From NCBI RefSeq assembly GCF_037975245.1, contig NC_092573.1:14652001-14716000 (forward strand): a DNA stretch of 64,000 bases. Reading direction: 5' to 3'. The DNA is from Apostichopus japonicus. Lineage: Eukaryota; Echinodermata; Holothuroidea; Aspidochirotida; Stichopodidae. Below, one piece after another: positions 1 through 64,000 of the stretch (within the stretch, counting starts at the first letter, position 1; each line of letters begins with the position of its first letter). The translations under genes and the position numbers were made by a program. The notes under the pieces are model-generated. The model was not told where the DNA came from. It searched no databases and saw only the letters and a list, made by a program, of their open reading frames with translations.

Positions 1-172
1 ATTACAATATATCGTTATGCCTAGGCCTACACAAGTCTGACACAAGAATTAGATTATTTTCGAATAATGGAGGCAAGAATGGGAGAAAAACTAGACGGGA
101 AGTCATGGGGGATTGCATTGACTTCAGACGGGGATATCTAGGACTGACACCAACGTCCCTTAGGACATCCTA

Positions 173-1000
173 TATGGAACGCGAAAAGGGCAACCATATT
201 TCGTTGTCTAAACTAAGTATGTTGCTGTCTAAACTAAAGTTGTTGCTTCTGTTTTATCATGTTGTTGCTCAAACTTTGGTTGTTGTCTAAACTTACGTTG
301 TTGTCTAAACTTCCGTTGTTGTCTAAACTTTCGTTGCTGCCTAAACTTACGTTGTTGTCTAAACCAACGTTGCCGTCTAAAGTTAGTTCCGTTGTCTACT
401 AACGTTATTGCCCAATCACGTGATATAAAAATATGGGCTATTCGCGCGAAATTCAACTTGCGCTGTATATACATACACGTCGTTAATTTGCTGACCAATT
501 ACGAAATAGTCAGTAAGATTGACATGTATCCCAACCCAATTACAAACCGGTCAACGCTCTCCACCATGCTACATACATGAACTGACCCCGCCCACTTTGC
601 TCCTCTAGTAACTTCCCGTATATGCGAAGAACAAAGGCGGCCTTGTCCACGGGACTGTTTTCCTAAACCCAGGCAGCAAGAACTAACCCCCTGCGTATAG
701 TAATCATATGAAGCCCACGTGGTAAAGCAATTGTTGAACAGCGCCGATGGCAACAACGTAAGTTATAGACAACGAAATCAGTTTGCCCTTTTTCGCGCGT
801 GCACGCGCGAAAAGGGCAAACTGATTTCGTTGTCTAATCTAAGTTTGTTGTTGCCTAAACTAAAGTTGTTGCTGCTGTTTTACCATGCTGTTGCTCAAAC
901 TCACGTTGATGTCTAAAATTCCGTTGTCTAAACTTACGTCGTTGTCTAAACTTACGTTAAACTTAGCAACGAAATAAGTTTGCCCTTTTCGCGTTCCATA
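173..1000. mobile_element. Foldback-type element with 18-bp subterminal repeats
   Basis: The ends are inverted copies: the left begins tatggaacgcgaaaagggca and the right end is its near-perfect reverse complement. The 6-bp direct repeat atccta flanks both sides (167-172 and 1001-1006), as expected of a target-site duplication. Inside lie tandem copies of an approximately 18-bp unit with core ttgttgtctaaactt (about 200-390 and 825-955). A sharp palindrome at about 764-838 places two terminal sequences head to head, so this may be two elements joined or one inserted at the end of another. No transposase is encoded. Superfamily unassigned. Confidence 0.75.
195..390. repeat. 18-bp minisatellite inside the foldback element
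   Basis: Roughly ten imperfect tandem copies of a unit like cgttgttgtctaaacttc. The array gives a spurious minus-strand reading frame of repeated R-Q-Q-R-K-F, which is a product of the repeat and not a gene. Confidence 0.8.
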
Positions 1001-1006
1001 ATCCTA

Positions 1007-2300
1007 GTGGCAGGTCTCCCAACGAATACTATGCTGTATTTATATACGTTCATACTGTTATGTAATTGCATGAGCCACCAAAGTCGTCCCTGAATTGCTT
1101 AATTGACGTCATCGCTGCAGATTTGCAGAGAGACACATCAGACCCAGAGATCCAGCAAGCTGTCCAACAACAAGTCAACAAATATACTGTTACTTGTTAA
1201 AATGTTACTGAATTAGACCTTCAGTGAGTATGTACTTGAAAATACATTTACGTACCATCATCTACAGGCGCTTTCAACGAGTATGATGAGTTAGTGCTGC
1301 CAAAGACAAAGATACAATGTCTTTGCCTAAGAAATAATACTTTGTACGAAAAACGATCAAGTGTATTTTTGGTAGCACCTGTGTCGTTACCTTTAGAATT
1401 AATTCTGTGGCTGTCACTACTTTATTGGCTTCAATTATAGCACGCTATAGCTAGGAAAGTTTTGTAATTACGCAATCGACCTGCCAGGGTCGTAAATCGA
1501 TCTGCAGGCTCTACCTGCATATCTTCTTAACACTATTTAGACTCCGATGAGTCAGCTCAGCCACGCGAATCAGTCTCCCTACATAAATAGGAAAATGCTA
1601 GCACTGTAATATTTCCCTCCCCTCTCTACAGAGGCCGGCCTAATCACAGGAACGAATCGCTCAAAACGTGATGAATAGTAAGGGTCGACCCAGCACATTT
1701 GGCAAAGAAAATTTGGCCGATAAGCCTAAACACCATTTGGCTCTTTGTGTAAACACTGTGCGGAAATATGTTCATGTCTACAGTGTAGTTAATCATACAG
1801 CGTTCACACAGACCCTCGTTGCATACAAGAAAAAATATGTTGCAGCTAGGCGTTGCAGACTAATTGGTAAAAAAAGAGGTCGTTTTACGTCCAAGACAGG
1901 TCGATTACGTAATCTCAAGAAACTTTTTCCATGATAGCGTGCTACAGTTGGGGTCTATAAACAGCAGACCTTTAAGAAAGGTTTGTGGTTCAGTAACCGC
2001 CGGGTAATAGTAAGGTGGGTTTTCATCCAAGAGAGTTTCCCATCTGGAGTGACTTTCTGAACTGAATGGATTCCAAATTTGAGTTAAAATGTTTACAGAT
2101 TACAGGTTAGACCACAGATTAGAGGTTGTAAGGGTAGCCCTATCCAAATATATGTGAATATATGACAAAAAAGTCATCAGAATCACACAAAGTTTTGAAA
2201 TCAACTATCGAAATGCAGTTCCAGTCAGCATGCATCTCTTTAGAGATTACGTAGCCTATTTGGTTTCTAATATATAATCTGACCTCTTGCAACTTTTAGC
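1007..2300. other. No gene seen
   Basis: AT-rich sequence without recognisable genes or clear repeats. A basic 88-codon open frame at 1668-1934 (plus) resembles no family I know and has no supporting splice or promoter signal; I do not call it a gene. Confidence 0.5.
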
Positions 2301-2319
2301 TTCATTATGAGTTACCGTG

Positions 2320-2960
2320 GTAATCAATATTGCTGTATCCTGTAACAATCCATATTTTAATAGCAATGCAGGCCTGCAGCCTGGGAGGTCTGTGTTGGAG
2401 GGACACTAACAATTTTGGGAGGGGCCCTGTACATTGTGACGGTGAGATGAGGTGAGGAGGGGTGGCCTGACTACGGCAATGTAGCAGTGTAGAAATGACC
2501 AAGGCTCCAAACAATAAATTACAAAAACAATACCTGTTACCTGTTTTATTCATCGTAGAGTTGTCAAGGTAAGTCAGGAAGAGAAAGAAAGGTAAATCAC
2601 CAGCAAGCAAAATTTGTACTTAATTACCACAATCATCAAAATGATACACAGAACGGAAATTTAAAGTTTCCAATCCCCATACACCTCTCGAAAGATCACA
2701 TAGTTTGGTTTGTAATTAACTCTTACATCTTATAACATCCGCCCCCCCCCCCCCCTCCTAGCAGTGTAGCAACAATTACCAAAGATTCCAAAAAATACAT
2801 TCAAAATAATCCCTTCAGAAAAAGTACTGTAATGTGAGTTACCAGAGATTAAATTTAAGAGAATGCTAATCAGTGCAATATTATTCATAGTAGACCTGCC
2901 ATATTCTGTGAGGGTAGAACGGATGTGTCGAATGTTTAACAGTTTACCAGTTCTTTCGTT
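2320..2960. repeat. Diverged repeat, copy A (copy B at 9172-9830)
   Basis: Several blocks match 9172-9830. They include accagcaagcaaaa followed by an ATG-free stretch (2590-2740 vs 9172-9322), a block ending in caggcctgcagcc (about 2340-2430 vs 9380-9470), and 2755-2960 vs 9625-9830 with shared gagaatgctaatcagtgc. Block order is not fully conserved, so the copies were rearranged or are an old dispersed repeat. A poly-C run lies at 2741-2755. Confidence 0.65.
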
Positions 2961-3524
2961 TCATTATTAGGCCTGAATTGATTTGGAACTAGAACGACTT
3001 TGTTGACTTAACAGATAAATTATACCCGATGACAAACATGATCTGTCAATCTATGTGAGATGCATTTTTTTATGGCATAGTCCACTTAGCCTTACGTATA
3101 CAAACTACTTTTTTCAACGTATGAAAAGTGCCACAGTAAAATGAGAAAGTTATAGAATTCTGCAGTTGCTCTGTGAACCTAACTTCAACTTACTTTGACT
3201 AACTGTGTCATTTCAAACATTAACATATAACTTTGTAGACAAATTCCCAGAACGCTGAAGTTGGAAAATCTGGGAATAAGTATTTTACTTATTAATAATT
3301 TGGTTGTCATGGAAACTTGAATCGAAGGTCTTGTTTGTCGACAGCATTCTGCTTTCATCAGCACAATCCTTTTTATTACTATTATTATTACTATTATCAT
3401 TAAATCATTTACAGGTTGTCAAGAAAGCTATACATTCATGAATAATCTGGTTGTGCTAATAACTTGAACAGATAGTTTTGTCTCCAAAGCATCAGCCTAA
3501 TTGGCAAGACTGGTGCTAGGCTTA

Positions 3525-4093
3525 TTAAGCAACTTTACAGTGAAAGTAGTGTCTGTAAGACCTAAATTCTGGTACCAGACCTGATTGCAACATTTCAAAT
3601 CCAGCAGATGTAACAATTTCTGTAATTTTCTCCACACCACACATTGCTCCTAGGCCGACACCACCGGCTCCTAGTGATAGGGGTAAGCATCCCAGCAAAC
3701 TAGCAGAATACAAATTAACAGCTGCGGGTACCCTATCTATGTTGTCTTTTATAGCCGAGTAACCATGGCAATCGATTATGGAGAGCAGTCCGCCTGGTCC
3801 AAGGATCCTCTTGATCTCAGCCAAACATGTCATCGGATGAGCCAGATCATGAAATACATTATTCATGAAGGCATATTGGAAATGCCCTGAAATGTCATCT
3901 GGTAATTTGGAGATATCCCCCGCTGAAAACTTGCAGTTTTTCAGACTTTCTTCCTCGGCTTGTCTTTTGGCTCCTTGGCAATTTACTTCTAGATAGTCTA
4001 CACCATGAAATGTACTCCTGGGAAATGCCCTAGCTAATGCACAGGTTGATGCACCCTTCCCACAGCCTAGATCAATGACTGTTATGCCAGTTT
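3525..4093 (-). CDS. Methyltransferase coding exon 4 (SAM-binding domain)
   Basis: Acceptor ttttcacag|AA. Encodes ETGITVIDLGCGKG and the rest of the Rossmann fold, ending ...RHYFHCKVA and a stop. The open frame runs without interruption for 189 codons including the stop. Confidence 0.88.
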
Positions 4094-7000
4094 CTGTGAA
4101 AACAAATCATAAAATTGAACAATAAGAAGGAAGGTATACCCATTTTTATAACTTTACAGTTTAATGTGTATAAAAAATATTAGTATCAATATTAACTTTG
4201 TAAACGTTACTGTGACGGTACATCAAGGCTTAGGAGGAGGAAGGAGGGGGGGGGGGGAGGAGGGGAGGATTATAGCAAAACGAGAAACAAAACAAAATTT
4301 GTATTATTAAGTTTCCAAGTTACTGTGAAAATATGAAACGCTGCGTTTCTTTTCTTGATTGCACCATGCACATAATTGATTAAGAGGTTTATCAGTACGT
4401 TTAGGGCTATGAAAGCTATGATTCACTCGATAATTACCCAGTTGATTCTTCAGTTCTGGAAATAAAGGAATGAAACTGTTTACAAGATGGTTTTTAATCC
4501 AACGATTACCAAACTTGGCGGTGTGGTCAGACCTTCCTGGATAATCATCATACGAGGTTCCTGGCAATGAAGATGAATCACAGCTCTTGAAAACTGCTGA
4601 AAATATCTATAACACATTTATCAGAAAAACAAATATTCAAATCTATTGCCATGGTGATGTCACTACATGCTCTGCAAGTGTTGTCAGAATTTTCTACGGG
4701 CTATATGTTATGACAACGGCTTCAAACTTGAAATGTACATAACCTATTTATCACAAAACGTTGTACATAAAACTTCATTAATCTTTGATTGCTATATCGC
4801 TTTTACCAAATGTTTACCGAATAAACCGATCAAAATGAGACAGCAACTTGGTTAATCAAATTATTCAAACCCTCATGTTGCTTATTTTATTCATATAACC
4901 ATATTAATCAGGGGCGTATCCAGGATTTACCAATAGGGGGGCGCCAGGCATGAATGATCGCCGTCCTGGGGGATGGGTCTAAGGGGAGGGGGTGTAGCCT
5001 ACAATTTTTGCTTTCAAAGAAGGGCTGAAATGCAAAATGGTGTCATATGCATGGGCGGCGATCCGTACTTCCGAGTGAGGGGGGGGGGGTATATGACCTT
5101 GTTGACTATCTAAGCGTAGCGCCACCATGAGTTGGCGCGAAGCGTACAAGAAAATTTTGGGATTAACAAACCCTCTAGATGGCCGGAAACGGCACTTCCC
5201 GAGGTTTCCAAGCGGCATATACCCAACTTTAAAATAGGGATGTCATGTCCGAAATATCTCATAATCAGGATCCAAATACTTTTCTTTTTAATTTCGGGTG
5301 TTATTTTGGGAAAATTGCCCCTGTCAATCTTGTTTCAGGCGCAACGTTAGAATGTTCGAGAGCTCTGTTATATTATTCGATGAAGAAAATGGCCTCATGC
5401 AGGCTATTATAGGCCTATACACATGCAATACACAATTACACATAGTTACATTCCTAGGTACCGATTGCTAGGGCATCCAGGTGAAACGTGTATTAAGCAT
5501 TACCCTGGTTACATGAGATTCTCAGCTGTTCGAGGGAACATGTACGTGTGTAGGCCTACTATAGGGCCTATATGAATACTATGAGGGTGCATATATGTAC
5601 TATATCAATACCGTGGGCGCAATAATACATTTTGTTGTTATAGGGCCAATGAAGCCTACAGTCGACTATTTTTGCTTTATAAAGACGCTTTATTTGAAAA
5701 GATCGCACTGCGTTTATGGTAGGCGAGAAATGATGCTAAAAAAGAGCCGTACATTAACGAAGATGCATAAATGTAGGCATGAAAATATTCTTATCCCTGG
5801 CATTTTGTGGGGGGGGGGGTATGGTGCATTACATCCCCTCCACCCATTTTCATGGGGGGATATATCCCCCCTCCACCCAGGATTGCCGCCCATGGCCATA
5901 TGTGATCCATTTTTCGACCTTAATAATAAGCAACATTTCCAGTAAATATGGACACAAAATGCACAATTTAGTATGGCTGGCATGTCATTTAGTGTTTATA
6001 GTGATAATACAAACACAATTACCATCTATGTTTCTAAAACTATTATGCCGCCGAACTTTGCCAGAACCTTTTTTTTGGCAAACAAAAAATAAAGCATACG
6101 GGAGGGGGGGGGGGGGTTGAGCGATCACCGACATCTCACATAAAGGTCGTCATCAATTTTTTTTTTTTTTGCTAAACTTCTTTTTTTTTTGGGTGACGGC
6201 CAATAGGGGGGGCGCGCGCCTGTTGCGCCCCCCCCCCCCTGGATACGCCCCTGTTAATTATAATGAACGAAAGAATCCATGATTCTGGTCAAGTGTGAGT
6301 CTGATAACCTGTTATGACATTAAATTTCATACATGCCTTTGTAGAAATTTTGCAACGTAGATATTTTCAAAGTCAATTCATATGAAACATTTGAACTCGC
6401 AAAAATTTACATGGACTTAGTAAACATGGACAATTCTTGAAGTTCAACACAAAAAAAGGCTGCTTTAATGACTTAATTTCAATTATCTTAATTTCTTAAT
6501 CTTAATTTCTTAATCTTAATTTCTTAAAATCTTAATTTCTTAATTTCTTATTTCTTATTTTATTTCTTATTTCTATATCTTATTTCTATATCTTATTTCT
6601 TAATTTCTTAAAATCTTAATTTCTTAATATCTTAATTATCTTAATTTCAATTCAATGCAGGAGGATCTAATATACATACATACAATTATAAATACATAAC
6701 TCCCGTATTTAGTATTTTATTATGGAGCATTAATTTTCAAATAATCAACAGTGAAATACAATAGCATATGGATCATACATTTCAAAACTAATAATACCTG
6801 CTGGTCCTTCTGTCGGAAAACTTGCTTTAACCTTTTCGAATCCATCCTTGGTGAGGTTGACCAGGAGACTCGCCGCATAAGACTTGTTACAGGATCCGCC
6901 TTTCGTCAGGTAAGGCACACGATTGGCTTGTAGGAAATACTTGTCGCCAGTGGAATCAATGCTGACAATCTTGGCCGTAACCATGGCACCCAGCCATTCA

Positions 7001-7599
7001 CGTATATACCTGTATACCAGGTAATGGTAAGTTAAATACATGCAGTGTTACAGGAAGTGTCACAGGAAGTGAGGATAAAGAGCCATTTGTTGCTCTTATC
7101 AATGATAGATAACTCTGTCATAGGTTTTGTATTTCATTTTGATGCCCTCTTGGACTACATTCATATGAGACTAGTGTAGCATACTAGATCACTGCCATTC
7201 TTCCAAAGTTATCAGCATTATGGCTTACTGTGTGATAGACATTTAGTAAATGCAGAGTTTAAGAAAAGAAGAGGTGCTTTTCTTTTCAACCTATAGTCTA
7301 GAACTTTCTTTCTCTTCTTTTGTTTTTGAACAAAACAACTTCATAACCTGGACCAAGAAATCTATCATCTAATTACAACGTGCTTAATTGATAACTTCAG
7401 CGTGTATTCACCTTTCTTTCATTCCCGCAGCAGCTGCTATCTCCTCACTACTGTTTGGCACCGACAGCTCGGCAATCACATCAAACAGACCAAGATCATA
7501 CCCCATAGCAATCATCACGCTTGCAAAGCCATGCTGAATAATTTCTTCCATCCGTGGACCAAAATCTCTACTCAGATCGGTTTGACCTTTTGATGCCAT
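3525..7599 (-). CDS. SAM-dependent methyltransferase, Rv2258c-like, four coding exons
   Basis: Likely a cytosolic class I methyltransferase using S-adenosylmethionine; substrate unknown. Coding exons in transcript order are 7412-7599, 6798-7009, 4438-4596 and 3525-4093. All junctions are GT-AG and in phase, giving 375 aa. Residues 1-110 match the winged-helix dimerisation region of this family (KERYIREWLGAMVTAKIV across the first junction). The Rossmann glycine motif VIDLGCGKG lies at about 192-200, followed by GVDYLE and the later motif NNVFHDL. The length fits the family. The ATG at 7599 sits directly after a good acceptor (tttatttcag|ATG), so a non-coding 5' exon lies upstream and was not located. 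Intron 2 holds nested TIR elements. The family assignment rests on recognition of motifs; no close homologue was compared. Confidence 0.88.
4438..4596 (-). CDS. Methyltransferase coding exon 3
   Basis: Encodes AVFKSCDSSSLPG through NSFIPLFPELKNQL, the helical linker before the SAM-binding fold. Acceptor tattttcag|CA; donor CTGG|GTAATT, phase 1. Confidence 0.83.
4909..6253. mobile_element. Non-autonomous TIR element (caggggcgtatccagg ends)
   Basis: Left end caggggcgtatccagg at 4909; the right end is its reverse complement at 6238-6253. The short direct repeat ttaat abuts both ends. It lies in intron 2 of the methyltransferase and contains a second TIR element (5050-5894). G-runs lie near both tips. 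No transposase is seen. hAT-like ends are suggested by the cagggg tip but the target duplication is imperfect. Confidence 0.65.
5050..5894. mobile_element. Nested TIR element (catgggcggcgatc ends)
   Basis: Left catgggcggcgatc, right gattgccgcccatg (inverted), flanked by near-identical 8-bp repeats gtcatatg (5042-5049) and gccatatg (5895-5902). An 8-bp duplication fits hAT-like transposons. A segment at about 5110-5205 (ctaagcgtagcgccaccatg...) recurs inside the related elements at 24.4-24.7 kb. Confidence 0.7.
6472..6656. repeat. Low-complexity cttaatttcttaat repeat
   Basis: Imperfect short tandem repeats of ttaatttc/ttatttc in methyltransferase intron 2. Confidence 0.85.
6798..7009 (-). CDS. 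Methyltransferase coding exon 2
   Basis: Completes the split Arg codon (AG|G), then YIREWLGAMVTAKIV, the conserved winged-helix segment. Acceptor tatacag|G; donor CCAGCAG|GTATTA, phase 1. Confidence 0.85.
7412..7599 (-). CDS. Methyltransferase coding exon 1
   Basis: Start codon to residue 62 (MASKGQTDL...GMKE). The donor is GAAAG|GTGAAT at 7411-7410, phase 2. An AG acceptor immediately precedes the ATG, so this is the second transcribed exon at least. Confidence 0.85.
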
Positions 7600-8831
7600 C
7601 TGAAATAAACAAAATCAAAGTTTTGTAATGGCAGTGAGTACAATATGTCTTAAGTGCGAGTTATAAGTATGTGTAAAAAGTCAGACTTGGAAAAATGCAT
7701 TCTCTGCTGCACAAATCTTACAATTGAAGAATTCCGGCAATTAAAACAGGTATACGATAGACATCACTTGCACATAGCAAGAAGCAACCTCACTATGGTG
7801 TAGCAGTAGAAATGGTCCCAAATGGAGAGTCCACGTTCACCCAAACTCTAGCCCAAGCATGATTTGGATTTTGTTAAAGTAATTTGGCAACCAGATATAG
7901 TATCTCAGCCTTTCTCTGTTGAGGACATGGTTTTCTTTTGAATTCCCATGTTTGTGGTTATAAGGAGAGACATTTACTGCGCCCCGAAAGGTCGATTTCG
8001 TGCTCACCTCTGCCCTAAACTAAGCCTAGGCTATTAATGATATCATGCCTAGCATGAGACCAATACATCTATTGGGCCTAACTTACATTGATATGAGATA
8101 GCCGTGTAAGTTCACCCAGCTAACCTTTCGTATTTTGTTGTATATTGTTGAATTGACAAAATTGTTGCAGAATTGCATATAGAGATATACTAGACCCAAC
8201 AACCTACGCAACAAGTGAAACTAATACTGTTTAAGTTTGAACTTGAAAATAAATTAACCGTACTACAGACTACAGAGGCTCTCAAGGAATACGATATGTT
8301 CAATTTGTTTCAAAATATAACTTTGCATAACATGTGCGAAATTTCCATAAGCGATATGGTAAATAAATTTGACATATTGTGTTTGAAGCTCCAAGGTTAT
8401 GAGCACATGTATGGACATCGAGCAGTAAGTCAACGGACTGCGGGCGAAACGCCTTCGAGCCAACGGTGGGCCTAACAGTAATTCGAGGCTCGCCCGCAGT
8501 CGAATACTGAACGTTTTGTCGGTGGTATGCCAATGTCTTTAATAATGTATTCTTCCATTTATACATTATTTTTCTACTGATACGGCGCCGTACTAGTCAA
8601 ATAGATTATTTTCATAAATTATGACAGTTGATGTCAAATGGAATTTGTATCACGTTTCCAGCTCTGTTGGAATTTTAATGTGACTAACGGAAACTAGTCA
8701 ATGCATGTGTGTAGAATTAAGTGGGTGATTTTCAATAGGTTTTATTAATTGAATATCCAGAACAGACTATAATTAAGAGACACAAAAACCTTTACAAGTG
8801 TGTAGGCTATTCCAGATATAATGACAGTAAA

Positions 8832-8966
8832 GTGAAACCTAATTCCAATATAAAAACCTATAGGCTATGTTATTATAGGTCGCAAATTATTACCTGTGAA
8901 GTGAAACCTAATTCCAATATAAAAACATATAGGCTATGTTATTATAGGTCGCAAATTATTACCTGT
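8832..8966. repeat. Tandem duplication of an approximately 66-bp unit
   Basis: Two nearly identical copies of a segment beginning gtgaaacctaattccaat and ending attattacctgt lie back to back. Apart from this, the 7.6-9.1 kb stretch shows only a loose hairpin at about 8433-8503 (arms ggactgcgggcg / cgcccgcagtc). Confidence 0.85.
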
Positions 8967-9171
8967 CATGTTTTAAGGTTATGATATGTCAGCATGCATA
9001 CAGTATATAAATATAAAGGAAGCTGAAGACTTTAAACATGAGCAGCTTGTCTTCAAGCAGGTCTTTTGTCCTGTTACAACAAGCATCATATATTTTACAG
9101 TGACACATTAAATTTTCAGTTTGCAGTATTAATATGAAGGGGCCATACACCTTTCAATATTAAAAGAAAGT

Positions 9172-9830
9172 TTAAGTACCAGCAAGCAAAATGTACTTAG
9201 TCCACCAAAATTACACCATCATCAAAATGACACAAGAATGGAAATTTAAAGTTTCCTGTCCCCAAACACCTCTTGAAAGACCACTTAGTTTGGTTTCTAA
9301 TAAACTCTCATAGATCTTGTAACCGCATGCGTGGTCTATCTTGATACTCTGCGAACAATCTGTACGTCTTTAATATCGAGTAACAGTCCCTATCTTTCGA
9401 TATCAGTGCAGGCTTGTAGCCAGGAAAACTGAGTTGCAGGGGCATCAACAATTTACGGAGGGGCACATATGCAGTACTCGTGTCCTGTAACGTGTGAATG
9501 TTCTCTACACATGATAGTGGCAGAGAACGGGTGGAACATTAGGCCTTATCTGCATCACGGGGGGAAGGTGCCGGGAGGGTACGCATGCACTCTGTGTCCT
9601 GACCTGGCTACGTGACGGCCCCCTAACAGTGTGACAGTTACCAAGGGTTCCAAAAACTACATTCAAAGTAGTCCCTGTAACAAAACTCAACGTAATATGA
9701 GTTACAATTAAGAGATGATATTTACGAGAATGCTAATCAGTGCCATTTTTATTCGTGTCCAGCGAGGGAAGAACGATTTTGTCGAACGTTTAACAGCTTG
9801 CCATTTCTTTAGTTTAATTATGAAGATTAT
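9172..9830. repeat. Diverged repeat, copy B (copy A at 2320-2960)
   Basis: Shares blocks with the sequence 3' of the methyltransferase gene (see copy A). The piece following it (9840-9900) also resembles 7916-7980 (gaattccc...gtggttata), so this is a mosaic of related repeats. Confidence 0.6.
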
Positions 9831-9900
9831 GTTGAGGGCATGGTTTGTTTGAATTCCCTTGTTGGTGGTTATAGGCATAGAACTTTACTGAACAGTATTT

Positions 9901-10876
9901 AAGGAAATGAATAAAATCTTCTTTTAAACTTTTTGCTTTAGACGATTGGAAGTCGACATTATAACGTATCGTCTCTCAGTGTGTCCAATTACAATTATTC
10001 AAATATATAACTGTGAAACATTTTGTCACCTGCTAAACCCGCAACTGATATACCACCTATATGTAGCCTACTTTATAGGGAAATGAGTATAAGCTACATC
10101 ACAAAAGCAGGTCTTTCAATATTACGCCGTTCTTAAAAGTAACGTGCTTGTATGGTAGGCGTTCCACACACAGGCACGCCAGAGCCATAGATATACAGCT
10201 CTGACACATATATATAATCACCAGCCCCGACTTGAACGCATATAGGTTAATCCAATCCCGGCTGTCAAGTGACATTAGCATCCGAGAACCTGCATGAGAG
10301 TTTGGTTTTAGGTCTAATTTACATTAGACCAGAGGTGGGGAAAACACATTTTCTGCTAACAGATGAACATGTAGGCCGGCCTAACCTATATTTATATAAC
10401 TTTCTGACCAGAGATAGATTCCTTTCCACATAATAGCCTATATTATACATGTAGGCTACATAGTACATGTAAAGTATCCTTATCATTATTCATACATCAG
10501 GTATACGCTGATTGGATAGACTGTGGCGCGCAAAAGTAATTTCGTGCCAACCCCCGATATTAATGATGGGCATATTCGGCCTAAATTTATATGGCCTGCG
10601 ATAGCTAGTTAAGTTATTCAGCCTACCTTCTTACTATATACACAGTTTGAACTGCTACACCGGTAATCTGATCTAGTTTCGAATGAGGTGTAACAGAAGT
10701 GTTAGACACGTACACCATCGATGCCAGAAAATATACACACAGCTTGCTACCGTCGGTAATTAGACACTAGTGTACAGTCAATACATGCAGCTACGGTTAA
10801 TACCCACAACACAGTGTACATATAGCAGCGATGGACATCTCAGCATGGGAGTTGTTATGGAACTCCCTGATCTCGG
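9901..10876. other. No gene seen
   Basis: AT-rich intergenic DNA without a supported feature. Confidence 0.5.
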
Positions 10877-11618
10877 GGGGTACACGTTGTCAGTCCGACA
10901 CGTTTTCAGTCCGAAAATAAAATACACGTTTTGAGTCCGATAAAAACGAGTTTTCAGTCCGACACGTTTTCAGTCCGAAAATAAAATACACGTTTTTAGT
11001 CCGAAAAAAACGAGTTTTCAGTCCGACACCTCTTCAGTCCGAAAATAAAATACACGATTCCTGTCCGAAAATAAAATACACGTTTTTAGTCCGAAAATAA
11101 AATACACGTTTTATGATCGAAAATAAAATACACTATTTAAGTCCGAAAAAACGAGTTTTCAGTCCGACACGTTTTCAGTCCGAAAATAAAAGATACAATT
11201 TACATGCATCTTGGTGCAGAATAGAGAAGTGTTTCGTCTAAAATGAAAAAAGGCCCCCACTATATGGGTAAAAAGTAAAAACGTGATTTCAAATAATCCC
11301 TGGGCTCAAGCCATGCAACAACATGGATAATTAAGTGACTACGCACCATCCATGACATCCTACGACCGAACAAGAACGCAACCGTGCGTGGTGATTACTT
11401 GCCGAAATGTTCCTAACTCACCTCGCATCCTAGTGTTGTTTATTGGTGATATTATGGCATTAAAACTGCTTTCATTGCCCAACTGAAAACGGGTATCTCA
11501 TTTTCGGACTGAAAACGTGTATTTCATTTTCGGACTGAAAACGTGTATTTTATTTTCGGACTGAAAATGTGTAATTCATTTTCGGACTAAAAACTTGTCG
11601 GACTGAGGGGTGTACCCC
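10877..11618. mobile_element. Foldback element built from 'cagtccgaaaataaaatacacg' type repeats
   Basis: Inverted ends ggggtacac...cagtccgac (left) and gtcggactg...gtgtacccc (right). The flanking 7-bp repeat atctcgg (10870-10876 and 11619-11625) is exact. The left arm (10890-11195) is an array of imperfect copies of cagtccgaaaataaaataca; the right arm (11480-11600) is the same unit inverted. About 280 bp of unrelated sequence forms the loop. No coding capacity. Confidence 0.8.
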
Positions 11619-11625
11619 ATCTCGG

Positions 11626-13813
11626 GTACAGATAAAAGATAACAAGGTATCCCGTTTCATAACTGTCTGCATTTTGTAGCGACAAGAAGAAAACTTCATT
11701 TGCAAGCAACGGAAAGTTAACTTTTTCAGAGGGCGGCACCCGGGCGAGTCTTCAATGTGTTACTTAATTGCAGATGGGTGCAGCGGACCTCACAAGCTGT
11801 GCAACAAATAAACTACTGTTGAAAATGAGAATATATTTACATACCGTGATCTTGGCTTTACAGACGCTCTCAAAATATACGATATGGTAAATTCTTCTAA
11901 ACATATATAATACTGATTATAAATACTGAAGGCAGTACGAATTTTGCGGTACACGATATGGTAACTTAATTGAATATGTTGTGGTTGTAGTGTCATGGTT
12001 GAGAGCACCTGTGTGGGTCGACCATATCGAATACAAAGGCGTCTGCCTGGTGAAGAAAACTGCATAAAACGTGCAACAATAGCTATCTTACTTTTGAAGC
12101 GAAGGGTCACTTTTGCCAAGTTTTAAAGTCATCCTTGGTCTCTATACACCAAACGTCACAACCAACGCACAGTATATCTCGCAACTATACAGTAGCCTAC
12201 AGTATTGTGCCCATGGGGTTATCACTAAGATCAAAGGAATGGGAAGGGGATGTGCTACCGCTACACTCTACAGGTTGTCCAAGTTATTATTAATATTTTT
12301 AGTTCCGAAGGTCCAAAGACTTTGAATGGAGGATTTGGATCTTCTCCATGTGTGTACAAAAGTTCAGTTTATTACCTAATGCAACTTTCATAACAGCCAA
12401 TGTTTTATACTGTGTCACTGTAAAAGTTGGAACATGATGTAGTGGATGAATAAATACAGGATCTCTGGTCAACAGTTAAAGCTCCCATTATAGTTCAATA
12501 CAATGCTTCTAAATCTTTTCCTCTACTTGCTCACACCCATTAATAGTGGAATACCTATTGCACCCCTTTACCAGCTGTGGATGAATGCTTTGTACATTGT
12601 TCTTTATACCAATAGCTTTTTAATGCAACTTCCCACACTCTGCATGGCTGCCTTGCATCCCCAGGGGCTTGTGAACTATAGGTTGTCTAGGCTGGCCTTA
12701 CAACAACAGAAAACAACAAAACAGTAACTATAATGGTAAAGGGAAATATAATTATGAAATAAAGATGAGAAATATAGAGTCATAAATCAAATATGAATTT
12801 GTTCTTTCCTCTGTTTATTTCTTGAGTTTCATGTAGGCTGTGCGGTGATCAATCAGTCCCAATGGAAAGATGGTTCTTAATGGATCCAGCAAGGATTGCT
12901 TGGAAATGAAAAGATGAAATATAAACCTTGGACAAAATTGTACCATGTCAACAAATATTAATTAAACAATGCTCAAAGCAAATATTCTTGACCCTCTCAC
13001 TGTTTTGAAGGGTCAAAAATATCCCAAGCCTGCTTGCTATGTTTAAAGCCTCTCTCAGTACCACACATCAAAACATTGGATAAAGTTGGTGTAGACTGTC
13101 ATGAGGAAAACCCCCGTTTAATGATATTCCGATAAAATCTAAAACTGAGAGTAATCTATAATGGCAATAGGGGAGGATACCTGCCGATATTTTCAAGTGC
13201 TTTTGACAAAATGAGTCTTCTGAAGTGGAGCATTTACAGTCAATAAAAAATCTATGCACTCAAGAGCCTTATTAATTTGTCGCAATGAAATATTAATATA
13301 ACATTGTTATTTGTTTTATATTGTTTATCAAGCAAAATTACAATGACTCATTTATGTCACAAGACAACTTCAGAAAAACAAAAATGACTTTGCAAATAAA
13401 GGTTCCTGAAACATTTTCTTAAACTTAATCCTTCCGTTGAGATGGTACTAACTCCATTTGTTCATGAAAACACAAGAGCATAAATCTTGCAGCAGCAAAG
13501 ATTTCCTGTTTCTTTGAGAAGAGGGAAACTGCACACTCTCATTGATAAATGTCATAAATTCATTTTACATTTAAAAATACTAATGTCTTCTATGGATGAT
13601 ATTCTCGCATAGGTGATCCAACCCCAGTAATTGGGAAAAGACTATAACAACAAAAATTGGTCAATGCATTATTAACCAGCATTGCCGATGCATAGCATTT
13701 CTTCAAAAACAGAAATAGGAAGCCATCTTCATACAAGGTATATGAAGTTTCTTTCAAAACAGAGATTCCTCTTTATGAAGTTCCAACTTTTTTCTTCTTC
13801 CTGGTTGAAGCTG
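11626..13813. other. Intergenic stretch, no gene seen
   Basis: No exon, repeat array or element end could be supported here. It includes the 3' flank of POLR3C, whose stop codon is at 13816-13814; a polyadenylation site was not assigned. Confidence 0.5.
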
Positions 13814-13934
13814 TCACCTCGAATTTGGACCTTTTGTTTTCGACTTGTCTACAATTACAACCCGCTGTTGGTAGCTGAGAAAGTTTTCAAGGGTAAATAA
13901 CATCTCATCAAGTTGTAACTCGCTGGTTTCTAAT
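13814..13934 (-). CDS. POLR3C: POLR3C terminal coding exon 11
   Basis: Acceptor atctacag|A; encodes LETSELQLDEMLFTLENFLS, then a tail YQQRVVIVDKSKTKGPNSR and TGA at 13816-13814. It aligns in position and character with the last helix of RPC3; the final tail is longer than in human. Confidence 0.88.
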
Positions 13935-16900
13935 CTGTAGAGGAAGAATGGCAAGCCGGAAAGGCATGAAAGGTTTCAAAATCATCAGCATTACATACAT
14001 AGAACATTGAGGTGGAAATCAAATTGAGCCCACCAGGCCCAAAATGGCCTACATATACCAGATATTTGGTTGCAGCATTATTGCAATGTCAAGAAAATGG
14101 GGGCCCAAATGGTCCCAAAATGCATTTGAGGTGGAAACTAAAGCAGTAATGCTGGAGTGGCTCAACCCATCATCTGTGAAAGGAAAAACCAATTCTGTGG
14201 AGGGCTGCCATGCATACTTTCAGTGTTGTATGTGTGCACTATTTAAAGTACTAAACTATGCATATAGCTCCATGGCCGATGTGATAAAGCACTGGTAGCT
14301 CAACAACACAAGGGAATCAGGTTATACTGACCAGCAAATTCTGCCCTGAAAGTAATTCTAGCAAATTATTCATGGCCACCAAGCTGAGACCATTTCCTGC
14401 TTAGACTGGGATAAACTGACATCAAATATCAATTGAGGGTAAGGGGTGACACACTTTCAATGCAATTGACACATGTATGGGTAAGTACCTAATCGGCATA
14501 GGAAGGATCTGACAATGGCTTGAAACGTTCCGCTGTTCTGCACCCTGATGAGCTTCCTCCCTCCAGATAAAGCTCACTACCATATCGTATATCCACATTA
14601 TCAAAGGAGTGAGAACTTTAAAAAGAATGCTAAGACACAGAAAATTGCAAAACTGACAACTTCTCTGTATACAATCATCTATTCATGAGCAAGGTGTATT
14701 GCCGTCCCAATGTGGCACCTTCATTGCAAATTTCACATAAACCAGCCAGGAATTGTGAAAGTAGGCTTTTTAAAAAAAGAGACAGACATTTTCCCAGATA
14801 CATTATCACATAAAGCTCTCTCCACATTAGTGATTCTGCCTTATGGGCCCAGTCCGTTCCTAGAGGTTTATCTGCCAATGGGCAAGAGGTAACTTAATAC
14901 TGCTGCAATAAGTCAATAACAAAGACAACGCACACAATACGGGTATAAATCACAATTGAATTAGTTATTCTGCCTCTAACAAGCAGTCTGTATATTACAT
15001 TATATTAATATTGACATACTTTGCCATTCGTGTCTTGTGGTTCTTGAGTTGCTCCTGTTCTGTGGGTGTTATCATTTCTTCTATTTCCGCTATGTGAGAT
15101 GCATCTGCTCCGTCGCTCTTGAACGAGGCGGCTATCACCTCCACCCGCTGAGCCTTGTCAATCAGACGTCTGAAATGTAGAAAAAACATCTTCGTTTTAA
15201 ATCAAGAAACAGGGAGTTGTCGCCCGGCTACTTTAGAGGCATACAGGGCTATAATAAAAAGGGCTATTTCTGTACATTTCTCTATCACAAAAATTTTCCC
15301 CCCAATGTACCATACCTAACAAGTGAGTACTAATTCCATTCTATGCAAGTACGTTTGCTTCTATTATTTAGAATTAATAACATTTAAGAAGCATGTCAAT
15401 CATTCTCGGAAGAAAAAATATGACTTTTTCCTTCATTATTTGAGACAAAGCTGGACTAAGTAAGGCAATACTATGCATGGTTATGGGGCATGTAGAGTAA
15501 CAGAGCATCAAACCTCTGTCAACCGCGAAGCAAGGAGCTTCTTTAAAGCAAATAAATACTATGTTTAATGGATATGCTCTGAAGAACTGCATCTTGCCTG
15601 AAAATGTACCATGAGCAGCAGGTTAGACGAATCTGATATACCCACTTTACATGTAGTGCATGTAAAGCTGCTTTGAAGGTAATTTAGACTCATGCAAAGT
15701 GTTGTAGATTCACACAAAATGTTGTAAAGACTCGGTTGAATTTTGTAGACTCGTAAAGAGTGTTGATGACTTATGCAACGTCTGTAGACTGATGTAGACA
15801 AACTGTTGTAGACTCATAAAAAGTGTTGCAAATCCATAAAAAGTGTTGTAGACTCATGAAAAGCATTGCAGACTCACACAAAGCTTTGATGATTCACGCA
15901 AAGCATTGCAGACTCACGCAAATCATTGCAGACTAACGCAAAGCATTGCAGACTAACGCAAAGCATTGCAGACTCACACAAAGTTTTGTAGACTCACACA
16001 AACTGTTTTCTAGTACTAAGTGTCTAGATTTGACTCTGATATATTAATTTTTCAAAGTCCTCTGACTCTCTAGATCTTTTCAGTATCTGTTTGACACTTA
16101 TGGCGGTATCATTTTATCACTAGCACAATCATCTTCTAAAGCTGTGGAAAGTTTCTTTAATTACAAAAGTAACTATTACTAGCAGTGAAATATATGAGGG
16201 GCATTACAGTTATACAAGGAGTGAAAATCACCTGTAAAATTAGGGAAAAGATGTAGCTATGAGGTCACAAGAAGATGACAAGGGACGATTAGTCAAAATA
16301 TCAAAGACAAGTAGTCTCACCTATTTTCGTTTCTTTCAAACTTTCTTCTTGCAATGAGATTAGCAAGAGTCTTGTAACATCTCTCCCTCAGTTGAAGTGA
16401 CACCTGGTCTAAATTCACAAAGAACGGGTAGTAGGTCCTAGAGGGTGCATGATCGGGAGCCTTGGACAGTTCCTGAACGCTCACAAAGCCCTCTGCAAAC
16501 ATCTGATAGAGGAGCTCTTTAGCCTCTTTAGCTGGTATGAGTACATTCGACTCAATCTTGTGAGTGTTAAAGGAATACACACAAAAAAGAAGTCCTTTTG
16601 AGCAAATCATTAAAAAGTTGATTAATGGGTCTTTTGTTCAGGTACTTAGTCCATGTTTATATAGTTCAATGTTAATTAAGACGCATCTCTTTGGGTTTGG
16701 TTATTTTACCAAACTTAATATTTTTAGAATGCAATTGATCAAACAAAAGGAACTTTCCTGGCTTTTTATGAGCAAAGTATTTAATAAATTTGATTCGATC
16801 CTAAACATTTTGTTGCCCAAATTATCCACAGCAAGCCACTGTAGGCTACATAACAGTTGTGTGTTACCTGTGCATACGTAGGCATAGGTTCTTAATTGTA

Positions 16901-19900
16901 CTCATGGTCTTTGCTACAAACCAGTTAAGAAACATTAAGTATACAACGCAAATGTGGAATTAAATCCGAAACCTATTTTATCTACAAAGAAACATAGTCA
17001 TATAAACTAAATACTTCTTCTTTCATAGTTTGACATAGCTTCCCAGGACTATGCATATGGTTTGCAGTGCTTTCGTAACTAGTCTTCAGTCCCTATCGGA
17101 CAGTGTTTCCTAACCTGTTTATGCTCCAGATACTTCTTAAGGACCAGTAGCTTGAAGATGCGATGACTCTTTGATCCAAATCTTTCTTGTACAACTGATT
17201 CGATACAAGATAATGTCACAGCCAGAGAACCCTTCTGCAAATCTGATATTATAGTTACGGTCAATTAGAGATTATATCCTGAAGTGCATCAAGGAAATCC
17301 TCTGAGATAACAAATAATCTTTGCCCATCATCCCCTCCCCTTGCCCCTCACCCCACCCCCCCCTCAGTCCACAACATATCCCAGCTCTCACCTACACACA
17401 TTTCTTCTTACCTACACACATTTCTCTACATTGAAGTGATTTCATTTAGTAAAGGGTAAATATATTTTCACCAAACTTCTGAAGACCAATTATGTGTATG
17501 GTAGACTCAAAGTTGGAACTTCATATGTAATGACTATAATACAATGACTACATACACATAATGGATTACTATTAACAATTACATTGTTTAAGTCTCTTAT
17601 AATAATTTCAAATTTTACAGATGATCTTATTGCAAATCTCTCTGTATCTCTTTTATAATTGGATAGACTTTGTAGTCCGACTATCTGAGATAGGAGACAG
17701 TCATGTGACATCTCATCTCATATACTCAGCTAGAGTACCTGCTACATGATGACATCACAAATGATGTGAGACACTCATGTGACATCTCATCTCATATACT
17801 CAGCTAGAGCACCTGCTACAAGATGACATCACAAATGATGTGAGACACTCATGTGAATTCTCATCTCATATACTCAGCTGGAGTATCTGCTACATGATGA
17901 CATCACAAATGATATGAGACACTCATGTGAATTCTCATCTCATATACTCAGCTAGAGTATCTGCTACATGATGACATCACGAATGATGTGAGACACTCAT
18001 GTGACATCTCATCTCATATACTCAGCTAGAGTATCTGCTACATGATGACATCACAAATGATGTGAGACACTCATGTGACATCTCATCTCATATACTCAGC
18101 TAGAGTATCTGCCATATGATGACATCACAAATGATGTGAGACACTCATGTGACATCTCATCTCATATACTCAGCTAGAGTATCTGCCATATGATGACATC
18201 ACAAATGATGTGAGACACTCATGTGACATCTCATCTCATATACTCAGCTATAGTATCTGCTACATGATGACATCACAAATGATGTGAGACACTCATGTGA
18301 CATCTCATCTCATATACTCAGCTAGAGCACCTGCTACAAGATGACACCACAAATGATGTGAGACACTCATGTGAATTCTCATCTCATATACTCAGCTAGA
18401 GTATCTGCTACATAATGACATCACAAATGATATGAGACACTCATGTGAATTCTCATCTCTTATACTCAGCTAGAGTATCTGCTACATGATGACATCACAA
18501 ATGATGTGAGACACTCATGTGACATCTCATCTCATATACTCATCTAGAGTATCTGCTACATGATGACATCACAAATGATGTGAGACACTCATGTGACATC
18601 TCATCTCATATACTCAACCAGAGTATCTGCAACATGATGACACCACAAATGATGTCACTTTATTAAAAGGATACCAATATCATACAGTCTGCCTCCCGCT
18701 TCACTGACCTTGCGGACAATCCTAGTCTGTGACCAAAAAGAAAAAAGCGTAAGTCAACATGAAACAATTGGTTTTGATGGTACTATGTGGCAATGGCACC
18801 GGTCTCCTATGGCCCTACTGTGTAAACATAGAGGAAAATACCTGTACGTGGTTTTCTACAATTTAACTACACAAAGTAACATGGTTGTATTTGGTTCTCT
18901 ATGTTTATACTGCATGCACATTAAATGACAAGTACCTGGTTCTTAGTCTCCTTTATACTGTATGCACATTAATTGACAGGACCTGGTGCTGTACAGTGAT
19001 AATATATTTAGTTTTCCATTTAAACTAACTATATGTTATTTACATGATTGCACTTGGTTCTTTAGCTAGTCTGAAAAACAATTACTATCATATATTAACA
19101 TAAATTATTTTAATATAATAACTTTATTAATAATTGCCAAGTTCTAACACACCTTACAGTGTGTACATATTATTCAAAAGGACATGGTTCTGTATGGTGA
19201 TACCCTGATCACAAATGAGAAATACCTGGTCCTCTACAATCTCTCTATTTTGCACTTCTAAGGATGCAAGTTATTTACTCTATTCTTGACAAGTTAAAAT
19301 GAAGACTGCCTGGTTGATCTGTGATTTAGTCAAGTGGAAAGTTTATTGTTCTCTTCTTTCTTCTTTGTGAATATCAATGTACATAGATTACCTGGTTCTC
19401 CGTCAGTATCTTGAGGTATTGATCAAACTTGTTTCTATCGATGTTCAGGTTCGCTGGCAAGGCCCTGAAGATATCGTGGTAAGAGGTAGGCGTAGTCGCT
19501 ACTTCTAGTTTGTCTGTTGTGACTTCGCTAATTCTCAGCATAGTGCGGACAATTTCTGAGGCCAGCTAGATGAGATATAAAAATTTTAAAAATGTCAATG
19601 TTGGCATGACTACATTTTTTCCACAAAAAAATAGGTCAACGAAACGTACCAAATGCAAAGCAAGAATAAACCAATATACGTACTTACTGACATAAACACA
19701 CATCGAACATGTTGGACCCACAAAATAACAAAGATATTACTGACAAGAAATAGTGGATAAAGTACCGAAGAAATTATACTTAGACATCAAGGAAAGGAAG
19801 TATTGATAAAGTATTACAAGATGTATAACTAACATATTACTCACTGAGCCATTGCTTTTCAATGCAGCACTGACAATTTCATGGTCCCTGAAATACTGGT

Positions 19901-22900
19901 GAAATCTGTCCAAATTGGCCTGCCATAGAATGTCCTCATCAATATAATACTGCAAAATAATATGAAAATGAAGATTTCTCAAACGACATAATTTATAAAT
20001 AAATATGGGCCACACAGGCCCAATTGAGAATACTGTCACACTGATCATTTGGATAATGTGGTAATACCACATGTATCCCTGCATTTATGAATCACTCTTT
20101 GAGACTACACATAGGGATACTCATCTGAAACTATGTTTTATAACTTCACTATCAATCTATGAATATGCATTTATTATGTGATCATAAAATTCGTTAAAGA
20201 CGTTTTTTAACTTTAAGAAGAAAAGTATCGACAACTCATAAGTTTGTATTTTCCTTGTATCTCTCTCTACTGTACCTCCGATTCTCCTAGATCGTCTGTC
20301 TTTGCTCTCTTCGATCTACGTCCGGCTTCATCCTCTTTGGGGTCTCTCTTCCGTTTCCCTAGAGGGGTTCCTTCGTAGGATAGAAAATACTTTGGGTTAT
20401 GAATATCATCTTTACTCAAACAGTGCAGGTGAAAGGCCAGTGTTCTGTTATACTCATCTACAATTTTGCTTTGAGCGTTGCACTTTTATCAAGCAGCGTA
20501 TTTGGTCCTTGATTTACCTAAGCAATGATTTTATAGGTCAATAACAAACACTCTTTTATACTTGAGAATATACTGTCATGTAACTAGTGTAGGAGAGGAG
20601 AGTAAAACAAGTAAGTCACAGATGTTCAATTAAGAATATGCTGACTGCAGACGTAGAAGTGAGGAGGGAAGATAAATCATAATTTCCAAGTGATGTGAGA
20701 AATCTTTGTCCCTTTTTGTTATTCTGGTGCACAATTTAATACAAATCATGTTCCCATCCCATTTTCTTAATCCACCATTCTTCCCCCCCCCCACCCCACA
20801 GAAAAGTTATACATGTATCTACAACACTGAAAACATGTCATAAAATGGATGTGATTTGTTTGGCAACTGGTAACATAGTACAAAACATAATTAGAGCAGA
20901 AAGATAATGAAACTATGTTTCTCTATGCTCCTTCACCCCCCACCCCCCCCTTCCCTCACTATGGTTTTGATCCAAACATTTCTGTGGCTGACATCATCAC
21001 CTACTACAGTATATACAGACATAACCAACAGTAAAGTGCCAATCCTAACTACAAGCATCATATTTACCAATGTCATGTACAAAGGAAGGAAGTCTGTAAA
21101 GAGCTGCCTGCTGTCGAGCCACATCAGGGTCAGAAGTTGCTTCTTGGACAGCTTCACTCTCTGGGTTGGGTACTCTCTGAATAAACCTGGTCTCAACCAA
21201 CTTGATGAACTTACCACGGACCATAGACGTCTCAATTTTCTTGCTATCTGTAAACAAAATCAAAGTAATAATACATCTTCATTAGAACTTCCTTCAATAA
21301 CTATTCTCACTCACAGAGTGTCGATCGGACTTTGAATAGTTAAAAAGTTTTTTTTTAAACATATTTCAGGGAATAATTTAATGTTCAAATCTTTTGTGTA
21401 GTAGTTTATGAAGGCTCTGAAGTTTTGTCTCATATGAAATACTATTGTTTCTGTGTCAAAAAGTGCTACACAATCTTTTGGGTTGTATATTTATAGCAAT
21501 CTGACAATTTCTGCATAGCATTTTGAGATACAATACTGGATAAATTATTCCCTTTATTTCATCATTTTGTTTTTATTATGAGGGAACCAGGCAAATCCCC
21601 TCCTCCCCCTTCCCTCCCTGCCCCCAATATTAATACCTCCTACTGCCTTTTATTGTTGTTTTTGTTTTGTCTCTCATGAAATACTATTGTTCCTGTGTCA
21701 AAAAGTGCTACACATCTTTTGGGTTGTGTATTTATAGCAAGCTGACAATTTTCGCATAGCATTTTGTGATGTATCCATACTGGATAAATTATTCCCTTTA
21801 TTTTATCATTTTGTTTTTTATTCTGAGGGACCAGACAACTCCCCTCCTCTCACCCTCCTCCCCCGCCCCCAATATTAATACCTCCTACTGCCTTTTGAAG
21901 CCTCTCTGTGACATTCTGAAGTACCACAGTCATCGTCATCTGACCACCGTGCAGAATCTCCTCAACTATCAATTCTCCAGCATCGTCATACAGCATCTTA
22001 GCACAGTAGATGAATCTTGGGTACCGAGCCAAGAGCAAGCATCGGTTGACACTCACAGAGTATTCCACCAAGTTCTTCTTGTTCGATTCGAATGATGCGA
22101 TCCTGTGATTGATCATAACGCACAGGGCCTTCTTCACCTGTTGAGACAAAAAAAATTTGTTAATTTAGATTAATCAAACTTGATAGTTTCGTTGTAAATT
22201 TTTCGATGGCACATTAATTTTCTATAAGATCTTACTGTATATTATGGTTTACCACTTTACCTCATGTAAAACATCAGATTATCTAAAATGAAACTGACTT
22301 CAACATCATTCATAATTCTATACAGTACCTGCCTGTGGTACATAAGTAAGCAATATTTGTTGTGATCTTGATTTTCAACAGGTAATAACGGTTCCCCTTT
22401 TCCTTAAACTCATCATAGTATCCCTGAATTAAAGTTCACCAATAGGAATCAAAATATAACATAATGTAGGACCCATAGAACCAAATCTTGACCTCCAATA
22501 TGAGGTCAAAATGGTACTGTAGTTTTATCACTGAAAAGGCACATAAACCCAAAGTTAACCATATTATACAAACTTCCCTATCCCCTATTCCACCTAAGTA
22601 CTTATATTTTGGTAAAGTATCTTGACATCACTACCTACCAAATCAGTTGAAATCAGCTTCTTATAAATGTTTTCACAGATTGGCTCTAAATATGTTTAAT
22701 TTTAGGTTACTTATCAGAGCAAGAAAATGATACAACATTGTCCACAAACACCACAGTCAGCCACATGGAGGGCTACATGACAAACCAAAAGGCTCACTAA
22801 ATATGCTATTCTCAAAGATATATCCATGTTTGCAACGATATACAGCCATGTTCTAAAAGGTACAGTACATGAACAATGTAAACTGAAATGGGGTTCATGC

Positions 22901-23931
22901 CAACATTTCTGTTGCTGAACAGCAACATGTATCAGTATGGTGTTCTTTAAAGCTAACAGTTTCCAAATTGAATTAACCGCAGAGTATTGCCATCTATGCT
23001 GTGAGCTTTCTGGTCCATAGTCATACAGAATTTCAAAACCTCATCAAAAATATGATAATATTCTGCAAGATATATATCAATAACCGCAAATTGATACCTG
23101 AAATGTGTTAAATGTCGTTGAGTACATGTCACAGTATATATCATTATGTCAGCTACATATCGGTATTTTTAATACCGATATTTTTAAGCCTATAAGTGTG
23201 ATTATTTTGAAGAGAAACCACTCAAACCTTAGAGATACTGCTTTGGTCTTCATTGCTTGATTTATTTTTTGGTTTTGGCTTCAATACATATCAATGTATT
23301 TTAGAGAAGGCTGACATATCACTATACATGTCACTGTTACAGAATCTTTGTCCGTCAAAACTACTGGCGGCTGTGAATTCTAACCACTCCTTACATACCT
23401 GCCCACCTTTCATCATTGTACAGTACTCATTGCATGATAATCAAACAGGTACATATGTAGAGATGTCAGAGATTCAGTAATGATAGTACTACCAACATAG
23501 CACTACCAACCCAAAACATTGACAAAGAAACAAGTGATTCAACTGTTTTCCAGTTTTTGACAAATATATTGACAAATTATTTGCTTTAAATTTAAATATT
23601 TTGCTTTGCTATTTAAAAATATGGGACAGTTCATGGAAGTCTTCTCATCAGGCAGAGTCATCTATATAATTTTTAGCAGAATTGAAAGATTGTTGGCAAG
23701 AAACACCCACTATAAAGCAATATGCTAATTGAAGTTGGCAGGCTCATATACCTCAGTCCTGGGCACCTTGGTCCTGGTAGCAATTGTTTGCAATGAACTT
23801 GCACCATTCTCTAGAAGAAACCAGCAAACTTTCTCAACAGTTTCACCAAATAGCTCTTCAGTAAGGTGACATGCTAAACGGATTGCCAAAGCAGACATGC
23901 TTGAATGTTGTCAATTCTAAAATGAATGATC
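13814..23931 (-). CDS. POLR3C: DNA-directed RNA polymerase III subunit RPC3 (RPC62), 11 coding exons
   Basis: RPC3 forms the Pol III-specific initiation trimer with RPC6 and RPC7 in the nucleus and helps open promoters of tRNA, 5S and U6 genes. Coding exons in order: 23752-23898, 21882-22137, 21068-21247, 20276-20370, 19845-19949, 19392-19565, 18675-18726, 17115-17242, 16321-16556, 15020-15169, 13814-13934. All junctions are GT-AG and in phase, giving 547 aa, against about 534 in human. Recognisable stretches are VKKALCVMINHRIASFE, YPRFIYCAKMLYDDAGELIV, LWQANLDRFHQYFRDHEIVS, CIESVVQERFGSKSHRIFKL, KAPDHAPSRTYY and EIEEMIT. These correspond to the extended winged-helix domains and the C-terminal coiled-coil. 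A basic patch (GKRKRD...RRSKRAKTDD) at about 197-220 could be a nuclear localisation signal. The ATG is at 23898. An acceptor (cttcgacag) at 23932 shows a non-coding 5' exon further upstream, not located. Confidence 0.95.
15020..15169 (-). CDS. POLR3C: POLR3C coding exon 10
   Basis: Acceptor acatttcag|ACG; encodes RLIDKAQRVEVIAASFKSDG through KTRMAK, including EIEEMIT. Donor GCAAA|GTATGT, phase 2. C-terminal coiled-coil region. Confidence 0.92.
15688..16010. repeat. POLR3C: About 20-bp minisatellite in POLR3C intron 9
   Basis: Some fifteen imperfect tandem copies of a unit like gcagactcacgcaaagcatt, more degenerate at the low-coordinate end. Contiguous units with no unique spacers. Confidence 0.88.
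16321..16556 (-). CDS. POLR3C: POLR3C coding exon 9
   Basis: Acceptor ctcacaag|ATT; encodes IESNVLIPAKEAKELLYQMF through KFERNEN. Donor AATAG|GTGAGA, phase 2. Contains PDHAPSRTYY. Confidence 0.93.
17115..17242 (-). CDS. POLR3C: POLR3C coding exon 8
   Basis: Acceptor ataatatcag|AT; encodes LQKGSLAVTLSCIESVVQER through LEHKQ. Donor CAG|GTTAGG, phase 0. Contains the family hallmark ESVVQERFGS. Confidence 0.93.
17701..18657. repeat. POLR3C: 74-bp minisatellite, about 13 copies, in POLR3C intron 7
   Basis: The unit starts tcatgtgacatctcatctca and repeats every 74 bp (17701, 17775, 17849 and on), with few substitutions and two main variants (gacatctc / gaattctc). It contains tgatgacatcacaaatgatgt, which is partly self-complementary. 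The array stops 17 bp from the exon 7 donor. Confidence 0.95.
18675..18726 (-). CDS. POLR3C: POLR3C coding exon 7 (52-nt microexon-sized)
   Basis: Acceptor gtcacag|ACT; encodes TRIVRKVSEAGGRLYDI. Donor ATTG|GTATCC, phase 1, joining to DLQKGS in exon 8. Its donor lies about 17 bp from the 74-bp minisatellite. Confidence 0.83.
19392..19565 (-). CDS. POLR3C: POLR3C coding exon 6
   Basis: Acceptor catctag|CTG; encodes LASEIVRTMLRISEVTT through FDQYLKILTENQ. Donor CAG|GTAATC, phase 0. Confidence 0.9.
19845..19949 (-). CDS. POLR3C: POLR3C coding exon 5
   Basis: Acceptor attttgcag|TAT; encodes YYIDEDILWQANLDRFHQYF through KSNGS. Donor CTCA|GTGAGT, phase 0. Among the most conserved parts of the protein. 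Confidence 0.93.
20276..20370 (-). CDS. POLR3C: POLR3C coding exon 4
   Basis: Acceptor cctacgaag|GA; encodes the charged linker GTPLGKRKRDPKEDEAGRRS and on to LGESE. Donor GAG|GTACAG, phase 0. The acceptor lacks a strong pyrimidine tract, but the frame and the basic linker match the family. Confidence 0.85.
21068..21247 (-). CDS. POLR3C: POLR3C coding exon 3
   Basis: Acceptor tgtttacag|AT; encodes DSKKIETSMVRGKFIKLVET through LPSFVHDI. Donor ATTG|GTAAAT, phase 1. Confidence 0.92.
21429..21893. repeat. POLR3C: Tandem duplication (about 225-bp units) spanning the POLR3C exon 2 donor
   Basis: The stretch tcatgaaatactattgtt...cctcctactgcctttt occurs at 21674-21893 and again, slightly diverged, at 21429-21650. 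The first copy includes the last roughly 12 coding bases of exon 2 and its GT donor; the second is an intronic duplicate with an intact donor-like sequence at 21637/21636. Confidence 0.85.
21882..22137 (-). CDS. POLR3C: POLR3C coding exon 2
   Basis: Acceptor tctcaacag|GTG; encodes VKKALCVMINHR through TERLQKAVG. Donor GTAGGAG|GTATTA, phase 1. The last bases of this exon and its donor are duplicated about 245 bp downstream in the intron. Confidence 0.93.
23752..23931 (-). CDS. POLR3C: POLR3C exon with start codon
   Basis: Acceptor ttcgacag at 23933-23932, about 33 nt of 5' UTR, ATG at 23898-23896, then MSALAIRLACHLTEELFGET through VPRTE. Donor GAG|GTATAT, phase 0. First winged-helix domain. 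Confidence 0.9.
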
Positions 23932-24193
23932 CTGTCGAAGAAAAAAAAATTGGCATTGATGACATTTTCTGCATTAACAAACTGAATAGAGCCAGATTCT
24001 CCGATCAATATTAATGAGCTGTTTCACTTAAATATATGCAAATACTATAGGACATTGGTGTTTGAATATGGTACCAGAAGCCATCATAGAACAAGACTTT
24101 ATTTAAATGACATGTACAGTAGTACCATTTGTGCAACATAAAAAATAAGTTTTGGAATGATCTTTTTAGCATTCCTTTGTTTATTGCAAAGGG

Positions 24194-25582
24194 CAGGGGC
24201 GGCGATTTGTTTCAAATACTGGGGGGAACATTTGCTTGGGTGCAGGCGCGTAGCAACTTTCATCCCCAAAATTGTTCGCGCACTTCGTGATATTTTGTAT
24301 ATATATATATATACAGCCATATTTTCCTTTTTATCGGCAAACCAAATTTCATTACGGATGTGGTCTGTCTAGCTACTTCATATCGATTAGACAGGCGCGT
24401 AGCCAGGAATTTGCCAAGGGAGGGGCGAAGCTTGAAGGCAAACTATCTAAGCGTAGCGCCACCATGAGTTGGCGCGAAACTGAAAATGGTTGCCGAGAAT
24501 GCCTCCCAGATCCATGGGTGCAGATCAGTCTTGGATAATGTTGGGGATGCGTTTCTGTTCTCTGATATTATCTAAGCGGAGCGCGACCATGGGTTCGCGC
24601 GTAGCGTACAAGAATTTTTTTGGCAAATGTTCCTCTCAGATCGCCAGAAATAACACTTCCCAGACCCAATGATGCTCCCAAACCTCCTTAAATTTTAGAT
24701 CTCATGGCTTAGTAATTTAGTTTGGGGAAATACATGGGCGTATGCAGAAAAAAAATCAGGTGACAAATAATCCAAGTAGACTTTTGCATACGATGAGTCT
24801 GGGGTCCTCTCCCAGAAAACATTATAGACTGCCGCAAATGATGTATCCGTCCAATATTTAACAACTGTGGATAAATATAATAAAATGAGAACTACTGCAT
24901 GTCATTTGCACAATGCTGGATCAAACTGCGCCAAAGTTCAATACATGGGAATTTGAAATGCAGCGTTTGGTCAAGACAAATTGGTGAGGACACGGTATAC
25001 CATGTCCACACCACTGAAAAAGTTGATGGGGACGCGTCCTGCTGTCCCCACCAGGATCTGCGCCCATACCCAGATCGCTGGAAATGGCACTTTCCAGGCC
25101 ATGTAAGTTGCATCTAAGAATTTTTCTATTTGAAATTACTAGCGATATCATAAAAATACAAAAAGTATGCTCGATGGGGGGGGCTCGCCCCCTTGGCCCC
25201 CCCTTGGCTGCGCGCCTGCGGTTAGAAATCTTGTAGGAAACAGGCCAGATGGAAACCCAGTGAACCCATATCGATGTGGATCATATGATTGTATACGTAC
25301 TTTACACTCATACACAAGAGATGTACAGACAACTGGCTATACGGTCACAGGTCACAGAAACAACTACGAACAGTCATTTACCTCATGCAGCATATGTTAG
25401 ATGAAGTTTTAGCCACCGCCAAGTATGATTTGGATAAATAATCTCACACATTATTTTCTATTTATAGCCACAAAAGAAAACTATGCCACCAAATATTGTG
25501 GGGATATTAGATACTATATCCCCCCACCTAAAATATTGGGGGAAACATGTCCCCCCAGTCCCCCCCATGATCGCCGCCCATG
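24194..25582. mobile_element. TIR element with cggcgat ends, hAT-like
   Basis: Left end caggggcggcgat, right end atcgccgcccatg, flanked by gcaaaggg (24186-24193) and gctaaggt (25583-25590), six of eight positions equal. Related to the nested element at 5050-5894. It contains another element (24392-25218). No transposase was recognised. Confidence 0.55.
24392..25218. mobile_element. Nested TIR element (caggcgcgtagcc ends) with 8-bp target duplication
   Basis: Left caggcgcgtagccagg, right ttggctgcgcgcctg (inverted, near match). Flanks cgattaga (24384-24391) and cggttaga (25219-25226) match at seven of eight positions, as for hAT-like transposons. Two copies of a ctaagcg-agcgc-accatg block lie inside. 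Non-autonomous. Confidence 0.7.
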
Positions 25583-26520
25583 GCTAAGGTTATACCTCTA
25601 ACACATCATTCTGGCATTTCCTATCACACAATATCACTAATATCTTTTCAATTCTAGGACAGTCTAGTTGGGCATAGACCTACAGTATATACTGTAGTTG
25701 GGGGAGTTTTAGTCCCACCAGTTTTCATGTTTACAAATTAAATTGCCTTCCTCCAGAACTTCAAGTTCTCACTCTATTCAAAACATGTCATTTCAAGATG
25801 ACCTGATCTGATGTGCCATGTTCAAATTAAAACAATAGAATGCACAAAACATTTACCAAGAGTTGCATCAAACTAGGCATAGCCCTTATCCCTGTGTTAA
25901 TGTTGTTCACTCAGGACAGCTGTTATAACATAACAATGTTTATTATCAAACATGTATATTGTTGGTTACGCTATGCTACATGTCCAAAGCTCATGTCATT
26001 AGGCTAGACGTAGAAGAGTTAACTTGATGTAGGCTAGAGTAAAGTTTGCCGGCTCAGAATAAGAAATTATACCACACAAATGTTAAGCAAAGGCACACAA
26101 CTGCATCCTTGCTACCGGTTGTTATAGGCTTGCCAAGGCATGACCTAAAAATATATACACATAATGTTTGGCCTTGGACTTCATAGGCCACAACGTTAGT
26201 AGGCCCTAGGCCTATCAGTTTCACGCTAAAACATGTTAATCAAATTCGCGAAACAGGACTTTCAAAGTTTCAGGCCCAATCATGTAGCACTAACTAGATG
26301 TGACGACTATATCCTAATTCTATTAGTCATTGCCTGTCATGAAGCAAAAGCTGCCGAGTACACACTGATGGGAAGAGAAATAACTTTGAGAGAAATTGTT
26401 TGGAAGGCTACCTTTGTTAGTAAAATTTAACGATGAAGGCCTACCTAGGCCTAGCATTTGTTGAAACAAGACCAATGCATCGTCGAAACACCAGTCATAC
26501 ACATTAACCATGTACTAAAG

Positions 26521-27187
26521 CAACGAGGTAAATGAATCTGGAGGATTCATGTCAATTGGGTGCGCGCGTACCATGTATGGAGGGTCATGTGATGTGTTCC
26601 AGGGTGGTACTATACTGATATTTCTCTGTAGCAGTTCGAGAACAGTGTTGGTGACTTCGTGAAAGATTGGTCGGTTCGGACATGGGAACTAACGGCATAA
26701 GAAGGTACTGGTACTTCAGGCCTACGAAATAGTGCTAATATGCTAACGTCCAACCTTATTCTCTTGAATGAAGGCAGGCTTTCTACATAATCTTACTTAT
26801 TAATACAGCTCTAGGGGCAAGCTTTGTCTCATATGGCCTAACGTTATTACTACACGCTATAAGTGAGTGTAGAAATGGGAAATGTGGGGAAATGTTTAGT
26901 TCAGTGCAACCACGGAATTCTCCATGGAACAGAGCCTAATGCTGTTCGACGGGAATATAGCTATCACGTTAGGCTACAGGCACGGTTATTGCTAGGTAAC
27001 GGGTGTCGTCTGCTGCTCTAAGCGCGCAAACTCATTTACGTACTAGTTGGGTGAAATCATCATGCGTAATAGGGAGAGTAGTATATTAGTACCACCCTGG
27101 AACACATCACATGACCCTCCATACATGGTACGCGCGTACGCGCTTATTTACTGTGTGATAGTTTCTCCAGATTCATTTACCTCGTTG
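26521..27187. mobile_element. Long-TIR element with exact 9-bp target duplication (Mutator-like?)
   Basis: The exact 9-bp direct repeat gtactaaag flanks it (26512-26520, 27188-27196). The ends share caacgaggtaaatgaatctg (24 bp perfect). After a variable segment, about 50 further bp are inverted and identical, starting near gcgcgtaccatgtatggagg (arms about 26555-26625 and 27072-27150). The loop encodes nothing. The 9-bp duplication and long TIRs fit Mutator-like elements; without a transposase this stays an inference. Confidence 0.82.
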
Positions 27188-27879
27188 GTACTAAAGTCGG
27201 GAAGGGTGCATATGGTTGATATTCAAAACAAATGTCACCGTTACAGTTACTATAACTACGGAAGCCCATAAATGGCAGGCAGACTTAGTATGCGAAATTT
27301 TATTGCTGTTCAGCTACGCTAACGGTAACGCAGGAGAATAATCGGAAGTATATATTCCGTCTGAACTATAAAAAATGGAATATGGAACAGGTAATTTATG
27401 TTCAATACGGTCATTGGGGTTAAACAGCTAAACGGCATTGCTGTCAGACTTGGCCTGGTAAGAATGAAAAGAGTAACATGTGAGACAAAGTGTACTCACA
27501 TATAACATGATTTTCAGAGGGGGGGGGGGGGCTGTGTGAAATAGAAAAACATCGTAAATAGACTTTTATTATTCCAGTCAAATATCCTGTGTGTTCTCGA
27601 CTCCATCTTGAATGCGACTTTCAGTTCCTGAAAGGACAAATTTACAGAAACAGAAATGAAATGTCACTCGGCGAGCCGTGGCAATAACAATTCTTCTGCA
27701 TTCAACGTCTAGTAACGATACTGAAACAAAATTCGTTTTTAGTGAAATTCAAAGTTGACCAAGAATCGCTTTACTCTGCTTCTTGTACTCATCATGAAAT
27801 CCTTCTGCACTTGGTCTGACCTAAATCCTCCCAACAGTTTTTATTTGTGTTCCCATAGGAAAGCCGGTGTTGCATAGCT

Positions 27880-28730
27880 ACCATTACACTCTCTGGAGCA
27901 CGGACCCCGCCCCCCCCCCCCCCTGCCCGCTCGCGATTTTTTCTTCCCTAACAGGTTTGCAATTGCGTGTAAATAGGCGCTCATGATTGGTCGGAAAAGT
28001 TACGTCATCACGAGAGAAACCTTCACTTTCAGGTAACCAAAGTGTCTGCTTCAATTCGTTGCCTCCATGTTGCAACGAAGATATGCCCGTTCAAAATTAC
28101 CCGAAGCTTTTCGTTAATATAGGCCTATGTAGATGTGTTTGGAATTGGTTTAGACATATTGAGCACACTAGTATGGTATGATCATCTACTTTGATCGAAG
28201 TTTTATGTGAAGGCATTAATCGATAACATCGCACAGTGAAATGTTCGTACAAGGTACATCACACATGCGCTGGTGGCCTATATGTATTATAACTGTGTAC
28301 ACAGTGCAGTGCCGAAAAATATCATAATGTACACTAAACTGTTTGCGTATATTCATTCAAGACTCGTGAAGTTGATTTAGTGTAGGCCTACCCATTCCAC
28401 GAAACGAATTCCGATTGTAGTAGAACGGCTCACAAATCTTGAATAACGTAAACACGAACCCAATAGAATGTAGCGTATGTATCATAAGTAAGGTCAACAT
28501 GTGATTCAAGCATTAAAAGTAAAGTTAGGGCGTTTGATGGGAAACCCCGTAACTAGACTTAATTAAGTGTCAGTGTGTAACTCAGTGCATGTCTCCGAAC
28601 TTCGAAGCGATGCCCCATTATTGATGCTGACGTCACGAGCAATCTGATTGGCGTAAAATCACGCAATTGCAAACCTGTTTGGGGAAAAAAATCGCTGCCC
28701 GCTCCCACTCTCCTATGATTATTAATTACT
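27880..28730. repeat. Inverted-repeat pair (possible foldback element)
   Basis: A segment at about 27915-28015 (tgcccgctcgcgatttttt...aggtttgcaattgcgtg) recurs inverted at about 28628-28715 (acgcaattgcaaacctgttt...). The two arms are separated by about 600 bp. Boundaries and target duplication are not clear. Confidence 0.6.
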
Positions 28731-29035
28731 ATACAGGGGCGGATCCAGGGGGGGGCCGACCCGGCCCCGGCCCCCCCTTTTTGGAAATCAGTTGCGTTTT
28801 TTTTTATGTGGGAGTACTTCAAATTCCTAATAGGCATAACTTGGTGAAAGAAAAGCCTAATATATATCCAGCTGCTCTTCCCTGAAACGCGATCGTTTTT
28901 ATTCCAAATTTGAAACTAAGGCAATTACCAGGCCTACGCGACATCACGTATTAATTAGATACGGCTCAGTACTATAGTGCTGACTATTACTGTCAGGGAA
29001 AATCAATGCACAGCAAGTATATCATAATTATCTCA

Positions 29036-30552
29036 ATGAAAGGGGTGTAGGCGGTTTTACACTATCTAACGCAACGTAGTCGCCAAGAACCTGAAGTATT
29101 TTTAAGGGAGGGCCCGAGGAACATGAACTTATAGCATGCTCCTCGTGGTGAAACATAATTGCACCTATTAGGTGAATTGAGTGTACTGTTAATAGTAGGA
29201 GAGACTAGTGTAGGTTCTTATGACCAACTAGACCGGTTACTGCTCTCAAACTTTATAGGAGGAGCTTCATCAGTAGTAGCCTTTGAATATTTTATATTTG
29301 GCCTGGGCGTCTCGTTCTCAAAATGCATCTATTTTCTGTGCACGAGTTTTTATGGACTCATAGTGCAGCTATAAGAGCATCTAAAAGAGCTTCGTGTGAA
29401 CCTTGAGAGTCAGCTGATTCTTCGTTAGTATGAAAAAACCTTGAGCTAACAAGTAAACCTTTGAGATTTTGGGCCCTTTTGTATAGGCTAGAATCGGTTC
29501 TTTTGGAAACAGTTTGGATAATTCCGCGTGCAGGGGCGTAGCGAGCGGGGGTGGGGGGGGGGTGGGTAGTGTATATAATAATTTGGTCGCTGTCGGCAAA
29601 TTTTGGGTCTGTCGGCAAAAGGAGAAAAGGTGAAGAGAGCGGAAGGGGAAGAAAGAAGGAAAGCTGAATAGAGAAAAGGAGAACGGAGCTTCTTTATCGG
29701 TTATTTCGATTTTCCAGTTCTTCATCTGATAAACTGATTCACCAATCCAATCACCCGACGCCTGCAAGTTAAAAACCTCTCGGCAAATAACTGATAATGT
29801 CACGGCCGTCAGTATAGCTAATGTAGCCAGGTTCAGCTAAGCGAGTGCCAGAATCGCCGGCAACTCAGTGAAAGAAATGGAATTAAAGGCTTCCGTATAG
29901 GCCGTAGCCCATGAGTCGTGCTATCGTGTGCAACATGTTGTTATTATCCTCTGTTCAGAATGACGTCATCGCAGATGTCATTCGTTCTCCGTGGAAAACT
30001 TAAGGGCACGGCTCACGAATTGCACACAATTTTTAACGTTTCTCGCTTGTATATCAATGAATGTTGTTATTTCTCATTATCGGAAAGTTTTCTGAACATT
30101 TTCATCACGAAGTTTCACTATTTCAACGATCGGTGAAAGAGAAAACACAGTTCGATAATTGGTCCCAATTAATTCTTCTTCTGCCGACTGCCATAAAAAT
30201 AATATCGAAATGGAAATTCTACGGTGCCAAATTTGACTTAAAATATGCACCAGATTGCATCTAAGGACGTTTCAAAACTAAAAAATTTCCAAAGGGGAGG
30301 GGGACACCCCCTCCCCTTAGACCCCTCCCCCATTTCAGTCACCACTTCCAGATCCGTCGGCAAATCAAATTTGACTTAAAATATGCACCAGATTGCATCT
30401 GAGGACGTTTCAAAACTAAAAAATTTCCATAGGGGAGGGGGCCACCCCCTCCCCTAAGACCCCTCCCCCATTTCAGTCACCACTTCCAGATCCGTCGGCA
30501 AATCAAATTTGTTGCGTTAGATAGTGTAAAACCGCCTACACCCCCCTTTCAT
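29036..30552. mobile_element. Element with about 38-bp TIRs nested at 29-30.5 kb
   Basis: The left arm 29036-29074 (atgaaaggggtgtaggcggt...) is the reverse complement of the right arm 30511-30552. A 21-bp identical direct repeat lies outside both arms (29015-29035 and 30558-30578). Inside is a ctgtcggcaaa-containing segment and a solitary caggggcgtagcg end at 29532. No transposase seen. Confidence 0.7.
30229..30510. repeat. 138-bp tandem duplication
   Basis: Two near-identical copies begin aaatttgacttaaaatatgc (30229 and 30367) and end ccgtcggcaaatc. A third, partial relative (ccaaaaatttccaaggagg...) occurs at about 30741-30795. Confidence 0.88.
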
Positions 30553-31008
30553 TTAATAAGTATATCATAATTATCTCATTGAACATAATAGTGTATGCAT
30601 TGTACATGCACTGTTGAGCGTTCTTAAATATGTGTCTATCGAGAAAAAATATGTGCACAAAAAAGCGTGTCTGCAACGTTTCTGGTTTTCTAGTTTTTGG
30701 CGAAATGTTTCACTATTTTGCATCTAAGCACTCACAATTAACCAAAAATTTCCAAGGAGGACTGGCCCCTCCCCTAGACCCCTCCCCCAGGACGCAGATT
30801 ACTAAAGTGCTACCATCGGGATGTCGGCCCCCCCTTTCTCAAAATCCTGGATCCGCCCCTGATATATGTCTTACTGAATACATTACTAAACCGAAACTGA
30901 GGAGGAAACATATAGTTATATGTTGTGATGACGAAAAACTTCCGAAGGAGATGTTGTCAAATAAACCTTAATATCACCTGCATGTGTGTCATTGTGGTAA
31001 TGTATGTC

Positions 31009-31009
<1 letters not shown>

Positions 31010-31037
<28 letters not shown>
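31010..31037. repeat. (AAT)n microsatellite
   Basis: About nine aat repeats, followed by ttataaagcgcaaa...cagtgcgct, a sequence of the kind often found at the 3' ends of LINE/SINE insertions. Confidence 0.85.
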
Positions 31038-31039
<2 letters not shown>

Positions 31040-31479
31040 ACAGTTCTTATAAAGCGCAAATACACACTTAAGTCTCAGTGCGCTGATTATTATTAACCCC
31101 TGGTCATTGGTAACTTGTCACACCCACACACCAAAGTGTGCACAATAGTACCAATATAGTAGTCATAGTACCAATATAATGGATGGCGAAACCTTTCATA
31201 TTCCATTTGCTTTTATTTCTTAAAGGAGACCCAAAGCAACCATCACCTGTTGCTGATATGACAGAAATATTTGTGAAGAACAATTCTCCCAAACAGCTAC
31301 GGAAAATCATGTTACGTGTGGGAGATTCCCTAGTTTCACTTCCGAGTCGTGTCTGGGATCGAGATGTCATCGTGCAATTGTATCGGGTCTGAACGCATTC
31401 ACTTTCATTTTGCTTTCTGTTCATATTTCGGCGGGAAGATTGTTAAAAGTGTTGACTCTGAAAACAACAACATCCCTAG

Positions 31480-32460
31480 GTCATGTTAAGTGGTTCAATA
31501 GTTTAGAACCAGCAATTGCAAAACATTATGACAATATTATCGATGCTCTCACTCATATTTTTCCGAAGATGTATTCCCTAATAAACTTTAAATTGCTCAT
31601 GCAGGATATTCCAATATATAAATCTGGTGGAGCTGGTGTTATATCAGATTACTATTTCTATTATATTTCTAAGATCGTTGAAAGACTTACATACTGTAAT
31701 AGACTATCAGCGTTTATAAATAAAAATAAGCTATTATAATCTGGACAGTATATGGTTTTAGGAAAGATCACATATATGGCTGCCTTAACGTTAGTTGATG
31801 ATATTGTGTGTAAATGAGATACATGAGTCAGTATAGACTCAGAACTGTGCAGGCCTTATTTATTGATTTATCTAAACATTTTATACTTTAAATCATAATC
31901 GTTTACTGAATAAATGACTTTATGGAAAACGGGGTGCGGCACATAACTGGTTTACAAGTTATCTTACTAATATATAGTAAGCAGTTTGTCCGTTTTAATG
32001 GAAACGACTCTAATAAAAAGTTAATCATATCAATATCGGTGTTCCGCAAGGATCAATACTGGGACCCCTTCTTCTTTATTAATGATATCTTACTTCAGTT
32101 TATATTGTTTGTTGACGGTACGAGTGTTAAGTTATCATAACTCTGATGTCAATCAAGCCCTTCAAGTGGCATCTCTATAATTAAAAAAAAGTTGCTGATT
32201 GGTTAGTGTCAAATAAATTATCTTTTTAATATTAATAAAACAAAATTAAATGTTTTTAATAATGTGAAAGGTGATACATCACAGTTTACTCTAAGTTTTA
32301 TGACAAGTAATAATCCTACCAAGTTTTAAGGGGTCATAATTGATAATAAACTTTCATGGCAGGATTACATTTACAACGTTATAATACTAAATCAGTTTCT
32401 AAAATCATTGGTGTTATGAATACATTAAGATATTTTATTCCTATAGTCTAACGTTATTTT
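31480..32460 (+). pseudogene. Decayed LINE reverse transcriptase (non-LTR retrotransposon)
   Basis: Conceptual fragments in different frames line up with a non-LTR reverse transcriptase: SKIVERLTYCNRLSAFINKN, then SGQY, LTLVDDIV, FIDLS, QFVRFNGNDSNKKL, VFRKDQYWDP (a frameshifted form of the family's PQGS-ILGP block), and ITSQFTLSF-like pieces followed by GVIIDNKLSWQDYI. Several stops and frameshifts break the frame, so it is inactive. The motif order fits the Jockey/CR1 group. The 5' and 3' limits are not resolved. Confidence 0.75.
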
Positions 32461-32876
32461 CTATCTAAAATGCATTAATTTTAACACACCTTACTTACAG
32501 TATTCAACAATTGTCTGCTCCCTTCTAATTTCCACTCTTTTTTCCCATCTCAATATAGTCGTCATCACAATCATCTTAAACGGGGAATGGAGATAATCTT
32601 CTCCAACAATACACCATGACTATGTTTGCCCACTCACCTATGAGGAGTAATGATGTATCTTTGGCTAACATCATGTGTAGCATTAGGCAATGTTCCCCTT
32701 GTAGGGGAATCGTCATACACACGTGACAATGATCACACATTCACAGTCTCGATGCAGAGGGACTGGGGTGGGAGCGGATCAGTCGGTCGGTTGTTTGGTT
32801 TTTCGTGCTCAGGTTCTTTCTTATAGGTGACTTTCCTTTAAAAGTAACTGGAACTCTTTTGATATTGGTATAAAGC

Positions 32877-33220
32877 CAGGGTTTCCCTAACTTTATCCCC
32901 CCCCCCTCACGAACCCCCTGTGGATGTCAGAGTTGTCCACGAACCCCCAACTTTTCGAGACACGACCTGGATCATTATTATACTATAAAACGTACATTAA
33001 CAGTGCTTCGTAAAATATCAACTTTGTTCATAGTGTAATATTGTAGAGTTTGTCGATAGGTACGACTTTTGTACATTACTAAATTATATGATATATCAGA
33101 TTTTAGTTCAACAAAAAGTACTCTAGTTTTGACTTTCAGAAACGTCTCACGAACCCCCCCCCCCTGGGATGTACTCACGCACCCCCTGGGGGTTCATGCA
33201 CCCTAGTTAGGGAACCCCTG
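32877..33220. mobile_element. Short hAT-like MITE
   Basis: Ends cagggtttccctaact (left) and agttagggaacccctg (right) are inverted. Flanks gtataaag (32868-32875) and gtatatag (33221-33228) match at seven of eight positions. Internal C-runs with cacgaacccc occur at both sides. The cagggg-type tip and 8-bp duplication are typical of hAT-derived MITEs. Confidence 0.75.
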
Positions 33221-33228
33221 GTATATAG

Positions 33229-34262
33229 CAGCACCCCTAATATTAATCTATATAAGTAGTACTTAAAGCAATGTATTTTATCATGTATGTGAATGGACTA
33301 CCACATCTTTCATTATTTATTTTCAAGTTAAATGAAAAAGAGTCATAGCCGTATTTTTTCATAATCTAGTTGTGTACGTAATGAAGGACATCTCAGTTAA
33401 AGGGCCAGACTAGTCTTAGACTAGAAAAGCTTACTAGCTTCATCTAGTTCTTTTTTTCATACTTACTTTTATTGTTAATTTTCATTATTATGTATGTATT
33501 GTAATTGAAATAAATATAATCGAAACGAAAACGTTAACTTTTACGTAAGTCTAATGAGATGCCACCAAGGGCGGTTTCGGGTGTGCACCCTACCCCTTCA
33601 ATCCCACAAATGAATATGCATGTGCAGTATCTTTTCAGGTGAATCATGATACTTCATGAACTTGACTAGCTTTCACAGTCACGGAAAGGAAGTGGAGATT
33701 ATATTATTTAGATTAATTTCGCGATGATATAACGTGTTTTTTTTTTCGTGTTCAGAGTCCTGAAGACTTTTCTTAAAATGTTAAGGGAGCCATGAGTCCT
33801 ACAAGTTAAAGTCTCTAAGTCATGGAAGTAGCCTGGATATTGTTTCCATGGCTAACGCCTCAGTCGAGGAGACATATAGAAAAGTTTCCCAACTGCAAAC
33901 ACTTCAAAAACAGAACAAAAGTAACACTTGAAAAGGTGTATTGAAGCTTCCTTAGGGTTTCCGTAGCCTCAAGTAACTCGCTATAAGCTCTGCGTGGGTT
34001 AATTACGTAAATAGTTGCTGACATGTGAACTCTATACCATGTCACTACTTGTGCTTGTATACACAAGTTACATCGATTAAGTTAGTACTGGTGTGTATTT
34101 ACACCTGTTCAGACGGCCGTACCCATCAGAAGAAGTGTGACATTTGTGCCTTCGAATGGTCCAGAATGCCTACCTAGATCAACGTTTGGACGAAATCAAC
34201 CACCAGGTAACTTCGTATCCAAATGTATCGCAGGAAAAGACTAAGAAGGAGAACTTGTCATA
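33229..34262. other. Upstream flank of the CHSY1-like gene
   Basis: No gene seen. It should contain the promoter and 5' UTR of the chondroitin synthase gene; no TATA box or initiator could be assigned. A poly-T run lies at about 33739-33747. Confidence 0.45.
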
Positions 34263-35036
34263 ATGTTTCTGCGACGGTCATCCGTTCCTGGATTCCGCTA
34301 TGTGGCAGTTTTGTTCACAGGGATAGTGTTAGGCTTCACTCTAGCAACATGGATACTACAGCACTTAGGTCACGGAGGGGTCATATTCAGTGGGCAAAAA
34401 TGCTCTCGGATGGACTTTCAGGCCGATGGTGCCACTACAAGTACAGTAGATTCAGTACCATCCAAAAACCTGATATTTGTGGGGGTTATGACTGCAGCAA
34501 AGTATCTTCCCACACGTGCTGTTGCAGTCAATCGGACGTGGGCACAAACTATTCCTGGCCAAGTAGCATTTTTCTCCAGCAGTTCGTCCGAGGTACCAGC
34601 AGAGTGGAACCTACCAGTAGTAAGTTTACACGGGGTAGATGATTCCTACCCACCACAAAAGAAGTCATTTATGATGCTGAAATACATGCATGATAACTTT
34701 ATTGACAAGTATGAATGGTTTATGAGGGCAGATGATGATGTTTACATTAAAGGTTACAAATTAGAACCATTCCTACGATCCCTTAATGGGACTAAGCGCC
34801 TCTACGTGGGCCAAGCAGGACTGGGAAAAACAGAAGAGAAAGGTCTTCTGCATTTACAACATGGAGAGAACTTTTGCATGGGTGGACCTGGAATGATTTT
34901 TAGTAGGGAAACCTTAAAAAGTATTGCACCCCACATTAGTTACTGTCTGCAGAACCTTTGGAGTGTACACGAAGATGTAGAAGTTGGAAGATGTGTCCGA
35001 AAGTTTGCAGAAGTGGATTGCACGTGGTCCTATGAG
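34263..35036 (+). CDS. CHSY1: Chondroitin sulfate synthase 1-like, first coding exon (partial gene)
   Basis: CHSY enzymes are Golgi type II membrane proteins that polymerise chondroitin from UDP-GlcUA and UDP-GalNAc. This exon encodes 258 residues. These are a short cytosolic tail, a signal-anchor at about 10-32 (YVAVLFTGIVLGFTLATWIL), a stem, and the start of the GT31 domain. The GT31 part has GVMTAAKYLPTRAVAVNRTW, GVDDSYPPQKKSFMMLKYMH, a DDD metal-binding motif at 157-159 (ADDDVYIKG), FCMGGPGMIF and HEDVEVGRCVRKF. It ends WSYE|GTACGT, a consensus phase-0 donor, just where the family continues with a Tyr/Glu-rich segment. The rest of the GT31 region and the C-terminal GalNAc-transferase half were not found up to 64,000. 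CHSY3 is a close alternative. Confidence 0.92.
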
Positions 35037-37259
35037 GTACGTGTACAATGGCAAAATAATGATTCTTTGTAATATTAAACAGATGCAGCATTGATACTGC
35101 AAATCATCCAGGGTATATGTTGGTTCAGTTGCTCTATGGTTGGATGTAGTCCATGCCTCGAGAGCAACACAAAGGGCACAATTGAAGTATGTAGGCAATA
35201 TACTCACTAAACTAGATTGATAAACCTGCCAGGCAAGTTCATAAGTGAAAGTAATCCAGTTTGGAGTTTTGACTTGTGAAAAAGATTGTGGGGTAAATGG
35301 ATAATACACAAACCTTGCACAGTATTCTTACAGTCAGTGTGGGAAACACACAGAGGCTACGGGCGACTCACCCTCATGAGCGCCAAAAAGCCCTCAAAAG
35401 CACAATTGCGACGGTGATTTTTTTTTTAAATATAAGGAAAATTGCCCCGGTTATATCAAAGGGGTTGGTGTATAATTACTTTTTGACATATGTTCTTCAC
35501 TTGTTAACTTATTTACCTTTATTTTAAATATATACAATATAAATTATTTTTTTTGTCGCCAGTTTTCCTTCTTATGGCAAGTTTGTCCAGTTCTGCGAAT
35601 TCCAAATTCATTGTTTACAGATGCCATAGACCTAGGCTGGGTCATAGTGTAGCCCAATGATATATATATGTATAGTACTGAATGTGCTCGATACAAGACC
35701 TACACGTTACAGCTTCAGACCGTGTGTACTGTGAAGCCGAAATTGGGGAAGCCATGACACTGAAATATTGCAAAGAAATATTCCAGGAAACAGCGTACAT
35801 TCCACCTCCCGCATACACACTACTGTATATACCGCCTCGAAGTTGTAAACTGATTTTTGTCATGACCAATCTCATGTGTGTAAAATGGTTCTCATGTGTA
35901 GAGGTTGTTCACAATCTTAGTGTCCAGCATTTACAAACGTACAGCCATTGAAACATTTAAATTCTAACAACTTATTACAGGGAACGGTTTGAGCTTACAA
36001 AGTATGTATTTGTGTTTTGAAGGCATTCATCAATATGTTGTGTTCATATTACAGGTAACCAATTAAAAAAGTTAAGTAAACATTGATATCATGATGGCTT
36101 GGGTGTGCACAGGCAACCCCTACACAGAGAGTATATAGAACTAGTGGCCGAGGTAGACTACTAACAATAAACTATGCGGATATCCCCATCTGGTTTTAAA
36201 TTATAAGAGCATTAAAATAGCTGCAATAAACAAAACTTTAACAAGTTGTAACCACTTTATTTCTAGTTCCACCATACTAAAATTCATAAGTAAATGACAC
36301 ACAAGTTGATATGCAGAAAATCAAATCAACAGTTCATGGTTATCTGTCACTGTCATGGAACCAGTTGCCAAGTTGGTTAAGCGGAGTAATTTGTTAACTA
36401 TATTAAGTTCGTGAACACAAAAATGTGAAGAAACAAACGTTTCATGTTGGAATTGATGCACTTAAGGTGGCCAAACATCTCCTAAATTACATTTCTTGAG
36501 GCATATATTCTACATGCCGTCGGTCATTATTCAAAAAATTTACAACAATTTAAGGAGTTTTGAGACAAGGTTGCTGTTATCCCTACCATGGTTTGTTGCA
36601 AACAGTTTTCAGATTTCCACTCAACACTGGTTGCGAGTGGAAGATAGATGCTTTGTCAACCTTAGATGTTGATCAATTGGGTTTTAATTGTGTTCTTTTA
36701 GAAGTGAATATTTTGTGAATGCAGTCTTCAGGTACAGTACAGTAGTAACAATGTACTTAATATATTAATATAAAATCACCCTTGCAAACCAAAAATAGCT
36801 CTTGCACAGGCATTTGCACAGGATCATTTTTAGTCACAAATAGCCCCCCTTAATAACCTTTTACAGTAGTTCTGACCCCTGCTTACACAGTACTTATGAA
36901 TTTTTAGACCAAGAAGAGCACATACTTGCTACAGTATATATGTATGCAAGAAACGAATCTTCCAAGATACACTCAAGTTTTGACTATGGATGATTTGCGC
37001 ATACATGTGCAATTGAAGCTCCGAAGTTCGAACAGGCCTATGTACATGCAGTAATGAACTGCGTGGAATTTAGCGAGATATATATCTACGTACAGTACAC
37101 ACTATAGGTACGGGTAGTTTTGAAGAATCAGTTGTTGGAATCGCTTGAAGGTCAAAGCATGGAGCAACTACACAGTAAAAATGATTGAAAGTTTTCATAT
37201 TAATCATGATGGACATTCTGACTCTCCAAACAAGTTTCCAACAAGGAGGAATGTCTTAG
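35037..37259. other. Presumed CHSY1 intron, first part
   Basis: Begins with the donor GTACGTGT. No continuation exon seen. Open frames here, such as 35682-35951, match nothing I recognise. Confidence 0.5.
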
Positions 37260-37263
37260 TTAA

Positions 37264-38753
37264 AGAGGTTATGAAATAAAAAATTTTCATGTCTTGGAAT
37301 GGTTTATCTACATTACTACAACACCACCCATGCACAACATTCAGTAAATACGGCTTCAAATGCCAGAAATTCGCTGTCAAAGTATTCCCTAGAGACCTCT
37401 CAAGCTATACTCGTAAAAAAAAGCAATGCTGCCCACCGCAGTTCATCTGACGTCATCAAAGGAACCATTTCAGCCAAAGCCGACTCCCCGCTGTTTACCG
37501 ATACGGTGTTACACAGTTTACTACATGTAACCACAACACTCTTCTCATCAATTGAAAATGTCTTCTCCTGAATCTAGGACTTAACCTCTCAGGACATTTG
37601 TAAGCTTTGAGAAAAATTATTTTCTTGAGGAAGAAGAGGAGGAAATAGTTTTCGAGGGTGATGAAGATAATATCGGTGTTTTTCCCTATCAATTGAGCCC
37701 TTTGCAGAAGAATTGTAAAACGATCCTGATGGCCGAGACGCGTCGCTGCCGATCAAAGTCCCCGAGCAGAACGGTTGGACGACCCTGAACCGAAACTGGT
37801 CGGTTGAGCATAAACAAAACCACCATTATTAAGACCATCATATGATTTAAATTATCTCGAATGTTGATGATCCTGCTACTGAACTTCGTAGCGAAGCTTC
37901 TAGAATTTTGTGTCTTACAGTGCAAGGAAAATGTGACATTCTGTACAGTGCAACCCTATAGTACTATAGAGTAGTGGTAACATGGGGTCTAGACCTACAG
38001 TAACTAATAGACGTTGTATAACAGGGTAGCCTGTGTAATTGTATCATCCAACTGTTACGTAAAATCACAACACAACGCCAGTTTTACCACAAAAGAAAAC
38101 TTGCAGATCTAGTATTGATTGTTCTAAACCAACTGGCTTTAAGTTTTGTGCAAAATATTAGGTAACCAAAAAAAAAATCGTCATTTGCAGTACTCAAGGA
38201 GGCCTAGGCTATGGTCATAACAAGTACTTTGGCAACAGTATAGGCAGGGAGTTGTTATGGAACAACTCCCTGGTATAGGCCTACAGGCACTCGTAACGTT
38301 GTGTATGTGTAGTGTTTTGAGCGAGTCGTGTTCAAATTCTTCAATTTCTGTCATCTATTGGAAAAGATTGCAGTAGAAATCTGTCTTTACTTGTGGTGGA
38401 GCAACCTGATATCGGCTCGCCATATTTAACAGTTACGAGATAAATTTACGTAAAAACAACTCCAAACTCCAAATATCAGTACTACGGAGCACTGCAACAG
38501 TGTAATGTTGTGTGTTCTCAGACGTTTAAGAAAGTAAACATAGCGTCTCGGGAGTGAGCTGAGTTTCTCGACTGACGTCACGCCGCATTACCGTAAAATC
38601 AACAATTTTTAGAAAGTTTTTATTACCCTCGAATTTTTGATCGTTTATTCCTCGAGGATGCAAGCTTCGTTTGACACAAATTGGGTATCATTGGAAAGCT
38701 ACGAGTGTACAGAATACGATGATAAAGAAAAAAATTTCCATTTCATAACCTCT
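37264..38753. mobile_element. TTAA-flanked TIR element (piggyBac-like target)
   Basis: Ends agaggttatgaaat (left) and atttcataacctct (right) are perfect inverted repeats of 14 bp. Both are flanked directly by TTAA (37260-37263 and 38754-38757). The 1,490-bp interior has no recognisable transposase. An unfilled copy of the target lies at 38805-38857. The TTAA target is that of piggyBac-like transposons, although the tip lacks the usual CCC. Confidence 0.82.
38249..38274. repeat. Short palindrome also seen near 10848
   Basis: gggagttgtt-atgg-aacaactccc forms a perfect 10-bp stem. A partial copy (gggagttgttatggaactcc) lies beside the foldback element at 10848. Confidence 0.6.
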
Positions 38754-38860
38754 TTAACATAATTTGTAAAATTAGTAAATTATGGAAATTATTTGATGGT
38801 GGCAAGGAGGAATGTTTTAGTTAACATAATTTGTAAAATTAGTAAATTATGGAAATGAAT
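38754..38860. repeat. Direct duplication of about 67 bp carrying the TTAA target
   Basis: ttaacataatttgtaaaatt and the bases after it occur at 38754-38789 and again at 38821-38856, separated by a ggaggaatgttttag segment. That segment also occurs to the left of the element at 37245-37259. Confidence 0.88.
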
Positions 38861-40280
38861 TGATAGTGGAAGGAAAGTGCCTGTTTTAAGTTTGAACAAG
38901 AGTGAAAATAGTTGAAGTTTTCTTAGAAGCAACACAGCTGACCTTTAAACACGTGTAGCCTGCATGTAACTGTCGTACTGTATATGTACTTATGGTCAGC
39001 ACTTGTATTTCACAACCTTGGGTGTTTCTTGACCTCTCTATCAAAAGTTGAGCCTAGTCTTTCATAAATTGCATTTTGTTCAATTCAGCAAAAAAAGTTG
39101 AAACTTGTTGATCATTTACAAATCCCATGTAGCATTTTGCCTAGCCATACTAATTCAATATATGTATGTACAGTGAAGAGCACATTGCACAGGAGCACAG
39201 TATGGTACTTGAAAAATTACCCTAGATGTGAGCCATCCTATAAGGAATTTGGACCAAGATCTTACAAAGACAACACAGACAAGTTAAAATTTACTTTTAA
39301 GTGCACTCCGTACTGTATGTCTCTCTCAACCACACTTAAGTCATAATTAGTTGTTCAACCCAAAAGGTGCAAAACTCGAAACTCAAAAATACATAGAATC
39401 CTTGGCTTTGTCAATTTGTGTCTTACAGTACAGCATTAAATAACTTCAAGTCTGTCTTCATTGAAGAGATCTTGCCAATATTTGTTTACATAGTGTACTG
39501 AGCAGTAATTTGCAACCATTATAGGACCTTTCATGTTCAGCAAATTTCCCTTAAAATGCTAAATAATACAGAACAATAAGTAAATCGTTCTAATCATCAA
39601 TTTACAAAGTTGCACAGATCATGAACTTGCTTGTGCACCCATAACATACTGTATATTGTACTTCCAATACATGGTATTTGAAACTTTATTCAACTTTTAT
39701 ATCTTGTCGGATTGCTATCCAGTCCCACAGTGTAGTACTTACATATATATATATACTGTATACTGTACTGAATTGATCTGATATTGTCATGATACTATAT
39801 GTATATTTTCAGGCTACAGGTTCAGTATGATCAATGCTTTATTACAGTATGTAAATAAATACATGTAGGTAAAGTTATGGAAGGGCCAACCATACTGTGA
39901 TGAAGGACTGAACTTTATATTTATTTCCACAGGATAGCTTTAACCCCAGTCTGCTTTGTGACCTTTGATCCCTAAAGTTCCCTAAGGACTGATTCTGAAC
40001 ACCATGAGCAAAAGTTTAAAGTTTGAGCTTTGACATTTCCAAATTGTTACCAGACATAAATGGTCATTTGTTTAAGAATTTGGACTTATTTATGGTCATT
40101 GCAGACCACAATTTGTGCTTGATTTAATAATATATGGGAAGTACATGGTTTATGATGCGATGTAGTAAATCCTTGAACATCAGTAGTCTAGATTCAGTAC
40201 AAATTTATCTAGATATTACAGACCCTGCATTGAATTGCAAATTTAAGGCTTTATACATTACCGGATGGGAGGTTATTGGA
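38861..40280. other. No gene seen
   Basis: AT-rich sequence with many short tacagta-type words; no exon or element end supported. Confidence 0.5.
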
Positions 40281-40284
40281 ATAC

Positions 40285-40965
40285 TGCCCAGTGATGGAAA
40301 GTCTTTGGCTCAGATGCTTGGGCTTTGGACATGGTTTCCGAAGGGTACCAATTATAGTTCACCTCTATGCCTCCAGAGGAAGGAGAACCACACCACAACA
40401 CTCAAGAATCTGGACCAACAGCATGCCTGGAGAGGGAAATCCAGGCATTGTTAGACAAAAGGCGCGGAAGGGAGGGACCCTCATCCGTTCATCATTCTTC
40501 CTCACTCCCCAATAAGACAAGTCCTGGAGGCCAATTTTGAACTTCAGGTCACTAAACAGAGCGTTTGTCAAAGTAAAATGCTTTTCAGGGTGGAGATGCT
40601 CTCTGTCCATCCCTCAAGAGGGGCATGTGGGCATTGATGGTGGATCTGCAGGATGCCTACCTTCATGTGCCAACCCACCAAGCATATCAATGTTTCCTCG
40701 CGTTCAACTACAAGGGACAGACTTCATGTTCATGGCCCTTCCGTTCAGCCTTGCCACTGACCAGACCTAGATAGGACTCTCGAGGCCGGCCCACCAGGCC
40801 TGACTTGGAACCAGTCCCTAGAGGTGCCCTACCACGGAACTCCCGATGATAGGGGGAAGACCAAACAAGTTCAAACATATTCAAGTTCCTACCACAGTAA
40901 CAGTGCCACTCTGCAGTGCATATAGGTTAAGGAGACAGGTAGGTGAGGAGTGAAGTAAATCCAAT
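40285..40965 (+). pseudogene. Internally deleted DIRS retrotransposon relic
   Basis: Plus-strand fragments read TLIRSSFFLTPQ, SLNRAFVKVKCF, MWALMVDLQDAYLHVPTHQA and QCFLAFNYKGQ. They are interrupted by frameshifts and correspond to the RT of the full copy (RSSFFLTKK, MWAATVDLRDAYLHILVHKD). The sequence then jumps to cagtgccactctgcagtgca and ggagacaggtaggtgaggag, equivalent to the recombinase end and internal complementary region of the full copy. So most of the RT, the RNase H and the recombinase are deleted. Confidence 0.8.
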
Positions 40966-41600
40966 ATGCTACAGTACAGATAGATACTGTATGAACTGCA
41001 AACTTTGTTATTTACTTCATTCCTTTCTTATAGGTCTGCAGTCCCCTATAAATACACACTCCTATCAGAACTTTGTTAAATGTAGGGCTAGGTACAGCAA
41101 GTGAGCAGTACTGTATCTCAATGTCAACGGTAGAAAAGTATCTAGATGCATGCATGGTTCTTAATTTGCTCTTAATGTGCTCTACATTTTTAAAAGTTAA
41201 GTACATGTCAACAAAAATTAAACTTTTTAAGGTTTTTACTGTAAAATTACATATAGTTTTAAGAAGCCATTACAGTATATGTACAGAATATACAGTTGCC
41301 ATTACAGTATAGTACAGTATATGTACAGAATATACAGTACATTGAAACGGTGCTGGCTTAGCATTTCCAGTATCAGGCACCAATGAAGTTTCATTGCCAT
41401 TGCAACAATGGGCTGTATAGATCTGCAGCACTTGTTCAGAAATCGCGCTACTGCAAGAAAAACCTCGCAACAAAGTGTATAATGTGAATTAAGGCCTTCA
41501 AGTAGAAACAGTTGCTAGGTAAGCTACTATAAATTCAAAGCTCTAGGTCACATATTGGAGTTTATATTCAGTGGATAAAGAGGCAACACGTTTCTTACTG

Positions 41601-42482
41601 GTACAGGTAGATAACTAATAGCATGAGTTTGCAGTTAGATAAGCTAATAGCATGAGTGTACAGGTAGATAAACTGATATCATGAGTGTACAGGTAGATAA
41701 ACTGATATCATTAGTGTACAGGTAGATGAACTAATAGCATGAGTTTACAGGTAGATAAACTAATATCATGAGTGTACCGGTAGATAAACTAATGTCATGA
41801 GTGTACAGGTAGATAAACTAATTATCATTAGTGTACAGGTAGATAACTAATAGCATGAGTTTGCAGTTAGATAAGCTAATAGCATGAGTGTACAGGTAGA
41901 TAAACTGATATCATGAGTGTACAGGTAGATAAACTGGTATCATTAGTGTACAGGTAGATGAACTAATAGCATGAGTTTACAGGTAGATAAACTAATATCA
42001 TGAGTGTACCGGTAGATAAACTAATGTCATGAGTGTACAGGTAGATAAACTAATTATCATTAGTGTACAGGTAGATGAACTAATAGCATGAGTTTACAGT
42101 TAGATAAGCTTATAGCATGAGTGTACAGGTAGATAAACTGATATCATGAGTGTACAGGTAGATAAACTGATATCATTAGCGTACAGGTAGATGAACTAAT
42201 ATCATGAGTGTACAGGTAGATCAACTAATATCATGAGTGTACAGGTACAGTAGATCAACTAATAGGCCTATCATGAGTGTACAGGTAGATAAACTGATAT
42301 CATTAGTGTACAGGTACAGTAGATCAACTAATAGCATGAGTTTACAGGTAGATAAACTAATATCATGAGTGTACCGTTAGATAAACTAATTGATGTCATG
42401 AGTGTACAGGTAGATAAACTAATATCATGAGTGTACAGGTAGATAAACTAATATCATGAGTGTACAGGTAGATAAACTAATA
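41601..42482. repeat. 29-bp satellite with 232-bp (8-mer) higher-order repeat
   Basis: About thirty copies of a unit like gtgtacaggtagataaactg plus atatcatga. Diagnostic variants (agataactaatagcatgagt, ttgcagttagataagct) recur at 41609, 41841 and 42073, exactly 232 bp or eight monomers apart. Later monomers are more homogeneous or carry small insertions. Confidence 0.93.
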
Positions 42483-44466
42483 TAACAGGATGTTGTAGAT
42501 CTTGCAGTTGATAAATTTTCATTGCCATCCAGGATATATGTGAAACTTTGTCAATAACAAATGGCTTCACTTTTGACAACAAGCAGTGAACCGTTTCCTA
42601 GAAAGTCTCTATCTGCATGCCAACTGTTTGTTAATTGCACTCATACCAGCTTTACAGTGTATACTACGTACACTCCGGAACTATTGATTTTCGTCGGTCT
42701 CTGACAGTTAAAAAAAATTATTCTGTGGAAAGAAATATTTAATTATATGTTTCTGTCATAGTTTCAGGTATTATATATCAGTCTCTTCACATGATGAATG
42801 GAATAGCCATCTAAGTATTAGTTCACTTTGTCAAAGATCTATGGATGCTTCCAGTTGTAAACGCTGTCAATAAATTCAATATTTCGCATTTCTAGTAACC
42901 CTGACACAGATTGGGATATGGCTTGGCAGTCTGTCAGATGATAATATAGAAAGTGTTGTTTATGGTGGTACACTGGGAATCTGAAAATCGTTGCTCAAAA
43001 AATTATTGGGGGAAGAGGGTGTGGGTGGGGGGGCGGGGTGTTGCATATGGTGCTGATTATAGGTAAGTGTTTATTTTTTTTTTCTCTTCAATTTTAAGAT
43101 GGCACAGACTTTAATTTTGAACAGCAAACTTTAAATGTAGGATAAGAGGAACATCTTGTACATTTGCAATTGTGTGGTTAAATTTAATACGACATAACAA
43201 TTGTCTAATCAATATAAATAACCATACATCCATCAAAACATAAAAAGCTATTGTTGTAAAAATGCATTGACATAAATGATCAATGTGAAATATGATTCAA
43301 AGCTACTGTACGGCCATTCCACAGACTTAGCAGAGCTGTATGCAAGAGCCAAGACCTGTACTGAACTGTATTACTATGTACAGTAGGTACACAGTGACTG
43401 TATGCTGATATTACAATGCACACTCTACAATGTGCTATCTTTAATATTACCATGGAGAAGATGCAGGTAATTAGTGATAATACACAGTTTGGAATGCCGT
43501 CTCCTTGTCTATTTGCACTTTTTACAGCGGCTCAAATGCAGGCTTTTAGTGTTTGTTTGAATTTGCGCGGTATGTACTTCTTTTGTAAAGGTTCCTCCCA
43601 TAATGTCAAATGTTTATTCAACAGAGCTGTACAATATATATCATTCTTGATATGTTTGCGCTAACGATTCGACCAGTGGCTCCAACAGACACTCATCGTG
43701 GTTAGAAGTGTCTAGCCTCTTTAACTAACTACAGGATGGGAGCTCTTGAGTCGGCTTCCTAGCAACTGTTTCTAAGGGATTCGTGGAGATTGCAATTTGC
43801 ATTGTGCACTTCTGTGCCAGGGTAGATTAGAATGGCTTGTATTGCAGTATGCGTACAATGAAGCAAGATCTGTGCATATAAATGAAAAGAAATATCACCA
43901 AAAAAAAAACAGAAGATTTTTTGAGCATAGGTCTGTCAAATTACTGTAGTGATTAGCATCGCTACAAAACTGGCACTCTGATCTGATATAATTAAATGCA
44001 TACATGTATGTTTTGGTTCTGGGTTGTATGAATTTAATGCTGTACATAATTTTCTGTATGTATGTACTCAAGTTCATTCATTTAAATGTGAGTATATACA
44101 GCACACCACAGTTTCACAGTATGTGTTGGAGTCACGCTCTAGATTTCAAACTTTTGGACTAACTTTGCCCCGGTCGATGTGTTTCCATGCAATTATCCAT
44201 ATATATTGCACTTTTCCATCTACTCCTCATCCTATAAAGTTGGCAATCTATCTTCGAAAACCCTCTCTCCTCTCCTCCCCCCTTCTTCAAGCTATCTATA
44301 CTGTATCTGCCTTAATTGTCACTGTAAATGCACAAATCCAGTATGTACGGTATTGTATCATGGCATGATATTTGAGCGTGTAAATCTCAAACTAAGTACT
44401 GTAAAGTTCTGGAATTTGCAAGTTAGTAGTAACTTAAACCAAAACATTTGCATTGGAAGAACCCAG
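42483..44466. other. No gene seen
   Basis: Presumed intron or flank with a G-rich run at about 43010-43040. Nothing else supported. Confidence 0.5.
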
Positions 44467-44600
44467 ATTTACTTCGCTCCTCGCTTACCTGTCTCCTCAC
44501 AACCTTAGCACTTCATTCTACTGTGCCTATAAAGTCTTGGTAAAATAATAACACTGTGCGCCCTCTATGACCGGGCCCCCCCCCGTCACTCCTCCTTTTT
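44467..44600 (+). repeat. Left inverted terminal repeat of DIRS copy 1
   Basis: Starts atttacttcgctcctcgctt and continues through cttagcacttcattctactg to the C-run at about 44577. It is the inverse of the right end except for the outer roughly 20-40 bp. Confidence 0.9.
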
Positions 44601-45188
44601 CATTCTACCATTAAAGTGTCTACACGCAAAAATTCTTGTGGAAGTTTCCCTTGAATTTTGTCTTGGATTTCTTTATACGATCGTTGGAATTTCCTTTCAT
44701 TCGGATTCTGTGGAGTTTTGCAGTCTTTTCCAGACCGATAAGTATCCTTTTTGTTGAAAGGGAGGGTTTTGGGGACTGTTTTCTCAGTGCGTTTCCGCCT
44801 TCGGGCGTTTTTTGTGCGGGGGTAGCAGTTCCGCGAACTGCTTAGGTTCCCGCCATTTTCCTCCCCCACGCTATAGGCGTGTTGTTTTCATGTTTTCCAT
44901 GTTCGTAGCATGTTGTTTTTCGTGTATTTTCATGTTCATAGCATGTTTACTCGTTATTATTTTCCTCTTCTATATATATTGCTCTCTCACGTTCTTTTCA
45001 GCTTGTATTGATTGTTGTTAGGCCACTTTGTAGCGTTTGTATTTACCGTTGCTAGGTTACGCTACGTTCCACCTATTCTCTGTTAGCATGTTCCTCCCCC
45101 AGATTATCTCCCGTTCTCTTGTTAGCTTCATTGGCTTTCATTTTTAAGCTCTAAGAATTATACCTCCTTGACTCGAGAGTTTACAAGC
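44601..45188 (+). other. Leader of DIRS copy 1
   Basis: Non-coding leader between ITR and gag-like start, conserved in copy 2 (59330-59929), for example ttttggggactgttttc and accgttgctaggttacgcta. Possible promoter/leader; no element was identified. Confidence 0.6.
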
Positions 45189-47345
45189 ATGTCTCGTAAC
45201 CAGCTGAAGTGTGTCAGCTGCTCGATGTTTCGGCCAGGCAGAGCCTGGGACGAGCACGACCTATGCCCCAAGTGCAGATCCTGCACCAGACGGGACCCCT
45301 GCCTGGTCTGTATAAAATTCTCGCCGACCCAGTGGCAGGAGATTGATCAGTGGCTCAAGAGTCTGCGAACCAAGCTGCAGGGCAAGCTAGACTTGATCCC
45401 GAACGACATCGGGGCAGAGGATATAGGAGGGACGGGAGAGAGAGAGGAAGAGGGTGAGGTAGAGAGAGAGGTGGAGGAGAGTGGCCAGGAGAGGGCCGAA
45501 GGAGAGAGAGAGGAGAGAGAGAAAGAGAAAGAGAAAGAGAAAGAGAGAGTACCCCTAACGGTCCCGGCGACGTCCGGCGTAGTTACGACCAAAGGGAAGG
45601 GCAGGAGCAAAGGGAAGGCTCCTGCCAAGAAAAGACCTCTCAAGAAGAGGCACTGCTCGGCCGGGCTAGAGGTTACGCCTCAGTGTGGACCGCAGCAAGA
45701 TAGACCCATGGAGCGCGGGCCGCCGGCCACAGAGAGCTCGGGTCCGAAAGAGAGTGCGATCGAAGGGTCAGTGAGACGGAGCCGGTCCCATAGCAGGGAG
45801 CCGAAGAGGGAGCCGGAAAGACGGGTCCCTACTGAGACCCCGACCCGGGAAAGCAGGGGGAGAGAGACCTCCCGCAGACCTAGAAGAGATAGATCCGGAA
45901 CGCACTCAAGATCCCCGAGACGGAAGGAGAGGAGAAGACACTCCCCGACCTCCGACGAGTCTTCAGAGTCGTCTGACGACGGCTACAGGAGAGCGAAGAG
46001 GAGGCGCCGGTCCCCGAGACGGCGACAGGAGGAGGAGCCAGCATGGCTGGCTCAACTTACCGGCCTACTACGCCCCCTGATAGAGCAGAGAGTAACCACG
46101 GTGACCGACAAGGCACCAGGCTCCACAGGCTCCGGCCCTACTACGGCCCCACATCCGGTCTCGGATCCAGACGCCCTGGACTGCAGAGCGTCGGTAAATC
46201 TATCCGGCTTGGAGGACGAGGGGGATCTTATGGATCCCACAGAACCCCTCGACTACGATCCTATGGAAGATAGCTTTAGTCGAAGCTACGAACCAGAGGA
46301 GGCTCCCATAACAGGAGGAGCGCTCCCCCAAGAGTTAATGGCACGGGCGGCCGACATCTTCAGACGGCACCTGGGGTTCGAGGAACCTGAGACCCAGCCA
46401 CAGAAGGCAGGCCGGGTGTCCAAACTCACGGCAACCGGCGAGATGTCATCGAAGCCAAAGACCACCATGCCCGTTGACGCAACATGTTATGATAGATTCG
46501 AGGCCATAGCCGATAAGAACAGGTGGACTGCCTTCCCAGCCAGGGCAGACAGGGCAGTCAGGGTACCAGACGAGGCCTGGAGGGCGCTATTCAAATGCCC
46601 AACCATCCCCCAGGAGGCCAAAGAAAGGCTGAAGGCCGAACATGGGGCCTCATCTTCCCAAACCTTTAAGACTCCTGACCAGAGAAAGCTGGAAGAACTT
46701 CTAGTTGAGGTGGACACAGCGGCCCGCTCAGGCATGAAGTTCGCCTCAGTCCTAATGCTGTCGGCCGAGGTCCTTATGCGGCACCACCAGCAACTCCCTG
46801 AGGACGACAGCCAGGTGTCCAGGGATGAAGCGGGCCAGCTCCTCCTACTGCTAGGACCCCTCGTAAGGCTCGCATACGACCAGTTTGCAAGAGTCGCTAC
46901 ACGTTCCGTAAAAGCCCGCAGGGAGAACGTCGTCTCCGCCATCCGCTGGCCATCAACCGAGGCAAGGAACAGAATGCTAGCTCTGCCAGTGCTCGGTGAG
47001 GACCTCTTCGGAGGCAACTTCCAGAAAAAACTACAGGAAGAGGTGGCCCGGAGAGAGACCCTGGCTAAATCGGAGTTTAGACCCTCGGCTACACAAAGAC
47101 CGAGACCCTTCCGACCGAGGGAGAACAAGCCAACCAGGGGAGCGAGAGCAGCACCCGCCAGACCACTGAGCAGAGGAGCTCTCAGAGGAAGAAGCAGGGG
47201 AACGGCATACCGCCCGACCCGCTCCTGGACACCGAGAGGAGGCAGAGGCACAGCGCCTCCCAGACGGGACTCGACCGTCGTTCGCCTCCCAGCCCTAGGG
47301 GTGCCCACCTCACCGCGGCCATTCCGCAGGTGGGGGGGAGACTGA
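45189..47345 (+). CDS. DIRS copy 1 gag-like protein (ORF1)
   Basis: A structural protein presumed to package the element RNA. Start chosen at ATG 45189 (MSRNQLKCVSC), the position conserved in copy 2; the frame is open further upstream without ATG. The product is 718 aa. Residues 8-41 hold a seven-cysteine cluster, C8-x2-C11, C26-x2-C29-x2-C32, C38-x2-C41, suggesting zinc binding. An acidic and E/R-rich stretch follows at about 90-125. Then comes an Arg/Ser-rich region (RRSRSHSREP, SPRRKERRRHSPTS, RRRRSPRRRQEEEP). A conserved C-terminal half contains DATCYDRFEAIADKNRWTAF and FARVATRSVKARR. A basic tail ends the protein, with the stop in the overlap with ORF2. Confidence 0.88.
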   Translation: MSRNQLKCVSCSMFRPGRAWDEHDLCPKCRSCTRRDPCLVCIKFSPTQWQEIDQWLKSLRTKLQGKLDLIPNDIGAEDIGGTGEREEEGEVEREVEESGQERAEGEREEREKEKEKEKERVPLTVPATSGVVTTKGKGRSKGKAPAKKRPLKKRHCSAGLEVTPQCGPQQDRPMERGPPATESSGPKESAIEGSVRRSRSHSREPKREPERRVPTETPTRESRGRETSRRPRRDRSGTHSRSPRRKERRRHSPTSDESSESSDDGYRRAKRRRRSPRRRQEEEPAWLAQLTGLLRPLIEQRVTTVTDKAPGSTGSGPTTAPHPVSDPDALDCRASVNLSGLEDEGDLMDPTEPLDYDPMEDSFSRSYEPEEAPITGGALPQELMARAADIFRRHLGFEEPETQPQKAGRVSKLTATGEMSSKPKTTMPVDATCYDRFEAIADKNRWTAFPARADRAVRVPDEAWRALFKCPTIPQEAKERLKAEHGASSSQTFKTPDQRKLEELLVEVDTAARSGMKFASVLMLSAEVLMRHHQQLPEDDSQVSRDEAGQLLLLLGPLVRLAYDQFARVATRSVKARRENVVSAIRWPSTEARNRMLALPVLGEDLFGGNFQKKLQEEVARRETLAKSEFRPSATQRPRPFRPRENKPTRGARAAPARPLSRGALRGRSRGTAYRPTRSWTPRGGRGTAPPRRDSTVVRLPALGVPTSPRPFRRWGGD

Positions 47346-49361
47346 CAAACTTTACCCAGCAATGGGAATTCATTGGCGGGGACAAGTGGGTGTTGGACAC
47401 AGTCGAACACGGATATCGAATAGAATTCTCCTCCAGCCCACCCTTCGGGGGCGGAGGAAGACAGACACCCACACCCACAGACCCCGTCAAACGCCTAATT
47501 CTAGAAGGGGAAATTCTGGCCCTGCTGGCCAAGCAGGCAATTGTGGAGGTACCGGGAGGGACAGGACCACTCTTCCGGTCCTCTTTCTTTCTGACCAAAA
47601 AACGGGACGACACCTGGCGTCCCATCTTAAATCTAAAACCCCTCAACACAAAATTTATCAGGCCAAAACACTTCCGTATGGAAACCCTAAATATAATATT
47701 ACCCCTACTCAGAAAGGGCATGTGGGCGGCGACCGTAGACTTACGGGACGCTTACCTACACATCCTAGTGCACAAGGATCACCGACGGTTTCTAACGTTC
47801 CGGTATGCAGAACAGGATTACCAGTTCAGGGCGCTCCCGTTCGGCCTGTCCACGGCCCCCAGAGTCTTCACGAGAATAGCGGGAGCGGTAGTCTCCTACC
47901 TCAGAAGGAGAGGGGTCACCCTGTACGTGTACCTCGACGACTGGTTGGTGGTAGGGAGCTCTCAGTCAGAGGCCGCCGACAACGTACACAAAACGCTCCA
48001 TACCCTCCGAGAGCTGGGCTGGATCGTGAACGAGAAGAAGTCTCGACTATCTCCAACTCAGACGACCCAGTTCCTTGGAGCGATACTAGACTTCTCCGCC
48101 GGGGTAGCCCGACCCTCGGAAGAAAGGATCACTGCGGTCAGGACGACCACGCAACAGATCTTGTCACACCAAGAGTCACCCAAAATGATGTGGCTCCGAG
48201 CCCTGGGACTCATGGCCAGTCTGGTCGATGTAGTCCGACTGTGCAGGTTACACATGCGACCCCTACAGCTTCACCTCCTGAAGTCCGCAGACCCCACAGA
48301 TCCGGACATGACAACACCAATCCACAGGTCGGAGGAAACCACTCAACACCTCCGATGGTGGCTCGACCCAGACAATTGGAGTCAAGGGGTACCTTTCACA
48401 ATAGAGCTACCAATGACATCTGTAACGACAGACGCTTCACTCACCGGATGGGGGGGCTCATTGGAGCAACCGCACAGCCTGGGGAACGTGGTCCCCAACA
48501 GAAAGATCATTCCACATCAATATCCTGGAGATGATCGCAGTCAAGAGAGCTCTGGAAACCTTCAACGAGCACATACAGGGTACAATAACCACGGTCTTCA
48601 CGGACAACACCACAGTGGTGGCTTACATCAACCGGCAGGGGGGCACCCACTCAGAGAAGCTCTGCCGGCTAGCATGGGAGGTGATAACAGCAGCCGAGGA
48701 TTCGGGCACGATCCTACGAGCTTCCCACATTGCGGGCAAGCTCAACGTGATGGCAGACGCCTTGTCCAGGGGGCATTTAGACCCCAACGAATGGACGCTG
48801 GAACAAGAAACTTGCAACAGAACCTTCGCGATCTTCGGAAAGCCGATGATAGACCTGTTCGCAACATACACAAACAGCAAGCTGCAGACCTTTTGTTCCA
48901 GACGGTTCCACCCCCAGGCCTACCACACGGATGCGATGTCCCTCCCATGGGACCACTTAGAGGCCTACGTCTTCCCACCGCTTTGCATGGTCGGGCAGGT
49001 TCTCAGAAAGATCCGGAACTCCAAGGGCAGGTTTATTCTAATAGCCCCGTTCTGGCCTCGCAGACCCTGGTTCGCAGAGATTCCCCAACTCCTCATGGAC
49101 GTCCCAGCGAGCCTACCAGACAAGCCCCACCTACTGTCCCAGAGACAGGGAACACTCTCCCACCCGGACATCAAGGGGTTGCAGTTAGTTGCCTGGAAAC
49201 TGTCCGGTCTTCCCTACGACAGAGAGGTTTTTCAGAGGCAGCTGCCGCGATGGCAGCCGACGCTAGAAGGGGAACGACCGCAAAGACTTACGATTCCCGC
49301 CTGCGGAAGTTCGAACAGTGGTGCCGGCCTAGACAGATACTGCTTACTAAGATCTCTATAG
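47330..49361 (+). pseudogene. DIRS copy 1 reverse transcriptase-RNase H-MT frame, broken by one G
   Basis: The RT part (about 47560-48180) contains RSSFFLTKKRDDTWRPILNL, TVDLRDAYLHI, FRALPFGLSTAPRVFTR and the catalytic YLDDWL at 47930-47941. The RNase H part starts TTDASLTGWG and continues, after the break, in another frame with FTDNTTVVAYINRQGG, AEDSGTILRASHIAG and NVMADALSRGH. A C-terminal region MIDLFATYTNS...DAMSLPWDH...APFWPRRPW fits the putative methylase-like (MT) domain of DIRS elements. At 48450-48456 a run of seven G replaces the six-base ggggag of copy 2, shifting frame by one. The true start is unclear: the frame is open at least 170 nt upstream of the GTG at 47330, overlapping ORF1, which suggests frameshifting or re-initiation. 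Confidence 0.85.
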
Positions 49362-50263
49362 CACAGACTGCCGAGTTCCTACTCTCACTCTTCAGAGAAG
49401 GCAAACAAGTCTCTACAATCAAAAATTACAGGTCGGCCATCGCTGCCATCCACCAGGGTTTTCCAGACGGCTCCACTCTGGGCAATAACCTAGACATTGC
49501 CCAGCTCATCAAAGGCATGGCTAATCGCCGTCCACGAGTCAGACGGTTAGCCCCCTCCTGGGGGCTCTCAGCAGTACTGCATGCCCTGGCAGGGCCTCCA
49601 TACGAGCCAATGGCAAACGCTTCCCTAGCTGCCCTCACAAAGAAGACACTCTTTCTTATTGCGGTAGCGTCAGCAAGAAGGAGGAGCTGCCTACATGCCC
49701 TAACGACCAAACCGAACCACATCAGATTCGAGGGCCATGGGGTGAGGATGGTTCCAGACCCGGCCTTCATTGCCAAGAACCAGGCCCTGACCTTCTTGCC
49801 GGGAGACATCTTCATCCCGGAGATTAAAACCCTGTCATCAGTGGCCGAGGACAAACGATGGTGCCCAGTCAGGGCTTTGAAGTGGTATTTAAGCAGGACA
49901 GAGAAGTTAAGACAAACAACTTCCCTCTTTATCCTGCCACGACCACCCTACACATCGGCCTCCAAGGATACCCTGTCCAGATGGCTAGTGGAGACAATAC
50001 GCCCGTTCACAACGGGGGCTGCCCGGCCAAGAGCCCACGACATCAGAGGGATCTCAGCCTCCACAGCCCTCTTTGCCGGTATCCCGATAGAGGACATCCT
50101 CAAGGCGGCAGCGTGGAAAACACCAACTACGTTCGTCGCCTGCTATCTAACTGACACACTACACGCCGAGGCGGCATTTGGTAGCGCGGTGATGCGAGGT
50201 CCGGCGGGTAATAGGTCCCACCCCTCGGGCCTCCCACCATCGGGCAGTGCCACTCGGTGCTAA
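49250..50263 (+). CDS. DIRS copy 1 tyrosine recombinase
   Basis: Would integrate the circular DNA intermediate. ATG 49250 (MAADARRGTTAKTYDSRLRK) to TAA 50263, 337 aa, overlapping the end of the MT frame by about 110 nt. N-terminal SAM-like core-binding part: FLLSLFREGKQVSTIKNYRS. Catalytic part: Arg within ASARRRSCLHAL, HDIR box (AHDIRGISAS, His codon at 50036), and a C-terminal AAWKTPTTFVACYL with the likely Tyr nucleophile. Because of the G insertion upstream, this frame is fused in silico with the RT frame; the natural unit is the recombinase alone. Confidence 0.87.
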   Translation: MAADARRGTTAKTYDSRLRKFEQWCRPRQILLTKISIAQTAEFLLSLFREGKQVSTIKNYRSAIAAIHQGFPDGSTLGNNLDIAQLIKGMANRRPRVRRLAPSWGLSAVLHALAGPPYEPMANASLAALTKKTLFLIAVASARRRSCLHALTTKPNHIRFEGHGVRMVPDPAFIAKNQALTFLPGDIFIPEIKTLSSVAEDKRWCPVRALKWYLSRTEKLRQTTSLFILPRPPYTSASKDTLSRWLVETIRPFTTGAARPRAHDIRGISASTALFAGIPIEDILKAAAWKTPTTFVACYLTDTLHAEAAFGSAVMRGPAGNRSHPSGLPPSGSATRC

Positions 50264-50354
50264 GGTTGTGAGGAGACAGGTAAGCGAGGAGCGAAGTAAA
50301 TATTCCAAAACTTACTGGTTTGGATATTTACGAGTGACGAGCTTACCTGTCTCC
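50262..50354 (+). repeat. Internal complementary region (ICR) of DIRS copy 1
   Basis: taaggttgtgaggagacagg...gcgaagtaaat is the reverse complement of the left terminus. It is joined at 50301/50302 to attccaaaacttactggttt...cttacctgtctcc, the reverse complement of the right terminus. This template is thought to allow circularisation of the replication product. The recombinase stop codon lies at its left edge. Confidence 0.93.
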
Positions 50355-50843
50355 ATTCCCGCCTCCCTCCCCCGAGGAAGGTGGGACACAGCCGGACGGG
50401 GGAGCGGTCGTTCGACTTGACTCACGACTCCAGGCACCACACCAGATAGACAGAGCCAACTACGACTAGAGAGTCTCCGGCCAGGTCTATCGGTGAGTGT
50501 AACTTTATGTTTTTCGTATGCGTTTATATTACATGTTCTACTCCGTATACGCTCTCACCTAAGTTGTTTTTGCGGTTAACAGGTGTCGGGTCTTACAAAT
50601 TAGGCTCCTTGTTAGGATAAGGGGTAGTTACGCCTGCAGGGTCCAGGAGAGTGTTCCCCCCTGCTCCGCTGCGCCGGAGAGGGTTACACTCCCCCCTGCT
50701 AGGAAGGCGTCAGTGACTTTTTGTTAGGGGCTCACCTAAGGGAGTTTTCTCGACAGGAGTTGTTGGGGCTGGCTAGAGGGTCCTAGCCACCCCCTATCTT
50801 CGTAACCGTGAGGCCACTTTTTAGGAATGGTCTCATGAGAAAG
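50355..50843 (+). other. 3' spacer of DIRS copy 1
   Basis: Non-coding DNA between the ICR and the right ITR; contains gtgttcccccctgctccgct and related short repeats. No gene. Confidence 0.6.
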
Positions 50844-50994
50844 GAGGAGTGACCGGGGGGGGCCCGGTCATAGAGGGCGCACAGTGTTATTATTTTACCA
50901 AGACTTTATAGGCACAGTAGAATGAAGTGCTAAGGTTGTGAGGAGACAGGTAAGCTCGTCACTCGTAAATATCCAAACCAGTAAGTTTTGGAAT
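50844..50994 (+). repeat. Right inverted terminal repeat of DIRS copy 1
   Basis: ggcccggtcatagagggcgc through ctaaggttgtgaggagacag and on to taagttttggaat. Inverse of the left end with a different outer tip (gctcgtcactcgtaaatatcc). Confidence 0.9.
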
Positions 50995-52293
50995 TTCTTT
51001 TTTCATGGAAGCTTAAGTACTGTATGTCTATAACTGTACATAAATATAGGTCAGTAGGGACTAAAATATGAAAACAGTTTTAACGCAGCTTGAAACATTC
51101 TGTCTATGTATCTTTGTTGTGAAATGTACTATATTAATACCAGATAGTGTTCATTCATTAGAGTAGTAAATGAGCAATTAAGGTAAATATTGATCATATT
51201 TTTACAGTACTTGTAACAGTAGATACTGTAGATTCCATGTCCATGGAACAACTGTAACATCCATTATGGAAATTTCCTGTACTTTGTGAACCGATTGAGG
51301 TCATTTGAGATCAATTACTGTACTTGGAAAGTGTGACAAACAGAAAGGTCACTCACTCCCTGAAGGATTCTTGTTATTCATATCCCATTTGATCTACCTA
51401 ATTCTATAAATGTAAGGTTTTCTGTATTTCCATTAAATTCTATCTACTTGGTTACTTATGATCTCAGATGGTTACAACGGTTGCTTTAATAGCCTGTCAA
51501 CTAACTGCAAGTTCCACCACCCCCCCACCCTCCCTCCTCCATGGCCTCAAAATGTACAGTAGCTTTGGTTTTTGTGGGCCTTTTTGTTTTGTTTCTTGGA
51601 TCACCTTATAGCTGTATTTTGTGAATCTGTTACTGTACCTAAAGTTATACAGTTTAATGTTACGTTAATTCAAGTACATGTCGTATACTGTACTTGTCAG
51701 GTTTTTGTGGCATTTTTCAACTAGATTCTACATTGCTTTAAAATTGTGATAACTATTGAATGGTTGCTTTTAATCGACCTATGCATTGTCTTCTCCTGTT
51801 GATAAATAACCGCACATCGTACAGTAGCTTATTCTGAATTGCAAGGCTTGTGATTCACATGACTGAGCTCTCTAATGCAGCTTGTTCAGTCCCTTAATTA
51901 AAATGGCTTGATCAATGATCCTTAGACTATATATATACAGCTAGAAAAGAAGATTACACAAGTGTGAAATATGTGTTTAAGTGGGTGTGCAGAAATAATT
52001 AAGAAAATATCTCGCAATAGGAAGAAGCGTGAACAGTGAAAAAACTATGTACATCAATGCTGTAGCACAACTGTCCTTTATGTGGGTTAAAAACTTTGAA
52101 GTTTGTTCTTTTAATTGAAATCAGGGTCGTGGTATGGTGCTTCGTGGTTGTGCTTCGTGGTAGTGCTTCGTGATGGCGCTTTGTGGTGGAGGGGGGGGGG
52201 GGGTTGGGTGGGTTTGCTCTTTTGGGCAGTGAGCTTATTAAATGCATTAATTTGCAGATGGATTTGATCCAGATTTACATATATTTACTTTGT
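50995..52293. other. No gene seen
   Basis: AT-rich flank with short tacagta words; a cttcgtggt-type short tandem repeat and G-run at 52129-52203. Confidence 0.5.
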
Positions 52294-52433
52294 TACGAGC
52301 TTACCTGTCTCCTCACAACCTTAGCACCTCGTTCTACCCTGCCAATAAAGTCCTGGTAAAATAGTAACACTGTGCGCCCTCTATGACTGGACCCCCCCGG
52401 TCACTGCCCTTCTCATGAGACCACTCCTTTACA
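52294..52433 (-). repeat. DIRS right-end relic, minus orientation
   Basis: gttacgagcttacctgtctc, then the ITR body to cactgtgcgccctctatgac and beyond the C-run into ttctcatgagaccactcctt. The last piece matches the complement of the sequence just inside the right ITR of copy 1, so this is an inverted right-end fragment. Confidence 0.85.
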
Positions 52434-53055
52434 TATATCTGTGCAGACTGCGTGTACGTACTGCAGTTTACTGTATCTCATGTAGCAATGTCATGTACTA
52501 TACTATACGTAGATCCAAATTGCTAGATTCTTCTTTGTGAATCTTTCTTACAACTTTCTACACTACGTGAGAATCCTCCTTTAGAAGTTGTTTTTATGTT
52601 TTTCCGGATGTCCCTGTCTCCTGAGTCTGTCTTGTAATTAAGGCTTGCCCATATTTTAAGGCACAGAAAAAACAGCATATTCATTTAAGTGCAAATATGT
52701 GCCAGTGTGCAGCTGCCATGCCGTAGACCCATGGGGACAAGAAACTCTTAAATAAGATTTATGGGAACTTGACTTTACTGTACGTACTATGAAAGCTGTT
52801 TGCAATTGACATGAGTGCTACACATGCAATAGTTAATTTCACTGGGGATGGAGATGTCTTGCATTGTTCGGTCGATTTGATTTATGTGAACCAGGAGGAG
52901 GGGGTGGGGTTGAGGAGGGGGGGCAGGGATTGAGGCATGGGAGGTGGGAGCATAGACTTGTTTAACCTGTCTGTATTCCCTTCTATAGTCCTACTGTACA
53001 ATGTTCTGTACAGTAACAGATGCCATTTTACCCAGGAATCTAAGTACAGTGGCGC
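52434..53055. other. No gene seen
   Basis: AT-rich with a G-rich patch at 52890-52950. Confidence 0.5.
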
Positions 53056-53063
53056 ACATGTAC

Positions 53064-53958
53064 CAGGCCAGGGTTCGGTTTCTTCCGGAAGAAACCTATA
53101 TCTTCCGGGGACGTGGAAGAAACCTGTTTCTTCCGGGTTTCTTCCAGAAGAAACTGGAAGAAACCGGAAGAAACTGGAAGAAACTATGAAAATTGGCATA
53201 TACAGTACGCAGCACAACCCACATACATGATAAAGAGACAAATAGTTTACCACCATCTGACTGAAATGCATACCATTGAAACCATCAAAATATGATTTTT
53301 TTTATGTTTTGATTATAATTTTGGGTGGTTTTTCTACACCAAAAGATGTTGCTTATAGATCAAAATATGGAAGGACTGCTTATCATCTCGCGATCCCCCC
53401 ATCAACCAGAATTGCATAACTGGCCATACTGTACAGTATGAATGATTAACCTGGATTGGCCCATGCATTCAGGCTTCAGGAGTAGGATTGAAACCTTTGG
53501 TCATACAGTAGGGGTCAATGTAATAGTAGTAATGAGTGTGCATTGTAGTAGGCCTACACTAGTTTCCAGGGAACACAGTTTTTAACTAAGAACTGGGCTA
53601 TAATCAGGACCATTCTGGTCTGCAAAATATTGCTTGCCCATAGTTGTTCCCTGAATTGTCCAATGCTAGTAGCCTACAGTAGTACAATATTGTGTACAGT
53701 ATATGCTGGAAGCAGATCATGTGCTCCAAACCTAGATATAGACTACCTAGATGACACTATATTGCTTCTTGTCCATTTATTACATAGTTAGAAATCATTG
53801 CAGGTTGTTATGAACCTTTATCAACAGTTTTTCCCCAAAAACTGAGTTTCTTCCATTTTGTCCGGAAGAAACTGGAAGAAACTTATTTCTTCTGAGTGGA
53901 AAATACCGCGGTTTATTCCGCGGTTTTTTCCACCCCCGGAAGAAACCTGCGAACGCTG
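53064..53958. mobile_element. TIR element with exact 8-bp duplication and ggaagaaac repeats
   Basis: The exact 8-bp direct repeat acatgtac flanks it (53056-53063, 53959-53966). The tips are inverted with a small indel: caggccagggttcggtttct (left) and agaaacctgcgaacgctg (right). Subterminal arrays of ggaagaaac(t/c) occur at 53085-53190 and 53860-53945. A palindrome ccgcggtttattccgcgg is at about 53906-53923. hAT-like by target size; non-autonomous. Confidence 0.83.
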
Positions 53959-53966
53959 ACATGTAC

Positions 53967-55337
53967 TGTATCTGGACTCGCTAAAATTCATCAAGAAATA
54001 CATGTGTACTGTCATCCAATAAATTTTCAAAAATGCTGATCACAGACATCAAGAAGGTTCACATCAATGTACAGTAGAATTGCTTTGGACGATGAGAAAA
54101 AACGTTGTGGAAAGTAGTGGTAACTAAGTGCTACAAAATCTGATCACAACTGTAAGTTCTAGGTCTGTCTTACTAAAATACTGTCAGATTTATCACTTGA
54201 AAATTTTCCACAGGGTATAACTAGCTGTCTCTTTGAATGGGACATGTGGTCTCTCTGATTTGTTGCAGACTACAATACTGAGCAAAAGATGGCACTTCTC
54301 TTATGAGGTTCACAATATCTTCCCTTTGGCTTATACACATGTGGTTTCAATGGTAAAGATGGTTTTACGTCCTTTTGTGAGGCTAGAAACTGTTCATGTC
54401 TGAAGCTACTGCCCACAAATGTGCCTTGCTGTTTCTTAACATAAGTGGTTTTGAAATTAATCCTCAATCCATTTTTCTCTGGTGTGCCACATAGGATTTA
54501 TGTTTTGACTTTAATGTCTTTCTATTAAGAGGTCATCAACATCCCCTGTAATTTGAACCAGCAACGTGTTCAGTTAATGTAACAAAAAAGACTAGTCTTT
54601 TGAACGTTGTGAACTTCTACGAAGTGATCTAATTTACAAATCATGATGGGTGTATTGTTATGGTTGGAAACCCGGTTTGGATTATCTTGTTACCTCGTTT
54701 TCACAGAGCTCTAGAACAATTGCAACAGGACGGAGCTCTTTATAATTACTGTAAGATGTTTTGAGTACATACTGTAGGTTAATGTTTCCTGTACTGTAGT
54801 TGGCATGACTGGCTATCACATAAAGTACTTTCTATCTTAAATGTCCTCACATTGAATACTGGTTTTACATTTCCAAGATACTGTGTGTAATATATACTGT
54901 GTATATAGTTCATCCATGTAATGTCATAAATATGTCCTGACAAAGTTGACAGCCAGATCAAGCTTTGAAATAATTACATAAGTACAGTAAGTTGCTGTCG
55001 TCGAGCACCAGGAGGATCAAGATGGGCAGAAGGTAGATATTAATTCATATCTTAAGTCACAATTGTGTAACATATACAGCACAGTATGCTTATATTATTA
55101 GTACAGTTATATACTGTATAGTGACCACCATCATGTTAAAGTGACAATTGATCATCAATTTTTGACAATTTTATCACAAACATTCCCAACCAGTATACAG
55201 TATTATATACTCAAAATAAAAGCAAAATTGATCAAAACTTCTAATGCATATATACTAAGTGCTATACAGTATAATACAGCAAGAATGAAATAACATGCTT
55301 GCAAGTACTATAATTGAATGTTCAGTTAAATAGTTTT
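53967..55337. other. No gene seen
   Basis: AT-rich DNA without a supported feature. Confidence 0.5.
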
Positions 55338-55870
55338 TAGCTCATACCAGCATGCTGGTGTGAGCTATTGTTACAGTGCGGCGTCTATCACTCTATCCGT
55401 CAACAATTGGTAAAAACGCTCCCACTCGCACAGTGTTTGATGGAATTTCATGAAACTTGAACACAAGGACCATTGGGTATAGGGCCATCAGAGATGGTCC
55501 GAAATTTGGGGCCAAAGGTCACCTGTGGGCCGTAATGGGCCATTTTGTGGAAATACGCAAAATGCTTCTGCTCCTACAAATTCCATGGTACAATGTTGAG
55601 GGTTTGTCACGATAGTGCTATGGAAGTTTTACCTTCAGGGTGTTCATGAATTTGAGATCAAAGATCAACTATGGGTCTTTTGTGGCCCGGGCCGCGGCCC
55701 TTTATTTTCAAATTGCTCCTGTTCGTACAGTGTATGGCCAGTTATAATGAAACTTGGTCACAACGTTCCTCGGGATGAGAGTTAAGAGGGGTGTTCAGAA
55801 AATTGAGGTCAAATGTCATTTAGGGGGTCATCGGGTCATTCTTTGTAATATTTTCAAATATCTAAATCTC
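55338..55870. repeat. Dispersed repeat starting with a tagctcataccagc hairpin
   Basis: The left edge is a near-perfect palindrome, tagctcataccagc/atgctggtgtgagcta (55338-55367). It is followed by gttacagtgcggcgtc and repeated themes such as atgaaacttg...cacaa and ggtcaaa-gtca. A related aagctcgaaaaggtatgagc block lies at 56478-56498, perhaps the other edge. The style is that of a multi-copy non-coding repeat; class unknown. Confidence 0.55.
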
Positions 55871-56949
55871 CTCAAGATTTTGATGGATCATATTCAAAGT
55901 TGAACTGATGATTGTTGGATTGTGTATGAATAAGGTGATGCCTAATAATTGTTGGTCAAAAGTTAATTAATTACAATTAATCCCCATTGTTTAAAAAAAT
56001 CTGAGCCTTCACCTTTTGCCAAAGCTCCTTTAATTTGTCTCCCAGTCTCTGCAGTGTTTGTTTACATTTGTGGTTAAGCTCTGCAGAGGCTGTTAGTGGA
56101 ATTAAAGCAGGACTGAGAGTTGTTATTAACTGTTGAACTGTAAGCATGAGAGCCCTATAGCCAATCAGCACTTGCCGATTCTTAGAAGTCTTTGAGCCTG
56201 AGGTATGTACAGTAGGCAGCCAGCCAAAATTTAGGCAAGGAGTGCTTCAGGTCTGCTCAGGTAGAGGGGAGAAAGTTTAATAGGGTAGGTCAGTGGTATT
56301 GTTTGAGAGAGTGGGTAAAATAGGATTTAAAGGGGGAAAATAGGAATTATAGCCAGTGGTGTGGCCAGGATTCTGCTAACGGAGGGGGGGGGGGTTATCC
56401 CTCATGGGCCCAAAATTGGTGGAATCTGAAAACTGGCCTGAAATTTGGTGGGCCATAAAGTTTTGGGCCCTACCTTTTTAAGCTCGAAAAGGTATGAGCT
56501 TCTGCACCATTGGTGCTCTAGTTTGTCATAAAAGTATTGAGCAAACATGAAACAATGAGTGATCAGCTCAACAATTTTTCAGGTTTTATTCTTCATTTTG
56601 TTTGAAATAAAATATATCTGCATGAGAATGCTAATGAAGAGGTTGCACTTACACTTATGAAGCACCTGAAATTGTGTTAAAGAGATGTTTAAGTTTATCA
56701 ACCACATACATGTACAGTAGTACTGTATGTATCACAAAATAATGAAAATTAACACCATTGGCTAGTTAAGGTACAATATCTTTGCTGTGGACTATCAACT
56801 TTTTGAGCTTGTGATAGCAATATAGTTAAAGATAATACACTGTATACAAAAAAATATGGAAAATGTAATTTGGATACTTTATACAGTGCTTTGTAGAGGT
56901 GACGGTGAATCAGTTCCAAATAAAATCAAAAGCAATCCTGCAGGAAGTA

Positions 56950-57066
56950 GGAATAGAGGGCGCAATGCTAAAATATTTCCAGTCATGTAGCTTAGGTAGA
57001 TGGGAAAGTGTAAGGGTAAGTTTCGTTGATCGATCGTATATCCCCAAACCAGTGAGTTTTTGGGGA
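56950..57066 (+). repeat. Degraded DIRS right-end relic
   Basis: agagggcgcaatgctaaaat...ccccaaaccagtgagttttt follows the order of the right ITR of copy 1 (agagggcgcacagtg...atccaaaccagtaagtttt) with many substitutions. Confidence 0.65.
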
Positions 57067-57786
57067 ACTACTGTAGTATGAAGAAGGTACAGTACGATAG
57101 TTGCTGTAACCCATCAACTACCACAGTAGAGCTTGTAATCTACCGATATAATTCATAGTTGCACTTACAGTACTCGCAGACGTGTTGCCGGCATGCGACA
57201 AGTAGGAGATGCCTACTACTGTACATGTACTTCCAACACTGTCTCTGGAAATGAAATCAGTGATGACTGTTTAAGTATAGTTGGAAGTACAGTTTGCAGC
57301 ATGTCCTGTACATTGAATTGCTTCCTGTATCCCAGAACCTTCAAGGTCTTGAGAACTGTACTGCCTTGGTTTATTTGATTTTGATCTTCCCCATAGAGGA
57401 AATGATTTTCTTGATCTCAACCTCAAAAGTTTATTTTTATCAACTGTTCTCTTTCGATACTGAGCACAGTTTTGTGGTACTGTACATGTAGTTAATCTGC
57501 AGAACGTTAACAATTAATGAAACAGTGGTTTACAGGTAACTTTGTACTCTCCCATCTACTGTACCTACAGTCAATATCTTGTCTATCAATTAGTAAGCAT
57601 TGTAGAACTATGTCACCTTTGACCCATTTCTGGGTCAACACCCAAGTCCTCCTGAAACTATGAAGAACAGATCATTATATCATCTTCCCATAAGGAGGAT
57701 GAAATATTGTAGATCCTTTGCCAGTTGGGATGAGTAGCTACTTTCGGGGGTCACCACTAGTGGGGTACCTCAGAGTGACTGGAAAA
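57067..57786. other. No gene seen
   Basis: Sequence between two DIRS end relics; short open frames without similarity. Confidence 0.5.
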
Positions 57787-57905
57787 TTTACTTCCCTCCT
57801 TGCTTACCTGTCTCCCCACAACCTAAGCATCCTCGTTCTACCGTGCCTAGAATGTCCTGGTAACCATTTAACACTGTGCGCCCTCTATGACTGGCCCCTC
57901 CGGTC
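57787..57905 (+). repeat. DIRS left-end relic
   Basis: ttacttccctccttgcttac, then acctgtctccccacaaccta through cactgtgcgccctctatgac: a left-type ITR, truncated directly after the ccggtc. Confidence 0.85.
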
Positions 57906-57910
57906 AATTT

Positions 57911-59197
57911 TTTATTACTAACACATATCAGCACTAATTACAGTATGTGAGATGGTGATTTACTACTGTACAACACTGTTTATGGTGGTTAATCCGAAAG
58001 CAAAGCTTAGGACGAATTTATACTTGTTGTGTATTCATATGAGTTAATACAAGAATTAAGTACTTATGGTGGTGGTTAAAGGTCAACAGAGATCAAAATA
58101 TGACAGCAGCTGTGTGAAGATGCATGGTAACTACAAAGTTACAAGCTAAGATGAACTTCATACTTAATACTGTATGTACTGTATATCGAGTACAGTGAAT
58201 ACTGCACAGGAAACCGTTTCCTTAGTGTGGGCCTGGTCAATAGGGTTGAAAGTCTGGATATTGTAAATATGATAACTCCAAAAACTGAGTGAGAAGTTCA
58301 GATATACATATGGACATCCACCTAAACTGGTGAGTACAAGAACCCAGTGGTTTGATGTTGAGGTCAAAGGGCATTTTGGGTCAAAATCAAAGTCTGTAAC
58401 GTAACGTAGAACGTTAACACAATATAATTTTAAAATACGGTATTCATAAACTTGATATTGATGTATTTAGCAGTGTAGGTCCAAATGAGTTCCAAGACCC
58501 AAGCTTGCTGATCACTTGAAGAGAACAGCGGTCTAAACTTGAAAAAACATTTGTGTTACAATCTTTCTAATATGAATGTTCTTACTGTATATACAGTGAA
58601 ACATGATGTGGCAAAGAATCACTGAGCCTGTTTGGTAGCTGGAGTTTTCCTACGAGAAAAAGTTAATCCTTCTAGTTAAAAAACTACATTGTTATGTGAT
58701 TTATAGGAGAAACGTAGGCAGGGTTCAAAGCATTATTCAGTTACCTCAAAACTCTGTAATATTCGATTTGTAATTAAACCGCTTACTGTATGACTGAATA
58801 AGCTCGCTTTGAATATTGGCTCCTAAAGGCCTCACCACAATTCACAGTAAGTCGCCATTGGTTACACAATACGCTTACATCTTTGATCCCTGCCTTTGTT
58901 ATTCCTTTAAATATCAGTCAGGGTGGTGTTGAAACTTTGTCCAACTCTACACAGGCTGCTAATAGGAAGCCCCAGTTCTCTCTGCTGTGCCCTTTTTTTA
59001 CTTTCCAAACTATATTCAGCCACACTATAGCTGACCCAAAGCTTAGTTGAACTGCACACAACATTATCGGTTCTGCAGTGTATTACTGTAGGTTTCCGAT
59101 AGAGATTTGGATTGTGGTATCAGGTTCAACAATAAATTTTTCCTGGAGGGATCATTTTTACAGCCAATATCATTTGTTAAAGACAGAAAACATTAAT
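57911..59197. other. No gene seen
   Basis: AT-rich flank of DIRS copy 2; nothing supported. Confidence 0.5.
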
Positions 59198-59320
59198 ATT
59201 TACTTCGCTCCTCGCTTACCTGTCTCCTCACAACCTTAGCACCTCATTCTACCGTGCCTATAAAGTCCTGGTAAATAAATAACACTGTGCGCCCTCTATG
59301 ACCGGACCCCCCTTCCGGTC
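59198..59320 (+). repeat. Left inverted terminal repeat of DIRS copy 2
   Basis: Same sequence as the left end of copy 1 with a few changes (cttagcacctcattctaccg; aaatagtaa-type differences), ending near the accggacccccc run. Confidence 0.88.
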
Positions 59321-59929
59321 CCTCCTCCTTTTTCATTCTACCATTCCAAGTGCCTACACGCATATTTTTCTTGTGGATAGTTTCCTTGGAAAATTGTCTT
59401 GGTTTTCTTCGACGATCGCCGGAAGTTTTTTAGCTTCGGATCTTTAGAAGTTTGACAGTCCTTTCCTGACCGATAAGTATCCTTTTTGTCAAAAAGGGAG
59501 GGTTTTGGGGACTGTTTTCGTAGTGCGTTTCCTCCTCGGGTTGGTTTGCGGCGGGGTTAGCAGTTCCGCGAAACTGCCTAGGTTCCCGCCCTATTCCTCC
59601 CCACGCTAAAGCGTGTTGTTGTTATTGTGTTTTCTTAGCTTGTTTACTAGCTTCTTCCCCCCAATTAGTTTCTCTCGTCCCCCTTTTGGGGATTCATATT
59701 GCTCATGTATATTCACTCCTTTTTGTATGTATTTCTCGCTCTCTCATTTTCGTTTCAGCTTCCATTTTCTCGTTAGGCCACCCCGTAGCGTTACCTTGTT
59801 TACCGTTGCTAGGTTACGCTACGCTCCACCTAAGCATAATTCCCTCCCTAGTTCTCCCTTCTTACGTTAAGCTTCTATTGTTGTTCATTTATCACTAAGA
59901 AGTAATCTTCCTTAATCCGGTTATTCAGC

Positions 59930-62056
59930 ATGTCACGCAATCCATTGAAGTGCATCAACTGCTCTATGTTTCGCCCAGGCAGAGCCTGGGACGAGCACGA
60001 CCTTTGTCCAAAATGCAGATCCTGCACTCGACGAGACCCCTGCCTGGTGTGTATTAAGTTTACACCAGCTCAGTGGCAGGACATCGACCTGTGGCTTGAG
60101 GGCTTACGTAGCAAGCTCCAGGGAAGGCTGGACTCGATCCCGAGCGCAATCGGGGCGCCGGTGGTTCCAGGAATAACGGGAGATAGAGAGGAGGAGGGAG
60201 TAGCAGAGAGAGAGGTGGAGGAGAGTGGCCATGAGAGGGCCGAAGGAGAGAAAGAGGTAGAGAGAGAGGAAAGAGAAAGAGAAAGAGAAAGAATTCCCCT
60301 AACGGCCCCGGCTACGTCCGGATCAGTTACGGCCAGAGGGAAGGGCAGGAGCAAAGGCAAGGCTCCTGCCAAGAAAAGACCTCCAAAGCAGAGGCACAGC
60401 TCGGCCGGGCTGGAGACTCCGTCTCAGTCCGGGCCGCAGCTACACAGACCCACAGAGCGCGGCCCTCCGGCCGTGGGAGGCTCGGGTCCAAAAGAGAGAG
60501 CAACCGAGGGGACGCGGAGACGGAGCCTGTCCCGTTCCAGGGAGCCGGACAGGGAGCCAGAGAGGCGGGTTCCGACGGAGATCCCGGCCCGAGAAAGTAG
60601 GGAGAGAGAGTCCTCCCGCCGACCCAGAAGGGAGAGATCGGGGTCGCATACAAGATCCCCAAGACGGAGAGAGAGGAAGAGATACTCTCCAATCTCCGAC
60701 GAGTCCTCGGACTCTTCCGACGATGGATACAGAAGATCCAAGAGGAGGCGCCGGTCCCCGAGACGGCGTCAGGAAGAGGAACCAGCTTGGCTATCCAAAC
60801 TCACCGGCCTGCTACGGCCCCTGCTGGAGCAAAGGACGTCCACGGTAGCCGACGTGGCACCAGGCCCTACCAGCCCCGTATCGACCATGGCCCCGCAACC
60901 GGCCCCGGACCCGGACGCTCTGGATTGCAGAGCGTCGGTGAATCTTTCCGGCTTGGAGGACGAAGGGGAGCCCATAGATCCAGATCCTCTCGACTACGAT
61001 CCTATGGAGGACAGCTTTGGCCACAATTACGAACCGGAGGAAGCGCCCGCGACAGGAGGAGCCCTCCCACAGGAGCTAATAACACGGGCGGCAGACATAT
61101 TCAGACGACACCTGGGGTTCGAGGAACCCGAGACGCAACCGCAGAAGGCGGGCCGGGTATCAAAATTGACGGCGACCGGCGAAGCGTCATATAAGCCCAA
61201 AACTACCATACCAGTAGACGCAACCTGTTATGACAGATTTGAGGCCATTGCCAACAAGACCAAGTGGACGGCCTTCCCGGCCAGGGCAGATAGAGCGGTC
61301 AGGGTACCTGACGAGGCCTGGAAGGATCTATTTAGATGCCCAACCATCCCCCAGGAGGCCAAGGAGAGATTAAAAGCCGAACAATGGGCCTCATCCACAC
61401 ACGTGTTCAAGACCCCGGACCAGAGGAAGCTAGAAGAGCTTTTGGTAGAGATGGACATGGCAGCCCGTTCGGGCATGAAGTTCGCATCGGTACTAATGCT
61501 ATCAGCTGAAGTCCTCATGCGACACCATCAACAGCTCCCTGAGGACAGCAGCCAAGTATCCAGGGACGAAGCGGGCCAGCTCCTCCTGCTGCTGGGCCCC
61601 CTCGTCAGGCTCGCGTACGATCAATTTGCAAGGGTCGCTACCAGGTCCGTAAAGGCCCGTAGACAAAACATCGTCTCCGCCATCCATTGGCCTTCGACGG
61701 AGGCGAAGGACAGAATGCTGGAACTACCAATCCTCGGGGAAGACCTTTTTGCGGGCTGCTTCCAAAAGAAACTGCAGGAAGAGGTGGCCCGAAGGGAGAC
61801 TCTGGCCAAATCAGAATTCCGACCCCCACCGACCCAGAGAACCAGACCCTTCCGCCCGAGGGAGAGCAGAGCACCTAGGGGAACGAGAGCAGCACCCGCC
61901 AAATCTATGAGCAGAGGAGCTCTCAGAGGCAGAAGCCGGGGGGCAGCCTTCCGTCCGACCCGCCCCTGGGCCCCCAGAGGAGGCAGAGGCTCGTCGTCGA
62001 CCAGACGGGACAGTGACCGCTCCTCCACTCGACCAGCGTTCGCCGCCCAGCCCTAG
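59930..62056 (+). CDS. DIRS copy 2 gag-like protein (ORF1)
   Basis: ATG at 59930, 708 aa, collinear with copy 1: the same seven-cysteine cluster in residues 8-41, an E/R-rich stretch, an Arg/Ser-rich region (RRRSLSRSREP, SPRRRERKRYSPIS), and the conserved half with DATCYDRFEAIANKTKWTAF. The C-terminus differs: it ends RPAFAAQP at a TAG, 32 nt before the position equivalent to the GTG of copy 1 ORF2, because an indel changes the frame of the last residues. Confidence 0.88.
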   Translation: MSRNPLKCINCSMFRPGRAWDEHDLCPKCRSCTRRDPCLVCIKFTPAQWQDIDLWLEGLRSKLQGRLDSIPSAIGAPVVPGITGDREEEGVAEREVEESGHERAEGEKEVEREERERERERIPLTAPATSGSVTARGKGRSKGKAPAKKRPPKQRHSSAGLETPSQSGPQLHRPTERGPPAVGGSGPKERATEGTRRRSLSRSREPDREPERRVPTEIPARESRERESSRRPRRERSGSHTRSPRRRERKRYSPISDESSDSSDDGYRRSKRRRRSPRRRQEEEPAWLSKLTGLLRPLLEQRTSTVADVAPGPTSPVSTMAPQPAPDPDALDCRASVNLSGLEDEGEPIDPDPLDYDPMEDSFGHNYEPEEAPATGGALPQELITRAADIFRRHLGFEEPETQPQKAGRVSKLTATGEASYKPKTTIPVDATCYDRFEAIANKTKWTAFPARADRAVRVPDEAWKDLFRCPTIPQEAKERLKAEQWASSTHVFKTPDQRKLEELLVEMDMAARSGMKFASVLMLSAEVLMRHHQQLPEDSSQVSRDEAGQLLLLLGPLVRLAYDQFARVATRSVKARRQNIVSAIHWPSTEAKDRMLELPILGEDLFAGCFQKKLQEEVARRETLAKSEFRPPPTQRTRPFRPRESRAPRGTRAAPAKSMSRGALRGRSRGAAFRPTRPWAPRGGRGSSSTRRDSDRSSTRPAFAAQP

Positions 62057-62087
62057 GGGTGCCCACCTCACCGCGGCCATTCCGCCG

Positions 62088-64000
62088 GTGGGGGGGAGAC
62101 TAACAAACTTCTCCCAGCAATGGGAATTTATTGGCGGGGACAAGTGGGTGTTGGACACAGTCAGACACGGGTACAAAATAGAATTCTCCTCCAGCCCACC
62201 CTTCGGGGGCGGAGGAAGGCAGACACTCACACCCACGGACCCCGTCAAACGCTTAGCCCTAGAAGGGGAAATTCTGGCCCTGCTGGCCAAGCAGGCAATT
62301 ACAAGAGTTCCGGAAGAGACGGGACCACTCTTCCGGTCCTCCTTTTTTCTGACCAAAAAACGGGACGGCACCTGGCGTCCCATTCTAAACCTAAAACCCC
62401 TGAACACAAAACACATCAGACCAAAACACTTCCGTATGGAGACCTTAAACTTAATATTACCCCTACTCAGAAAGGGCATGTGGGCGGCGACCGTAGACTT
62501 ACGGGACGCCTACCTGCACATCTTGATACACAGAGAACACCGACGATTCCTAGCGTTCCGGTACGCAGAACAAGACTACCAGTTCCGGGCGCTCCCATCC
62601 GGCCTAGCCACGGCTCCCAGAACCTTCACGAGAGTCGCGGGAGCAGTAGTCGCCTACCTCAGAAAAAGAGGGGTCACCCTCTACGTATATCTAGACGACT
62701 GGTTGGTAGTAGGGAACAGCCTATCGGAAGCAACCAACAACGTCCACAAAACGCTCCAGACCCTTCAAGAACTGGGCTGGATCGTGAACCAGAAGAAATC
62801 ACGGCTATCACCTTCCCAGACGATCCAGTTCCTCGGGGCCATACTGGACTTCACCACCGGGGTAGCCCGACCCTCAGAAGAAAGAGTCGCGGCAGTCAAG
62901 GCGACCACACAACAGATCTTGGCACACCGGGGGTCACCAACGGGGACATGGCTCCGGGCCCTGGGACTCATGGCCAGCCTCGTCGATATAGTGAGACTGT
63001 GCAGGCTACACATGCGACCTCTGCAACTGCACCTGCTGAGGTCCGCAGACCCTACAGACCCAGACAAAACGCTCATCTACAGGTCAGAGGAGGTCACCCA
63101 ACACTTTCGATGGTGGCTCGACCCAAACAACTGGAGTTCAGGGGTACCCTTTGCGATACAGCTACCAATGACATCGATAACGACGGACGCGTCACTGTCC
63201 GGATGGGGAGCTCATTGGAGCAATCGCACAGCATGGGGGACGTGGTCCCAAACAGAAAGATCTCTCCACATCAACATCCTGGAGATGATGGCGGTCAAAA
63301 GAGCCCTGGAAGTTTTCAACGACCACGTACAGGGAACGATAACCACAATCTTCACCGACAACACGACAGTGGTGGCCTACATCAATCGGCAGGGGGGCAC
63401 CCGCTCAGAGAGACTGTGCCGACTCGCGTGGGAGGTGATAACAGCGGCCGAGGACTCCGGCACGATCCTACGGGCTTCCCACATCGCAGGCAAGCTCAAC
63501 GTGATGGCGGACGCCTTATCCAGGGGGCATATAGACCCCAACGAATGGTCTCTGGAACAGGAGACTTGCGACAGAATCTTTTCGATCTTCGGCAGGCCCA
63601 CGATAGACCTGTTCGCAACACACAAGAACAACAAACTCCAGGCCTTCTGTTCCAGACGATTCCACCCCCTGGCCTACCACACGGACGCAATGTCCCTCTC
63701 CTGGGACCACATGGATGCGTACATCTTCCCGCCGCTGTGTATGATCGGACAAGTCCTCAGGAAAATTCGGAACTCCAAGGGCAGGTTCACACTAATAGCC
63801 CCGTTCTGGCCTCGCAGACCCTGGTTCGCCGAGATCCCCCAACTCCTCATGGACGTCCCAGTGAGTCTACCGGACAAGCCTCACCTACTGTCCCAGAGAC
63901 AGGGAACTCTCTCCCACCCAGACATCAAGGGGTTACAATTAGTTGCCTGGAGGCTGTCCGGTCTTCCCTACGACAGAGAGGCTTTTCAGAAGCAGCTGCC
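62088..64000 (+). CDS. DIRS copy 2 RT-RNase H-MT polyprotein (3' part off window)
   Basis: Start taken at the GTG matching copy 1; the frame is open upstream and through to the window end (at least 637 codons). RT: RSSFFLTKKRDGTWRPILNL, TVDLRDAYLHI, YLDDWLVVG at 62688-62714. RNase H stays in frame: TTDASLSGWGAHWSNRTAWG, FTDNTTVVAYINRQGG, NVMADALSRGH. The methylase-like region has TIDLFATHKNN and APFWPRRPW. Odd point: the RT motif PFGL of copy 1 reads PSGL here (TCC at 62598-62600). The sequence stops a few bases before the expected recombinase ATG. Confidence 0.85.
   Translation, partial: MGGRLTNFSQQWEFIGGDKWVLDTVRHGYKIEFSSSPPFGGGGRQTLTPTDPVKRLALEGEILALLAKQAITRVPEETGPLFRSSFFLTKKRDGTWRPILNLKPLNTKHIRPKHFRMETLNLILPLLRKGMWAATVDLRDAYLHILIHREHRRFLAFRYAEQDYQFRALPSGLATAPRTFTRVAGAVVAYLRKRGVTLYVYLDDWLVVGNSLSEATNNVHKTLQTLQELGWIVNQKKSRLSPSQTIQFLGAILDFTTGVARPSEERVAAVKATTQQILAHRGSPTGTWLRALGLMASLVDIVRLCRLHMRPLQLHLLRSADPTDPDKTLIYRSEEVTQHFRWWLDPNNWSSGVPFAIQLPMTSITTDASLSGWGAHWSNRTAWGTWSQTERSLHINILEMMAVKRALEVFNDHVQGTITTIFTDNTTVVAYINRQGGTRSERLCRLAWEVITAAEDSGTILRASHIAGKLNVMADALSRGHIDPNEWSLEQETCDRIFSIFGRPTIDLFATHKNNKLQAFCSRRFHPLAYHTDAMSLSWDHMDAYIFPPLCMIGQVLRKIRNSKGRFTLIAPFWPRRPWFAEIPQLLMDVPVSLPDKPHLLSQRQGTLSHPDIKGLQLVAWRLSGLPYDREAFQKQL

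Follow-up and report, generated by a model that had tools for sequence, protein, structure and literature searches.

A probable Kolobok-like TTAA insertion beside an uninterrupted tandem copy of its target in Apostichopus japonicus

An unfilled duplicate of a transposon target shows the site as it stood before insertion, and such paralogous empty sites are already in use in transposon studies. Elements of several kinds are associated with TTAA targets; among them, Sola3 is a TTAA-specific superfamily defined by TTAA duplication together with a Sola transposase. Kolobok elements also duplicate TTAA, and PMC9587614 gives their termini as 5′-RR and YY-3′, unlike those of piggyBac. T2-MITEs target TTAA and carry a terminal AGGRR motif, and among ten full-length frog (Xenopus) Kolobok elements all 20 ends start with AG and 19 of 20 are flanked by TTAA (PMC6004289, Table 5). 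Kolobok MITEs of insects are short, with a mean length of about 386 bp (PMC5199201). For piggyBac, the terminal motifs given by one animal survey are CACTA, CCCTC, CCCTT and CCCAT at the 5′ end, many of the surveyed elements starting with CCC (PMC10813416). In disagreement with the Kolobok papers, PMC7351741 states that no eukaryotic DNA transposon other than piggyBac is known for TTAA-specific integration.

We analyzed a stretch of 64,000 nucleotides of the A. japonicus genome, hereafter the window, in which a sequence-only reading had proposed an insertion flanked by TTAA with an uninterrupted copy of its target nearby. Reading the junctions and aligning the two copies confirmed this arrangement. 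The left junction consists of GGAATGTCTTAG (37248-37259) followed by TTAA (37260-37263), the right junction of TTAA (38754-38757) followed by CATAATTTG, and the uninterrupted copy of GGAATGTTTTAG, TTAA (38821-38824) and CATAATTTG. The proposed local duplication was likewise borne out, the common stretch being longer than had been stated and forming a 67-bp tandem unit. The spacing of 64 bp given for it was incorrect, as the right and intact TTAA lie 67 bp apart from start to start, with 63 bases between them. The features of the locus, in order of position, are the following.

37242..37263, plus strand: left part of copy 1, the host target, reading CAAGGAGGAATGTCTTAG-TTAA and ending in the left TTAA (37260-37263); 21 of 22 positions identical to 38803-38824
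37264..38753, no strand assigned: inserted element, 1490 bp, 39.7% G+C, AGAGG...CCTCT, delimited by its ends, its flanks and the copy alignment
37264..37287, plus strand: left terminal inverted repeat, beginning AGAGGTTATGAAAT, matching the other end exactly over its first 14 nt
38245..38272, no strand assigned: internal perfect 12-bp hairpin with a 4-nt loop, from the inverted-repeat search and folding
38730..38753, minus strand: right terminal inverted repeat, forming an inverted pair with the left end
38754..38757, plus strand: right TTAA, the putative target site duplication, from the junction sequence
38758..38802, plus strand: right part of copy 1, from the copy alignment
38803..38869, plus strand: copy 2, the uninterrupted target, with TTAA at 38821-38824

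Joining 37242-37263 to 38758-38802 restores a copy 1 that matches copy 2 (38803-38869) in 63 of its 67 bases, without any insertion or deletion between them; under the simplest history, the four differences would have arisen since the duplication. With 3 mismatches allowed, a 22-nt left probe and a 36-nt right probe each had two matches in the window, and neither matched in 10 first-order Markov sequences (plus strand) or in 50 more (both strands); the tandem match of these probes is not due to chance. In comparison with paralogous empty sites as generally used, the empty paralogue here is a tandem neighbor, 67 bp away.

Because the neighboring tandem copy is uninterrupted, the ends of the insert can be read directly. 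Its inverted arms (37259-37287 and 38730-38758) span 29 nt with 90% complementarity, a length that takes in the TTAA and one matching base beyond it. Among the 400 TTAA sites of the window, only the insert formed a pair at a spacing of 50-8000 bp whose 16-nt ends were inverted with no more than 3 mismatches; its own 16-nt ends differ by 2, while among 20 Markov control sequences two contained a single such pair, each time with 3 mismatches. A candidate symmetry reaching past the termini was rejected, since 181 of 300 shuffles scored at least as high as the alignment of bases 31-380 from each end, and the repeat search found no long direct repeat inside the insert. The internal hairpin at 38245-38272 folded with a z score of −5.24, and none of 200 shuffles folded as well. 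The 17-nt start of this hairpin, GGGAGTTGTTATGGAAC, has exactly two occurrences, at 10847-10863 and 38247-38263 (with 3 mismatches allowed, two matches arose in 1 of 100 shuffles); the hairpin copy at 10847 is shortened and that at 38245-38272 is perfect, and the sequence is possibly a small dispersed hairpin repeat.

We then asked what the insert encodes. Neither a six-frame read-through of the insert nor seven of its peptide strings gave a Pfam match at E values up to 10, and no remnant of a Kolobok, piggyBac, mariner or Sola transposase was found in the six frames. No Kolobok transposase, which would combine a DDE domain with THAP and H2CH domains, was found in these frames, as expected of a non-autonomous copy. 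A 64-aa acidic frame had a single PDB match (E = 0.33), which we took as chance. Since the insert holds no recognized coding sequence, we take it for a non-autonomous DNA transposon of the cut-and-paste type.

The locus probably arose in two steps. A 67-bp host stretch would have been duplicated in tandem, after which a non-autonomous, TTAA-targeting, Kolobok-like transposon would have entered copy 1 at its TTAA and duplicated this site, leaving copy 2 empty. Such an element would have been mobilized in trans by a transposase encoded elsewhere.

Both the order of these events and the length of the target duplication have competitors. The intact copy had been taken as the unfilled target, and while it is consistent with a site that was never filled, precise excision from a duplicated filled site would look identical. 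In such a history, insertion came before the tandem duplication of the filled site, and one copy was later excised precisely, restoring the empty site; seamless excision is described for piggyBac (PMC7351741). Speaking against it are the additional step, the need to duplicate about 1.56 kb instead of 67 bp, and the lack of any indel in copy 2, whereas excisions inferred for one KolobokP family could take 1-5 bases of the flanks with them (PMC9587614). With fewer steps to explain and a copy 2 free of a footprint, we prefer duplication before insertion and consider excision quite unlikely. The duplicated target had also been called direct proof of the boundaries and of a TTAA duplication; it does fix the boundaries, but a TA duplication fits the same bases. 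TTAA occurs on both sides of the insert and once in the empty copy, and in this single copy a 2-bp TA fits equally. Because TTAA is palindromic, a mariner-like element that starts with AAGAGG, duplicates TA and happened to land in a TTAA would have ends (AAGAGG...CCTCTT) that are equally symmetrical. That reading requires the T and A around the TA to be present by chance or as a preference, and no mariner transposase remnant appears in the six frames of the insert; we regard it as improbable. The flanks share exactly four bases beside the insert, a 5-bp fit fails, and the element's first base is A where the right flank's is C, so that TTAA is the longest target duplication that fits, and we infer a duplication of 4 bp.

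If the duplication is indeed TTAA, the next question is which superfamily the element resembles. The sequence-only reading had suggested a piggyBac type, which the termini do not favor: the ends start with AGAGG rather than with CACTA, CCCTC, CCCTT or CCCAT (the motifs of the survey, PMC10813416), and the AG...CT termini agree with the Kolobok 5′-RR...YY-3′ pattern, a rule that is weak alone, since, by a simple calculation, roughly a quarter of arbitrary inverted-repeat ends would satisfy it. An element of piggyBac type making the same insertion would share the TTAA target and its duplication, would belong to a superfamily present in many animals (PMC10813416), and would suit the treatment of TTAA-specific integration as a piggyBac property in PMC7351741. 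Its CCC-type or CACTA ends differ from those of the insert, the six frames hold no piggyBac transposase remnant, and we think this assignment unlikely; piggyBac is the weaker fit, and on the fit of the AGAGG ends we read the insert as Kolobok-like rather than piggyBac-like. A Sola3 element, or a member of another TTAA-targeting superfamily, would account for the TTAA by its specificity, yet no Sola transposase remnant is present in the six frames, and we give this very little weight. A further variant within Kolobok concerns the 64-aa frame, which, given a change of reading frame, may through one motif resemble the beginning of KolX or of P2X7-ballast-like proteins. A literature search on this motif gave papers with unrelated titles, and the cysteine motif PxWCxCx2C published in PMC7016195 was not seen by eye in the insert translations. 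It is doubtful that the insert stands for a family derived from Kolobok and not yet described, with a degraded beginning of KolX, the second Kolobok gene, retained in its interior; were it so, the insert would have arisen by deletion from a Kol0-type element and would not be a plain MITE.

Returning to the preferred Kolobok-like reading, we compared the insert with its closest described relatives. Like Kolobok elements and the Xenopus T2-MITEs, as portrayed in PMC9587614 and PMC6004289, it has a TTAA target with a putative TTAA duplication, 5′-AG ends and a non-autonomous form lacking its own transposase; unlike them, it ends in AGAGG rather than the T2 motif AGGRR, and it is a single copy in which no transposase remnant links it to Kolobok. 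At 1490 bp, it is long beside the insect Kolobok MITEs. With KolobokP it shares the Kolobok-type terminal two bases and short inverted repeats, whereas KolobokP is defined by long terminal direct repeats, which the insert lacks and which measure about 450 or 660 bp (PMC9587614), compared with the 1490 bp of the insert. Since neither a transposase within the insert nor a second copy in the window was found, the insert is best called Kolobok-like and not a proven member of the superfamily.

The search for further copies covered the window and a set of viral contigs. No second copy of the insert was found in the window by blastn (E up to 0.01), which returned only the insert itself and its own hairpin. 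A search of both window strands for TTAA followed by the 14-nt end, with 4 substitutions tolerated, recovered the two insert ends and three other places, one at 3 substitutions and two at 4; 50 Markov sequences gave a mean of 1.38 matches and 10 of them had at least 3, and we rejected the three outside matches as chance-like. An uncontrolled search allowing gaps at up to 4 edits gave further places, some of them starting with TTAA (such as 1197, 54525, and 43707 on the minus strand). When 2 mismatches were allowed, the 14-nt end alone matched four times in the window, exceeding all 100 shuffles (largest count 3). The matches outside the insert, at 23030-23043 and 54444-54457, have no adjoining TTAA and are therefore not counted as copies; they may be diverged solo ends. 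Among the viral contigs, the 18-mer of TTAA plus end matched at four loci. With 3 mismatches allowed, none of these had an inverted partner, and one (L003) had a second match on the same strand, at 3 mismatches; in this uncontrolled comparison the four loci were taken as chance. Neither of two 24-mers drawn from the insert had any match among the viral contigs.

For one transposon, this locus supplies both exact ends and the pre-insertion target, which is useful for annotation, and it illustrates that TTAA flanks alone are insufficient ground for filing an element as piggyBac. No new mechanism is implied; the insertion is a well-preserved example of an ordinary event, and the principle of the paralogous empty site is not new.

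The window holds other repeats and several likely pieces of host genes. Two retroelements, at 44467-50301 and 59198-64000, the second running to the window end, are 81% identical over 4.8 kb (blastn). The first contains a reverse transcriptase (PF00078, E = 1.1 × 10−19), RNase H and phage-integrase-like matches below curated cut-offs, and an exact 45-bp inverted repeat (44467-44511 and 50257-50301), a domain set from which we label both DIRS-like. A short frame at 40516-40767 resembles by eye the reverse transcriptase at 47081-50260 and has no Pfam match. Likely host gene pieces comprise a Fringe-like glycosyltransferase (34245-35069), a methyltransferase (3528-4106) and an RNA polymerase III RPC82-like exon (19740-20084). 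One minisatellite (17694-18655) has 13 copies of a 74-bp unit with 94% matches, and in another (41601-42483) a 29-bp unit recurs about 30 times, with scores at periods of 58 and 87 bp as well. Base composition predicts 1.23 occurrences of GTACAGTA and 0.87 of TAGGCCTA on the plus strand of the whole window, where 21 and 10, respectively, were counted.
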